Under the pieces are notes generated by a model. That model made no database searches and had not been told where the DNA came from. It was given only the letters and a program-made list of their open reading frames with translations. 64,000 nucleotides of DNA from Chondrosia reniformis (Eukaryota > Porifera > Demospongiae > Chondrillida > Chondrillidae), in the NCBI GenBank assembly GCA_947172415.1, contig OX359195.1:3033501-3097500 (forward strand). Reading direction: 5' to 3'. Positions within the stretch are counted from its first letter, which is position 1. Each line of letters starts with the position of its first letter. Below are positions 1-64,000 of the stretch, one piece after another. Both the position numbers and the translations under genes were made by a program.

Positions 1-250
1 CGCTAGTCCATTTGACGAAAGAAGAAAAAATGAGAATGGGCCTATTCCTGGTTAACCGCTTTTTGAATGCTTTAGAGCGTCGAAAGACGTTTTGGCATTT
101 AGAAAAGAGTGCATGAATGGCTGCAAATAACCGAATATAACAGAAAATCGCTTCGTTGGCGATGTATGAGGTGTTAATCGGTAATAGGGTTAATTAGATA
201 GGGTGGACATCCTTTTTCGGCCATTCCTACTTAGTGAGTACTACCGTACT
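1..250. repeat. Dispersed repeat, copy A (cut by window edge)
   Basis: This stretch is clearly related to 51990-52262. Shared blocks include a gaagaaaa-rich start, the block GGGCCTATTCCTRGTTA, the block AATGGCTGCAAATAACCGAA, TTTATGAGGTGTT-type sequence, GGATAGGGTGG and GGCCATTCCTRCGTAG. Both copies end at a short sequence related to GAGAGTAC. No reading frame of note is present, so it is probably a non-autonomous element. Class and true left end are unknown. Confidence 0.75.
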
Positions 251-335
251 CTCTGATATTTATTATTTTTGCAGTATATATAGGTAATTAATATACTACA
301 CACACTAAAGCATTGCAGTAATTTGTGTGACACTA

Positions 336-735
336 TAATAAAGTTTATATACTCCGTTGCCAGGGCAACCACCTGTGTTTAAATTTTGTAAACGTGATAT
401 AAAAGGATTTAAGAAGCTATATACTGCATCGGCTTCTTAAATCCTGTTATATCCCTGCCCAAATATGGTAATAAAGTTTATATACTCCGTTGCCAGGGCA
501 ACCACCTGTGTTTAAATTTTGTAAACGTGATATAAAAGGATTTAAGAAGCTATATACTGCATCGGCTTCTTAAATCCTGTTATATCCCTGCCCAAATATG
601 GTAATAAAGTTTATATACTCCGTTGCCAGGGCAACCACCTGTGTTTAAATTTTGTAAACGTGATATAAAAGGATTTAAGAAGCTATATACTGCATCGGCT
701 TCTTAAATCCTGTTATATCCCTGCCCAAATATGGT
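336..735. repeat. Tandem repeat, 3 copies of a 133-bp unit with internal stem
   Basis: Three units follow each other with an exact 133-bp period (marker bases at 343, 476 and 609) and look identical by eye. Each unit has a strong inverted repeat, GGATTTAAGAAGC against GCTTCTTAAATCC, flanked by gatataa/ttatatc, so each can fold into a hairpin. Each also holds TTGCCAGGGCAA. A related GTTGC..GCAAC block next to a CGGAGT motif occurs inverted near 25040-25070. Near-identity implies recent amplification. Confidence 0.9.
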
Positions 736-1255
736 AAACCAAGACATTCTTTTTGGAGGGTGGACAATTTTCCTTACATTTAGGAAATTTGGAGTAGTCA
801 GGGCAAGAGCATTCTATGAAGTCATCAGCGTTTAAGCAAAAACAACCAGACGCTAGCAGAACCATCCTCCCCCCAAATAACGATAAGAAGTGACGAAGTA
901 TATATCACTCATACTCACTATGCGCCCTCGTGACTCGTACATATAAAACCCATATACACCTCAGCACCACGGTATAACTAATACATATAAATTTTGGTTT
1001 CATAAAACTATTAAACCCTTCAAGCAGTTGAATAACTGCTATATCTATTAATGTATATGTACATTAAGAGACATTGTTGAGAAGCGGAAACAGTAAATCT
1101 TGAGGGTCTTAATCAGTAAAATGCCTAAGAGTTGAAAAAGTTGCTGTTCCATAACTTTCCTGATCATTGTGATAGAAACAGATACTACCTATCATTTCAT
1201 GTACATCATCAGTTCAAACTTAGTGGTTCCTCTACATACTTAAACAGTTAACCAT
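736..1255. other. No gene recognised
   Basis: AT-rich sequence with many stops in all frames between the 133-bp array and the Tigger relic. It probably includes 5' non-coding sequence of that relic, but no terminal repeat was found. Confidence 0.5.
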
Positions 1256-2240
1256 GTGCTACATGTGCAATGCACTATACTATACAATGTCAAGGCAATA
1301 ATTTCACTAAAGAAGAGAGTGGAAGTGATTCATTATAAGAAAGCCAATCCTCAGGAAGGAACTCACCAGATTGCATCTCATTATAATTGCGCCCGGACTC
1401 AAATACAAGGCAATTTACAGCATCAGCATGAAATCTTAAAGGAATATGAAAGCAATGCTAAAGAAGACAAGAAACGCCACAGAACAACTGAGTATGTGGA
1501 CATCTAGGTAGAGAAAGAAATGTACCTATATCAGGAATCATGTTCCAAGAAGAAGCACGTATTCTAGCCGGCAAACTGAGCAATCCAGATTTTTTTAAGG
1601 TATCAAATGGGAGGCTAGACTGTTTTAAAAGGCAACACAATCTCAGGTAGCTAGTGCTGTGTGGGGAGTCTGTTATTGTATTTGAAGTGACAGTCCAAGT
1701 TTGGTATGATAGAATAAAAGACTTTTTGATTGGATACAGTGCAAAAGATGCTTGGAATGCAGATGAACCTAGCTCCTTCTATAGGGTTTTACCAGAAAAC
1801 ATACTGGCAGCACAATGCAAGGGTGGAAAAATATCCATAAACAGATTATCAATACTCTTTTTTGCCAATGCTGATGGTGGGAAGGAACCTCCTATTGTCA
1901 TTGGCAGGTCTGAATTGCCAAGATATTTCAAAAGTTTGTAAGATAAGGCTAGCCCCCATGGAATACCATATAATGCCAATAAAACGGCATGGATGACATT
2001 TGAAATTATGCATAAGGTGATGGGAAAACTAAACAGAAGATATATAATGGAGAATAGGAAGACCATTCTTCTACTTGACAATGCTCCTTGTCATCTTAAG
2101 CAATATTAACATAGCCTACTTTTTTCAAATATTAAAGTGATTTATCTGCCAAAGAATATGACATTTAACATATTTACAATATTGTTGCACAAATTGCAGT
2201 ACATGCAGGTCTTCATGACATTTGAGCTGCATACTTGAAA
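1256..2240 (+). mobile_element. Tigger/pogo-type transposase relic
   Basis: A broken plus-strand transposase of the pogo/Tigger branch of Tc1/mariner. The first part (about 1290-1440) reads as a CENP-B-type helix-turn-helix with the typical run NPQEGTHQIA followed by CARTQIQ. Then come the DDE-domain landmarks: YSAKDAWNADE (first Asp, near 1755), CKGGK, ANADGGKEPPIVIG, a KTAWMTFE-like segment and LLLDNAPCH (second Asp, near 2075). Several stops and frame changes split the frame and the last acidic residue is not found. Ends were not located. It lies downstream of the last recognised exon of the minus-strand PPR-like gene. Confidence 0.8.
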
Positions 2241-2993
2241 AGTATGTGCAAATGCCTCTTATACATTGTTGTGTATAGGCCTACACTCCTACATACTCTG
2301 CCCACTCTTGCACTGTCATAGAACAGCATACTTATGTTTTACCATAATGTATTCCTTCCTGTCGATCTCTTTCACATACGTAGGCCTTCATATCTTTTAG
2401 TGGACCCCAATAAATCACTACCAAATAATCCATCTTCATACCAAGTGTACTTGTGCAAATTAGCACTTGCAGTGTACCGTCACCTCCTTAGAACTCAGGA
2501 CAGTGACAATACTACAAGAAGAAAGAAGGATATGTTTGGTGCACCAATTGGATTTGTGCATTCCTATCGAAGGTATTGACGAAGTGTTCATAGATACTTG
2601 TACAGTCACTAATTGTTTGGCAGAATATCAGTAACATTGGAAATAATTTACTTAGGATTTTCAACTCTTGGAGGCTGATAGAATGCATGTTATTCTACAA
2701 ATGGAGAATGCAATACCTTCCTTTTCAGTTACTTGAGAAACAGTGAATACCCAAAGTAGAAAATAGAAGTTTAACATGTTTCTTTTGTTGCCATTGCAGT
2801 AACTGCTATTACAGGTACATTAATTTCTCTTCTGACGCTTCATACATCACCTAGCCCCTAAATGCTTTGCAGAATTATCCCCCCTTGTTCAGATTTGATA
2901 CTTTGGTTAGCATAGTAAAGTGCAATGCATGCATAAATAAATGCATTATAGTTAACTACGGTAATTAATTTAGTAGCTTACAGTGAACCTCAC
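2241..2993. other. Unassigned sequence
   Basis: An 81-codon plus-strand frame at 2334-2579 has no motif I recognise and no clear splice context. It may be the tail of the Tigger relic or chance. Nothing else stands out. Confidence 0.4.
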
Positions 2994-3140
2994 CAACCAC
3001 AAAAGCGACATGCTGTCCAAGAGCATATTCCTTTGCAAGGTGTTGTTCTGATCCAATCTTATTCAAAACAAATATTGAAGCCAACCTTGCATTATTTTTG
3101 CATTTCTTAGCATTATGCCATTTGATCAGGCTCTTAATTC
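2994..3140 (-). CDS. Candidate downstream exon of the PPR-like gene
   Basis: On the minus strand this segment has an open frame including NARLASIFVLNKIGSEQH and AKEYALGQHVAFVV, ending at a good donor (GTGAGG at 2988-2993). The composition reads like helical-repeat protein. The upstream acceptor that would match phase 1 from the exon at 3410-3482 was not found, so either a small exon is missing between them or the link is wrong. Confidence 0.4.
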
Positions 3141-3409
3141 ACCATGTCTTGACGAAGAAAGTGTATGGTATATTACCAGACCTTTTCCTCCCCTTCCCAA
3201 ATAAAAAGGGCAAGTTACAAGACCAGTCAAACATCAATTTTCCACTTTTTGCGAAGTGACTACATTTCCACACATTTTGTTGACAGATATTACTAATCAG
3301 TCATGCTTCCTTAGAACAAAAGGATATATAGGCTATTCACCAGATGCTATTTGGCTGACTGTGTGTACAAGGTGGAAGGTACTATATGAGTAAACAAATA
3401 TGCACTCAC

Positions 3410-6400
3410 CTCTCCAAAGCACAAACCTTGAGTCAGCATATCTAGGATTCAGAACAACAGCATCAATTAGTTCAGTATAGCCCTACATTTAGCCAAAACA
3501 AAACAATAGATAAACTTGCGAATTACGAAAGTAATAATCCTTTTAGGTACCTTTTCTTCAGGGAGAGCTTTAAGATACTTGCAGTGATCAAGGAAGAGTT
3601 CAATAGCATTTTTCACTTTGGCTCTACGACAGTATAGACTGAAGAGCTTGCTCACAAGTGACGGCGGTAGAGTACAACCACTTTTGAGTAGGTCATGAAT
3701 AACTACTCTGTGGATTAGGTCAAGGCTATAGAAATAATATATAGATGGGACAGCCACAGGTAACTCAAGTACATTAATTAATTGACCTAGTGAATGTATT
3801 TTTGAGTAAGGCTCCATCCTACGTAGATATGTAACTCAAGCTTGGGTTTCTTTACAAATTGTCAAATAGGAGAACAAAACACATTGTAAGAGGACTACCT
3901 AATTCAATATGTTTGTTTGCAATGAAAATCTGGCTTCATTCAAGGGAAGAAAAATCTTTTGAGAGGGTCAAATGCACCCACTACCTCCTGTAAAAGTAAC
4001 CCTGTATACTCTTAATTATGAATAATGTATTTGTGAGTTGTGAGTTTCAAACCACAAGTGCTCTTCCTAATCTATAACAGCAGAATAGGTCATAATCTCA
4101 AACTTGGGCTACTAAACCTTTGCTGTGTCTCCTCCCTTTTCTCTGTTATGTTATCTAACTATACAGTAGCTTCTCCTTCATTCCTAAATTTTTGCAACCC
4201 AAATTGACAATAACCAAGTCTACTTAAACAAGACACTCGTATCATGTAAAGAGAACACAGTTTCCCAATCAAACTCAGATAAGAGAGTATCTGAATCTGA
4301 TTACAGAAGCATAAACTTCCTCATCTAATGTACATACGTATGCACATGATATACGTACTAATTACTCTGCAGTTAGTATAAGAGGGATATATGAATAACA
4401 ACAGAGAGATTGCAGATAACATCAACAATACAGTTGCTCTGGCAACTGTAGCTCAGTGACAGAGCACTGGTGGTCATAAACAGCTATCCTGGGTTCATTC
4501 CCCTGAAATTGATTCTTTTATGTTTTCCCTCTTCAGGATGGTTGAAAATGATTACTTGTGGTTTGATTGTAACTTGGATATTCAAATGCAAAATATTAAA
4601 AAAATTCTATAAAATTGGGGAAGATGTAGGGATGGCACAAAACGTACAGAAACAATAAATGATATTACAGAAGAAAGCATTAGCTGTGCATGAATCATAC
4701 AAACAAAGGTGTTGCAACATATTTCTACATCTGGCAGCACTTTGCATGGTTTGCTTCCCACTAGAAAATGCATGATGCCTACTCTTATTCTTCCCATGTA
4801 CATAGGTATATACCACATACAGGAAGCCTTTGTCTATGTCCTACTTTCCTATACTTATTTGCAACCTTTACACTTATTTCACTGCATGTCATTGTGTGGA
4901 GTATACATATTAGGGGGACTACAGCTGTAGGGATATGGTGCAACACCCTAGGTTGTATGATTCTTTTTGTATCATCCCTACATCTTCCCCATTTGTGTAG
5001 AAATTTACAATATTTCTAGTTTCTGCACTTTTTATGGAGTATGAGCTAGGAATTAGATTTGTATTTTAAAACCATTTTGGTTTCGCAATCTTGGACTGAT
5101 TATGACGTCTTTAAAATGGTGAATTTATTAAAGCCTTGACTCTTGGTTCATGAAAACAGTCATACTCAATAATAACATTATGGCTCTCGCTTCTACAAAA
5201 GAATGCAGCTCAGAAAATTTAAACTATTTTCACTAAAGAAGTAGTCTGAAAGCTTATTTCCATTTTTGGTTCCAGTGGGCGAAGAAGATGAAGAAGAAGA
5301 TGAAGAAGAAGATGACGAAGAAGATGAATAAGTAGAAAACGAAAATGGGATATTTCAAAGTTCGTTCATTTACCAGCAGAAGGCCAGTTTATAGCATGGC
5401 TGGTCTATTTTTAACTATACATAGCCTATTTCGGTGGCTTTCAGCCTATTTCGGATTTTCAATCCTATACAAATGTATAGGGAAAATGAAAAAACTGGTA
5501 CCATCCCTACATAGAGAGTACTAGTACTACCGTACTCTCTCGTAACTTATATAAACTTACAACTTTCCATGAGGTACACTCTGCTTCCATCTGTTAACAC
5601 CTAATTCAGATAAGGCTAACAGAGAGCTCACCACATCTGAAGCAATACTAAGAAGAAATGGTTATACAAGTAAATGAAATAAAATTATATGAATCTTAAT
5701 TTATTATATACAAATGCAGACAGATAATATATAAATTTAAGGAATGTATCATTGGTACAAGATATATTGCAAAGGATCAAAGAATCCTTTTTAGAACTTC
5801 ATGACATCAGTATCTGAAATTGTGCCCAATACAAGCATTTCTCCAAAAATAAACTACCCATAATATGCCCGCACCCGTTCTTTCCCACTTTAAATCCCGT
5901 AGCAAACCCGTATGTAACCCATACATAATCCGTACGTAATAAAGAGCTGTTCTATACCCGTATATACTAATTCCATACACCTGTTATTATAGGGAATACC
6001 ACAACATCATGAACATTTACACCGTTTGGTTAGGAATTTTAATGGTTGTACAGCAAATTGGGTAGTGCTACTGGGTCAGTTAATCTTACTGCCTTTTTGA
6101 AGACGATTTACGAACGAGATGGTTTACTCACTTTATATTAAACAGAGAATTCTTTTTTACCATCGGAAGGGAAAGAGCAGCAGGCAAATAAAGGATGCCT
6201 TGGAAGAGGAAGGCCTACAAACTTCGACTTCAGGAGTTTTTGAAGCATTTTAGAAAAACAAGTTGCATTGAGCGTAAACCTGGCTCTGGTCGACCCAGTA
6301 AAATCACTCCTAGTGTAAAAAACCCTAATTAATAGGCAAATGGATGAAAATAATGAGACAACAGGAGTTGAGTTGCAAAAATTGTTGCACAAGGAAAGTC

Positions 6401-9400
6401 TTGATGTCTCCCTTTCCACTGTACTAAGATGGAGGAGTGACCTAGGATGGACCTCCAAAAGCACAAAATATTGACAAATGATAAGAGATGAAAATAAGGA
6501 GAAGAGACTGAAATGGGCTAGAAATGTAGATAAGTTAGACTCATTTGTAGATGTTGTATTTTCGGATGAAATTACTGTGCAAATAGATTCCCACATAAAA
6601 CGGTGCTGCTTCAAGCGAGGGGAAAACCAAGGACAAACCAAAGCCTAAGCACCATGTAAAAGTTCATGTGTGGGGAGGCATCAGCATGCGGGGTACAACA
6701 AGTGTATGCATTTTTGAGGGAAAGATGAATGCACCACTATTCATCAAGATTATGCAGGAGTCGTTCTTGCCTTTTCAGAGAAATGTATATCCTGAGGGGT
6801 GTAGATTTGCACAAGATAATGACCCCAAGCACTGCTCCAGAATAGCAAGAGCATTTCATGAAGAGGAAGGCATTAATTGGTGGCAAACCCCTCCAGAATC
6901 TACTGATTTAAATTCCATAGAAAACCTTTGGCATGAACTGAAGGAGTTCATAAGAAAAGATGTCAAGCCAAAGACCAAACAAGAACTGATAACTGGAATA
7001 AATAGATTTGGAAAACAGTAACAATAGAAACATGTTCCAGATACATTGGCCACCTAAAGAAAGTTGTGCCAGCAGATAGTGCATTTCACCATAATTGTCC
7101 CACTCATATTTCACCTCAGCAAAATCCATTAGAATACAATTAAATAGGAAACACAGGGTTTTCAATACTGCTGATTTCATTTCGGACAAAAGAAACTAGG
7201 TAACACCTTCGTAGAGCCTGTTAATGTAAGTAGCCAATCAAATTTCTCTATTATGTACACGTAATTACGCATTACCATAGAAACGCCTATTATTTGTTTG
7301 TGATAAATTGCATAATTTCGAATATTTCCGTTTTTCAACTATTCCTATTTCTTTCCCGGTAGAGAAAGGGAATCTATCGAGACAAGTTTTTGTTATTTTC
7401 CATTTACTTAGGACGTTTAAATAAATCATTTCATATTTCGTTTTTGAGAATAATGGCAGACAAATCAGTAAAGTGAGACAGATGGTGGCGAAAGTGATTA
7501 TCCGAGAGTAGAAATAGAAAAATGCTTGAAAGTAAGTAAATGAAGATGTTGGCGATTGTTGAATGCACTTCATGTCCAACTACTGAAGACTCACGTAACC
7601 CGCAGGAACAGAATTCTATCGAAAATCAAGTGTTACAAATCACTGAAGTCGATGAAGGCTAGGATATGTCAGAAATAGACACTTTCGGGGAAAACAATAC
7701 AGAAGATGATCTCAACACGACTGAAGCTATTTTAGAACAACTTGCAGAGGAAGCTGACAATGATGATGACTATAAATTTGATGCCCAAACTTCAAGAAGT
7801 TGTTTTGTAGACTGGATGTCTCACCAGTCTCCTAAAAGTTTAGAATGACTGTTTTGTTGGTTGCTGATATTCTACTATCTGCCTCCATCCGCCTAAGATC
7901 AGCAGCCACAGTGATTGGGAATTATCTTGAGATATCTGAGCGAATTGTAAGACAATGGAGGTATGACTTTTACAGGAGTTATGGGAAGGATTTGCAAGAA
8001 AACTGAGGAAGCTATTCTAGGTCAAACTTGATAACTGATGAGGACATTTCTGATCAAGCAAAAGCATGGCTTAGAAAAGAAACTTCACAAGCCATAATCT
8101 GACAACAGCAAGATTTACAAGATGGGCAAATGATGACCTTATTCCGTCACTTCCTCAGCCACATGACTATTCCACCATATCAGCTGTTACTGCATGGCAT
8201 TGGTTAAATAAGTTAGGATTTGAGTTCTCTAAATTTAAAAGAGGATATGTTGATGGTCATGAGCAAGCAGATGTTATTGCCTACAGGAACCAATAAGATT
8301 AAGGTTTTAGAGGACACCCACAAGCCCCTGCCTACTGCCTCTGATGGTTATCATCCCTACTGAATAGGAATAGATAGTGCAGAGAAAGAGCTAGTTCTCA
8401 TCTTTCATGATGAGTCTTCCTTCCACTCTAATGTTGGTAATACCTCAGGTTGGCATGAAAAGGGTAAAAAGCCCTTGCTTCCAAAGGACCAAAGTAAAGG
8501 CCTAAAGATTTCTGATTTTATTGATGAGCACAATGGCTTTCTTCACTTATCAGAGGCTGAAAAACATTGTACTGATGATACTATTCCACCAATTGCCTGA
8601 GAAATTCTGATTTTTGGAGAAAATAATGAAGGCTACTTCACACCTGATAGGTTTATGCTGCAAATTGCCAAAGCTGCTTGCACTGCATCTTTCAAGTATC
8701 CATCTGAGATGTATGATGTCACCTTTGCTTTTGACCAAGCAAAAATCCATACTGTCTATGATGACGATGCTTTGGTTGCCTCTAAAATGAATGTTCATCC
8801 AGGAGGGAAGGCTTCAAAGATGAGGACCTCACCTTTGATCTTTAATGGAAGAACTCAAAGCATAGTTTTAACAGATGGGCGACCTAAAGGTTTGAAGGTG
8901 GTTTTAGAAAAAGAGGAATGAATACGCAAGGAATGGTGAAGGATGACATGGTGAAGAAGTTGAATGAGTTCCCTGATTTTAAGGTTGAGAAGAACAGAGT
9001 GAAAAGATTACTCCTTAGATATGAACAGTCTACCTTGTTCCTACCTAAGTCTCACCCGGAGATAAATCCTATTGAGTGAGTTTGGGGAATGGCTAAGCGT
9101 TTTGCTAGAAATAAGAGTGATTACACTTTTCATGGATTGCAAAATGTTATTACACCTGCCATGGAAAATATATCACTTAATAATATCCATAAATTTTTCC
9201 ACAAGTTCAGAGAATATATTCTGGCATTTTGCAATGGGCATAGTGGGTATAAAGCGATTAAGTTGTAAAGGAATATAAATCGCATAGGAGGGTTGCTGAA
9301 GCAGAGTCCATTCAGTAATGTGCAGAACCCTATAGTATAAGCAATAATACCTTATTAATTATAGACTACTTGATAGAGAATTTAACATAATTGTCATGAA

Positions 9401-12400
9401 CAGGTGATTTCTTAATTATGCTATTTGTGGTTTTAGCAATTGGTTCACTTATTTGAGTATAAAATATTTTGTACTATGAAATACAGTATAGAGGTTATGC
9501 GATGATGTCATATTCGCCGATTCTTATTAGTTATCGTAGTCAAGGCACCATTTTAAGTGGCAAAAGGATGACATTCGTACCCACGTAGAGTGGCAAATAA
9601 GCCGACAGCGATGTCAAGAAAGTATTCGCCCTACTTTTATGAACTCAAAGACGCAGAGAAGCATCGGAAAGGCTCTCAATTACTCCCATATTCTCGGAGT
9701 CTTTTGTTCCTATGTGTACGACAGGAATGGTTCTGAAACCATTGACTGACCTTTACGACCCAAAGTATTTAGAGTTATCCTATCCTCAACTTCTTGATCA
9801 ATGTGAAACTGTGTTTGAAAATTACTTCATTACAACTGAGATGGCAACAAATACAGAGAAGCATACACGAGGTCAGTCTCATTCGAAGCTGTGGTTTGAG
9901 CAGCGTGCTGGTCGAGTCACAGCATCCAAATTGAAGGCAGCAGTATGTACCAACATGTCACAACCATCTATGTCGTTAATCAAGTCTGTTTGTTACCCTG
10001 AAAGTAATTGTTTTAAAAGTGAAGCAACATCCTGGGGATGTGAGCACGAAAATACTGCCATAAAAGCATATGCCTCGCAGGAAGGAAGCAACCACAAAAA
10101 AATTGTGATTTCTGACAGCAGATTGGTGATACATTGCTCACATCCATTTATGGGTACATCACCAGATAGTTTTGTTAAATGTGAATGCTGTGGAAAAGGG
10201 GTGATAGAAGTCAGGTGATAGAAGTCAGGTGCCCATATTCATGCAAACAGAAGTCAATTAATAAGAAGGCAGCAGAAGATTCTCAATTTTTTCTGTAAGA
10301 AGATGACAGAGGGAATTTAGATTTAGATATTTATCATGCATACTTCTTTCAAGTGCAAGCGCAGCTGAAGTTTTGTTCTGCTTCATATGCAGATTTTATT
10401 GTCTGGACTGAAAATGAGTTGTTTACTCAGCGAATTTACCCAGATGAACTTTCATTAGTAATGTTCTACAGCTAGTCAATACTATTATCAAGATTGGCAT
10501 TCTTCCAGAAATAATCGGCAAGTACTATTCAAAAGAGCCTATAGTAAACAACCCTACGTCGCCAGACCATGATCAGGAGGAGAGCATAGGAACACACCAG
10601 TGTGTCTTACTGCCAAAACCAGAGGATGGCCAGCAAATAATTGCCTGTGATGATAACACATGTTGCATACAGTGGCTTCATTTTTCATGCTTATGTACCA
10701 AAAAAGTACCGAAAGGTAAATGGTTTTGTCCAGATTGTTGAAATAATAAAAAATGAACGAGAAAGTATATTATAACAGTATATACTACAGTGTTTTTTAT
10801 TATTCATTTTTGTTTTAGTGTAATAATTATTACCTTTTTCAATGAAATGAATCAGATATATACAGTGCATGAATCATAACTTATTAATACCATTCAATCA
10901 GATGATACAACTGAATTACAACAATTACAAAGTGCATAACAAACTGTAACAACTTTATCAATTAAACTATTTTCCTGAGTCTCAGAACACATAATAGAGT
11001 TAATAGGTAGTGTTGATGTAAAATTGTGTACTTTTGTCTAACAACTCCAATAATTCGTTCAACATGTATGCACACTCCAGACAATTAACAAGACAGATCA
11101 ACTTGAGCCTTGCTGAGCTGCTTTTTACCCTTAGTGAAAGGAGGTAGTTTAACTTTGGCATAATACATATCTGCACTGTCATGAATGTTAAATCCTCTGT
11201 TGGCTAAAATTAGATCACCTGGTATGAGATGTTTGAGAATTCCACAATTTTCTGTTATATACACGTCCTATGCACGTCCACCTCAACCTTTTGATATGAA
11301 TGTAATAACACCTTGTGGGGCAATTCCAATCAAAAATGTAGCAGTATTGTGGTGTTTGTAATTCAACCAAGTTTGTGCACGTGCTTTTACATTGGTAGGT
11401 CTCTCCATAAACACTTCAAAACAGTCAATGATTGTAACACATTGTCTGATTTTTTTTCTAAAATCCATAGGCATAGTCTTCATAAGTTTATCTCTCTCAG
11501 GCCACTTGATCAAAGGTTTTAGTCATATGTACATAACATCAATCGACTTGTTAAAACATCTTGTGATGGTTGACTGATTTACACCAAATCTGAAAGCTAT
11601 ATCCTGGTCACCAAATCTGAAAGCTATATCCTGGTCACCAACATTCAAACGCACCTTCATTAACACCACTATCAGTTGCTGGAATTGAGAAAGCGCACTC
11701 CTATTGCCAATTTCTACACACGGTGCAAAAAAGCAAATAAAGCCATTAATGTGGCAACATTCGGTAGACCTGTATAATATTTTACTTTGGCATCATTGTC
11801 TGTGAAAGACTCCTGTGACAAAGAAAATTGTGTTATAGTTAGTTTACTCTCATGATCACTCTTGGCTTTTGACTCTTTAAGTTGCTTACACTCTTCTTGA
11901 AATTGTTTACATTGTTCCTTTAATGTGCTATTCTCTTTAACAAGTCTTTGGTTGTCTTGTTTCAGGGGCTCACACTCTCCTAGCAATTTGCTATTTTCAT
12001 TGGAATTTCTGAAGATTACATTCTAGGTCTTCGATATCACTCATGGACAAAGATGTAGAAGTAAATGAAGCAGAATGTGGTTCACAAAACTCAGAACCAT
12101 TTCCAACTTCAGAAACTTCCAACAGTGACTGAGCTGCAGACATTCTATCATTGTTGTCAACCCCTTTCTTTTTAGTGATCGCCATTCGCTCATATCTCTC
12201 CATATCCTTCGTAAGTTTTCTCTTTTTTGGACTTTTGATATGATTAAAAACTGATGGCACATAATCAAGAGAAACAGGATCGTTGCTCTTAAATCCATTG
12301 ATAAAATGGGCACCACAAATCCACAAATGTTCCAATCTTTACGATCTACAGCAGCAATCCACATAGTCCTTCTCTCTGAGTCGGTAGGAAGCGGTAGAAA

Positions 12401-15400
12401 GGGATCCCAGAGGACTTGGAGTACCTGTTAGTACAGTACAGCAACTCTTTCCCATAATTATTTTTCTGTGACTTTGAACGCTACAAACTGACCCTTAGCT
12501 TCACGCTAACAAACCTCACTTAACACTTCGTTTATAGATAGTCTATGTTGCGACATCTTGCCACTCAAAATGGCCGCCCCTATATTACGTTATTATAAAT
12601 TGCATCATCACATAACCTCTATAGACCACTTGCATAAATACGTCACAAAATGACTGAAAAATTGCATAATACCGGATATGTTGGCAAAAAACTGCAACTG
12701 CTATACCCATCATACGATTTTAACTTATTTTTGAAGCAAAGATGCAGCGCACACAGTCCATGTTAAGTCTAAAAATGTCAACTACAGAAGATGAGTTACT
12801 GGATGTACTAAGGAAGCTCACAGTTGCCAGCCTCAAGACTCACTGCAAGGAAGTGTTCGTGAAAGTGTCAGGAAACAAGGCCGAGTTAATCAGATGGCTT
12901 TTAACTCACTGTGAACACAAGTGCACTGGCAGTGACAGTTTGGCAAGGCCATGTGGTAGTAGATCTGGCGCTGCTATGGCTTTGGGTGTTGCTGATTTGC
13001 CAGTTCTTGCAAGGACCTCTCTTCATTAAAGAACTTCACATTCATGCAGCTATATCACTACCTCATAAACAGCTGAGATAAAACCTTTGACAAGGACAGT
13101 CTGAAAGCTTTTAAATCCTTGAAAGCCTACAAATATTTTAGTGATAACCTGGTTCAAAATGTATGGCTTAACAAAGTAGAAGGGAAAGATATGGTAATTG
13201 TAAGGGGATATTGCCACTCATCACTCAAGGCCAAAACCACCTACACTGTCTATGTAATTCTGCAGTCTACTGGGGATGTAAGGGGGAAGCATGTAGCCAT
13301 GTAGCTGCTCTGCTGTTTTATATTGAAGACATTAAGAGGAAAGAAGGGCCACTTCCTTTAGACAAAACAGTTACTGACCAACTACAGCAATGGCATGTGC
13401 CTCCTCAGAGAACAGTAACGCCGCAACCATTACTTACCATGCACTTTTGGACTGGCCTTGAAATGGAAGAAGTGAAGGACAGCAATGAAACAACTGGACA
13501 ATTAGCACCTGAGGTTTGATGGCCTCATGCTCTTGGCAAAGAAACTAGTTGTCAACACATCAGTCCCACAATTAGCCTATGATTTACAGCTGATTAACAC
13601 TGATAGTGAATACTTTGCCATTCCTATGTTTGCAAACAGCTGATTGACCAGCAATTGTCCACCTTTATTAAGAAAGCAACCATTAAGCAAAGTGATAATG
13701 AACTGTGGAAGGAGTTACAAATTGGTTGAATTACTAGCTCTGTATTTGGTGAGGTATATGGTAGGAGGGATGAGACTAGTCCTGTATCCATATGCAAGCG
13801 TTTGATGGGGTACACTTATGTCAGTGTCAATCTGCCACAACTAGTCGATGTACTCGATCGTCCAAAGGAATTGCTCTATATCCAATATTGGCAATGGCAT
13901 CTTTTTACACATACAGTATATCAGGAATTGAATGCGTACATCTAACGAATGCGAGATCTATAATTTTTTGATAAGCATTGATTTAATCAATTAAATTATA
14001 AATACTTAGTATTAGTACTACTCCATACAGCTTAAGCTTCATCTTACTTTCTTTCAACCACAATCTTTTACCACTTATACCTGATATTTGGACAAATCAC
14101 AATCTATTACACTAGCAATCAATTCCCAATATACCATACATAAGTATTGCATTAAACATACATAGGTAGGAAATTAAAAATCCTTATAGTAAGGCCTTTG
14201 CATAATAACACATACCAAAAAGATACATAAATTAATGCATATTTGGTTTTATACAACACTTCGATTAAAACTGATTGTGTTGGATTACACATACTGGATA
14301 ATTAAACAAACCTCGCATTTAGTGTGACATTGTTCTTCATAGTCTCCCATATCGACAGGACATGGTGGAAACCTCTGCAATATGAAGCACCAAGCTAAAC
14401 ACACAACCCCAATAACAGTTTACAATATCTGTCAAAGAAACTTACTTTGCATTTTTCATCATAATAAGGTACGTTTCAGAGTTAACTACATCCCAAGCAG
14501 CTAACATTCTTTTAATCTAAGTGGAATATCCATATATTTACGTACACAAATATACTTATGAATGTACTTACATATACATACGTACTAACATACTGTATGT
14601 ATTACAGTTACAAGAAGACTAGGACTCATAGCCATGTACATAGGAGAATTAGTGATTTATATTAATCATGAAAAATCTAAGATACCATTTTCCTACATGC
14701 TATATGCCTATTCTGTAAAAAGAGCCTATAGGGGAACTAAACCTAAAGAGAGCTTTAGATGAAGATACAGTAGTCTTTTCTTCCTTCTTTTCCCTTCTTT
14801 CATCTTCTTCTCCACTGGGTCAGACAGCCGTTTCTGGGAATTCCACCCTTCATCAGTGATCCTGGGAGTCTTTGTCTTTTTCTTTATCTTGATCTTCTGT
14901 GAATACTTGGCACAGTTACTGTACAATATCATGGTTGCTGTACTGCATGAATGTGTGCAACACTTAACATACCAAGATTTCTGAAGATTTTGTATGTCCT
15001 TCTTGCAATAGCTTGTCCAAAGTTACATTGTATAGCTTTCTAAAATACATATGATCTACACTCTTAAAGAACAGGTTAGCCATGCAACAGTTTGCATCTT
15101 ACAGAGGTGGTTTCATGCCTTGGTCTTGTATCAATTTAACTATATGCATAAGACTCTTGGAATCCTGAACAAAAGACTTGCTGGCAGCAGCTATGACTTT
15201 AGTACTAGGGATATACTTTTGTTGTATCATCACAGAAAGCACTGCAGGAACAGTCCATAATACATGCAAAGGAGGCTTTACCACAATCATTCTATCTATA
15301 TACTCTATATTCTAAATCCACTACAAACTAAAATGTTTAGCTTAGAGCAATAGAGAGTGTAAACTTTCCATTCACACACTCTCTCACTAATAAAAGGTGT

Positions 15401-17069
15401 GAATATTTAGTCAAAAATTGGGAACACAACTTTCAATTATCATCATTTTGCCCCTCGCCCTTGCTAAATACTCTGAAAGAAACACTGATAAGCATGAGAT
15501 GCATGGTCTTGGACTTCACTTACAGGTTTTAGCTGACTCAGCTAGCTCCTCATGAGTACTCATATATGGAAGGACAGCCTCACATAATTGAGGATGAGCA
15601 CCTTCAGTCTCTTTTTGCAATAAACACTGAGCAAATCTATGAATGTATAAAACCAAAAATATAAAAATATCATTAGAATAAAGGAAAACTGCTAAAAAAA
15701 GCTCGTTTTGAGCTATAAAAGATATTACTTATAGACCACTTTAAATTTACTGTAACACATCTGCAAAGTGTGTAACATAACTAGGCCATAGCAATGATTA
15801 ATTGTCAGTGAATTTCCAAAGGCCAATAAAAGAGATCAGAAGGAAGACATTTCAGGAGATACAATCTGTCATCAGATTCACCGGGTGCAAAGGCACTGCA
15901 CGAAGATAAACAAAGAGATTTAGACCATATAATGTAGTTTCAATTAAAATTTTCCACCTATATCCCATGCATTAATCTCCAGACCACCACGGTTGTATCA
16001 ACTCAGCAAAGAATAAAAAAAAAACTTAAATCTCACTGACTATACCACTTCTCTCACCCCTTGTGTACCCTCCTCCTCTCATTCCCTGTGTACCCTCCTC
16101 CTCTCATCCCCTGCGTACCTACCTCCTCTCATTCCCTGCGTACCTTCCTCCTCTCATCCCTTGTGTACCCTCCTCCTCTCATTCCCTGTGTACCTTCCTC
16201 CTCTCAACCCCTGTGTACCTTCCTCCTCTCAACCCTTGTGTACCCTCCTCCTCTCATCCCCTGCGTACCTACCTCCTCTCATTCCCTGCGTACCTTCCTC
16301 CTCTCATCCCTTGTGTACCCTCCTCCTCTCATTCCCTGTGTACCTTCCTCCTCTCAACCCCTGTGTACCTTCCTCCTCTCAACCCTTGTGTACCCTCCTC
16401 CTCTCATCCCCTGCGTACCTTCCTCCTCTCATCCCCTGTGTACCTTCCTTCTCTCAACCCCTGTGTACCTTCCTTCTCTCACCCCTTGTGTACCCTCCTC
16501 CTCTCATTCCCTGTGTACCTTCCTCCTCTCAACCCTTGTGTACCCTCCTCCTCTCACCCCCTGTGTACCCTTCTCCTCACATTCCTGTATGCATAGCACC
16601 ATTACCCAACTTGACAGTAAAACAATAGGACAATTAAAATGAACAACTACATAGTAATACGTATATCATCCATTAAATCAATTGCAGAGTAGCCTTAAGT
16701 ATAAAAAGCTCATTATTGTCACAGATGACACAAACTTAACCATTACACAAAACACACCTGCCAAGCTCTGATGTACAACCTTTATCTAACCAGCCTGATA
16801 CACCCTTTAATGTCACTGTAACAACATTTGATACAGGCCAAGTTAGACCAAGGGTGAACTGCAAAACATCGTAAACTGCTTCAGCTTTTACCCGAGGTAA
16901 TGACTACAGGAGAGGTGAGACGACTGTATGTAGAAAGAGGCTTTTGAGACAAAAGACAAAAGTAGGGTTTTATGTAATCAAATACCTCAATGCTGCTAAA
17001 TCTATAAAATACTCTGCTTGGAAATGTTCGCTTGACAGCAAATCGGAGAATTTCAATGGCTGGTGACAT
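3410..17069 (-). CDS. Probable mitochondrial PPR-like protein (multi-exon, 3' end unresolved)
   Basis: Exons chained by GT-AG sites and matching phase, in transcript order: 16986-17069, 16758-16903, 15863-15895, 15524-15636, 15103-15241, 14973-15039, 14446-14516, 14312-14374, 3551-3818, 3410-3482. Together they encode about 352 residues with no stop. The start [19 protein letters not shown] is basic, hydroxylated and lacks early acids except one Glu, as in mitochondrial presequences. Exons 5-6 ([18 protein letters not shown] and following) and exon 9 ([20 protein letters not shown]) look like paired amphipathic helices of pentatricopeptide repeats. This is a family-level guess, and a specific orthologue was not identified. 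The intron 3819-14311 holds four transposon-derived blocks. A further coding-like exon lies at about 2994-3140, but its phase does not join directly to exon 10. The gene diverges from the HELZ gene 54 bp away. Confidence 0.65.
4433..4506 (+). ncRNA. tRNA-like sequence (tRNA pseudogene or SINE head)
   Basis: The segment has a D-arm/A-box-like block TAGCTCAGTGACAGAGCA with GCTC/GAGC pairing and, about 30 bases on, a B-box-like block GGGTTCATTCC with GGG/CCC pairing. Acceptor-stem pairing is poor, so it is more likely a tRNA-derived SINE head or pseudogene than a working tRNA. It lies in the large intron of the PPR-like gene on the opposite strand. Confidence 0.45.
5277..5331 (+). other. Acidic terminal-exon-like segment (GEEDEEE...)
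   Basis: After an acceptor-like TTGGTTCCAG at 5268-5277, a short frame encodes a Glu/Asp-only tail starting [17 protein letters not shown] and ending in TAA. Acidic tails of this kind end chromatin proteins such as HMGB or nucleoplasmin. No upstream coding exon was found, so it may be an orphan or retro-copied 3' exon, or simply a GAA/GAT microsatellite. Confidence 0.25.
5385..5545. repeat. Repeat end related to copies at 1-250 and 52000
   Basis: The segment ends in an inverted motif, GAGAGTAC..GTACTCTC (5513-5541). Similar motifs close the repeat copies near 240 and 52245. It also has two direct CTATTTCGG blocks. It is probably another member or fragment of the same non-autonomous family. 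Confidence 0.4.
6105..7021 (+). mobile_element. Tc1-type transposon relic (DD34E)
   Basis: Plus-strand relic of a Tc1 transposase. The N-terminal helix-turn-helix region reads [20 protein letters not shown], then the GRP-like linker [11 protein letters not shown] (near 6280-6310). The first catalytic Asp lies in VVFSDE (near 6560). The 3' part (6668-7021) is open and includes [16 protein letters not shown] and [12 protein letters not shown]. Counting from the Asp of QDN to the Glu of SIEN gives exactly 34 residues, the Tc1 spacing. Stops and frame changes occur in the 5' half, so it cannot act. TIRs were not recognised. It lies in the giant intron of the PPR-like gene. Confidence 0.85.
7580..9280 (+). 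mobile_element. DDE transposase relic, IS630/Tc1-mariner clan
   Basis: Plus-strand relic of a longer DDE protein family that I recall from cnidarian, sponge and fungal genomes, distinct from classical Tc1. Landmarks: an acidic N-terminus (7666-7848), [11 protein letters not shown] with [15 protein letters not shown] (first Asp, near 8405), [31 protein letters not shown] then [13 protein letters not shown] (second Asp, about 8730-8820), and INPIE before VWGMAKR (third acidic residue, near 9070). At least five stops or frame changes break it. No ends were identified. The family name is uncertain; the DDE clan is well supported. Confidence 0.7.
9712..10743 (+). pseudogene. YqaJ-like exonuclease with C-terminal PHD finger
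   Basis: The open part (9712-10218) ends in a YqaJ/lambda-exonuclease-type nuclease core: [19 protein letters not shown], then [21 protein letters not shown] and GVIEVR (the nuclease Asp and Glu-x-Lys-like positions). A short repeat at 10203-10226 precedes a stop, and the frame resumes as CPYSCK. The tail (about 10590-10740) is a PHD finger: an N-terminal [15 protein letters not shown] followed by KWFCPDC, then stops. In the ISL2EU-like family the nuclease accompanies the transposase. The gene is broken by stops and a duplication. Confidence 0.75.
10990..12570 (-). pseudogene. THAP-domain DDE_Tnp_4-type transposase
   Basis: Read from about 12370 leftwards: a THAP zinc finger ([14 protein letters not shown], then [23 protein letters not shown]), a basic linker, a coiled coil rich in Glu/Gln/Lys (11860-11990), then [18 protein letters not shown]. 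The DDE_Tnp_4 core follows: [29 protein letters not shown] (catalytic Asp), [20 protein letters not shown], then a degraded [12 protein letters not shown]-like block and ERVI-like tail. It faces the YqaJ gene inside the same terminal repeats. Frame changes are several, so it is dead. Confidence 0.75.
12742..13880 (+). pseudogene. SAP-SWIM-YqaJ protein fragment, transposon-associated
   Basis: An ATG at 12742 opens a frame with a SAP DNA-binding motif ([21 protein letters not shown], cut here: key residues L, K.HC and GNKAEL). Further on (13110-13400) is a SWIM-type zinc-binding region: [33 protein letters not shown], then [15 protein letters not shown]. From 13680 a YqaJ start, [20 protein letters not shown], is followed by [11 protein letters not shown]. 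The sequence then loses homology. It differs from the YqaJ gene at 9712 and lies just outside that element's right TIR, so it is a second family member. Frame changes are present. Confidence 0.7.
13890..14311. other. AT-rich intronic sequence, no feature seen
   Basis: Low-complexity AT-rich sequence between the SWIM-YqaJ fragment and exon 8 of the PPR-like gene. No repeat or frame of note. Confidence 0.5.
14700..14930 (-). repeat. Dispersed repeat with hammerhead-like core, copy 1
   Basis: This is related to the split copy at 56515-56825 plus 59206-59420. Shared parts are TTCTGTAAAAAG..CCTATAGGG, the polypyrimidine stretch with CTTCTTCT and TCCACTG, and GATCTTYTGTGAAT..TTGGC. On the minus strand it is open for 68 codons (KIKIKKK and a Lys/Arg-rich run). 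It lies between exons 6 and 7 of the PPR-like gene. It could be spliced in phase as an alternative exon 14743-14918 (exon 5 donor in, acceptor at 14500 out). Confidence 0.65.
14815..14867 (-). ncRNA. Hammerhead-ribozyme-like motif, minimal stem III
   Basis: On the minus strand: CTGATGA (14856-14850), a GGG/CCC stem II with loop, GAAA (14834-14831), then C, loop GGCT and GTC (14825-14823). This gives a two-base stem III and a canonical GUC cleavage site. The base just before CTGATGA and the base after GUC begin a short stem I (UCA/UGA, then GG/CC after one mismatch). All core positions of a type I hammerhead appear present, but stem II is flanked by an A-A mismatch. Penelope-like elements and retrozymes carry such minimal ribozymes. 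Confidence 0.5.
16040..16585. repeat. Minisatellite, 25-bp unit, about 21 copies, with 150-bp higher-order period
   Basis: The unit is TGTGTACCCTCCTCCTCTCA plus TYCCC. A block starting CTGCGTACCTACC recurs at 16111 and 16261, a 150-bp (six-unit) duplication. Because 25 is not a multiple of three and the unit has no stop, all three plus-strand frames stay open for 150-190 codons. These are artefacts. The array lies in intron 2 of the PPR-like gene (opposite strand purine-rich). Confidence 0.95.
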
Positions 17070-17123
17070 GTTAGGAAGCCATTTTAAAGGGAATTCCCCT
17101 TAGAAAGGCCCACGTGTTTCAAG
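17070..17123. promoter_or_regulatory. 54-bp divergent promoter with kappa-B-like palindrome and E-box
   Basis: The two start codons are 54 bp apart in opposite directions, so both genes must share or overlap their core promoters and 5' ends. The gap contains GGGAATTCCC (17089-17098), a perfect palindromic NF-kappa-B consensus, and CACGTG (17111-17116), an E-box, plus GCCATTTT (17078-17085), a YY1-like motif. No TATA box is seen. Function is inferred only. Confidence 0.55.
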
Positions 17124-20100
17124 ATGAGTGCCTTTAAGTTTGAAGAGGTTTGTAACTTTTGCTACAAGCTGTCCAGTCATAAGAAAGCTCCAAAGTACAC
17201 ACCAAGATCAAAAGCTATTAATGGTCAGCAATTTAATGAAAAAATAAGTTTTGAGTAGTGTCTGTTTTGCAATTTAATACTCGTTCCGGTCTTTTAAAAT
17301 GGCGTTTGAACGACTCCTCGTCCACTTTACAAAATGATGCCTTATCTCTAACTCCAAAGTATAAATAACAATCGTATTTGTAATCGTTTCCATTTAAGTC
17401 AAAAATTAGGACAAGTAATTGTTTTCAATGATATCTTCTCCTTGTTCATTTCATTTTCCTCAATCGTGTAGATGCAAGAGGGCTGAAATGTCCACAGTGT
17501 AATCAGACCTGGGTAGCACAGATCCTTGCCACTTCTAAGGACAAGATCATCCCAGTAAGACAGAGGCCCCCCTTACAATCTGGTACAGACTACACCTACT
17601 GCGTCAGCATTACAAAAGGGATTACATGTCACAAGGGACCCAACTGTACCTTTGCTCATAGTGAGGTGGAGCTGCATTACTGGAGCAGCGAGAGATCCAA
17701 GCATGAACCAAGACCAAAGCCTATTAATAAAGCGCCTGTTAACATCCATTTATGTCACAGCATCAGAGAAAAGGGTTACTGCTCTTATGGTATTCGCTGC
17801 CTTTATGCTCATTCTGAAGAGGAATTGAAGCTTTGGAGAGCATATCTGTCTCCAGCTACAGTAACAGTGGTAGAGTATCAGTCAAATTATGGCGAAAGAT
17901 ACTGTAATGTGTGTAAGATTTCCTGTACTAGTCAAAAGCAACTGGAACAGCATATGAAAGGGGCACAGCATTTAAGGGCACTAGGCAAGAGGTGAAGTAA
18001 TTTTGGTAACATGTTAGAATCCATGTATTTTATGCTCTTTTATGGCCATTGACTTAGTCTGGCCTAAAGGAACATGTACATATATACGTAGAGTCTGATA
18101 GAGAGCTATTTTAGGAAGGCTGCTTTAGGTTATTGTAAAGAGCTATTTTAGGTTGTTATGAAGGGCTATTTTAGGTTATTGTAAAGAGCTGGGAGGCATA
18201 GTGGATACATGTTTGTTAACGGTATTGTTACTATAGAGGTTAGTATCCTATGTATGTACGTACATTTATCTGTGTGTCTAGCAATAATGCACCAGAAGTG
18301 GACTATTCAGCTGGAGGACAAGCAACAAGGCCAGTATCACAAAAAACCAGTCTTCAATCCCATATTAGAGCAAAGCCTATGTTGCCCTTCCAAGTGTCTG
18401 ACTATAGACTGTGCATGCATATAACTAATGGTAGACGTTGCGTTTATGGTGATGCCTGTACATTTGCCCATACTAAGGAAGAACTGGAATGCTGGAATGA
18501 AGAGCTAAGAATGTCTCGTAACAGGTACGTAGCTATTCCTTTCAATACAATTCGGTAGTCTGTCTTTCATAACAAAATGACTTGCCAGAACAGTTATGAG
18601 ATTCTAAAAGTCCCAAGTGTGCTACATATGATATTTTGAGTACAAATTTTGATATATTGACATTAATTACCTGTTCAAGTTAGTCATCTGGAGGTTTTAT
18701 CCTTTTTGAGTTTTCACAAATTTAGACAACTAGGTAATCTAAATAAGTATTATATGTATATACGTAATAATAAGTTGATGTGTATACCTACGTAGTAATA
18801 GGTTTATATATACATATATGTATATGTATGTATGTATATATATAAGTATATTCTACTAAGCTTATGCTTGTCGCAGACCACTGCAGATGGATCGTTTCAT
18901 AAAGATGCCTGCAGAAGTGTTGCGTATCACTTCTAAAGAGTACTCCCAATCCGTTGCTGGTCCAACTGCCTCAATAGGGAAAAAGATAGAAGAAGCAGGT
19001 TTGGATGACTTTGATGGGCTAGATGATTTTGAGGCTGATCCAGAACTTTCAGATGTTGATTCTCCAGTTAACTTTGCAGACCGACTGAGATACAGAGTTG
19101 ATCTTCAGTGGAGAGAAGAACAAGATATTGATAAGTTGACAGTATGTTTAATTGTATAGGTGTTTTTGTCCCTGATTTGGTGAGAAAAGTAAAGAGGTTT
19201 ATTATAATGAAAGGCTCCCACACTAAACAGATGTGTATGCTGAAGGTTTATTGAGCTTTAGCAACATGAATTGGTAAATTCTGAATGTATTGACCCTGAG
19301 GTCTTCATCAGCAATATATGAAAGAATGAGGAAATTCAAGCCAGTTAAATAGAAAAAAGTGTGACAGGTGGTGATGTGGAAAAAGTGCGCCGAATTCCTA
19401 ATGAAAATAAAAATAATTAAGTGAATGGGAAAAATAATTAGTGATAATTAATGGAGATAAAATTGAAATTACTGAAAGGGAATGTTAGTGATTGATGATT
19501 GATTGATTAGGAATTCGGCGCATGCTGAAAATTCTTTAGAGAGATGTATTAAGTTAGCAAATGTATTCAAATAGTATATTCATACTACGTAGATGTACAA
19601 ATATTAGTGCAGTATTGTTAGACTGAAACTGGGTTTGGAAATAGAATAGTAGCTGAAATCAAACCTTCTATTATGTCCCAGAACTCCACTTATTCCCCCC
19701 CCCCCCCCTGTGACCTCAGACCGAAATATACAGTATAACATACCTCCAACCTATAGAAAGCCATCTTTCTCAGAGATACACTGAGAGCCTGAGGTAGGGA
19801 ACAGTCTAGCCGTCTCACATAACCACAATAATAATATTAGCTATTTAGCCTAAGTCTAACCCAACAGTAATGAGGTAATGCTGTCTAGATATATGTCTGG
19901 GTCATTGCCTGCCCATTGCTTTTTCTGCTGTTTGCTGAAAGCACAATTATCCCTAGCCGACTCTGGTACTGCACTGACTGCCTTCATGACTATGTTCAAA
20001 TTACTAAGAGCTCACCAGCTCTTGAAGGGTTCCCGGGCTAGTATTACCAATGAAAGAGCAGCAGCTTACCCAATTCACTGTCTTAAAAATTAAGAGGTAC

Positions 20101-23100
20101 CTTACACCTGACTCCGCTAAAGGAATTGCATCAGGCTGCAATTTAAACATCTCTACAGGTAGAATTGCATAAGTCATGAACAGTTTTAGTGCATCTGAGT
20201 CTATATAAGAGAACACTGACTCTGTCTTTAAATGTTACGAGGCAAATGAACATACAATACCAAACAATTTATAATTGCCAGCAAGCTTATTTGCTAACCA
20301 TTTGTAGTGTGATAAATCCCCAGCAGTTGCTAAACCACCTACTATTCGGTAAACTACCATTTACAATTTTACCACCTACCATGAAAGATGTGCATCACCT
20401 AATGTAGTAGCTTTTATTACTAGACTGCAATTCATCTTCAATATTGTGCTGTTTGGGTGTCCATATCTTGGTTTCCCACCAAAATTCAAGTGCTGGATTA
20501 TAGAATCAAAGTCCTTTACAGAAGTTGACTCTGTATGCAGCATAATCAGGTCTTTTAGAGTTGCACTGCCATTTCAAGACGTTTGTCAACTTTAATGGCT
20601 TTTAATGTTGAACAGATGCTCTCCAGTTTCCTGTTAGAAATAGGTAGTGTCACAAGCAGTTGAACAGTAGTTAATATGTTTGACCATTTCAGAGCAGTGA
20701 GGTATTAGACAATTCTTGTCACATTTTGTTATGTTCTTTTCTGTTAAAAGAGTAACATATTGAGTAATATAGAGAAGCTTGGAATTCTTTTGATAGTTAT
20801 CCAAAGCTTCCCCAAACATATTCAAGAGGTGTCTTGAATTTAGTACTTAGGCTCTGTTTTGTGGCCCAACTGTCTTGATTATTGAGCCGAAGTACCCTTG
20901 CCAATTTGGTGACTATTTTGTGCTGCTCTCAGTATTTCTTGTGTAGACAATGCAGAGGCAAATATTACTGTTTGTGTATGTCCTGACATTATGTTAGAGC
21001 AATTCTGGGCTGGTTCGGACATTTTTTAAGAACAATTTATCGCAATAATCTTATTAAATTTTCTACAAACAACCATGTATTTCTCGAATATTCATTATCA
21101 AATTAGATACAAAACACTTAGACAATGTAACAAGAAAGAGTATAAAATCTGACAGAGTATAGAAAATCAGCATGTTTCTTCACTCTCACTGGATCCAGAA
21201 TCAAACCAGCTATCCCACTGATCAAGTAGTGAATTCTGTTCCTCTGGTTCACTTTCATGAGAGGAGGTTGAAGTATCAGACTTCTCTCGAGGTTAATACT
21301 CCTTCCTAGGTTGCTGGTTTATTCTGCCTGAAGTAGAGCAGTCATTCCACCACAGTTCAATGGCTGAATCTGCACTGAAGGAGCTCAAGGGAGGGCCTTC
21401 TATGTAGACCTCAAGTAGATCATTCAGAGTTTCATTTTGCATGCTATAGTCCTACGATCAGTCTTCAGAACCTTCAAGCTGGAAAAAATTTACTCAACTC
21501 TTCCATTAGAAAAGGGCAAACTGAATGCCAATTCAACAACTACAAGAATGTTGGGCCATATTCTAGCGTCTGGACATGAAGAGAGCTTGTACCACACTTT
21601 CTTGTATATTGTTTCACTGATGTTAAGATATGAACGAGAATAGTCAACAGCCTCCTCAATTTCGTCTTGCTAAGAGACAAATGAAACACCTTTAGCTTCA
21701 AGAGGAATTCTGAAATGTGTTGAAATGTGCTCAACTGCTTCTTTAACTTCAGCTAGGCTGCAGTCTTCCACTTCATCATCTTGAAGAAGGCTATCAGCTA
21801 ATGAGGCAGGTGTACGTTTCATCCATGTCTCGGTCTCTAGGAGTACTAGTAAAGAACGTAGCAGCTTAGTATAAGACCATGACAAACGTTCTCTCATTTT
21901 CTCATCTAGAAGAGCCAAGTCTCCTAATGTATCTACTTTGACTTTGTCCTGGGTTTTTTGACAACAGTTTTTAAGTGTATCTCCCTCGTAAGTCTTCTCA
22001 TCACCTTCTTCCTTGATCCTTCCTTTCAAAAGCTTTACAGTTGGCCACTCTAAAGCATCTTGCTTAGCCAAACTCTTTAAAGCTGTAACTGACTTTAGGA
22101 TGCTTTTGACCCAAAGTACAATATCAAGCTCATTTCCTTGTAGGGAGACACTGAGAAGTGACACAGGCTTTAGAATATCGGCATATAAAGCACAACCAAG
22201 AATTACTTTGTATTGCATCCATTTCTTAAGTTACTCTTTCAACCGCATCTTGTCATCTGGTCTGAGGGAACTGTCTTCTATGAGTGTAGTCAGGTGAGCA
22301 ATGTAAGCCCCATATCTGTCAACTATACATAAGAGAGCCTTGCGTGATTAATCCACCTTGAGCCGTGCAATCGAATTGGATTATTTCCACTAGTAGGTAG
22401 TTCAAACACTTCTTTCAGATCACTCACAATGTCTTCCAGTTCTCGAATTTTTTTAGGTGATTTTCGTATAGATAGTACAAACGAAGTAGCAATTCTTCAA
22501 TACTTTTAAAAGGTGAGCTAGTGAGAGCATTTTTGCATGCCAACTCCAGACGATGGGCGAAACACCAAGACCACATAAGCCATGGATTAGCGTTTTGAAT
22601 AACACCTGTCATACCATTTAGCTCTCCTATATTTACATTTGCACCGTCCGTTCCTCCTCCTATCAGAACTGGTTTCCCTTCTACTTGTAGCACTTGCTTC
22701 TGGTCAAGGATATCTGTTACACCTAGTGGTGAGAGACATTGTGATAGACATTTCACCAATCCATTGGCATCCGCTGTTTGTACTGGTGCAACACAAAAGA
22801 ATCGAGCATGTGACTTCATCTCTCGAGTGATATCATCTATCACACATGACAGAAGTACAACTAACTCCTGTTCAATTTTGCCAGCATCTGTGCTTCCATC
22901 CATTAGAAAACTGTAGAACTTGCGATGAGAGAGATCACTAAGAAAATGCTGGCGTTGAGCTTCCGCGATGTAGTGAGTAAATAACTTAGCTGATGGAGCA
23001 TTCCTGTAAGCATGGCCTAGATCAACCTTGTGCCTAGCTTCTACCTCACATAATGCTGTGAACATTTCAAGCGCAATGCCTTCCTTCGCCATTAAGTAAC

Positions 23101-26100
23101 ACAAGTCAAACTTGTTTCTCATTCGAACTTACTCAGATTCTTCCAGTGTCAGCAAATACCTCGCTATTGGAGCATAACTAGTTTTAGGCTCGTTGTTGTC
23201 TTTGGCTTGGGCGGTACGTAAATGATTCATAGCTGCTTTATGTTGTTCACTAGTAGAATGGTCCAACACACTGCTCGTGCGTTGATTCTCAGTTCCAGCA
23301 ATCCATGCTTGTGAGTAGTTCTTCATACTGCATATCTTTCTCTCATATTCTCTACAGACTGAACACCACAAAAGCGCTACTTGTCCTAGATCATTTTTGT
23401 CTTTGTCACAATTTAGCCACGTGATGGTCTTGATCAAAATTTCGTTGCCATTTCTCGAAGGTAGTAACCGAAATTTGGTGCTTACTTCTCTTAGCTTTAC
23501 TTATATCACTTAGCTCGCTTGCGCTACTAGAACTACAACGAGAACAACTAGAATAATTTGGCCGACCACTTGGCCGTTTTCGATCTGCCATTTTGTCAGT
23601 CTATTCGAGCACGAGGTCGGTCACGCGACGCAAACATTCGGTAAATGTCCGAAGACCGTCCGTTATGTTTGCCTCTGCAATGACTCATGAATGTAGTACA
23701 GATATACATACACAGAAGCAACTCATCGATATCTTGGAAGTACTTATGTATAACTTCGCTTTTTTCGCAACTACTCTGGCCCAATTCACTGAAAAATTCC
23801 AATCAACCATATACCTTGGTCCTTCAGGTGTACAAGGATCTGTTTTAGAGTTTGGTAAGGACAGAAGCAGGTGCAGATACCTAAGGGGGTGAGGATCTGT
23901 CTGATGGACTCTCACAGATTTTGGATGTACGGGAGGGTCACAGATATCTTGGGTGGATCCTGCTCTTTTTTGGAGGGAAGGAGAGATGTGGGGTGCCGAT
24001 TGTGGTCCAAAATTGACCATGGGTAGCCATTGTTCTGTAGGGCTCTAGTGATGTACTCCCTTTCTTTATCCTTGTCCATGACGTAAGTGCATATCCTATC
24101 CGCCCGGGCTAGTAAGGTGCGGACCACTGCTGTTTTTTGGGAAAGTGGATGATGTGAGAAAAAATCCAGGTGGCAGTCCGTGTGGGTCTCTTTTTGGAAC
24201 ACTACTGTAGACAAGGAACCATCATCATGTCGGATTATCCTGGTGTCCAGGAATGGAATGGAGCCATTAACCTCCTGCTCAATCGTGAACTGGATGGAGG
24301 ACTCAATGGAGTTGATGTGCTGATGGAACTGTTAGATGTAATCCCATGAGAGGGCTGTTAGCGTGTCATCAGCATATCTCTTCCAAAACAGAGGGCGGTG
24401 CGAGCAAGATGCAAGTGCTCGCTCTTCAACGTCTTCCATAACAAGGTTAGCCGCCGTGACAGACACCGGTGACCCCAAAGATTTGACGTTAGCAACCTCC
24501 CTGGTATGACAAATAAGTGGCATCAAGACAGAATGTAAATAGCTGGTAAAGGGGTTCCGGGATAGCACCTGATCTCTTGAGATTTAGGAGGAGTGAGTTC
24601 ATCCTTCCTTCCTTGGGCCAGTGTGGGATCCTTGGGGAGACTTTAATATGTGTCAGTGTCTCCAAGCAAGTCTCTGATTTTTCTGTCATAGTCCAATAGG
24701 TCTAACACGACCGTAGCATTACCTTTATCTGCTGGAGCAATAACAATGGATTTGTCTTCTTTGAGATTCTTTAAGGCCTTTTGCTCTGATGGATGGAGAT
24801 TGAAGGTGGTGGTCGGGATTATAACAAGTATGTATATATTCTTAAGGGTATACATGTATTTTCAAGCTATCTGAATGATTCCCATTCTAACTCCAATGGA
24901 TAACGCAAGCTTTTAGCCATTTACTGACTTGTTCAGTGGGATATCGCATTGTATAACTATGCTATCACATTGTATAACTAAAATAAGAGGCCAAAGTGTC
25001 TCTTATTATAGTTATACAGTGGTTGTGGATTATATATAATTTCCCTTGGTTGCTCCAGCAACGGAGTGTATAATTATTTATGTACTGGCATCGAAGCCCG
25101 CCTCTACAGTGCGTTTTATGCCGGTGTCTCCCATGAATGCAAGTGACTTCCACATCACAACTGTTAAAATGTGCAGCATGGAAGTATTTACATGGTTGTG
25201 AACAACGATAAAAAATGACGTCTTTACGATAAAAATGGCATCTTGCTGTGGGAATTTGAGACAGGACACTCTTCTCTGCAGTGACGAATTTTCATAAATG
25301 AAACACTTCAGGTCACTTCCCAAGTGATACTCCATAATCTGTGAGAGTTAGACTGCATCTCGTCCAGAAACGACGGAGTATTGCGGTAACAAACAAACAC
25401 ACAAACTCTACTGAATTATATATATAGATAACACTTAATTTATGTTTAAATGCATCTATTTTGCAAATGGTGGCATTTGTAAACTCAAAAAACTAAATTT
25501 TCTATCATTCTTTGTAATTTTAAGGATACTTAAGTGTCAAGAATTATTTGTATTACAAATATTATAAGCCTAACAAAGTGGCCGAGTAATTCAAGCACGA
25601 GGGCGGCAGCCCCACAAGTTGTTATTACACAAATTACTTGTTTAATTATTTTTTATAATTGCACCATACTTGTTTTGCACTTTTTGTAGCTTGGAAATGA
25701 CAATGTTGCCATCACTGAAGCCAATAACAAATCACTGGTAGTAGCACTACGGCCCACGCTAGTAGCTAAGCAAGTTGACTGGTGTCTTCAAGTAACAGTG
25801 GAGGTGAGTTAGTTCTTGTTGTTGACTAGTCTAAAGCATTTGGTATGAACCTTTTAGATCTTCCTTTTATTATTTTTAAATTAGAAAAATTCCCAATGCC
25901 TGAAAGCTGTAGTTTTGTTTGATACACTTGGAGAGGTGTTTTGTATCCAAAAGGTAACATACAGTAAGAAGCAAGGCAGAGATTTGAAGTCCTTGAGTGA
26001 ATCTCCTGGTACAGCTGTTGAGCTTAATCATGTCATCCACCCAAGCTACTGTCTAGATGTATATGTGAGTTGTTATAAGTCATTACCTACACCTGTATGC

Positions 26101-29100
26101 AGTTAAAGGCATTAAAAGGACTATAAATTAGCTTATACAGTGTAACCTCTACACTGAACCCATTCATTGATTGATAAACTAGCTCCCTTTAAGTTGAACA
26201 GTTCCTATAGTCCCAATTTTCAACATATGCAAACAAAATATGCGTAAATCACCTTAGTAAACTGTAACATCTGAATTCCAAAAACAATATTTCTAGTCCA
26301 GATAGGTGTTAAAAGCTACAATAAACAAATATCCACCACTGAGCCACTTTTAAAGCAAGAAGACTTAGTTAAATAGATTTAGTTAATTAAAAGGTCAAAG
26401 TAACTTAATAGCCAAACCACTCTAAGCAACAAATTTGGAATTGAATATGCAAGTATGGTACAAGTCAAAAGTTACCATAAAATTCTGTATGTATTTTTAA
26501 GGAATCTCCATGTTAGTACATCTGCACTGCTGTCCGCAATTACTTTTTTCAATATCTTCGATCTTATAATACTACATGGTACAACAAAGTAAAGCAGTGA
26601 TATCTTGCTAAGGAATGGATCAGAGTTGGCTTTATGTGGATTGAATGAATTGGTTGGAATGGTTAGTGTGTCCTCGAAACCTTCCCTTTGCAGGTTGCCC
26701 TTCTGCTGTCTGCCGTCATGTCCATCTGGGAGATCGGAACTCCCTTCTTATCCACAGCTCCTGACATCTCCCTTGCAAAGGATATCCTGCACCAGAGCCA
26801 GCCAAGAACCTGCGCGTAGTGATCCTTGCGTTTCTCAGTTTGCATGGATGTTAGCCTCTTGTAGAAGTTGATGCATTCCCTGGCCATCCCTTCAGATGTC
26901 GAAAAGACAAGAGGGGTGAACATATCATGCTCAATCTTGTGTGTTCATTGGCCGTATTCCTTCTTCCTATCTGACTCTTGTTTCTTATAGATGGATGCGA
27001 GATCTCTGGAACGGCATGAAGGTGCGTTCAGGTGGAAGACCCTTACAACAAAATGGCATCCTGTATTCCAGAAACCTTGAGCATGAATGTTGACTCTGGC
27101 ATCATCAGCTGAATTAGCTGTGTGGTGGTCAAGTACCTCTCCACTCAGTGGTTGGGGAGAGGGCCCAATGCTCACATTGTGGCATACCTCATTCAGAAGG
27201 CTGGCAAACAGGTCACTGATTAATAGGAAAATCTCCTTTGTGGCATATCAGGGCATGATCCACTGTAAAAGATGCTCCACAAATGCAAGATTGGGGCTGG
27301 TTGGGGCTGCCATCCGTACCTCAAGCAAAGGACATCATGGAATACCCCTCTGTGGAGTTTGAAGCCATAGTTGGTGATTGGTAGTACCGAGAGCCATGAA
27401 GATGCTCCATTCTCAGTGACACAATCCATGTGGCATTTGAGTGTGGATAGCAACTGTTCAAACTGTTCATTGGAAAGTTTCCCAGTCTTAGTTGAGGCCT
27501 TTCGTTTGACGTAGCCCATTCATTGCAAAAAAGAAAGTGCCCATCCTCTGGTGAGTGCAACATGTCTTCCATTCTCTGTTAGCACTGTTCTGTCCTTAGA
27601 GACAATGATGCCTTCAGCTGCTGCCAGAACTAGGCTGCAACTGACTGGCGTGCCTGCCAACCGAAGTCTTCTGGATTTGGGTGTCCAGGCTTTCTCCCAA
27701 CGCAAGTGGTCGTCCTCTCTTCTTTGGTGGAAGGGAAGTGATGTCGCTAAAATCATCACTTTTAGCACGCGCAGAAACCTCCTTTTCGTACAATTGTTTG
27801 TACTTGTGAACAGTACTTTCAGGAAGATCTCCTCGCTCCTTTATGAAATGCCTCCTTGCTGAAGCTGTTCCATTAATCGAAGCGTACTTCCCAATCTTCG
27901 CCCGAGCCTCCTCCGAGTACGCTGTAACCGTACGCTTACAATTGGATTGATCTAGCTGCTGCCGTTCGAGTATGTCTGCCACACGTTTGTTGGCCTCTGC
28001 AGTAGATTTCTCCCCGATTCCTGTCTCCTCCGGGGTCAGTACCACCTTCGCCTTCGCAAAATACCGCAGCAAGCTCATGGTCAAATTCTCCTACATTTCA
28101 CACTTAACGCTGTAAAGCTACACGTGCACAAACCCACGCGTTACAGAAATTCCGTGTGATGTAATTTGTGTCCGCTGAGACGCTTTGCACGAATACGTAT
28201 GAATTAGATGCACGTATGAATTTCTAGATTTACGGTAGTTGCTTTCGGACCAGTGCAGATTTCCACGGAAGGATGTGCGGAAATCTGTAGAAGTCCATAT
28301 GGTCAACTGCTGTTTACAGCATCCGCAGTTTGAAGGAAACTACGGGAAACTGTAAATAACTTTTGACTTTTACCATACATTCTCAGTTAAATACTTTTGA
28401 GCTTTACTTATTTGAATGCCCCTCTAACCCAAATGTGTTGGTCCAAAGGATGTTCTGTTTTAGGGAGGTTTCACTGTATTATAAAGACATTCTCTGTGCA
28501 TTCTAACCAAATCTAATTGCTTTTTGTATTCAGATTCAAGCAAAACCAATACCAGGAGTAAATGAGCAAATAGCAATCTTTGAATTTGAAGACTGTGTTG
28601 TACTCAGAGCTTTAAAGATTGAAGTGCTCAGTGAAGAGGCAGACAGGGCTGTAGCTAGGAGAAATATACCTAGGAATCCAAGACCCGCTAAAATGTATGA
28701 CTTGGACTTAGGATTTATACATTTTGAATCCCTAGCTGGTAAAAGCTAAGTTAATTTTGCATAGATTGTGTCCACTAATTAATGCCTTAAAAAGAGAGAG
28801 AAACTATAAGGTTACATTCTGCATTTAACTAATTGTTATGAATGGTGACATGGTTCAGTGGTTGTCTTGTAAGAAGAATGTAGTCAGTTGTATTTCTCAG
28901 CTTTGTTTTGACCATGTGTAATTAGTATGACACATCCACTATTTTTATACAGTGGGCCCTGGTTTAACCGACACTGTTTGTTTCAACCAAAAATGTCGGA
29001 TAAATCAGACAAAGAGATAAATTAATGTATCTCTTAAGGAGAGAGGTATTTCTTTGTAAAGCACAGTATAGTGCGTCTACAACCTAGTGACTTACCAAGA

Positions 29101-32100
29101 CTGCATACATAATTTCCCAGCTACCTTTTTGCACTCAATAGATTTAGGAATTGTGGAAATTTTTCAAGCTCTGAGAGAAGTTATTTTATGTAGTGATCTG
29201 TACTGGGAAGCTCATTACAAATGCGTTGATGTGGCACCAATGCTTTCTGAACCTACGGACAAGCTTTTGCCTGAATACAAGTTACCTGAAAAGATTGAAG
29301 AGTTTATTGAGCAAGGAAGATATAACAATATGGAGAGATCTATATCCAAGGTCTGTAATACAAGCTTTTTAATTTACTATGATCTACTATATGAGCCATA
29401 CCAAGCTGTGGACTCAGTTACCTAGTCTCTTTATGCATACAAAACACTTTAAATGTCACTGCAAACTGTTTCTCAATGAGTAGAGAACTCTTTAATGGAA
29501 TATCTCTCAATCAGAGAGAGCTGTGTTGTGAAATGATGGTCTACTCCTAGTTCATACCATATAGTGTATTTTTAGGAACAATCTCATGCTCTTTCCTATT
29601 ACAAGCCTATTTCAAACCTTCTAACCTCTTATAGTAGTTTATAAGGTAAAAGAAGCCATTTACATAAACTCTTATTATGTTGTATAGGAAAATTTCAAAA
29701 GAAGGATGCACAATCTTCTATTTTTGGAAGAATATCAAGAGAGAAAGGATATGAGCAGATATGATTTGTATAAAACATCTGTTGAATTTATGAGCAATTT
29801 CACCAGTGGAGGGACACTGCATGTTGCACAATCTGGGTTTTCTTATGTGAAATTAACTTTAAATGAAGAGATTTTTGAGGGTAGAAGATCTGTAAAGTGA
29901 GGAACATTTCATACCATTTTAAATTGTCTGTAATAAGACATATGAATGACTATATTTCTTAAATTATGGGATCTTTAGTACTGCATACATTCATAGGTGT
30001 AATTTTGAAAAGTTAAAATTAATCACTGAAAGATATTTTACCAACCAGCCAAGCTCGAGTAAAAATGACTACCAGTGAGTGTCTCCAAGCCTTTCTTTCC
30101 ATCCTGCATGACTGGGAAGCAACAACTGTGTGTTATTTGAAAAGAATTTGTCCTTCACCCAAGGTGGGACCTTAATCAGACCATAGTCATATACCTCAGT
30201 CAGTTGATTGGTAGATATGATATCTTCCAGTGATTATTAACTCCTCGGCATAGTCTTGGCAAAAGCTACAAGTCCAATTAACCAACATATTTCATTTCTA
30301 TTTGTGTAATTATTTAGGAAGCTAGATATTGCCTTATTCCTTCCTAATGGCTGTCAGTCTGCATTTGGATGTCTAGTTGAGTATACTGGAAGGGATTATG
30401 TGGTACTTAGAATCCCTGATGAAGCCAAACAGTATTGGTGAGTTAATGTGTGTTTATATAAAATATATTGGCAGATTCTTCTTGTATGATCGGTGTTCAT
30501 GTTTCAAGTATTGAAAAGAAAGTCCCATACGTAAGTCATGGCAAAAGTGTGTGTCCGTACCAAGTACAGCATTTTTCCAAAATGTATTCTCAAACACGTC
30601 TCAAGTAGACATGGTAACTATTATAATATTCGAATGTAATCGTAATCAAAATCATCTACTATATGAGAGATGTGGTGAGTTCAATGGCTTCAAAGAGACT
30701 TACTAAACAGATGATAGGGAATTTCGCAAAAGTGATGAGTGAAATTTAACCTTATGGCTTCTCTGAAATTGTCCTATGGAAACTTTCAACTAGAAACATA
30801 AGAATGTTACTATTGTGTCCATAGAGAAGTTTAAGACACACCTCAACTCCCTGAGAAAATGTCCAGTTTACTATGGAAATTGAGGAGAACTACTACTGTT
30901 TATCCCCTTCTTGGATGTTCTGGTCCCCAGGACCATTACCTTTTCAGGTTTAATATTAACCTCCTCGATCATTATCTTAAGTGTTTAAGTATTCATCCAT
31001 TATATATTAGTTAATTGATGATTATTGAGCTACATCAACAGGAATATTCTTTAATGTTTTGACCCTAAGGTCTTCATCAGCAAGAAGGTAACTTATTGCT
31101 GATGAAGACCTTAGGGTTGAAACGTTCAATTCTAAAGAATATTCCTGTTGCTGTAGCTCAATAATCATCAATTAACTAATTATGATCGCAACAACTACTC
31201 CATATCATTTCATACATTTATATATATTCTCTGTAGTATCTCTTAAAGATGCACTTTATAGCCGTCAATTTTGCCATTATATTTGTGGAATTATCTTTTT
31301 TACATACGTACGTAGGCTACTTTGATTTAAGCCTATTTCTTAAACAGCTCATATCTGTATTTAATTTTCAGTGGGTATTGAATTGTATGCGTATACGTAT
31401 CTTGTAGCCCTCTTGGGAAATTTGTAGCTAGTTAAAGAGTTATCCAAGTTCCCTCATGTGTATAGTATGGTCAATGGCAACACATGCTCTGTCAGATTTA
31501 CTGTGCCAAGGATCAACTTCCGTGCTATGCATTATGCAGTTGACCATTTGGATCTAGATGTAGTGTTTCCCAATTCAGTTGGACCAGTTCCAAGTTCTTA
31601 TAGCAGTAAAGTAAGAAAATTGTTATTATGGCTTCATAAAGTGACATTCAGCAGTTTATTTGTGCTTTTATGTGGTGACTAGATATTGCTTTAGGAAGGG
31701 ATTCATTCCAGGACCTGTAAAACTTTCTCTAATAACTTTTAATGCTTTTGATAAATGTACGGCATGTTTAAAAAGGAAATGATCATTACCAAAATTACAT
31801 AAATCTATTTCTTTTAGGAATGTCTAAAGCACCTTGAAAGAAGTAAACTAAACACATCTCAATTGATTGCTGCTAGAAGTATCCTAAATCCTGAGTATCA
31901 AATGGTAAGTGCTCAGTTTTCCGGGCACTGTGGATTGCATATGCTCAGAATTAACTACTAAACAGTGCTTTAAATAAGAATTAGGCATTGCTTGGACAAA
32001 TAAGCAAATAATGTTTTGATTGGTCATCATTAGCTTTTTTGGTTACACACTATTGTCATCTTAAAATATTGGGTTTAGCAGCCTTAGCATATTTGAATGA

Positions 32101-35100
32101 GTTTTGCCTAGTAAAATAGGCAATACAAAACAGTGACCTAAGCCTATATCTGTTAACAAACAGGTTGTTGAAGTTGTGGTATTTCGAGGTTACTACACAT
32201 ACATGTTGATACAAAGAATAATTGTAATATAAATACATGTCATGGAGACATAAAGATCTTTTGGCACATACTGTATACTTATTTTAACTATATCAATGAA
32301 GTTGCAAGAAGGATTATAATTTATGAAATCTTCTCATGTAAGCCAGATCATTTGCCTAACACTTTGGTTGTCATTAAAATTAACAGCATTTGCAGTTCCT
32401 GCCCAATTGCAAAGTTGACCGGCAATTTTGTCCCCTTATAAGCTCACTTATGTCGATATAACAGTGTTTCAAGCCTTGAGAGCAGTGGAGTTTCAATTTC
32501 CAGAGGAGGTAGATAATATAATACAGATGGAAATGACTCCCAAAATATTCACAATCAGGTATATAATTAAACGCTACAAGACTTTTAGCCACACTGAAAT
32601 TCTCAACTTCTGCATACAGAGTAGTAGTCTCTACAGATCATATAAGGTTAAACACATGGGTGTGTCTGACAACTAGGTGAAGTGGATGGCCACTGCACTA
32701 TTTTTGAACAGAAAATGGTTAATGGCTGACTATTCTAATGTAATGATTTAAATTTGGTAAAGCTTAATCAATTTAATCCTCATACAACCGAAAAAGTATT
32801 TATAGCAGTACCAACCACAGATAACAGGATAGCTTTGTGGTAGTTCTGTTTGTACTTGCATGATCCAAAACACAAATATAGATAATCAAATAGATTAGAT
32901 TAGTTCTAGTCACTTTGAATTAGTCGGCAACTATGCCTAGTCTTTATACATATTCAATGATTATTTTTGTTTATTTTTGATATATTATTGTCTGCTAAAG
33001 ATGCGTCCTCGTGAATAATCTAACTGCCTAAACATATAACATTTTAATGCTTTACATACAGTAACTGAAAATATGTCTTTTTTACTATAAATTGTCATGT
33101 ATCACAGAATGACAGTTAAAGCATGGTCAGGTCTTGGCCTTGTATGCCGGTGAAGCACTGTGACAAATTTTTTATAACAATTTGTTTAATTGAGTAACTA
33201 ACTTATTATCTTCCTTTAGCTTCCCACATTAATTTGTGGGCCTTTCGGTTGTGGGAAAACTGAAGCTCTTAAGGAGTGTGTCAAGATGTTGCTGTTGCAT
33301 GCTCCTCAGACTACCATTCTGATTGTCACACAGTCAAATGCAGCAGCTGATCTGTATATTCAGTATCTGGATGAGCAGCTTGGTATTGGTAAGTACATTA
33401 TTGTAGGTATACATATAGGATACTGGATTAATAAAGTACAATGCATCCCAAATAATTTGCACAACAGGTTTTGGTTAAAATGTGACAGATTTGCAGTATT
33501 GGCAGCTTAGATTATATTGTTTACATAAATCATTCTATAACTACTGGTAAAGTGTTTCATTGTCTTTAGATTACCAAGCATTTGTCTTTTTGTTAAATTT
33601 GTCCAATTTGACTATTTTTGTGAAGTTGCTATCTTCTAAGCAGTAGCTATAGGAGTAGGAGAAGTCTGTCCATCAGTTTCACACATATATTTTTGGCAGA
33701 TTAAATTTCTAAAAATATTTATTAGGACCAGTTGGTCCCAAACAATGTAGTAGCAATGGCAGATCTAGAAGGTGGTGAATTAGGTTTATAATTTGCTGTC
33801 AACAAATTTGGGAAGATTCCAGTCAGATTTTGCTGCTTGGCACTTTAAGAGAGGGCAAATTATCCAGCATGCATGTATTAGTACAATGGAATAAATAAGG
33901 ATTTCTTCTAGCTTAGTTGACTTTTGGGTGGTTCATCTTTCAACTTTTTCAGCATCTGAAGACGATAAGTGTTTTCTTAGACTTTTCAACCCTGAAAATC
34001 ACTGAAGATGACCGTCAAGGTGAAATTGTCCAACAAAAGGTTTACCAGACTGTATCTTTAGCCATTTAACGTATCAAAAGATGAACCACCAAAAGATATT
34101 ACTATTCTTAATTGCTTCTTATTTCTGTGACAGCACCGAGTACTGCATTCATTAAATGGTAATAACTATCTGTATTAAAGCCAATGATGCAGTTGTTATG
34201 ATTTAGTTGCCTGAAAGCTATTTAGTATGACCTCCCATGCATCCCTGTAATTTTACAGTTGCTGTTTCATTTCCTTACAGAAAACTTAAAGGAGAAGATA
34301 TTTCGCTTGTACTTCATTGGCCGAAACTTTCAAACAGTTAGACCTCAACTGAAAAAATATACAAGGTACGTACATCTTTTTAAATGCTGTTTAAGTAATC
34401 CGTCAACCTTGCAATTTTGCCACAATTTTAGTAAAAACCATTTATAATGATGAATTATGCAGGATGCCCTAAAGTTTGCTTGTATAAAGAAAGCATAATT
34501 ACATGTTGTGAGCATGAACAGATATTGGCAGAAGCCTATGTTAAAGAATTTTATCCAAGCAATCTTAGCAATTCCTTTGACCAGTCTTTTCTGTGTTACT
34601 TTCTAACCCTTGAAGAATACACAAGCCTTACATGATGTACACAAGCATTATTTTGTCCTAAGATCACACTGTAGCTCAATCAGTCAATCAAACAGTCAAT
34701 TTTTACTAAAGACTGTCATTAGTCAGAGAACTATTTTACAGAGGACCTAGTAGCCATATGGCATAATAAAGCTTAAGAAATTTGTCTACATTCCCATCTC
34801 TAAGTTTCAATATTTATATTTAAAAACGACTCTTTTATTTTGTTCAACTGTTTATTGTTAAGGTATGAAGTGGATCATTTTAAGTGTCCTGATCTTGGTG
34901 AGCTCAAGAAGTTCAGAATAATAGTCACAACATCACAAACAGCTAGAACACTCAGACTAAAAAACCTAAAGCCAGGTCATTTCACTCACATATTCATAGA
35001 TGAAGCAGCTCAGGTGAGAAAAATGTATTCGTACGTACGTACATGTGCCTGTAATTGAATGTCATCTATGCTATAGAGACACTACATAAGAGTTGTACAT

Positions 35101-38100
35101 CCAATTTTGCTAACGTAGTTGGCTTATATTATTTTCATTTTTTACATTCCTTATGTCCACAATGTGAGATTTATATATAACTATATACGGTAGGGGTCAA
35201 AAAAGTATCCGTTCGGTGTCGTTTACTCTTACTTTCGCTCGTACGAAAACGGTGTGAGGACAATTACGAATAATCATCTGTACTTTCTGCGAGAGGAATG
35301 CAGTACATGAGAACGTTTCGTGTTAATTATAGAGACGATCTGAAACACCCTTGAAGCACTTTGGGACAAATTGAAGACGAAGATGAAACAAAACGGAACA
35401 TAGTTCCAGCTTAGTCTTAACAAATGGAACGGATACTTTTTGACCCCTACCGTATAAGGATTTCAGAAATTACATATTAAAATGTGAGCAGCTTTCAAAT
35501 TTCGAAAAATTTAAACACTACTATTTTGTCTATATATGCCATATATATTTATGCATACCATGTTATATTATCAAAATAATAGATGGAGATAGTGGTCAAG
35601 GCTGTAGGAGACTGAATGACTAAATATATTTATGACGTTTTACAATGACACTGATATAAGGGTCCACTGATCCTTCATAGTCTGAGATGCCTTTAATTTC
35701 ACTTAAAATACATTTCTGCATGTACTTGGTAAACTACAGCACTGGATACAACTTTGCCTTAATTATGGGCCACAACTGTTTTAATTCTGACTGTTTTGTA
35801 AAGAATACAAAACCTATGATTGCTATTCACTAAGTCAATTGACCAGTTAATATGGTGTAAAGTATATGTAATGTTAACTGGTCTTTGTAGGAATTAAATG
35901 TTTAACTGGGTTTCCTCTTGGCTATGGTTCACTTTATTGCAGTATTTGTTTCTTATCATCTGTTCCTTATAGCTGCTAGAAGCAGAAACCATTATACCTC
36001 TGACTCTTGCTACTAAAACAACTAAGGTTGTTTTGGCTGGTGACAAGATGCAGGTAAGAAACTTCTTTTTTAGAGGTTACCACTAGGTCTCACTTTAAAG
36101 GAATAGTATTTATTGCCAGATCTGCAAGTTAACAATTAGTTATACACCTTACCACTGAGTCCCAAAGAGGAAAAAGGGATGTATTCAGTTCAACCACTGT
36201 TGAATGGTAAAGAGAGATTCTGATTCCGATCAAGAGGACTTTGGTTCTGCAAACCCAAGTTCATTGCATATTTATGATAGAGAATAGTAATTACACTAAT
36301 GACTATAAAAGTTTTGCAACAGTAGTTCTTGAAATGACCAAATTTCAATCGTTAGATCTTCATCAGTAGTATGTTATAATAGGAATAAGATGGTGTTAAA
36401 ATTGATGTTGTATGATAGATGGTTCAAAGGTCGATTCCTGAGAAGTACTCAAAATATTAAATTATGAAAAAATTAAATTTATGTTGGTGGTGTTAAAGTG
36501 ATTCCATTCTGGTTCTGGAGGTATTCCAGGGTTCATATTGAAGCTGGATAAGTTGTGTAACCTGTTAGTTTCCTTTTGTTTCACATTTTTCACTCCATAA
36601 TACTTTGGTCTTGTCCCAAGAGATATTGTGGAGGGTTTCCTAACATTCCGTAGACAGCTCTGTGGTGTTCCTTTGGGAATCCTGGATGTTTCACCCATGT
36701 ACGTCTCTCCACATTCACAGTGAATTTGCTGTGTTCTGCTCTTGCAGAACTGGTGTCTCAACCTTTTAGTCAGTATAGACTGTGGGCCGATGGGAGACTT
36801 GAGCACTATCCTAACGTTAAGGGGCAAGATCTGTGAAAGGTTTCACTAATTCCTTTGATACATGTACTGTAGACTGATTTTTTTCTTTCTCATTCCTTCT
36901 TTTCACTTCTCTCTTTTACCATGTCCTTTGTACAAGTACTTTTCATAGCTATTGACTTTAAAGTGCATTTAGTGTCGTTTAGCTCCTTTTTAAGCCCATT
37001 ACTTGGCAGATGTCTTCAGCTCTCAGTAGAATGGTGATTTGACATTTATCCTATACTTGATGTAGCTATCAGAATGCGTTGATTTTCTATACACAGTGGT
37101 AAAAGTTGTTGTAAATTCCTTTATGACTAAGACACCAAAAATGGAAGTTGTTCCAGTTCTCCCACCCCATGGTGAACTGTATACAGAGTTGAGGTGATCA
37201 TTTAGAAAGTGGTAGTAGGCATGGTAATTCTTAAGTTATACCCATTTCCTTGTTTAATTGAACTATACCTTGCTAGTATTCTTACAACTTTTTTTAAGTA
37301 ATATTGGCTCATGTACATAATATTTGTTGTATATACACCGTCTTGTGCTTTTCCAGTATACAACACTTGCTATCATGTTTAGTAATCAAATTAAGTTGTT
37401 AATGATTCCATTTCCAAACATTTCAATGGTCTGCAAGTGTAATAACTAGGCCAGTAGTAGTTTTAGTAGTAAGGCAATATTTCTGTAGTATGAACAGTTA
37501 CCTCTCTAGGACAGTCACTTGCTTGCCAGTGATACTTACTGCAACCCCATTGTAGCATAGATATACGACACTACTCACAGGGATTGGAAACGTGCCTCAT
37601 GACTGATACACCACAAACCTCGTAATCGGAAGTAATTACGTAAATCCCGCAAGCGAACTGACGTTCAGAACAATCTATTCTTTTAGTTTGAACGTTTAAC
37701 GTTAGTGAATTGAATGGAAAACGATGCTGCAGCTTTTTTAGTGAAAGGATTTTTGCTGTCTTTGTTAAGCTGAATTCACTCTACTCCTATTTCGGAGGTA
37801 GGGTAAGCATTATTATACTTGATCAATTATCGTGACAATACAGTTGACAGTTACATTGTTTCATTTGTGAATTTTACAGAAAGGTAGACATCAGCAAGAG
37901 CAAGTGCAAAGATTAATAAGTACTCTAGATGAAGATTAAGCTGCTAGTGTGTTTACACCTTTTCCGGAAGAACTAAGCCCTACAAAGATTTCACAGTCTT
38001 AGGATAACTGATCTTCCAGTTCAGTGAGATAGATTGCGTACTTGTCTTGTTCTACCAAAACCTGATCCAATATGGTACCAAACAGTTTCAAAGAGTTTTG

Positions 38101-41100
38101 ATAAAGTGTTGGCTATAATTCTATCTACGGTAACAACAAGTCAAAGTAGCAAAGTTATTGGTATGGTCTAAGAGAACTTTCTGCAGATGCTGAAAATGTA
38201 ATCAGATAAAGATAAGATCAGATAAAGTGTTGGCTCTGATTCTATCTACAGAAGCAACAGGTCAAAGTAGCAAAGTTATTGATATGGTTTAAGAGAACTT
38301 TCTGCAGATGCTGAAAATGTAATCAGATATGTAGCCGGTTACATTCCTTTTAAGCTACTGAAAAAGTATTCCAAGTTGGACACAGATGAAGCGTATGCTT
38401 ATGTTGAATGCCTTCAAGATCTAGCAGTACCAGGCCCTGAGTCAAGCTACTATGATTTTACCGAACAATCGATACAAGAGGTTGATAGAGGAGGCTTATA
38501 GTTAAGTTATTTCTTTAGCTGTTGTCTTTGGTAGAGGTGTTTCAAGTGACTGTGTTAACTGGCCTAGCCCTCGATCTACTGAAATTCCCACAAATAGGAT
38601 CCAATGCCACAGATGCTGTTAACCTTATGGTGTCTCAAGCTCCAGCTTTAGCTTGATGTCTGGACTGGTGTTTCGTCTTCCTGCCATTCTAATTTTTCCA
38701 AAATAATTCTCCAGATTATCTTGGTTGAATCTGGCACTCAGGATGTACACATCCCCAGTAAGTGGATTCTCCAGCAATGCTGTGATGAGTTCAACAATCG
38801 ATTTAACTGTATTCACATATATAGAGAGTATAAATATATGTATAGTATATATACATACCTGAAAGCGTTGTGTTTGGTTGATGTCATCCTTATAGGTGGT
38901 CGATACAAAGGAGAAGCTTCCTCATAGTCTTCTTTTTTGACAGCTATCAACAGAAGCTCCTCCAAATTTTTGTATGCCAGGTATCCAGGTTGTTCAAATC
39001 TGTCTTTGATGGATGTGACAATGACATCCAAAACCTCGATAATATTGCTGTCGATAGTGATCTTTAGCTGTTGTTGAAATTCAGCATCAGCATTGCCACT
39101 GTCAAATTGTTTTGGAGTCTTCTTTTTTCCTGGGTAATTGTGGGTCATCGACATCCAGAGTTTCCCTAACTCTTGCAACGTTTTCCTAAAACAAGCTGAA
39201 GTAGGCATCATCCCTTAATGACTCATACGCGTATGCTGTGAGAGTCATTCCAGCAATTCTCTGCCCTTCAGCTGCTGACAATTTAGTGGATTGAAGGGTC
39301 TTAATCAAATTATCTGTGTGCCACAAAAGAAGTTCACCCAAAAAAACACCAAATAGGTATTTGAATGTTTTAAATTGAGCTTCCACACCAATGATTCTTG
39401 CTTTTTTTGTGGAATCTGTCGTTCGATCCTTTGACTCTTCCCAAAATGCTTGCAAGGTAGTATAATTGTCAACCACTGACTTTAATGAATCTGCTCTCAC
39501 AGTCTACCTAGTGGGACAAAGTACGCAAAACCCATAACCATCTGGTATGAGTGCCTCTTTCAGTTTGTCAAGAGTGCCATTTCGCTTTGGAGATGGATAG
39601 ATGGTCATCTATCCATCGAATGCATATAACGAGTTGTTCCTTGTTTGATGAATCTGTGCATTCGTCAGCCATAATGCAAAGAAGGTAGATTTGGACAGGT
39701 TGGAGGCTATTTCTCGAAGTATGGACAAAGCCATAACTTTGAATAATTTTTTTGAATGTCCTGTGAAAAATATTTATCCGTTTTGCGCAATAACCAAGTC
39801 TCAATCCTGAGATCATCATTTCCACACAATTTTAACAACTGGACAAAATTGGAGTCGCTTTCATTGCCATCACCACGGAGTGCAATACCCTGTCGGCCCA
39901 AAAACTGCAAAGTTGATAGAATTTTCAGGAGGCACTGTCTGTTCTCTTTCTTCTGTGCTGCATGCTCCTTTGACAGCATCTCTGCAACATATGGGCAGCT
40001 TGAAGGAATAATCACCATCACTTCCACTGCCTCCTTGTGAGATGTCGAATCTTTGTGTTTCTTCATTCCTACTGTTCCATCCTTCCAATTGCCAAAGCCT
40101 GCAATTGTAAATGGTTCTCCTCTTCTTACATCTATTAGTTTGGACTGGAGCGTTTGTACGCACACATGGCAGAAGACCGTGTCCTTTTGCTCATTATAAT
40201 GGAGCCATTTCCATGTCTTGAACCAAGAAGCTTGACAAGAGTACTTTCGAACTTGTTTTTTCCCGAACTCACGCTTAAGAAATATAAAGGTTGAAGGAGG
40301 ATGATTTGGTGACTCCGGCAAATCGACGAATGGTGCTGCTCCTTTTAATAAAGCCATTATCCGATGGGAACACAATACTACACAAAACTAGAAATGCAGT
40401 GAAATGCGAAACGTCACAGCTGCGAATTAAATGGCTGCCCGCATCCTGCCGTATGGCAAGCCATCAGTAACAAAATTTGGCAGCGATTATAATAGCAGTC
40501 TAAAACGTCGCCTGACAGCCAAAACGTTTTTGCATGTGGTTTCAAAATGTTTTGGCTGTCATGCACCATTTTAGACTGCAATCATAATCGCTGCCAAATT
40601 TTGTTACTGATGGCTTGCCCATACTGCCACTGCCTGACCAATTGAGAACGTTGCGTTGATATTTAGCTTAAAACCTTCAGTATTCAAGAATTTTTTGCAA
40701 AAGCCCATGGAGAGTGCACACCTCGAATACCTGTTTCCCACAGTTTTGATTCTTCCTTGGTGAAAATTTCAGCGTGCTTGACAACTGTGCCCATATTTTG
40801 TGTGCGCAGCTTATGGTACAGGTTATCAAGACTGTTGTGCAACAGCTTGAAACGGGGATCTTTCTTGTCCAAAAAATTGGGCGCAGAGGGATTCCCTGAT
40901 CTCATAGTTCGCAGAAGTCCTGACAATAGACTGGAAATGGTTGTAGGCGTACGCGTGTAGTGGTCCACTTTGCTATTTCGCGCTTCGGCACCAAACAAAG
41001 AGAGCCACCTTACAAGATCTTCTGGATTGGCGTGCTCCAGGAAGTCTTCCGGGCAAGCTTCCTCCAGAACACATTCTCGGGCCTTTTTCCAATCAGCAAA

Positions 41101-44100
41101 ACTTTCATTGCCCATCTACATTTAGTCCATTTACATCTGTTAGCTTGTGTACCCTCTCCTTAATCCTATCTAGCTCTACATTCCTTGTCCTGATGTTCCT
41201 ATTCGAAGATTGTAACTTTTGTAACTTCTGTGGAGTATTAAGGTATTTGTTGGGCACAGTTTTGCTGATGTGTGCCCATTTTCTCTTGAGCCTACTATTC
41301 CCTACCCTGAGACAATTTTGTAGACCACAGCAATTGCTGCTTATGCCACTTGTACTGTTGGTTATCAGGATACGACAGGCTTCATGGTGTGCAACAGATT
41401 TTCCAGTTGTCTCTTTTCTCTCCAACTTCAAAAGTGTCTTCACTGAGGATGCATATTCCAGTAATTGCCTACTAGTAATTCCTTCACATATGCTTGTCTT
41501 ATCTATTTCCATCATTTCCATCATGCATACAGCAGGAGTTAGTGCATGTGAAATGTGGCTAAGAACACCAGAGGTACTTTTCTAAATTTCTTTGTCATTA
41601 ATTCAAATAGTCCAAGTCCAGGTTGGCACTTTAATCAACAATGATATCATGACAGAACAGGGCAGTTGATTGGCAAAGGCCATTTTCCAGACATGTGTTT
41701 TCTTTTTTGATACCAGTTAGGTGGGAGATCCAGAATAGTCTGATCAGAAAAGAGGATTGTGTGACATAGCTACATATCTTCACAGTGAGGTAGAATAACT
41801 TCATATAAGTGATAATTATGTCACTAAAAGTACCTAATGACTCAGCAGACTTGGGGATAGCTTCACTAGCAGTGGTGGAGTTTAAAGGCTTTTCCTTAAG
41901 CCTTCCAGCTTTCTTCCAGAAAGTTTCAGCTTCCTAGGCATCTTCAATCTAGTCAATTATCCCATATCATTGTATGTATATATACACTCAAACCCATTTA
42001 TTACAGACACCTTGGGACCAGACCCTGTCCCTAAGTGAGAAAAATCTGTATATTAGAACAGTTCAGGAAGTATGCACCTCTTCTTAGAAAACGTGACAGA
42101 ATCTACAGAAAACATTGAGTTCTCGATTTTCTCACGATCTTTCCAAATATCCTTGATGGTTAATTTGGCAACTCCATGCTTATCGGCCACAAATTTCTGG
42201 GAGCTTCCCTCCTTAACCTTGCCAATGATCTTCAATTTTGTGTCGAGAGACAGTACAGATCTCTTTCGCTTGCTTTGGAACGGAGTCTACCATCTTCCTA
42301 ACCTTGTGGAATTAAGATAAATCGATACAACTTTAGGTTAAGGCAAACGTTGTGCAATATTTAGGTCATCCGGTAGACAGGCAAATCCGGATTAGAGGCG
42401 TCCGGATAAGAGGCATTTGAGTGTACTTATGATGTAGTCCCTAATTAATTATAACACTTTTTGTTTATTTAATATTTTCCTGGTGAGCAATGGAGAAAGG
42501 AACAAGACTGGAGAGTACCATCAATGTACTGTTAAACTACCACTGAGAAGTGTAAAATAAGAGTATATCATACATTCACAGTAGGGAGGACAAACGTGCC
42601 TCGCACTAATGGTTTTAATTGTCATTTATATAATAGATATATATATATATATGGGGTGCGTCAAGACACGATATTGTTGCATTTCCATTTGTTATGTTAC
42701 TGGGCATACGTATGCATTTACAGCGCTTGTACGTATATAAGCTAACTTAAAAGTACTATAGAAATGTTCTCCACATTTCTCTTAGCTGCTACTTTACCAC
42801 TATATTCTTTCACTACCAATTTGGCAGACGAATGTATACCACCGTATATTAAGTATTAATCGATAGCCAGCGAAATTGACTTTCGTATGGACTATACATT
42901 ATGGGAATTCCCTTTTTAGTTAACCAGATAACACTCAGAAACTTCTTATGATAATAACAAATTGAGGGATTTTATTTTAGATGCTCTCTGAACTTTCAAA
43001 CTGTGGTTTATTCAGTTTTTATCTATTTTAATGTATGCATAGATCAATCCACCAGTTTACTCTACACTGGCACGTCAGTATGGCCTGTGTGACTCTTTGC
43101 TAGAACGTCTCTATGATGACACTGTGTACACAAGTATCTCAGGGAAGAAGTGTAAGGTTGATTTGGTGGAGAATCACAGGTCTCACCCACAAGTAAGCTT
43201 GGATGGTAGTCACCCTCTATGACTCTTTCTTAAAGCAATTGGCCTAAGTAAATACGTACATATGGATTATACCATCATTATTATCTCCTATGCCTCTTAG
43301 TATAGTATTAAACATTGAAGGGCAGCCCTCATGCACTGTACAGCTCTTAAGGCTAAGGGAGCCTTGACAGCAATTTTATTACAATTAACTTACATTTTTA
43401 TTGTGGTAAATGATTTTTTGTATTTTGTTGTGATGATCAAACTAAATGCAGGAGAGTGAGTCCTTAGTGGTGTCTAGTTGTAACAGTATAATGTAACCAA
43501 GGATTGTAGTAGGGTTGTATGCTTTCATTAACTATAATGATACCCAGCACAAGTAAAGTAAGTTCATTACCCCCAATTTCCAACATTTGAGGACGTAGCA
43601 GTAGCAGCACTTGCACGGTGATAGTTAACCTTGTGAGGATGCAAGAGCCAGAAACACAGTGGAACCCTGTTAAGATGAAACATTGGGACCAATAAAGTTT
43701 TATTTTTACTAGTAATAAATTATTAATCTAGTACCTGGCAAGGTAACTATACATTAGTTTCAGAATTATACTAATGTATATTTATGTAACAGTTAAAACC
43801 CAGGGGCAAGGACTATAACCAAAGTATACAGTAATACGAGGTGGTGAGGCCAAGTAATCTTTCAGCGGAAGCCAAAGGCAATGGGCTATAACTGATTTGT
43901 ACCCCCATGTCATGGCAATGTGCTGAGCAATTCAATGTATTTTGGGTTATCCCCTTGAAAATTGACATTTGTCTTGTCAATTTGTGCCATTGTTTAAATA
44001 TAAATATCATATACATGGTGCCCTTCTAGTAATACTGTCCTGCTTTATAACAGTCCTCCAGTTTTGCCTTTCTAAACAGAAATTACCTTTTATCCTTTAT

Positions 44101-47100
44101 TGCTGAAACCAGTACCAAATTATCATGATTCAGTAAATGCGAAATTAATTGCTAACCAATAGTTACTGTAGCCAGAGGTATGTAGATAGTTCAGTATCAT
44201 TTGCAGTACTTTCATTTCAGTGTCTCTTTTCAGATACTTGAACTACCCTCAAAGCTGTTTTATGATAATTCATTAACCTCTCATGCTCACTTTCCTGAGG
44301 AAGGACCCAAGGATATTCCCAACATATCTTTTGTTGGAGTAGATGGCCAGGAGAGAAGAGATGAGGATTCTCCTTCTTATTATAATGTTTTCGAAGCAGA
44401 CAGTGTAGTAAACAAGGTATTTCTGATTTAACTTAACCAATAGTGCTTTCTATAAGTTAATGTATATGGTAAGGTCAGGTTTCTAGTGGTATACAACCTT
44501 GTCCAGTCAGTCTCTTTGTCCACTGTTAACATGGATATATACGAAGCTTTTTATAGGAAAGTGATTAGTATATGTATGGTTAAGTTGATATCACTTTAGA
44601 CACCCATTCAATTTTTTGTAGATATTCATAATACTTTCACATTTCCCTATAGGCAGTAGAGTTTTGTAGGAAGGGATTGAGGCAGCAGGAAGTGTGTGTA
44701 CTTGCATTATACCATCAGCAGATTACTATAATTCGGCAGATGTTAAGAAAACATGGCCTTCATCAGGTATAGTGTAACCTACCTTTGTAATTAAGAGATC
44801 TTGTTTACTCTAGTATGGTTATAAATTTGTAATTTTAGGTTCATGTTTTAAACTTGCAAGGTGTCCAGGGATTAGAATACAGAGCATTGATATTGACTAC
44901 AGTGCGTACATGTTCAACAGAACCAGATGATGATGAGAGTGGAGGATTTTTATCAAGCCCAAAGGTATCCTGTAAACTATGTTTTTTTACTGAGCCTTTT
45001 GTAATAGAATCATCCTCTTCTGTATTTCTCTGTTGCTTCTTAGTTGTTCAATACAGCTATTACACGTGCAAGACAGTGGTTAACTGTTGTTGGAGAACCG
45101 GTAACTCTCTGTTCAGTGGGTAGCAACAGAACCTGTTGGCTTCAATTTATTAAGAAGTGTATCAGTTTAAACACTTTCATTTATAGCAGTCCACAAAGTT
45201 TTGAACCTAACCTTGAAAGACGGCTGATTACAAAGTAAATATAGCCAACTGCAATAATTAGTACATACATTTTAAAAGATGGTTGTTTTTCAAATGTATT
45301 CTTTCCTGTATTCCTTATTTATTTTTTTATAAACTTCTGTCCATATTAATAGCAAGGTAGCAAAGTAAAAATTCATCTGTATACATTATAATGAAGTATG
45401 TGGAAGGTGTTTTTTGACTTAGGTATTTTGTCAAACTTGATTGTTTAATATACTTTACCTTATTCCCCCAGGCAAATAGCTTCTCAAGCAAGTAAATCAG
45501 CACAGGTAGCTTGGGTACCCAGTACACTACTCCTCTTGTTTAATCATAATGTTTTTCTTTATTATTAGCCTCTTCTACCAGAAGATGTGATGATTTCAAC
45601 AGATAGGTAAAACAATAATTGTCCTAATGTTTAGGCCCATGGCACTGTCATTGCTGCTTGTTAGCACATGTGCTTTTAGCTAATGCAGCAGCTCATTCCA
45701 GAAGGAGAAATTGTGTTTGACATTAATTGCTTTAGGAAAGACTCCAAAGGATATATATATGTATATAGCCCACAAATGTATTAATATTGAAGGGACAGTC
45801 TGCCTGTATACTGGAGTAATCCTAATTAAAAAATGAGTTAACAACTAAAAAGCCGTCTTCACAGTTTATACATATCTACACGTTAAGGCTAGCAGTAAAA
45901 GAAACGTAATTTTTTGGCATTTCTGCTTAAATTAGTTTTAACAAAGCAGATATACCAACAAGAAAGATTATGGTTACCGAGAAAATTGGTGATATACTTT
46001 CAGAGGATGATGATGAATCAGTCAGAAACTTAGCAGGTTGGTCAGGTTTAACAGTAAATGACTACTAACTCCTTTCTTACTTATACTTGTTTACTCTTTA
46101 AGACAAACTTATATTTGAATACAATACAACTGAACCACTTGTAAGACTTCTCAACAATAGCCAACAACTTGAAAACAAACTGAAGGAATTAAAACAGAAG
46201 TAAGTGTTGCTAGTTGTTATTGAAATTTTAGTTATAATTACTCACTGTTTGAAGATCTTTAGTTAAACAGCCTGTATTTAATGAGTATGAAGTAGTTTCT
46301 GCAAGGGAAGTGTTACCAACCAATTTGTTTTCAGTGGAAAAACAGCAGGAAACAAGTTCTTTTTCTGGTAAAACCTATTTGCTATTATTGTATATCTAGA
46401 ATTCACAATTAACAAATCTGTAGGTAATATTCCTGCGGATGCAGATGACAGCTTAAAGAAGTCAACTGGTGAATTTTACCTTATTTTTGTAACACATTTA
46501 TGGTTCCCTACAAATATTCAGATGTCTACATATAGCCAACTCTTGCCTTGTAGCATAAAAGTGTAAGAAATATCAGCTTTGATGATATAGCATTTATACC
46601 ATTGTATGTCTATCAAGTTTAACTTCTTTTAAAGTTAAAACTGGCAGTCCTACTGACCCTGTGTAGGTCAAATGATTCTCCTCCTCAATCAAGAACAGAG
46701 TCTTCTTCTACAAAGGAGGGCAGTGCTGGATAGTATTCGTACTACTCCCAATGGTGGTGCCTTTCGTAACATACATTCACTAAAGCAACAAATAGAAAAG
46801 CACCTTTCTCTTATAGGGGAAGAAATGAACCTACTGAAGGTAAGGAAAGATGAATTATTTTTAGAGATTTTGTTTGATATTTTGTTGTAGTATGCATTTT
46901 ATATATATCCTTAGGATCTAGAGAAGCAGGATTCATTTGGAAATGCAAGGAGCAATGTTCCTACACTACCAAATATTAATCAGATGAACCTGCCTAACCC
47001 AAGGCAGTCATTTGTTGCAAATACTGGCTATGGATTAAACACCAGGATGGCATTGGTAAATAACATGCTTTTCTTAAATAACACAACTGTTGAATGGTGT

Positions 47101-50100
47101 ATGCTAGTTTTCTCTGTTGGAAACCTTAAACTAGCAAAGAATGCATATTTGTTATTTACTCAACTCTCATGATAACAAAAACACAGATGATAGATATACC
47201 ATTGTTATTGTCAGTGACAGTGTACAAAAGGGCTTCTTACAAAGTAACAGAAGCCTCTGGTTATAGGTGTAACCTTGGAGAGTTGCCAAATAACCAGTTT
47301 GTTTATGATATAGTGACCTTGGCAATTACTTTGTTTATCAGATACAGTGGAGTCTGGATAAGTTGAATCTCTGAAGACCCAAAAATTTATGTCACGAGTT
47401 CTCCTTTCATTATTCAATACAAAACATCAATCAGAGAGTTTATTACTATGTATTATATAGACATCTTGGTTGAGACTAATAAACTTATTCAACTATTCAA
47501 GAAATTGAGGCTAAGCAAGATCGATTTACGTAAATGTGCTCCACTGTACTGGTTTGCTCATTAAAGACTAAATTTAGGACAGTCTTGCAGCTGTGTAATT
47601 GGGATCTCAATGGTGTTGTTACATCATAGGTTTTACCACAGATTATTAAAGATTTCATTACAGTCATTGTTAACATTTCTAAATTTGCTGAACTCCTAGT
47701 CATGCTGAGTCCCTTGCGGTCTCAATTCTCTTATCCTAAAGTTAGATTTTTGGTATTTTTATAAAAGTCTGTGTTTGTATAAAGACAATTATGTGGAAGA
47801 CAGCTGTGATATTACAATTTTGGGATGGTTGATTGGCCTAAATTGATGGGCCCCTGTGCAAAGTAACACTTAATTTGGCCTTTTTAGTTTGCCTTTATAA
47901 CTTTACCACTAAGCATCCACTGGGCTACATTCATAATAAGATTAGTGGATTTCATACGAGCATCAGCAACATTCCCACCTCATCCTTTGCTGATGAAGAC
48001 CTTCGTGGTCGAAACGTTCAATAATCTGTGTGAAATTACTGTTGCTGATGCTCAGATGAAATACACTGATCTTATGTATATATACGTATATGTAATAGTT
48101 TTAGCCCAAAGGCGAGGACTATTGTCAGAATATCATACGAGGCCAAGGTGGAGCCAAGGGCAAGTAAATATATTTAAGCAGATGTCTGAGGTGATGGGCT
48201 GTAACTGATATACGTATACCCCGTTGCCACAGCCTGCATTCAGGCAGCCTGGGATTGAATTGGCTAAAACGGCCAAGGGAAGTGTTAAATTTCGTGCAGG
48301 GACTACAGAAATCGCCGCTTTCTAAGAAAATGAATGCATTAGATTTACTTCACTTACTGTACTAACTTGTTTACGCCGTATATCCTATTAATCAGCACTT
48401 CACGCAATAAACAGTAGATAATCCCCTTATTTCAGCTCGTTGCCATCACATCCGGGGTATATAATAATAGATTTTCATTATTGTGACATATCATGTAAAA
48501 TTCAATGATACCCCAACTAGTTTAGGTTTATAATCACATGTAAAACAAGGTCTGTGGCTGCTAAATGAGACTTTAAGGGGCTGAATTGATTGCTTGATTT
48601 TATAAAGATCTATGTTGTGATGTAAGCATATGATTAATGGTGTGGATACAGTAAAATTATTAGGTTACAAATAAATTTAGTGACATGATGAAGATGGTTT
48701 TTTCAAGTGCTGTTATTGAGTGGAAATGGAGATTCATATATGTGCATTTATTACATAACTTACACCTGCAAGGGTGAAACACAGGACATGTGGTCAAAAA
48801 GTGGGTGGCATCCTCATTCTCATTAAACCTTACCAAACCCTTCTCTCCAAGGGCACTTTTGGGCGTCACAATCTGCCCACCTCAATTTTGAAGTGGGAGA
48901 CATCCACACCTGAGGGAAGCCAGGACCCACCTCATATCACTGCATCCCATCATCACATATGCCTCTGCTGATGGACATCCCTTTAACATCTTTAGTAAAG
49001 TTATATTATAACAAGTACACTAGTCAATTGAAACCAAATTCTTTAATTAAAGTGTTATATTTCTTTGAGTATGGAAATTCCTAGTCACAAAGGCTTGTTC
49101 TCATTCTGTAGTAAGCCAGACTTCCACCAGATTCACTATTATATAATCCACTCTTTCATGGCTAAGTTATTAAATTTGTTAGATATAAATGTCCAGAAGA
49201 ATTTGTTATCAGCAAAAGGAGAGCATTAGTATCACTGACTGTATTAATTAGTATATCATAGAAGGATGCAGAAGTTTTAATGCCAGGTATCAGTTTCATT
49301 AAATTGTTCTGCACTTGTTCTAAACATCTTAACTCTTTAAGACCACATACATGGCACCTGTATTCAATTGTACTAATTATTAGAGATCCAAAAAGGTGGG
49401 TTAAGATTTTATAGGGAAATTTCCTGAGGCTCTAGATTTAACAAGTAATTAGTTAGCTGATTTGGGACTTTCTTTGCTATCACTGATTTTGTCCTTGAGA
49501 GATTGATGTAGGTTCTGAAGTATCCTTGGGACCTATGAATGGATTGTCTCCTCCTTCAAAGTGGTCTTCAACTACCGACTGCAACTGAGATCCTGTTAAT
49601 GTTGTCTCTATACGACTAGACTTCAGGTATTGATTGGTAATGCTTGCCTCATGAATGCTCGGAAGGCTAACAACATTTGAACCCTGATTCTCCAGTGTCT
49701 GCTGAAGGAGGCCTAGGGGTACCTTGGTGTGCTGAAGGAGGCCTAGGAGTGCCTTTGTCTGCTGCCAAAGGAGGCCTAGGGGTGCCTTGGTCTGGTGATG
49801 TAGAAGGGGAAGTTACCTTCAAAATATTCATTTCTTTCCTCATCGACTGATTTTGAGATTCTTCACTTTATGTTGCCCCTCCTTTCTTCTTCCCTAGGCA
49901 TGATTGCTTCTTCGGTCAATGGGTGCTTTCTGAGGTATTCCACTTGCTTTCTTTTCTTCTTGACCTTGCTTCTGACATCAATAACTGTCGCTAAGAGAGG
50001 CCACTTTACCTTCGCTTTGATCCCTACTTCTGCATTGTATAGTTCTACCAACTGCAAACCCTTTACAATCGATGTAAGTCCTTCTTTGTCCCAATAAATT

Positions 50101-51508
50101 AAAAGCTTATTCGCTGCCATATTAAATCGTCTACTTTTTAACCCATCTCTGTAAAATGAAGATTAGATCGCAAAATCTGTTCTCGTCAATGAGTTAGCAC
50201 CTTGTGCTTGACAAATTCCGATCGAATCTACCGGCACTATTAGGTCTACGTATTTTTCTATCGAGAATCATGTTTACCAGTACTTATTTTTTAGTACTGG
50301 TAGTTTTAAACTACCTTAGTGTAGCAAATAGGGTAGCTAGGATAATACCTTAGAAAGTACCCTTACGAATATGAAGATAATTTCCATGCATACTGTATGT
50401 GAAAATAACAATTCACCAAAATAAATTCCCTGCCAATATTTTCAGCTATACAGTAGGCTATTTTATATCTGCCATTTTGAAAGATTTTCTTATGCCAGTC
50501 TGGTCTAAAATGGATTTCTTCGTCTCTTCAGGTAGATAACTAAGTCTCATTGTATATGCCATTTGTCAAGTATATCTAGGAGTCTTTGGAGGGCTTCCTG
50601 CTTACTCCTAATTTCCTTAGTTCAAGAACTAAGAGGTAAACTGTAATCCTCCGGTTAATAATGAGCAGTAGGTTTACATTATGACTGATTGTAAGGAGAT
50701 ACCTCAGGTAGGTAGGGTCACTATTATTTTTAGGGATTGGGCAGATTACTGCTTTACTCCACTCTGATGGTATTTTACCAGGGTCAAGGCATTTTGTAAA
50801 AAATTGCCAGGAAATATTTCTTAGTTTCTGGATTTTTAAAGCAGTGATTGTTATGCCATCTAGACCAGGCAACTTATCCTCCGTGATCATGTTGGTGGCT
50901 CTCTCTAGTTACTCTAGTGTGATTGGTGTACTCAATTTTTCAATGGGTAGGGTAAAGGTGTTTCAGTATGGCAGTTAAATATTATTAGTCAAGTTAGTAT
51001 GTTTATCTAAATCATTAGGTTAACTATAAATTCTTTTAAAGTAATTAATCCACTCCTGACTTGTTTAGAAAATTACCATTGTTAAGTCTGATTTCGTTGG
51101 AATTTCTTTTTTCTTTGCTCTATCTGAAGCTATAGATATTATTATATATACATCCTCGTGGATAGTATGTATTTAGGCTTTGAGGTATGTATGTAGGTTT
51201 ATTTTCCTTGATATTGCTCATTTTAAATATATGTGTATAAGTTGGTGCATATAAACAAATAGGTGCATGTTGACCTAAGCTTATAACTCTATTTATCTTT
51301 TGAAAATATATATCTTATAACTATTTCTATATATATGTAGTTACCAGCTGGTCCTTTTGGACATGGAATGAGAACTGTTGGACCAATCCTGCCAAGGCAA
51401 GGTGTTTTGTCTTTTGGAGAACCCACAGGCATGTATGGGATACCACCAACAGTTAACTCAGTTTTCCAAAGTAAAGGGCCCACTGATTTAGATTGGGATG
51501 ACTTGTAA
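17124..51508 (+). CDS. HELZ-like: HELZ/HELZ2-type SF1 RNA helicase with CCCH zinc fingers (30 exons)
   Basis: Exons: 17124-17223, 17472-17991, 18282-18524, 18877-19141, 25690-25803, 25885-26064, 28534-28738, 29088-29350, 29688-29896, 30318-30437, 31466-31610, 31818-31904, 33220-33388, 34281-34365, 34863-35013, 35973-36053, 43043-43192, 44234-44416, 44653-44766, 44839-44964, 45044-45234, 45472-45505, 45569-45606, 45936-46036, 46103-46199, 46306-46367, 46424-46468, 46667-46839, 46915-47055, 51341-51508. They sum to 4,560 bases, all phases agreeing. CCCH fingers (C-x8-C-x5-C-x3-H) lie at about residues 77-96, 128-147 and 251-270; a C2H2-like finger at about 183-203. Helicase motifs: GPFGCGKT (824-831), TQSNAAADLY, DEAAQ (948-952), GDKMQ (975-979), ENHRSH, VQGLEYRALILTT and NTAITRAR (1173-1180). 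The HELZ-family mark RMHNLLFLEEYQERKDMSRYD is in exon 9 (only its core cited). A low-complexity tail ends DLDWDDL. Such proteins unwind RNA and act in mRNA control or antiviral response. The exon 26 acceptor is the least certain join. Confidence 0.92.
18780..18856. repeat. TATA/TATG microsatellite
   Basis: Imperfect run of TATATA, CATATA and TATG units in HELZ intron 3, directly upstream of exon 4. Confidence 0.7.
19215..19345 (-). repeat. Degenerate hammerhead-like repeat
   Basis: On the minus strand GCTGATGAAGACCTCAGGGT is followed by CAATAC where GAAAC is expected, then a tail (TTGCTAAAGCTCAATAA) like the arm of the palindrome at 31008-31180. It is the same family with a decayed core. Confidence 0.45.
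19687..19708. repeat. Poly-C run
   Basis: A run of about 15-16 C bases within HELZ intron 4; the length in the assembly may be unreliable. Confidence 0.7.
19750..20945. other. Unassigned part of HELZ intron 4
   Basis: Short frames on both strands (for example 20634-20825 minus, Cys-rich near its end) show no domain I recognise. Possibly the remains of an older element flanking the hAT at 20948. Confidence 0.35.
20948..23682 (-). mobile_element. hAT transposon relic, ZNF862-like transposase
   Basis: Terminal inverted repeats pair CAATGCAGAGGCAAATATTAC (starting 20948, cited part) with the complement of TGTTTGCCTCTGCAATG (ending 23682). The minus-strand transposase starts at ATG 23591 (MADRKRPSGRPNYSS). 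A zinc-finger-like block follows (WCSVCREYER, DHSTSEQHKAAM), then KFDLCYLMAKEGIALEMF, SFLMDGSTDAG, VLIGGGTDGANVNIG, CFAHRLELACK, and a hAT dimerisation tail LAFSLPFSNGRVE..FSSLK near 21470-21530. This matches the family from which vertebrate ZNF862 and C17orf113 derive. A few stops and frame changes break it; the longest intact pieces are 232 and 182 codons. No 8-bp target duplication was confirmed. Confidence 0.8.
23890..24860 (-). mobile_element. Penelope-like element relic, reverse-transcriptase part
   Basis: A broken minus-strand retroelement piece. Recognisable parts, in coding order, are an N-terminal block with ILPADKG-type sequence (here IAPADKGNATVVLDL), the reverse-transcriptase core with GSPVSVTAANLVMEDVE and FWKRYADDT, and a thumb-like region with HTDCHLDFFSHHP. 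These are typical of Penelope-like elements. It is not whole: the GIY-YIG part is absent here, though a separate GIY-YIG relic lies at 36390-36830. It appears moderately old. Confidence 0.75.
24895..25345. repeat. Inverted-repeat-rich intronic sequence
   Basis: GTATAACTAAAATAAGAG (24974-24991) pairs with CTCTTATTATAGTTATAC (25001-25018), forming a hairpin. It is followed by TTGCTCCAGCAACGGAGT, a relative of the 133-bp unit at 336-735 in inverted orientation. Probably a non-autonomous element; boundaries are unclear. Confidence 0.45.
26138..28476 (-). mobile_element. Tigger/Jerky-type DNA transposon relic with nested retroelement
   Basis: Ends resemble Tigger terminal repeats: CAGTGTAACCTC at 26138 and GAGGTTTCACTG ending 28476, both next to TA. 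On the minus strand from 28084 a DDE_1-type (Jerky/pogo-like) transposase start reads MTMSLLRYFAKAK, then PPKKRGRPLALGESLD, GRHVALTRGWA and MGYVKRKAST. The homology then switches near 27440 to the retroelement relic. The middle and end of the transposase are missing. It lies in HELZ intron 6. Confidence 0.6.
26650..27450 (-). mobile_element. Retroelement relic, C-terminal coding region
   Basis: A broken 3' part of a reverse-transcriptase-type retroelement coding region, of a kind I recall as common in sponges and cnidarians. It shows GASSWLSVLP, FHDVLCLRYGW, a Cys-His knuckle (CICG..HALICHKG), PQPLSGE, ARVNIHAQGFW and FTPLVFSTSEGM. No reverse-transcriptase core or terminal repeats are present here. 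It lies inside the Tigger-type element. Family within retroelements is unresolved. Confidence 0.55.
28955..29012. repeat. Tigger-like terminal repeat (solo end)
   Basis: TACAGTGGGCCCTGGTTTAA followed by CCGACA resembles a pogo/Tigger end; the partner end was not found nearby. It is just upstream of HELZ exon 8. Confidence 0.3.
31008..31180. repeat. 173-bp palindrome carrying hammerhead-like cores in both arms
   Basis: The arms (31008-31084 and 31094-31180) are near-perfect inverted repeats around a short loop. The right arm has CTGATGA (31100-31106), ACC..GGT stem II and GAAAC (31120-31124). The left arm, read on the minus strand, has the same core but AAAAC in place of GAAAC. Outer arms contain TTGAGCTACA and GATTATTGAG-type sequence. 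It resembles an inverted dimer of a small ribozyme-bearing element, in HELZ intron 10. Confidence 0.75.
33925..34095. repeat. Foldback with degenerate hammerhead-like motif
   Basis: Outer inverted repeats TTTTGGGTGGTTCATCTTT and AAAGATGAACCACCAAAAG enclose CTGAAGATGACCGTCAAGGT followed by GAAA. The core deviates from CTGATGA, so it is a weak member of the set. Intron 13 of the HELZ gene. Confidence 0.45.
35186..35454. mobile_element. Tc1/mariner-type MITE with 28-bp TIRs
   Basis: Terminal inverted repeats: TACGGTAGGGGTCAAAAAAG with TATCCGTTC following, against the complement at 35427-35454, with a one-base indel in the A run. TA flanks each side. Inside, near 35350-35395, a remnant LEALWDKLKTKMK matches the third catalytic Glu region of Tc1/mariner transposases. 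It is a 269-bp internal deletion product in HELZ intron 15. Confidence 0.85.
36310..36380 (-). ncRNA. Hammerhead-like core beside a GIY-YIG relic
   Basis: On the minus strand CTGATGA (36366-36360), stem II AGATC/GATT with loop TAAC, and GAAA (36346-36343). Flanking inverted blocks are weak (CAACAGTAGTTCTTGAAAT against ATTTCAAGAACTACTGTTG overlap the same strand region). Its position just 3' of the GIY-YIG fragment suits the ribozymes known from Penelope-like element termini. Confidence 0.45.
36390..36830 (-). mobile_element. Penelope-like element relic, GIY-YIG endonuclease part
   Basis: A broken minus-strand fragment with HCECGETYMGETSR, the typical Cys-containing GIY-YIG start of Penelope-type endonucleases, preceded by a KSPIGPQSILTKRLRHQF-like linker. 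Only this part of the element is present. It lies in the 7-kb HELZ intron 16. Confidence 0.65.
37720..38520 (+). mobile_element. P-element-like transposase relic, C-terminal part
   Basis: About 38290-38510 reads ADAENVIRYVAGYIPFKLLK, DEAYAYVECLQDLAV and EVDRGGL, a block I recall from THAP9/P-element-type proteins of invertebrates. A possible start MENDAAAFLVKGFLLSLL lies at 37710-37765. Upstream of 38290 the frame is degraded. Confidence 0.45.
38100..38335. repeat. Tandem duplication, about 121-bp period
   Basis: GATAAAGTGTTGGCT starts at 38100 and again at 38221, and both copies run through GGTCAAAGTAGC-like sequence, TTTCTGCAGATGCTGAAAAT and CAGATA with a few differences. The duplication lies within the P-element-like relic. 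Confidence 0.85.
38625..38816 (-). pseudogene. THAP9/P-element C-terminal motif, inverted
   Basis: The minus-strand frame contains SARFNQDNLENYFGKIRMAG, matching the RFNQDPLENYFG motif near the end of P-element/THAP9-type transposases. It is in opposite orientation to the VAGY-type block at 38290-38510, so the region was rearranged or holds two copies. Confidence 0.5.
38813..40375 (-). mobile_element. ZMYM/TTF-finger hAT transposase relic
   Basis: From 40375 leftwards: FVDLPESPNHPPSTFIF, then a TTF-type zinc-finger block (YSCQASWFKTWKWLHYNEQK, VFCHVCV), KHKDSTSHKEAVE, a DUF4371-like region (GRQGIALRGDG, FVQLLKLCG), IMADECTDSSNKEQLVICIR (catalytic Asp region), then TVRADSLKSVVDNY, ARIIGVEAQFKTFKYLFGV, GELLLWHTDNL and DRFEQPGYLAYKNLE. 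This is a ZMYM1-like hAT transposase. A segment between 39570 and 39500 is missing, and at least three frame breaks occur. No TIRs recognised. Confidence 0.8.
40451..40625. repeat. Foldback element with about 80-bp arms
   Basis: GTATGGCAAGCCATCAGTAA and following bases pair with TTACTGATGGCTTGCCCATAC at the right end. Internal blocks TTTGGCAGCGATTAT and GACAGCCAAAACGTTTT have matching complements. The loop is short. Likely a MITE or foldback at the 5' end of the ZMYM-like relic. Confidence 0.85.
40684..41524 (-). mobile_element. Crypton-type tyrosine-recombinase fragment (DUF3504-like)
   Basis: The minus-strand frame 40684-41115 reads like the N-terminal core-binding part of Crypton-derived recombinases (the KIAA1958/ZMYM/QRICH1 group): NPEDLVRWLSLFGAEAR, TISSLLSGLLRTMRSG, FKLLHNSLDNLYHKLR, then EESKLWETGIRGVHSP. 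The catalytic Arg-His-Arg-Tyr part is missing; the frame is cut just where it should begin. The upstream frame 41105-41524 (Lys/Arg-rich) may be its N-terminal region. Confidence 0.6.
41985..42423 (-). mobile_element. Short Tigger-type element with CENP-B helix-turn-helix
   Basis: Ends CACTCAAACC (41985) and ATTTGAGTG (ending 42423) are inverted and flanked by TA. The minus strand encodes a CENP-B-type DNA-binding start: LDTKLKIIGKVKEGSSQKF, VADKHGVAKLTIKDIWKD, then REKI. The DDE catalytic domain is missing, so this is an internal deletion product of 439 bp in HELZ intron 16. Confidence 0.75.
43790..43925. repeat. Dispersed repeat, copy 1 (partner at 48095)
   Basis: Shares AGTTWWARCCCA..GGCRAGGACTAT, ATACGAGG, GGCCAAG and GATGGGCTRTAACTGAT-type blocks, in the same order, with 48095-48215. 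A diverged non-coding element. Confidence 0.55.
47344..47546. mobile_element. Tigger-like MITE
   Basis: TACAGTGGAGTCTGGATAAG at the left and the complement GTGCTCCACTGTA at the right form short TIRs about 200 bp apart. Lies in the last HELZ intron. Confidence 0.5.
47958..48053 (+). ncRNA. Hammerhead-like motif within 13-bp inverted repeats
   Basis: CTGATGA (47990-47996), stem II GACC/GGTC with loop TTCGT, then GAAA (48011-48014) and CGTTC. The unit is bounded by perfect inverted repeats GAGCATCAGCAAC (47958-47970) and GTTGCTGATGCTC (48041-48053). Stem II is perfect, but an extra A separates it from CTGATGA, and no short stem III with a clear cleavage triplet is seen. Same family as 31008-31180. 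Confidence 0.5.
48095..48240. repeat. Dispersed repeat, copy 2 (partner at 43790)
   Basis: See the partner copy for shared blocks. It continues into CCCCGTTGCCACAGCCTGC, with a GCAGCCTG inverted block. Confidence 0.5.
48660..51110 (-). mobile_element. LINE fragments in the last HELZ intron
   Basis: Near 50560-50960 the minus strand encodes the start of a non-LTR reverse transcriptase: PITLE, ERATNMITEDKLPGLDGITI, CLDPGKIPSEWSKAVICPIP. Farther 3' (49230-49480) is a degraded LFGSLIISTIEYRCHV..LEQVQNNLMK block, like the region after a LINE reverse transcriptase, and near 48740-48870 a Cys/His stretch (TTCPVFHPCRCKLC). The catalytic YxDD region is missing. Between them, 49530-50120 holds an unrecognised Lys-rich frame (see separate entry). 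Confidence 0.6.
49530..50120 (-). pseudogene. Unrecognised Lys-rich frame with three GTPRPPSA-type repeats
   Basis: An 85-codon frame starts at 50120 (MAANKLLIYWDKEGLTSIV) and is Lys/Arg-rich in its second half. After a stop, the same strand encodes three GTPRPPxA repeats (DNA period about 33-36 bp, 49695-49800). It may be a LINE ORF1 or an unrelated relic; I cannot assign it. Confidence 0.3.
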
Positions 51509-51821
51509 TCTACTGCTCTTTAGGTATTAGACTTTCCACATACGTCCATATATTTCTATTTGAAGTAATTTTTTGTACCACAAGATGTACAAAACTAACA
51601 GTAATATTCAGTTTATAGGTACAAGACAGTAAAAGTTTTTACCTAGCTACACTTCTAAATATACGTAATAGTTCACAGATATTATGTCTTTGCATGTTTA
51701 CCAAGATTTACTTACTTATCAATTGAGATTTTATCCTAGTCTCAGTGACTGTATTTCTGCAATGGAACAACCAAACTATATACAGGAGTTTTAATATTTC
51801 ATCTTGTATATACTACAAGTA

Positions 51822-51827
51822 AATAAA
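51822..51827 (+). terminator. Candidate poly(A) signal of the HELZ gene
   Basis: AATAAA lies about 315 bp after the HELZ stop codon in an AT-rich 3' region. No competing canonical signal was seen closer to the stop. Confidence 0.4.
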
Positions 51828-51989
51828 AAACATTTACCAAACTGATGTTAGAAGTAGGAATGGCAGTGTTCACTAATACATCTGCAAAAAGAATCGAAAC
51901 AAGACAGTGATTATATGATAAGGCTAATCATACAGAAGTTGCATATATACTGAAATTTAATTAACTTAACCATACACTTCTGTGTTTGG

Positions 51990-52262
51990 GCGCACCAAGC
52001 TGAAATTGGAATGGTGCGAAGAAGAAAAGATGAATTTTGGAAATGGGCCTATTCCTAGTTAGCCACTTTTTGAACGTTATAGACCGTGTAAAGCATCTAA
52101 ACATGTTTTGGTATTTAGGAAAGCATGCATTAATGGCTGCAAATAACCGAATAAAACTGAAAATCACTTCAATTGTGATTTATGAGGTGTTGCTTGCTAA
52201 TACATTGGATAGGGTGGCCATTTTTTGGCCATTCCTGCGTAGAGAGTACAGTATGGTATATG
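51990..52262. repeat. Dispersed repeat, copy B
   Basis: Partner of 1-250, same orientation, roughly 80 percent alike by eye. A short direct motif (GGTGCGAAGAAGAAAAGATGA, first 20 bases) marks its left part and GAGAGTAC its right end. No coding potential. Confidence 0.75.
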
Positions 52263-52269
52263 CATGTGT

Positions 52270-53024
52270 GTGACCTTACAAAATATATATATTACATAAT
52301 TTACCAAATACATATTTCTTTGCATAATATATTACACTAGGTACATTATAAATGTAACCTAATGTTACTGCGCTCCTCAGGAGACATTAGTGGATGGGGT
52401 AAAATCTACAGTCAAATGATGAAACATCATAGCTTTTAGATCTTGAAGTCCCCTACTCTTTCAGATAAAAAATATCAAATATTGTAACAACACTATAATG
52501 ATCAGATTTGATGTGAAGGCTGATTTAGCCTAACCCATGGCCATAGTTTAGGAATAGAACCAGGGCTTGATAATAAGTTGTACTTCAATATGTATCATAT
52601 ATAACATCCATACAATAGTATCATGTTTATTGAATACATACACTAATGGGTTACTATTTCAAGTGTCTTGTTTTTTACTGTCAGCTTCACTGAAGTATAG
52701 GTGACTTCTCTTTATATAATCTACCATGGAGGGCCATACCCCTAAGATAAGTACATACTATTCATGGAAGTAATCCATGGAATTTGACTAAAGCAAAGGT
52801 CATGAAGCATGATGAGGACTTTTCTTTAAAAGAGTGAGACCACAACCAAACTTCATAGCAATGAATATGATTTAAGCACGTGATCACAAACTGCTATCAA
52901 TTAAATTTCAACGCTCCTCAGGTCGTGAGCATTGTCAAGGTAACTGCCCTTTCACAGACACGCCCAACTTTAGTACAAGGAGGGCGTCTATAGCTACACA
53001 TCAACCGTCAACAGTGACTCTGAA
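52270..53024. other. Intergenic region upstream of the kelch pseudokinase gene
   Basis: AT-rich, no recognised element. A CACGTGATCAC motif (52878-52888) is an E-box candidate about 140 bp before the start codon. No TATA box is obvious. Confidence 0.4.
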
Positions 53025-55769
53025 ATGGGCAAGATTTTCTCGAAAGGACTAGCACCCCGACCAGTCTCCCTTAAGGTCGAAAAACAGATCGGACAAGGAG
53101 CTGATGGAAGTGTTCACAAAGGTCGTCTTGGAACACATCCAGTAGCCGTGAAAAAGGTTGGTCAGCTCCTAATTGATCATTCAAAACAAGCAAAGGAGAA
53201 TCTAGAGACTGTAGTTGAGGATTTCAGAATCGAGTATGAGCAGCTAAGTAAAATCGAACATCCTAACTTGGTGAAGCTCTATGGCATTTATGAAGAAGGT
53301 CGTAATGATCAGGATAGTGGAGCTTTAATCGTGATGGATCTTATGGAGACGAATCTGGAGACTTTCTTAAAGAAAAATGCTGGAGCAATCACTTTTGACA
53401 AACAAGTCGACATCTGCCAACAAATTGCAACGGCTCTGCTCTTTCTTCACAGCTTGAAACCTGATAAAGTTCATGGAAATCTAACCGTCCGAAATGTCTT
53501 CGTTAACTTGGACGCAACCGATGTGAAATTGAGTGATATAGGAGGAATGAAATTCAGACCAAGCGATATCCAGCTTCTTGGAGCGAAATACCCTAGCTTA
53601 ATGCCATACTTACCTCCTGAACTGCCCAAAGGAAACAAATGGACTAGAAAGAGCGATATCTTTAGCTTTGGTGTACTGATGTTGCAAATAGCTACCCAAA
53701 AATCTCCCATACCGGGTGTTGTGGTAATGATCGGTCAGCCAGAGGTGGAGAGGCGTAAAAGTGATTTGAATGAGTTAAGCAATGATCATCTGCTAAAGCC
53801 AGTCATTCTTCAGTGCTTAAAGGATGACCCAAGTGAGAGGCCAAGTATTCGCGAATTGTACGATTTCCTGAATAACTTGAGAGTAAGTTTAATTTACCTA
53901 GGTATAAAAGTTACTTATTATTGCAGAAAGGAAACACGTTTACATTACCTGTAGACAATCATAACAAGTATTTCGAGTTGTGGGGCCACACTCCAACTAC
54001 TTGACGGCATCGTTGGGCTTTAATATATGTGTTATTAATCTTAACGATTGAGGAAGTGTCCTGAACATGATTTATAACGATAGAAAAGCTTCGTTAACTA
54101 AAAAACTTGCTGAACGCTGCCATTTGTAAAACGATGTATTGACCTATAAAATTAATTATGAACCCCAAAGGAATTATTATTCTTCTGTCTGAGGCTTTGC
54201 GTTTAAGCGGGGACCACTGTATATGCCTTTGTACTATAGTAAATGTATATTCAGGCATACAAATGTTCTGTTGGCCCAGCAACATTTAAAGTTATGTAGC
54301 AAGTGCAGAATGAACACATTGGTGGTAATTATTGACATTGATATTTTGTCATCTCTGCCCACATTTTACATATTCACATTGGCATATATAAGGTATACAT
54401 TTCATTTAAATGATTAGCAAGGATGGTCTGATGACTGGTTAGCTAATAGACAATGTCATACGTGGGTGAACAACCAGATCGGTTACATATAATGCTGTAA
54501 TTCGGGAAATAACTGCAATCGCATTTCTTGATTCACATAAACAAATGAACTAGTCGTGATTTGGGCCAACCATGAAATTATTTTGGCATTGAAAATTTCC
54601 CAAATTTCGGTACATAGTAAAATTTTAAAGCAATAACAGCTAAAGGAAAATTAAGGAATTTAGAATGAATAGACTTGACTTGACTACACTGAGACTAAGA
54701 ATGAACAAAAAGCCTGTAGGACGGTGTCTACTTGTATATACTCTGTAAATGTCTGTGATATAACTGCACCCTTTGAAAGTAGCATGTTTAATTTAATGTT
54801 TTTTTTTCTCTTTAGCTCCTTCAAACGGATCACCTGTTATCTGACGAGTTGATTCTTAACTCTAGTGAGGCCAAACCATCACCAGTGCCATTTGTTGGGG
54901 CTTCAGGAGTTCTACTTGGAAGTAACATTTATATTGGTGGAGGAGCTGGTCCAGATGTTGCATCTGAACAACTTGTTCAAGTTTATCATGTAGAAAGCAA
55001 TAACTGGACCATCCTTCCTCCTAGTCCACAGTACTGGTCTGAATTAGCATTACTAAATGGGCAGGTTACCCTGGTTGGTGGCTTTGATGCTAGCAGTGGA
55101 AAAGTAACTGACAGGCTCTCATCCTGGAATGGCCTCACATGGGAGGAAGTGTTTCCGCCTCTTCCAGTCAAACGCCTTAGACCAGGTGTAGTTGTCTACT
55201 CTAAGTACATGTTTGTGGTTGGTGGACTGGCTGAAGATTTGGAGACTCTTCTGGATAATATGGATATTCTCAATACTGATACAAAGGAATGGATTTCAAT
55301 TAATGAATATAAGCTACCCGTCCCATTGAGTTGGATAAAGCTTGCTGTTGCGGGCAATCACCTGGTCATCACCAGTCCTAGAAATGGTCTTGGTGCAGTT
55401 TCCAGCATTAATGAAGCCTGGTGTCTTACACTAAAAGGTCTCCTGAGGTCGTTAACAGGTGAAGGCAATGGCAACCCTGCTTCTTGGGAAACCATAGAAG
55501 ATACAACAATGTGGAGATGTGCCCTTCTAAATAATGCCAAGGTCCCCACTGTGGTTGGAGGACATGATAGCACTTTTGATGTTACTGCTGAGGTGCATGT
55601 CTACCAGGCTCAGAGTAACACCTGGGAACGTGTTGGAAGACTGCAAACTGCTCGAATTCAGGCATGTGTAGTACCAATCAGTGCAACCAAGTTTTTTGTT
55701 GTTGGTGGCTCTTCTGACCGAAGTAACAGCACTATATACCATACGGCAGAAATGGTAGAACTGATCTAA
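53025..55769 (+). CDS. Kelch-repeat pseudokinase with N-myristoylation signal (2 exons)
   Basis: Exon 1, 53025-53882; exon 2, 54816-55769; phase 0 join; 603 residues. The start MGKIFSK fits the N-myristoylation rule (Gly2, Ser6, Lys7), so the protein is probably membrane-attached. A kinase fold spans about residues 15-286: glycine loop IGQGADGSV, Lys43 in VAVKK, and DIG at 171-173 in place of DFG. The catalytic loop reads HGNLTVRN (150-157), so the catalytic Asp of HRD is Asn. A PPEL (APE-like) motif and SDIFSFGVLMLQ follow. It is closest in style to TK/TKL kinases. Exon 2 encodes kelch-type beta-propeller blades, with repeated VVGG/LVGG motifs followed by Trp about 20 residues later. Likely a signalling scaffold rather than an active kinase. 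Confidence 0.9.
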
Positions 55770-56514
55770 CTCTAACATACCAAGTTTTGTTATAGTTACA
55801 AACATGTCTTAGTTAACTCATGCATAGCCAATATACAGATTTTTGTAAGCCTATATGGCAGTTGTATTACTGATTAGTATAGCACTTATTAGTACGTCAG
55901 GGCCTAACATAGTAAAATATCATGTGGTTACTTTCACGCGAGGCCATGCAGTAATTGAAATGCCTATCATTGTTGGAAGACTCGCTGTTGGCCCTTTAGG
56001 CTGCACCATTTGACTCTCTTTAACATGAATCATTTTGTCAATTATTAGATAAGAAGTATAATTTAGAATGTCTTCAGGCTACTACTAAGACTGGAGATGC
56101 ACAATACAAGCTATATAGCATTCCCTAAATTTTAAGAATATATACATGGATCTCAAAGCCATTGTTGAAAGGAAAGACTAAACATCCTAAAATGATCGAA
56201 GACAAACTTCAAAGGACTTATTAATTGGTAAACACTACTCAAGATTATATATACTGTACAGGTCAAATATACTAAGTCCATATAATATTATACTATCAAA
56301 GTTCTCGAGCTTATCAATGGCAAATAACTGTTGAAATGAATTTCAGAACATTTCGGTCTCGTATACCTTTTTCAGCTGAATGGCTATAGGGGTTGCACAA
56401 TTATATATATACAAGTTGCTATTGATAAGCTAACTAACTTGGATACTACATACTATTCAAGGTTTTGAAGTAGTTAAGGCATGTATATATATAATTGTCA
56501 TATATGTATGGGTA
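55770..56514. other. 3' flank of the kelch pseudokinase gene
   Basis: AT-rich with no recognised gene or repeat; no clear AATAAA close to the stop. Confidence 0.4.
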
Positions 56515-56825
56515 ACATGTTCCTATATACATGCCTACTCTGTAAAAAGCCTATAGGGAAACCTGGAGAGAGTTTACAGGAGTCTTTTCTTTTCTTTTCG
56601 TCCTTCTTTTCTTTTATTTCTTCTTCTGCTCCACTGAGCCACACCCTTCCATCAGCAGTGTTACCAAAGTTTCTTGGATTTTGTCCTAAATTGTAAAGGT
56701 CCTCACAAGCAGAAAAGGCTTTAAACAAAAAGGCATGGATGAAGGTAGCTCAAGCTCAAGCAGTCACAGTGAAATTTTAAAAAGTTATAGTAACAAAGTA
56801 AATTGTAGTTATGTATATGCTTTTG
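56515..56825 (-). repeat. Hammerhead-type repeat, copy 2, distal half
   Basis: Minus strand: NTADGRVWLSGAEEEIKEKK and a Lys-rich run correspond to the 14743-14918 repeat, including CTATAGG..TTTTTACAGA. The other half lies at 59206-59420; the integrase-core transposon separates them. The hammerhead-like core is decayed here. Confidence 0.55.
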
Positions 56826-56875
56826 TATGGGGCGCCGTTTGTAGAAAAAAAGATCTAAAATGTGATATATGATAG

Positions 56876-57020
56876 ATCACGATCTATAATCATACATCAC
56901 GATCTATAACCATACATCACGATCTATAATCATACATCACGATCTATAACCATACATCACGATCTATAACCATACATCACGATCTATAATCATACATCAC
57001 GATCTATAACCATACATCAT
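56876..57020. repeat. Subterminal 20-bp repeat array, left
   Basis: About seven or eight copies of a 20-bp unit, alternating CATACATCACGATCTATAAT and the same with AC at the end. The right TIR has the inverted array (59040-59158). Such arrays usually bind the transposase. Confidence 0.9.
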
Positions 57021-57244
57021 GATATATGAATTGTACTTATAGATCAGGATCTATGGTTATATATCATGATATTTAGCATACATCCTGATCTATGATTTAA
57101 CTTCACCTTTGGAATTGCATGAGATCACTGAATGTCATAAGTCATAACAGTGATACTTGTGCCTAAATTTAGAGACTATATGTATATATAGATTTTGGTC
57201 ATAGGAGAAGTACAGCTATTTAACTAGCACATGTTTAGTGAATA

Positions 57245-57832
57245 ATGGCTGATTCAGAAGAGCTTAGAGAAACTATTAGCAGAGCTGTTAGTGATGCTAT
57301 AGCCAGATCTCTGCCTCCTCAAAGTAGATCTAGAGCAACATCAGGAACACAAGACACTATGAGTGAAGATAATAGTACCAAAAGAAGGAGGCAGAGTGAA
57401 ATACCTTCCAGATTTCTAAAGAAGAAGAAAGAGAATAAGGGCAAAGGAAAGGCTGTCATCAAAGAAAAGCTTAGGGTATGGACAAAGGATATCATATGCC
57501 TACCATCTGATTACTCATCCTTAGATGAAATTCCATTGCCAAGGGGGGCAAAGCGGATGGAGTTGACTAACTTCGGTTTGGTTGGCAAGATTTCCTTGTC
57601 CTCCAATATGTCTGAGGAGGAAATAAGAAGAGAAGTGTTATCTGTCTTTACTAATGCCATGGGAGGAAATGATCAATTTAACTTCAAGTTCCTCCAAAGT
57701 ATTGGCAGTGGCTGCCGAGCATTGTTTGATCCTATGACATCCTCATCTTTTCAGTGGACTGCCAAGGAGATAATGAACATCTTGGGACTGAAACACCATC
57801 ACTTGCTCCTATATCATTGGGGTTACATCTAA
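57245..57832 (+). CDS. Accessory protein of the integrase-core transposon
   Basis: 195 residues from ATG 57245. The N-terminus is acidic and Ser/Arg-rich, with a basic stretch KRRRQ..RFLKKKKENKGKGK (nuclear-signal-like, residues 45-70). The second half has FGLVGKISLSSNMSEEEIRR and VLSVFTNAMGG..FNFKFLQ, resembling the accessory protein carried by related fish and cnidarian elements. Function is unknown. The gene faces the transposase and overlaps its 3' end. Confidence 0.65.
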   Translation: MADSEELRETISRAVSDAIARSLPPQSRSRATSGTQDTMSEDNSTKRRRQSEIPSRFLKKKKENKGKGKAVIKEKLRVWTKDIICLPSDYSSLDEIPLPRGAKRMELTNFGLVGKISLSSNMSEEEIRREVLSVFTNAMGGNDQFNFKFLQSIGSGCRALFDPMTSSSFQWTAKEIMNILGLKHHHLLLYHWGYI

Positions 57833-58892
57833 TGTCAGAATCACTGCCATCATCAGAACTGCCTGAATCTGCATTTTCAATGGTGCTGTCTAGAAAGAGT
57901 TGGAATGGTGTTTGGTTACCTTCAGTAGACACTGCATGATTGTTCCAAGCTAATGTAAAATCCTCAAGGGACTTGTTTATTAGTGGCAAAAATACATATT
58001 GAAGACAGTATATATCCACTTCATTCATGTTGTCTAAACAGTCTTCATCTTCTAATTCACGGAATATATTCCCATATATGCTAAGGACAGATCTATGAAC
58101 ATCTCTCCATAGGCGCTCTATACGTGTGTTATGTGTTGAACTCCCTGTTATGATGCATTTTTCTGAACAGTGCTCTTCCATCATTTTCTGCCAAACTTTT
58201 ACATTTTCTCCACCATGGTCAGTACGTACTTTAAGGGGAAGACCATATTTAGACACACCATCTGAGAATACTGATAAAACACTTTCAGATTTGTTATTTG
58301 AATGGCATCTGAGGAAGGTAATCAAGCGAGAATATCCATCAATTCCACCATGTATTACAAATCTCCATCGAATTAGCTTGTGATTACCATCAATATGCCA
58401 AACATCATTTGCTTTTTCTACAAAGTATTTCCTTCGTTTTATTGCAGTGCTTCTCCTTTCAGCTGTACCAACTGGATCGACCCTGTGAATGCTTGCTCTG
58501 AGTTTTGCCCTTGGTACCCTTATACCCTCAGACAGGAGGTGTGCTTTCATCAGCACTTCTCCATCATTTGGTTTGCTACCTTTAATTGCTCTTATTTTTT
58601 GATCCAGGTCATCATCTGATATGGCTGAGTATTTTTCTATAGCAGTGTTACTGGCATGAAATTTGTTATATATTGTCTTCCTACTTACTCCAATTTTTTC
58701 AGCTACTTTAGTGATTGTGTAGCCCTTTGATAAAAGAAATTTCACGTGCTCAGGGTCTACTTCTTTTGAAGGTCTACCTCGTTGTTCAATTGAGGCAGTG
58801 GACATTGTAACTTCATGATCTAAAGCTTCAGCCATTTTATCTGCTTTAACACTATAGGTCTTGACCATGTGGCCATTAACAAGTAGTACCAT
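57732..58892 (-). CDS. rve integrase-core transposase
   Basis: About 386 residues; first ATG on the minus strand at 58892. The N-terminal part has RGRPSKEVDP and a helix-turn-helix (YTITKVAEKIGVSRKTIYNK). The catalytic core is VWHIDGNHKLIRWRFVIHGG (first Asp), LKVRTDHGGENV (second Asp) and STHNTRIERLWRDVH (Glu, 33 residues after the second Asp). Then comes WNNHAVSTEGNQTPFQLF and an acidic Ser-rich tail. The start lies at the edge of the TIR, so the TIR probably holds the promoter. No break is seen. Confidence 0.85.
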   Translation of the reverse strand: MVLLVNGHMVKTYSVKADKMAEALDHEVTMSTASIEQRGRPSKEVDPEHVKFLLSKGYTITKVAEKIGVSRKTIYNKFHASNTAIEKYSAISDDDLDQKIRAIKGSKPNDGEVLMKAHLLSEGIRVPRAKLRASIHRVDPVGTAERRSTAIKRRKYFVEKANDVWHIDGNHKLIRWRFVIHGGIDGYSRLITFLRCHSNNKSESVLSVFSDGVSKYGLPLKVRTDHGGENVKVWQKMMEEHCSEKCIITGSSTHNTRIERLWRDVHRSVLSIYGNIFRELEDEDCLDNMNEVDIYCLQYVFLPLINKSLEDFTLAWNNHAVSTEGNQTPFQLFLDSTIENADSGSSDDGSDSDIRCNPNDIGASDGVSVPRCSLSPWQSTEKMRMS

Positions 58893-59205
58893 TGCATCTA
58901 AATTTAGGCACAAGTATCACTGTTATGACTTATGACATTTAGTGATCTCATGCAATTCCAAAGGAGAAGTTAAATCATAGATCAGGATGTATGCTATATA
59001 TCATGATATATAACCATAGATCCTGATCTATAAGTACAATTCATATATCATGATGTATGATTATAGATCGTGATGTATGGCTATAGATCGTGATGTATGG
59101 TTATAGATCGTGATGTATGATTATAGATCGTGATGTATGATTATAGATCGTGATCTATCATATATCACATTTTAAATCTTTTTTATCTACAAACGGCGCC
59201 CCATA

Positions 59206-59460
59206 CTTTTGGATTTTGTGACTTGAAAACTTTGGATTTTTTATATGTGAATTTGGACATTTATCAAAAAATGTTGGCAGCACTGCATCAGTGAACCTGC
59301 ATGGCCCTGGAATCATTATCCTTTTCTTGATTTTGATCTTTTGTGAATCCTTGGCCGTTTGTAAATTATAATTGTATACTACTTCCTGGATTCGAAGCCT
59401 TGCAGCTTCCACCAACCTCCGGATAAGCTGCTGGGATAGCTGTAACAACACATGATGGAA
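59206..59460 (-). repeat. Hammerhead-type repeat, copy 2, proximal half
   Basis: Minus strand, following the transposon: [19 protein letters not shown] parallels [16 protein letters not shown] of the 14.8-kb copy. An acceptor-like TTACAG precedes LSQQLIRRLVEAARLRIQE. It contains CACTGATGCAG, a decayed form of the ribozyme core start. Confidence 0.5.
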
Positions 59461-59768
59461 TTACATGTCCCAAGCTTAAGGCATGTTATTCCATCACATT
59501 CCTGCGTAGCCTATATAGCTATTGTGTACCCATGCATGTGAATTGGCACTAAGCAGCCAATGTAAAACATTACATACTGTATTTAACAATAGAAGGAGAC
59601 TTAAAGGTCAGTAAGTGGTAGGTTCACTATTGGCACAATTATATAGATTAAACCTGATTGGAATCAGATCCTGTTGAAAATCATTTGTCCTGTCTCACTA
59701 AATCAGTTTTATTCATATACAACAGGATCCCTACACTGGTCTTCTTTCAACATGAATGAATATATGCA

Positions 59769-60150
59769 GTGCAAGATACACTATCTCCTCCCTTGATTAC
59801 CACTCAATGTGGTGGAGACTCTTTCATGCCCCAAAATTCTGCTGAATGGTTGAATGCTGTCATCCTTGCTGAGCTACTCTTCCCTCTTCTAGCATCCAAT
59901 GGAAAGCTGGAGCGAGCGTTCCCTAAAATCCCAATTACAAGCTTTAATCCTGACCCCAGTATCAATCTATATATGGTGGTCACCCAAGCCCAGGAGAGCT
60001 TCTCAGAAAGAAAGTAAGGAATACAGACCTCGCAGCAGTGATCTCCACAGCCCATTGCCTTCTCAGAGTGAAGCAGAAGATATTTACCTTGAACTATTCA
60101 TATATCAAATTCAACACTTTCATATGAAGTCTGCATTGTTTTGTTCAGTC
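59769..60150 (+). pseudogene. hAT dimerisation-domain fragment
   Basis: EWLNAVILAELLFPLLASNG followed by KLERAFPKI matches the C-terminal dimerisation segment of hAT transposases (LLFSLPxSNGKLERVFSxLK). Only this end remains. It lies directly outside the left target duplication of the hAT element at 60161, and is from a different hAT family. Confidence 0.5.
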
Positions 60151-60152
60151 AT

Positions 60153-60160
60153 GCACATGC
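60153..60160. repeat. Target-site duplication, left (GCACATGC)
   Basis: Identical 8 bp at 63145-63152 on the other side of the hAT element; 8-bp duplications are diagnostic of hAT insertion. Confidence 0.85.
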
Positions 60161-63144
60161 AGACCTGCCAAGACACACGCATTAGGCGTGTGTCACACGC
60201 ATTTCTGCTACACCTCCATCTCACACGCACACAAAGCTCAATCTCCAGCAAACTTCAATAGAGCTGGATGGGTGTACAAAATTTAAATAAATTTAAATAT
60301 ATATGTGAACCACCTCAGATGAACATTAACAGTCTTAGATAAAAGTCTGACTTACAGCAGAGCAGGTATGCTAATCCTAATGTAGCTGCACTCTGGTCTT
60401 CCTGGCAATCCTGCAACTTTGTTCTGCTCCGACGATCTAGCCTCCATTTTTTGCTGACGTCACAAATTGAAAAATATGGCTGCTCGTCATCCCAGATTCT
60501 AACGATTGCAATCTTCAAAGCGACGACTATACAAGCGCTGGCTATAGGTTCGCACGTGACAAGTCAGTTGGCTAGGCTCTCTCACTTGGAAGCCTTTTTT
60601 TTTTGGCTGTCTGAGCATACTGAAACGTCTGAAAACCGCGTGTCTTGTGAGCTCGAGGTAGCTACCTTTCACCCAGACTTTGGTTTCTGTTCGACTACCG
60701 TCTACTGACTCGACGTATCCGTTTAGTCTTGAGTCTCAGAGAGTCTAGGATGGAGAAGGAACAAGCAGATGAGTTACATGATGTATCGGTTGATGAAACG
60801 AATGATGGTGATGATGATGCGACTGATAATGAAACTGAGGGGCCTCCCTGTAAGACAAGGAAGTTGGCTGGGGCTGCTAAGTATGGCACAAAGTATAACC
60901 CAGACTGGAGCAAGAAATGGCCATGCATTCAAGCAAGCAGCAGTAAGTACAAGTTCAAATGTACTTTCTGCGATTGTTCTGTCAGTTGTGAGCATCAGGG
61001 GGAGAAAGATGTGAGACGCCACATTGTTGGGAAGAAGCATGTAGATAATATAAAGGCCCGTAAAAAGCAGCAGCAAATTGGTGCGTTCTTCAGGCCTACA
61101 GTGCATCCCATTCCTGACAAAGTCACAGAGGTTAAAATAACCACTGTCCTTGCTCACCACAATGTGCCCATAGCAGTCGCAGACCATTTAAGTCCACTGT
61201 TAAGAGATGTCTTCTCTGACAGTGAAATCGCAAAAGCATACTCATGTGCATGTACAAAGGCAACCTGTATCCTGAATGGGGCTGTAGGGCAGTACTTCCA
61301 GATGTCGTTGGTTGACAAAATGAAAGCCGAGCCATTCTCATTAGCAACCGATGGATCAAATGATTCAGGGCTACAGAAAATGAATCCCCTCACTGTGAGG
61401 ATTTTTGATGTGAACAGGGGGAAGGTAATTACACAGCTTCTAGACATGTGCCTTACTTCTGCGTCCACAGCAGAAAGTATATATGGAAAAATCAACGACA
61501 CTCTGACGCATTTTGGCATAGACTGGAATTACTGTGTGGCATTCAGTGTCGATAATACCAGTGTGAATCTTGGCTGTAGGAACTCGATCCTAACAAGGGT
61601 ACACCAAGAAAATCCATCCGTATATTTCATTGGTTGCCCCTGTCACATGGTGCACAATACCGCCACCCAAGCAGGAAATGCTTTTGAAGCAGAAACTGAC
61701 TTTGATATGGAAGACCTTCTAGTTGACTTGTTTTATTGGTTTGATTAAAAGTACAAAAAGAAAGAATACCCTAGCTGAGTTTTGCACATTCTGCAATATG
61801 CAATACAGAGCTGTTGTTAAGCATGTTTCAACACGTTGGATGAGCATGGAGCATGCTATTCAGCGTACCCTGCAGCAATACCAAGCACTGAAGAGTTACT
61901 TCTTATCTGAAGAAGAAATCCAGACAAGATTTCAGCGTTTGAGGCAGCATTTTGGTAATCCAATTACTGAAGTATATCTGATGTTTTACCAGGCAGTTTT
62001 GCCAAGTTTTACCTCATTCAACACATTTTTGCAGCGCGAGACCCCATGCATCCACCTCCTCCAAGACAAAATGGAGTTCTTTGTGAGCAAGATACTCAGC
62101 AAGTTCGTGAAAATGAGGGTCATAAAGGATGCCATAGAAAGTGGGACATTGCTTGATCTGGACTTCCTTTCAGTGGCTAATCAGATGGATGATTCCAGTC
62201 TCTTTGTTGGCTTTGTTACCAAACAAACCCTGCGAAAGCTATTGGATGATGGAGATATTGCTGATTCTGCCGTGGATAAGTTTTATATGGGTGTTCGCAT
62301 GTTCTACACTAGAGCAATGCCGTATGTCAAGAGTACTTGTCCACTAAAAGATGAATTTTTGCACTCTGCCAGATTCTTGAATTTTGAAAAGAGGGAAGAG
62401 GCAACATTTGACGCAGTGGAAAGCTTTGTCCATCGCTTTCCGCATCTGCATGCTTTGATGGAGCCTCATGAGATGGAATTGCTGCAGGAAGAATTTATCA
62501 GTTATCAGTTGTTACGTGATACAGATATTCCCCCTGAGGTGTGGGCTGAAGCCAAAGTTGGTGAAGATGAGGAGACATACTACCAGATTGACATTCTTTG
62601 GGGGTATTTGTGTCCTGCAGATCGGCTCATCGGAGCCTAAGTTTAAGAGGTTGGCTAAAGTGGCAGTGTCGGTACTAGTCGTTCCTCACTCCAATGCAAG
62701 TGAGGAAAGGGTATTCAGTATGGTTCGCAAGAACAAAACACCGTTTCGCCCAAGCCTTGGGCTTGATGGAACCCTACAGTCAATTCTGCAAGTGAAGTCA
62801 CTAGTGAACTCTTTTATTTTATGGTATGGTATATTTTTCTATAACTGTTAGACTTGTTAAACTTTGCTGAAGACTATAATATACATGTGGCATTTATACA
62901 GTTAACATGATATATGCTTTTTTGCATGGCTAAAAGTATTTTGCACATTGTCGTGTAATGAGCTACAACTGTAATTATGATTTTTTTAGCTATATGAATG
63001 ATATGTTATATGCATTATTGCATGGGTTCTTTTCAAGGTGACAAAATAGAAATAATCAGTTAGTGGAAGGCTCGCGAGAGCGCCTTTGAATATATGGGTA
63101 CGGTCGAATCTCCAGCATCCTCACTAATGTAACTTGGCAGCTCT
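60161..63144 (+). mobile_element. hAT transposon, nearly whole
   Basis: Short TIRs AGACCTGCCAAG (60161-60172) and CTTGGCAGCTCT (63133-63144) differ at one position and are flanked by an exact 8-bp duplication, GCACATGC. A perfect 9-bp hairpin (GACACACGC..GCGTGTGTC, 60171-60193) lies just inside the left end. One transposase gene fills the middle. Length 2,984 bp. Exact duplication and long open frames suggest a young element. Confidence 0.9.
60750..62851 (+). pseudogene. hAT transposase with two frame breaks
   Basis: From ATG 60750: acidic N-terminus, a C2H2-like finger (KCTFCDCSVSCEHQGEKDVR, RHIVGKKHVDN), QQQIGAFF, then PFSLATDGSNDSG (first catalytic Asp), VAFSVDNTSVNLG (second Asp), FIGCPCHMVHNTATQAG. 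A one-base shift near 61735-61748 moves the frame. The second part carries STRWMSMEHAIQR and KMEFFVSKILSKF. A second shift near 62610-62640 leads to the dimerisation tail LVVPHSNASEERVFSMVRKN, ending at 62851. The family is close to the vertebrate ZMYM/SCAND3-type hAT proteins without a BED finger. Only these two breaks were found. Confidence 0.85.
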
Positions 63145-63152
63145 GCACATGC
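63145..63152. repeat. Target-site duplication, right (GCACATGC)
   Basis: Partner of the copy at 60153-60160. Confidence 0.85.
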
Positions 63153-64000
63153 ATCGTACTGTATCACAATGAGGAATCACAATATATATACAGTCGTCAG
63201 AACAAACTCATGATCAGGTTCTTGGACATTTGACTGAAAACAACCAAAAAATTTCAACCACCGTGTTTATGTTTAAATTCACCGTGAATGTTGTTTCCTT
63301 TCATTTTAAGCCTAGTGCTATCAATTTACAAAAAAAGCATCATTTCATTTCCCATTTAGTAAGTGCAATTGTACCTGAACAACACAAGGATAGTGCAGTT
63401 CAGACTATATTTAGTTCTTTTCCAAGCTTCTCCAATTCCCCTTCTCTCTTACTCTGTGGTTGAATTACATCAGACATTTTGTTATTGCTTCTATTCGACA
63501 AACTTTCCCTAAGAAAGCTAGTTAGAGATATATATATCTATATATATATACAGTGCAAGTTACAATATACTAAGGTAATCTAAATAAATAATATAATATA
63601 ATATAATATAATATAATTAAATAATTCATATGACCTAGAAACAAAAAGGGCATATCATCATAAAGTATAGGGTATAAAACTCGTTTTAAAAGAAGGGATT
63701 TTTTATTTAGGCCTCCGTTTGTTAGAAAACGGAGGACAAAGTCTGCATATAAAAGGCCATAGGACTATAGAAAACCTATGGGGAATTTATATTCAAACCA
63801 TGTGTTTTATTAATAAAAATTTTCAATTTGTCAGATAACTGTGAAACCAACATATATCATGGTACATGTGCATAGGAAACGTCTGGCGAAGTTTTGCTTA
63901 ATTAAATGAGCAAAATAACCAAGATATAATGAAGAATTCAAGGTTACGATTGCGCAATCTGGTGATGTATTGTGATGTTCGTCACCAACACCTCTCGTAA
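63153..64000. other. AT-rich flank, no gene recognised
   Basis: Contains TATATA runs (63530-63552) and an ATAAT pentanucleotide microsatellite (63588-63618). The plus-strand frame 63230-63463 has no domain and no splice context. Confidence 0.5.

Follow-up and report, generated by a model that had tools for sequence, protein, structure and literature searches.

A hammerhead motif in a Penelope-like element of the sponge Chondrosia reniformis, and genomic copies that begin at its predicted cleavage bond

Hammerhead ribozymes are known from the pseudo-LTRs of Penelope-like elements (PLEs), where they are dispersed in thousands of copies and possibly act as dimers; the original studies of these minimal hammerheads, by Cervera and de la Pena (2014) and Lunse et al. 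(2017), are taken here as summarized in passages of two later papers (PMC7761336, PMC6155905). In one such passage, from a 2020 review, the activity of PLE hammerheads in vivo is called a mystery (PMC7761336). A particularly close system is PAc, a PLE of Anolis. In the passages of the report on it that we draw on, its hammerhead lies near the junction of pseudo-LTR and ORF, as does the one described here, and reverse transcription begins within the RNA at a point on the downstream side of the ribozyme, as we propose for the sponge; cleavage of PAc depended on the protein, and none of the RNA reads had its end at the bond (Frangieh et al., 2024; PMC11167929). Metazoan retrozymes resemble the sponge repeat in being hammerhead-bearing repeats of a few hundred base pairs but, according to the parts of the paper used, have stronger hammerheads, head-to-tail tandem repeats and circular RNA (Cervera and de la Pena, 2020; PMC7229834). 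The sponge hammerhead is of an ordinary, known kind, that of the PLEs. The positions at which its genomic copies begin bear on the question of activity in vivo.

The motif lies in a 64,000-nucleotide stretch of the C. reniformis genome, on contig C7 of the 117.4-Mb assembly; we call this stretch the window and use its positions unless stated otherwise. On the minus strand, 14868-14810 can be read directly from the letters as a minimal type I hammerhead, and we also evaluated the structure by folding. The 5' strand of stem I (CUCC CA GG A UCA, 14857-14868) precedes the catalytic core CUGAUGA (14850-14856). Stem II (14835-14849) is made up of A 14849, GGG 14848-14846, a 7-nt loop UGGAAUU, CCC 14838-14836 and A 14835, and it leads to the second core, GAAA (14831-14834), the final A of which occupies stem III position 15.1. 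Stem III itself, ACGGCUGU (14824-14831), can form two pairs with a GGCU loop or, in a dimer, an 8-bp intermolecular helix. It contains C-GGCT-G (14830-14825), followed by TC (14824-14823), and completes a GUC site whose C17 is 14823, with cleavage predicted between 14823 and 14822. The 3' strand of stem I (UGA C CC AGU GGAG, 14810-14822) closes the structure, giving 3 + 2 + 4 pairs in the window copy around one A.C mismatch and one internal loop, CA/AGU. A preliminary description of this DNA had named minus-strand CTGATGA, GGG/CCC, GAAA, C-GGCT-G and UC, together with a two-base stem III and a GUC site cut after C14823, and direct reading bears out each of these. Its extent of 14815-14867 proved too short once the whole of stem I was included, and the stem I pairing that it had called partial is indeed present and is longer than it had recognized.

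Between the core and stem II, where a core-closing pair is expected, A14849 faces A14835 in a mismatch that we take to be position 10.1-11.1 of the hammerhead numbering. Otherwise the marks of the type I class are in place: both cores, CUGAUGA and GAAA, with UH before the cleavage bond, are found at 14856-14823, and there are three helices, open at stem I, with just two pairs in stem III; the paired 10.1-11.1 that closes stem II is replaced in the window copy by A.A. This is not a peculiarity of the window copy. Among 42 older copies that had not been selected for the ribozyme, the two positions carry A in 95% and A in 90%. An A.A at this place should weaken the ribozyme. The hammerhead resembles the known minimal type I hammerheads of PLEs in its tandem pseudo-LTR location, minimal stem III, expected dimeric action and many dispersed copies, and differs from them in the A.A, as far as passages of the papers allow the comparison; a hammerhead of the axolotl is reported, in a passage of the retrozyme paper, with U.U at the base of helix II (PMC7229834).

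Rfam hammerhead models found nothing at E<=10 between 14300 and 15400 of the window or in 8 other copies of the repeat, and nothing at the gathering threshold in the whole window. The covariance search suggested in the preliminary description thus returned no hammerhead around the motif; that description would have given the motif up if conserved pairing had been missing as well, and of these two findings only the first was made. In folding, the hammerhead emerged from the older variant of the sequence, whose stem I contains six pairs, GGGUCA/UGGCCC (6 + 4 in total), and whose stem III is, in most older copies, the perfect palindrome ACAGCUGU. Dimers of this variant reach their lowest energy, -42.1 kcal/mol, as a double hammerhead joined by an 8-bp stem III, whereas two monomers come to -33.8. 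The best folds of the older monomer (-16.9 kcal/mol, against -11.5 for the hammerhead), the window-copy monomer (-13.3 against -7.4) and the window-copy dimer (-35.4 against -29.3 for the hammerhead dimer) are not hammerheads. Because its best dimer takes another shape and its stem I carries the A.C mismatch, the window variant may, on these computed folds, be a weaker ribozyme.

The window stretch folds no better than its shuffles (z 1.0), and within the old copies the core is hardly more conserved than its surroundings (0.908 versus 0.881, n=42). The pairs are retained at 0.905 in these copies, against 0.16-0.57 for partners slid along the sequence, a figure that says little, since the structure was derived from those very sequences. 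Set against the majority sequence of 40 older copies, the window copy has differences at 4 of the 59 positions of the ribozyme, compared with 35 of 189 outside (P=0.04), part of the outside region being poorly aligned; at the 13 core positions there is no difference (0/13).

As the preliminary description had held, the host of the motif is a dispersed repeat. The ribozyme pattern CTGATGANRGGN{3,12}CCNRGAAACNNNNGTC, which itself demands a purine at 11.1, matches 1572 times in the 117-Mb genome, and the reversed pattern not once. Since the 100 matches listed look like one repeat family, the figure of 1572 would reflect repetition rather than independent origins. More relaxed hammerhead patterns also match by chance in the window, at 52921, 34002 and 1212.

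The repeat copy that holds the motif occupies 14667-14914 on the minus strand, about 245 bp, and belongs to a short class that corresponds to positions 3253-3500 of a longer unit, to which it is 99.2% identical. A 651-base query around the motif gave 44 matches (the best 40 of 1417 candidates scored) whose common part is about 248 bp, 14914-14667; 40 further matches in the same genome, among the candidates scored, span about 240-270 bp at 96-100% identity. A 30-base word from the 5' end of the repeat has 1637 genome matches with at most three mismatches. The longer unit, whose positions we denote U, measures 3501 bp, and the window repeat is its last 245 bp or so: at C1:4318442 and C1:4321943 two repeat copies stand in the same direction, 3501 bp apart, on either side of an open frame of 997 amino acids. 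At this locus (L048) the frame is flanked by identical 655-bp end repeats at 2037-2691 and 5538-6192, and a second locus (L050), where the frame is also open, is 99.95% identical to it over 4158 bp. Both loci thus show the tandem or partly tandem units that give PLEs their pseudo-LTRs. In several older copies (L126, L163, L169 and others) the sequence continues beyond the repeat, upstream into the PLE, and short and long copies therefore appear to arise from one lineage. The motif accordingly sits in a PLE pseudo-LTR repeat, in keeping with the earlier view of a Penelope-type minimal type I hammerhead. The accompanying idea of a small ribozyme-bearing retroposon of its own fares worse: given its 99.2% identity to the 3' end of the unit, the window repeat is probably that 3' end.

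The 997-aa frame shows kinship to the reverse transcriptases of PLEs. A GIY-YIG domain at residues 126-159 scores 21.9 bits, just below the Pfam cut-off of 22.6. RVT_1 has no Pfam match at E<=1 in the element's own frame, and the reverse transcriptase (RT) assignment comes from homologues and from a YIDD motif read by eye. Of 7994 candidates scored, 375 are homologues at E<=0.001, and several of these are full-length, about 45% identical over 97%. In all seven homologues scanned (36-49% identical), GIY-YIG precedes RVT_1, weakly in one of them (P0013, E 0.094). RT and GIY-YIG in a single frame, as expected of a PLE, are thus seen through homologues that carry both, and the order of the domains, with GIY-YIG N-terminal to RT, is the permuted one. 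Because seven scanned relatives share this order, we classify the parent element, by its sequence, as a permuted PLE, which we presume to lie near the Chlamys clade. Chlamys PLEs reportedly carry GIY-YIG before RT, just as this element does, and are said, in the study by Craig et al. of 2021, to be abundant in invertebrate genomes. The genome also contains a PLE-like frame (L049) arranged in the usual way, with RVT_1 ahead of a weak GIY-YIG (E 0.053). The Chlamys group is named in a passage of a further paper, which cites Craig et al. (2021) under a title on permuted domains (PMC12477816). PAc differs from the sponge element, according to passages of the report, in having its GIY-YIG at the C terminus and its start codon inside the ribozyme (PMC11167929); in the sponge element about 285 nt separate the cut from the first in-frame ATG downstream.

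Elsewhere in the window there are further mobile-element remnants and repeats. Minus-strand fragments at 23912-24331 and 36462-36842 resemble, by eye, PLE proteins (RT end and GIY-YIG), and frames at 60651-62851 and 11714-12427 similarly resemble remnants of hAT and THAP-type transposases. An element at 56846-59184 has long inverted ends (262 nt, 97% complementary), consists partly of 20-bp repeats, and encloses a 394-aa frame resembling a DDE integrase-type transposase. An array of 25-bp period, open in three plus-strand frames, lies at 15948-16686, and a repeat in three identical copies spaced 133 bp apart at 336-737.

The short copies share a 5' end, at 14910 (minus strand) in the window copy, which falls at CCAAGG in the PLE unit. 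To place the 5' ends we aligned the window copy with 60 copies selected for an intact ribozyme (60 of the first 64 pattern matches listed, four that were already in the set being left out) and counted only rows that reach the 3' end. Among the resulting 55 rows, 23 begin at U 3253-3261, 20 are scattered over U 1994-3245 and 12 over U 3266-3464. Five of the 23 come from L090-L092, which look like one duplicated insertion; these spaced copies have a 5' flank in common, as expected of segmental duplicates. The same end recurs in copies that were not selected for the ribozyme, 17 of 77 beginning 83 to 79 bases before the predicted bond, one of them ended by the limit of its stretch. In the PLE unit, CCAAGG (U 3257) is preceded by a TATATAA whose first base lies 31 nt away, the usual distance from a TATA box to a start site; the window copy has no upstream TATA box. 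From its sequence context, the CCAAGG end is a probable transcription start of the parent PLE. The fixed 5' end of the short copies had given some ground for the idea of a separate retroposon, and the TATA box of the PLE accounts for that end with no need of a separate element. We also noticed that partial PLE units at L048, L093, L096 and L112 start within a few bases of one another at U 2842-2851, in the 3' part of the frame, possibly a third preferred 5' end of PLE units.

A second 5' end coincides with the predicted cleavage bond. Because the 60 copies above had been chosen by their intact ribozyme, they served for the start-site cluster and were kept out of this analysis. Instead, the genome was queried with 3' portions of the repeat taken from two older copies, beginning 16 bases past the predicted cut. 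Each search scored its best 40 candidates, and the 39 + 38 = 77 copies are every hit minus the two queries and one copy already in the set. In ten of the 77, the first base is exactly the one that follows the predicted bond (L115, L118, L128, L132, L140, L142, L146, L167, L183 and L186); L132 and L167 share a flank and, as a duplicated locus, count once, which leaves 9 independent ends. Across -70 to +40, the remaining 108 positions hold 24 ends, or 0.22 per position, and against this background the excess at the bond has a Poisson P of about 3e-12. Two further copies, mapped at -4 (L150) and +1 (L158) and not counted, may by eye also begin at the bond.

This count depends on how ends are called. 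A first mapping placed 5 of 77 at the bond, and by eye several copies were misplaced in it owing to a repeated GGAGAAG word; the 10 of 77 come from another scoring and a longer yardstick, chosen after that mapping and after the copies had been read by eye. Over eight scorings the number at the bond was 3, 4, 5, 6, 8, 9, 9 and 10 of 76, with P from 1.5e-3, for the weakest (3/76), to 1.4e-13, and in all eight the bond was the commonest 5' end from -70 to +40 (tied once). The excess at the bond stands; its size varies with end calling. Nested word counts across the genome, taken without flanks, fall throughout (2855, 2140, 1571, 1311), with no marked drop at the bond. Because such counts mix point mutations with true ends, we also counted a flank word, ACATR, joined directly to the repeat. 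Genome-wide it adjoins the repeat 16 times at the bond, twice at -1 and never at +1. The word was picked after seeing the flanks of the 77 and detects only insertions that adjoin ACATR; 11 of the 16 cases lie outside the 77, and of the 5 within, two are the duplicated locus on C9. Older copies starting at the predicted bond suggest that the ribozyme cuts in the living organism, and we read this footprint as left by RNAs that were cleaved in vivo and then reverse-transcribed from an internal start.

At the 3' side, short and long copies both finish in ...TTTTT|CATG, and in the window copy the terminal (T)CATG (14667-14671, minus strand) would mark the start of reverse transcription. The ends of 29 short copies carry a signal of target-site duplication: the mean longest shared word is 5.28, compared with 4.31 after shuffling, and none of 300 shuffles reached as high. 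The target duplications of L070, 12 bp long, and of other short copies seem to begin CAT(G/A), and the terminal CATG of the element may be derived from the target or shared with it.

The fixed ends, and the coincidence of one of them with the bond, can be read off the copies, and around them we propose the following sequence of events. Transcription would start at CCAAGG, 31 nt below TATATAA, in the upstream pseudo-LTR, as the 5' ends and the TATA box indicate. The RNA would then fold into the hammerhead, stem I beginning about 42 nt from its 5' end; in the computed fold, two tandem copies can share the 8-bp stem III. Part of the RNA would be cut after GUC to give a product beginning UGRCCC, as the genomic footprint suggests. 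Finally, the element's protein would begin reverse transcription within the RNA, at ...TTTTT|CATG, a site about 155 nt past the cut; the fixed 3' end is observed, and the process is modeled by analogy with the Anolis PLE. Copying would run to whatever 5' end the RNA has, so that the ribozyme cut is optional, and starts at the downstream pseudo-LTR would yield long, 5'-truncated copies. The window copy would be the product of an uncut RNA. Overall, we are confident that the motif represents a minimal type I hammerhead carried in the pseudo-LTR of a permuted, Chlamys-like PLE, that the window holds a short, promoterless copy, and that the mechanism is broadly the one proposed.

It is unlikely that the repeat of about 245 bp is instead an independent non-autonomous retroposon, SINE- or retrozyme-like, with masters of its own and moved in trans by the PLE. 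Such an element would account for the defined 5' and 3' ends of the short copies and for the wide range of ages in the start cluster (about 75-100% identity to the PLE unit), and the 3' end common to repeat and PLE recalls SINE-LINE pairs, which share their 3' ends. It fits less well with a TATA box located beyond the 5' end of the short copies, which therefore lack one, with the match of at least 99% between the PLE pseudo-LTR and the window copy and other young short copies, and with the older copies already mentioned that continue upstream into the PLE. Nor is there a head-to-tail hammerhead array among the copies read. We rejected a metazoan retrozyme on the same ground, the copies read being single rather than hammerhead tandems: unlike retrozymes, whose repeat unit is set by the cleavage site, they have an internal ribozyme and are bounded by the probable start site (U about 3257) and the fixed 3' CATG.

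A different objection is that the motif is an inactive, hammerhead-like relic, and that the GUC|TGRCCC ends arose where reverse transcriptase halted on structured RNA or were inherited from a truncated master. The A.A adjoining the core, the silence of Rfam and the non-hammerhead minimum-energy fold of the window copy all favor this explanation, yet we consider it quite improbable in view of the ends themselves. A polymerase that travels 3' to 5' should halt where it enters stem I, near GGAG and about 13 nt downstream, rather than precisely at the bond; the two neighboring bonds are almost unused beside the same flank word; and the bond-end copies differ in their flanks and downstream bases, so a single master is unlikely. 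That the motif is a chance hammerhead-like string in an unrelated repeat is scarcely credible. Relaxed patterns do match elsewhere in the window, but here both cores, the stems, the GUC site and a palindromic stem III occur together in a PLE pseudo-LTR, a known home of such ribozymes in the passages cited above (PMC7761336), and the copies that begin at the predicted bond contradict a chance match.

We return to the reading that a PLE hammerhead cuts its RNA before reverse transcription. What separates this hammerhead from the described PLE hammerheads, as far as passages of those papers show, is that its genomic copies mark the cleavage bond and that its dispersal can be explained by products running from start site to internal priming. 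In the open literature searched, portions of papers included, we found no account of insertion ends at a hammerhead bond, and a prior report is possible. We think it likely that cleavage by PLE hammerheads in vivo has left a fossil record in the genome, in which insertions of cut RNA start at the bond and those of uncut RNA at the transcription start. If this is true, minimal PLE hammerheads would be active in the germ line despite the A.A mismatch, and the hammerhead would trim the 5' leader ahead of reverse transcription. Dispersed animal hammerheads would then be PLE products that run from the start site to the point of internal priming, rather than separate elements. Insertions whose 5' ends fall at the predicted bond can be counted from a genome assembly alone, so the idea can be tested in every genome with such PLEs.
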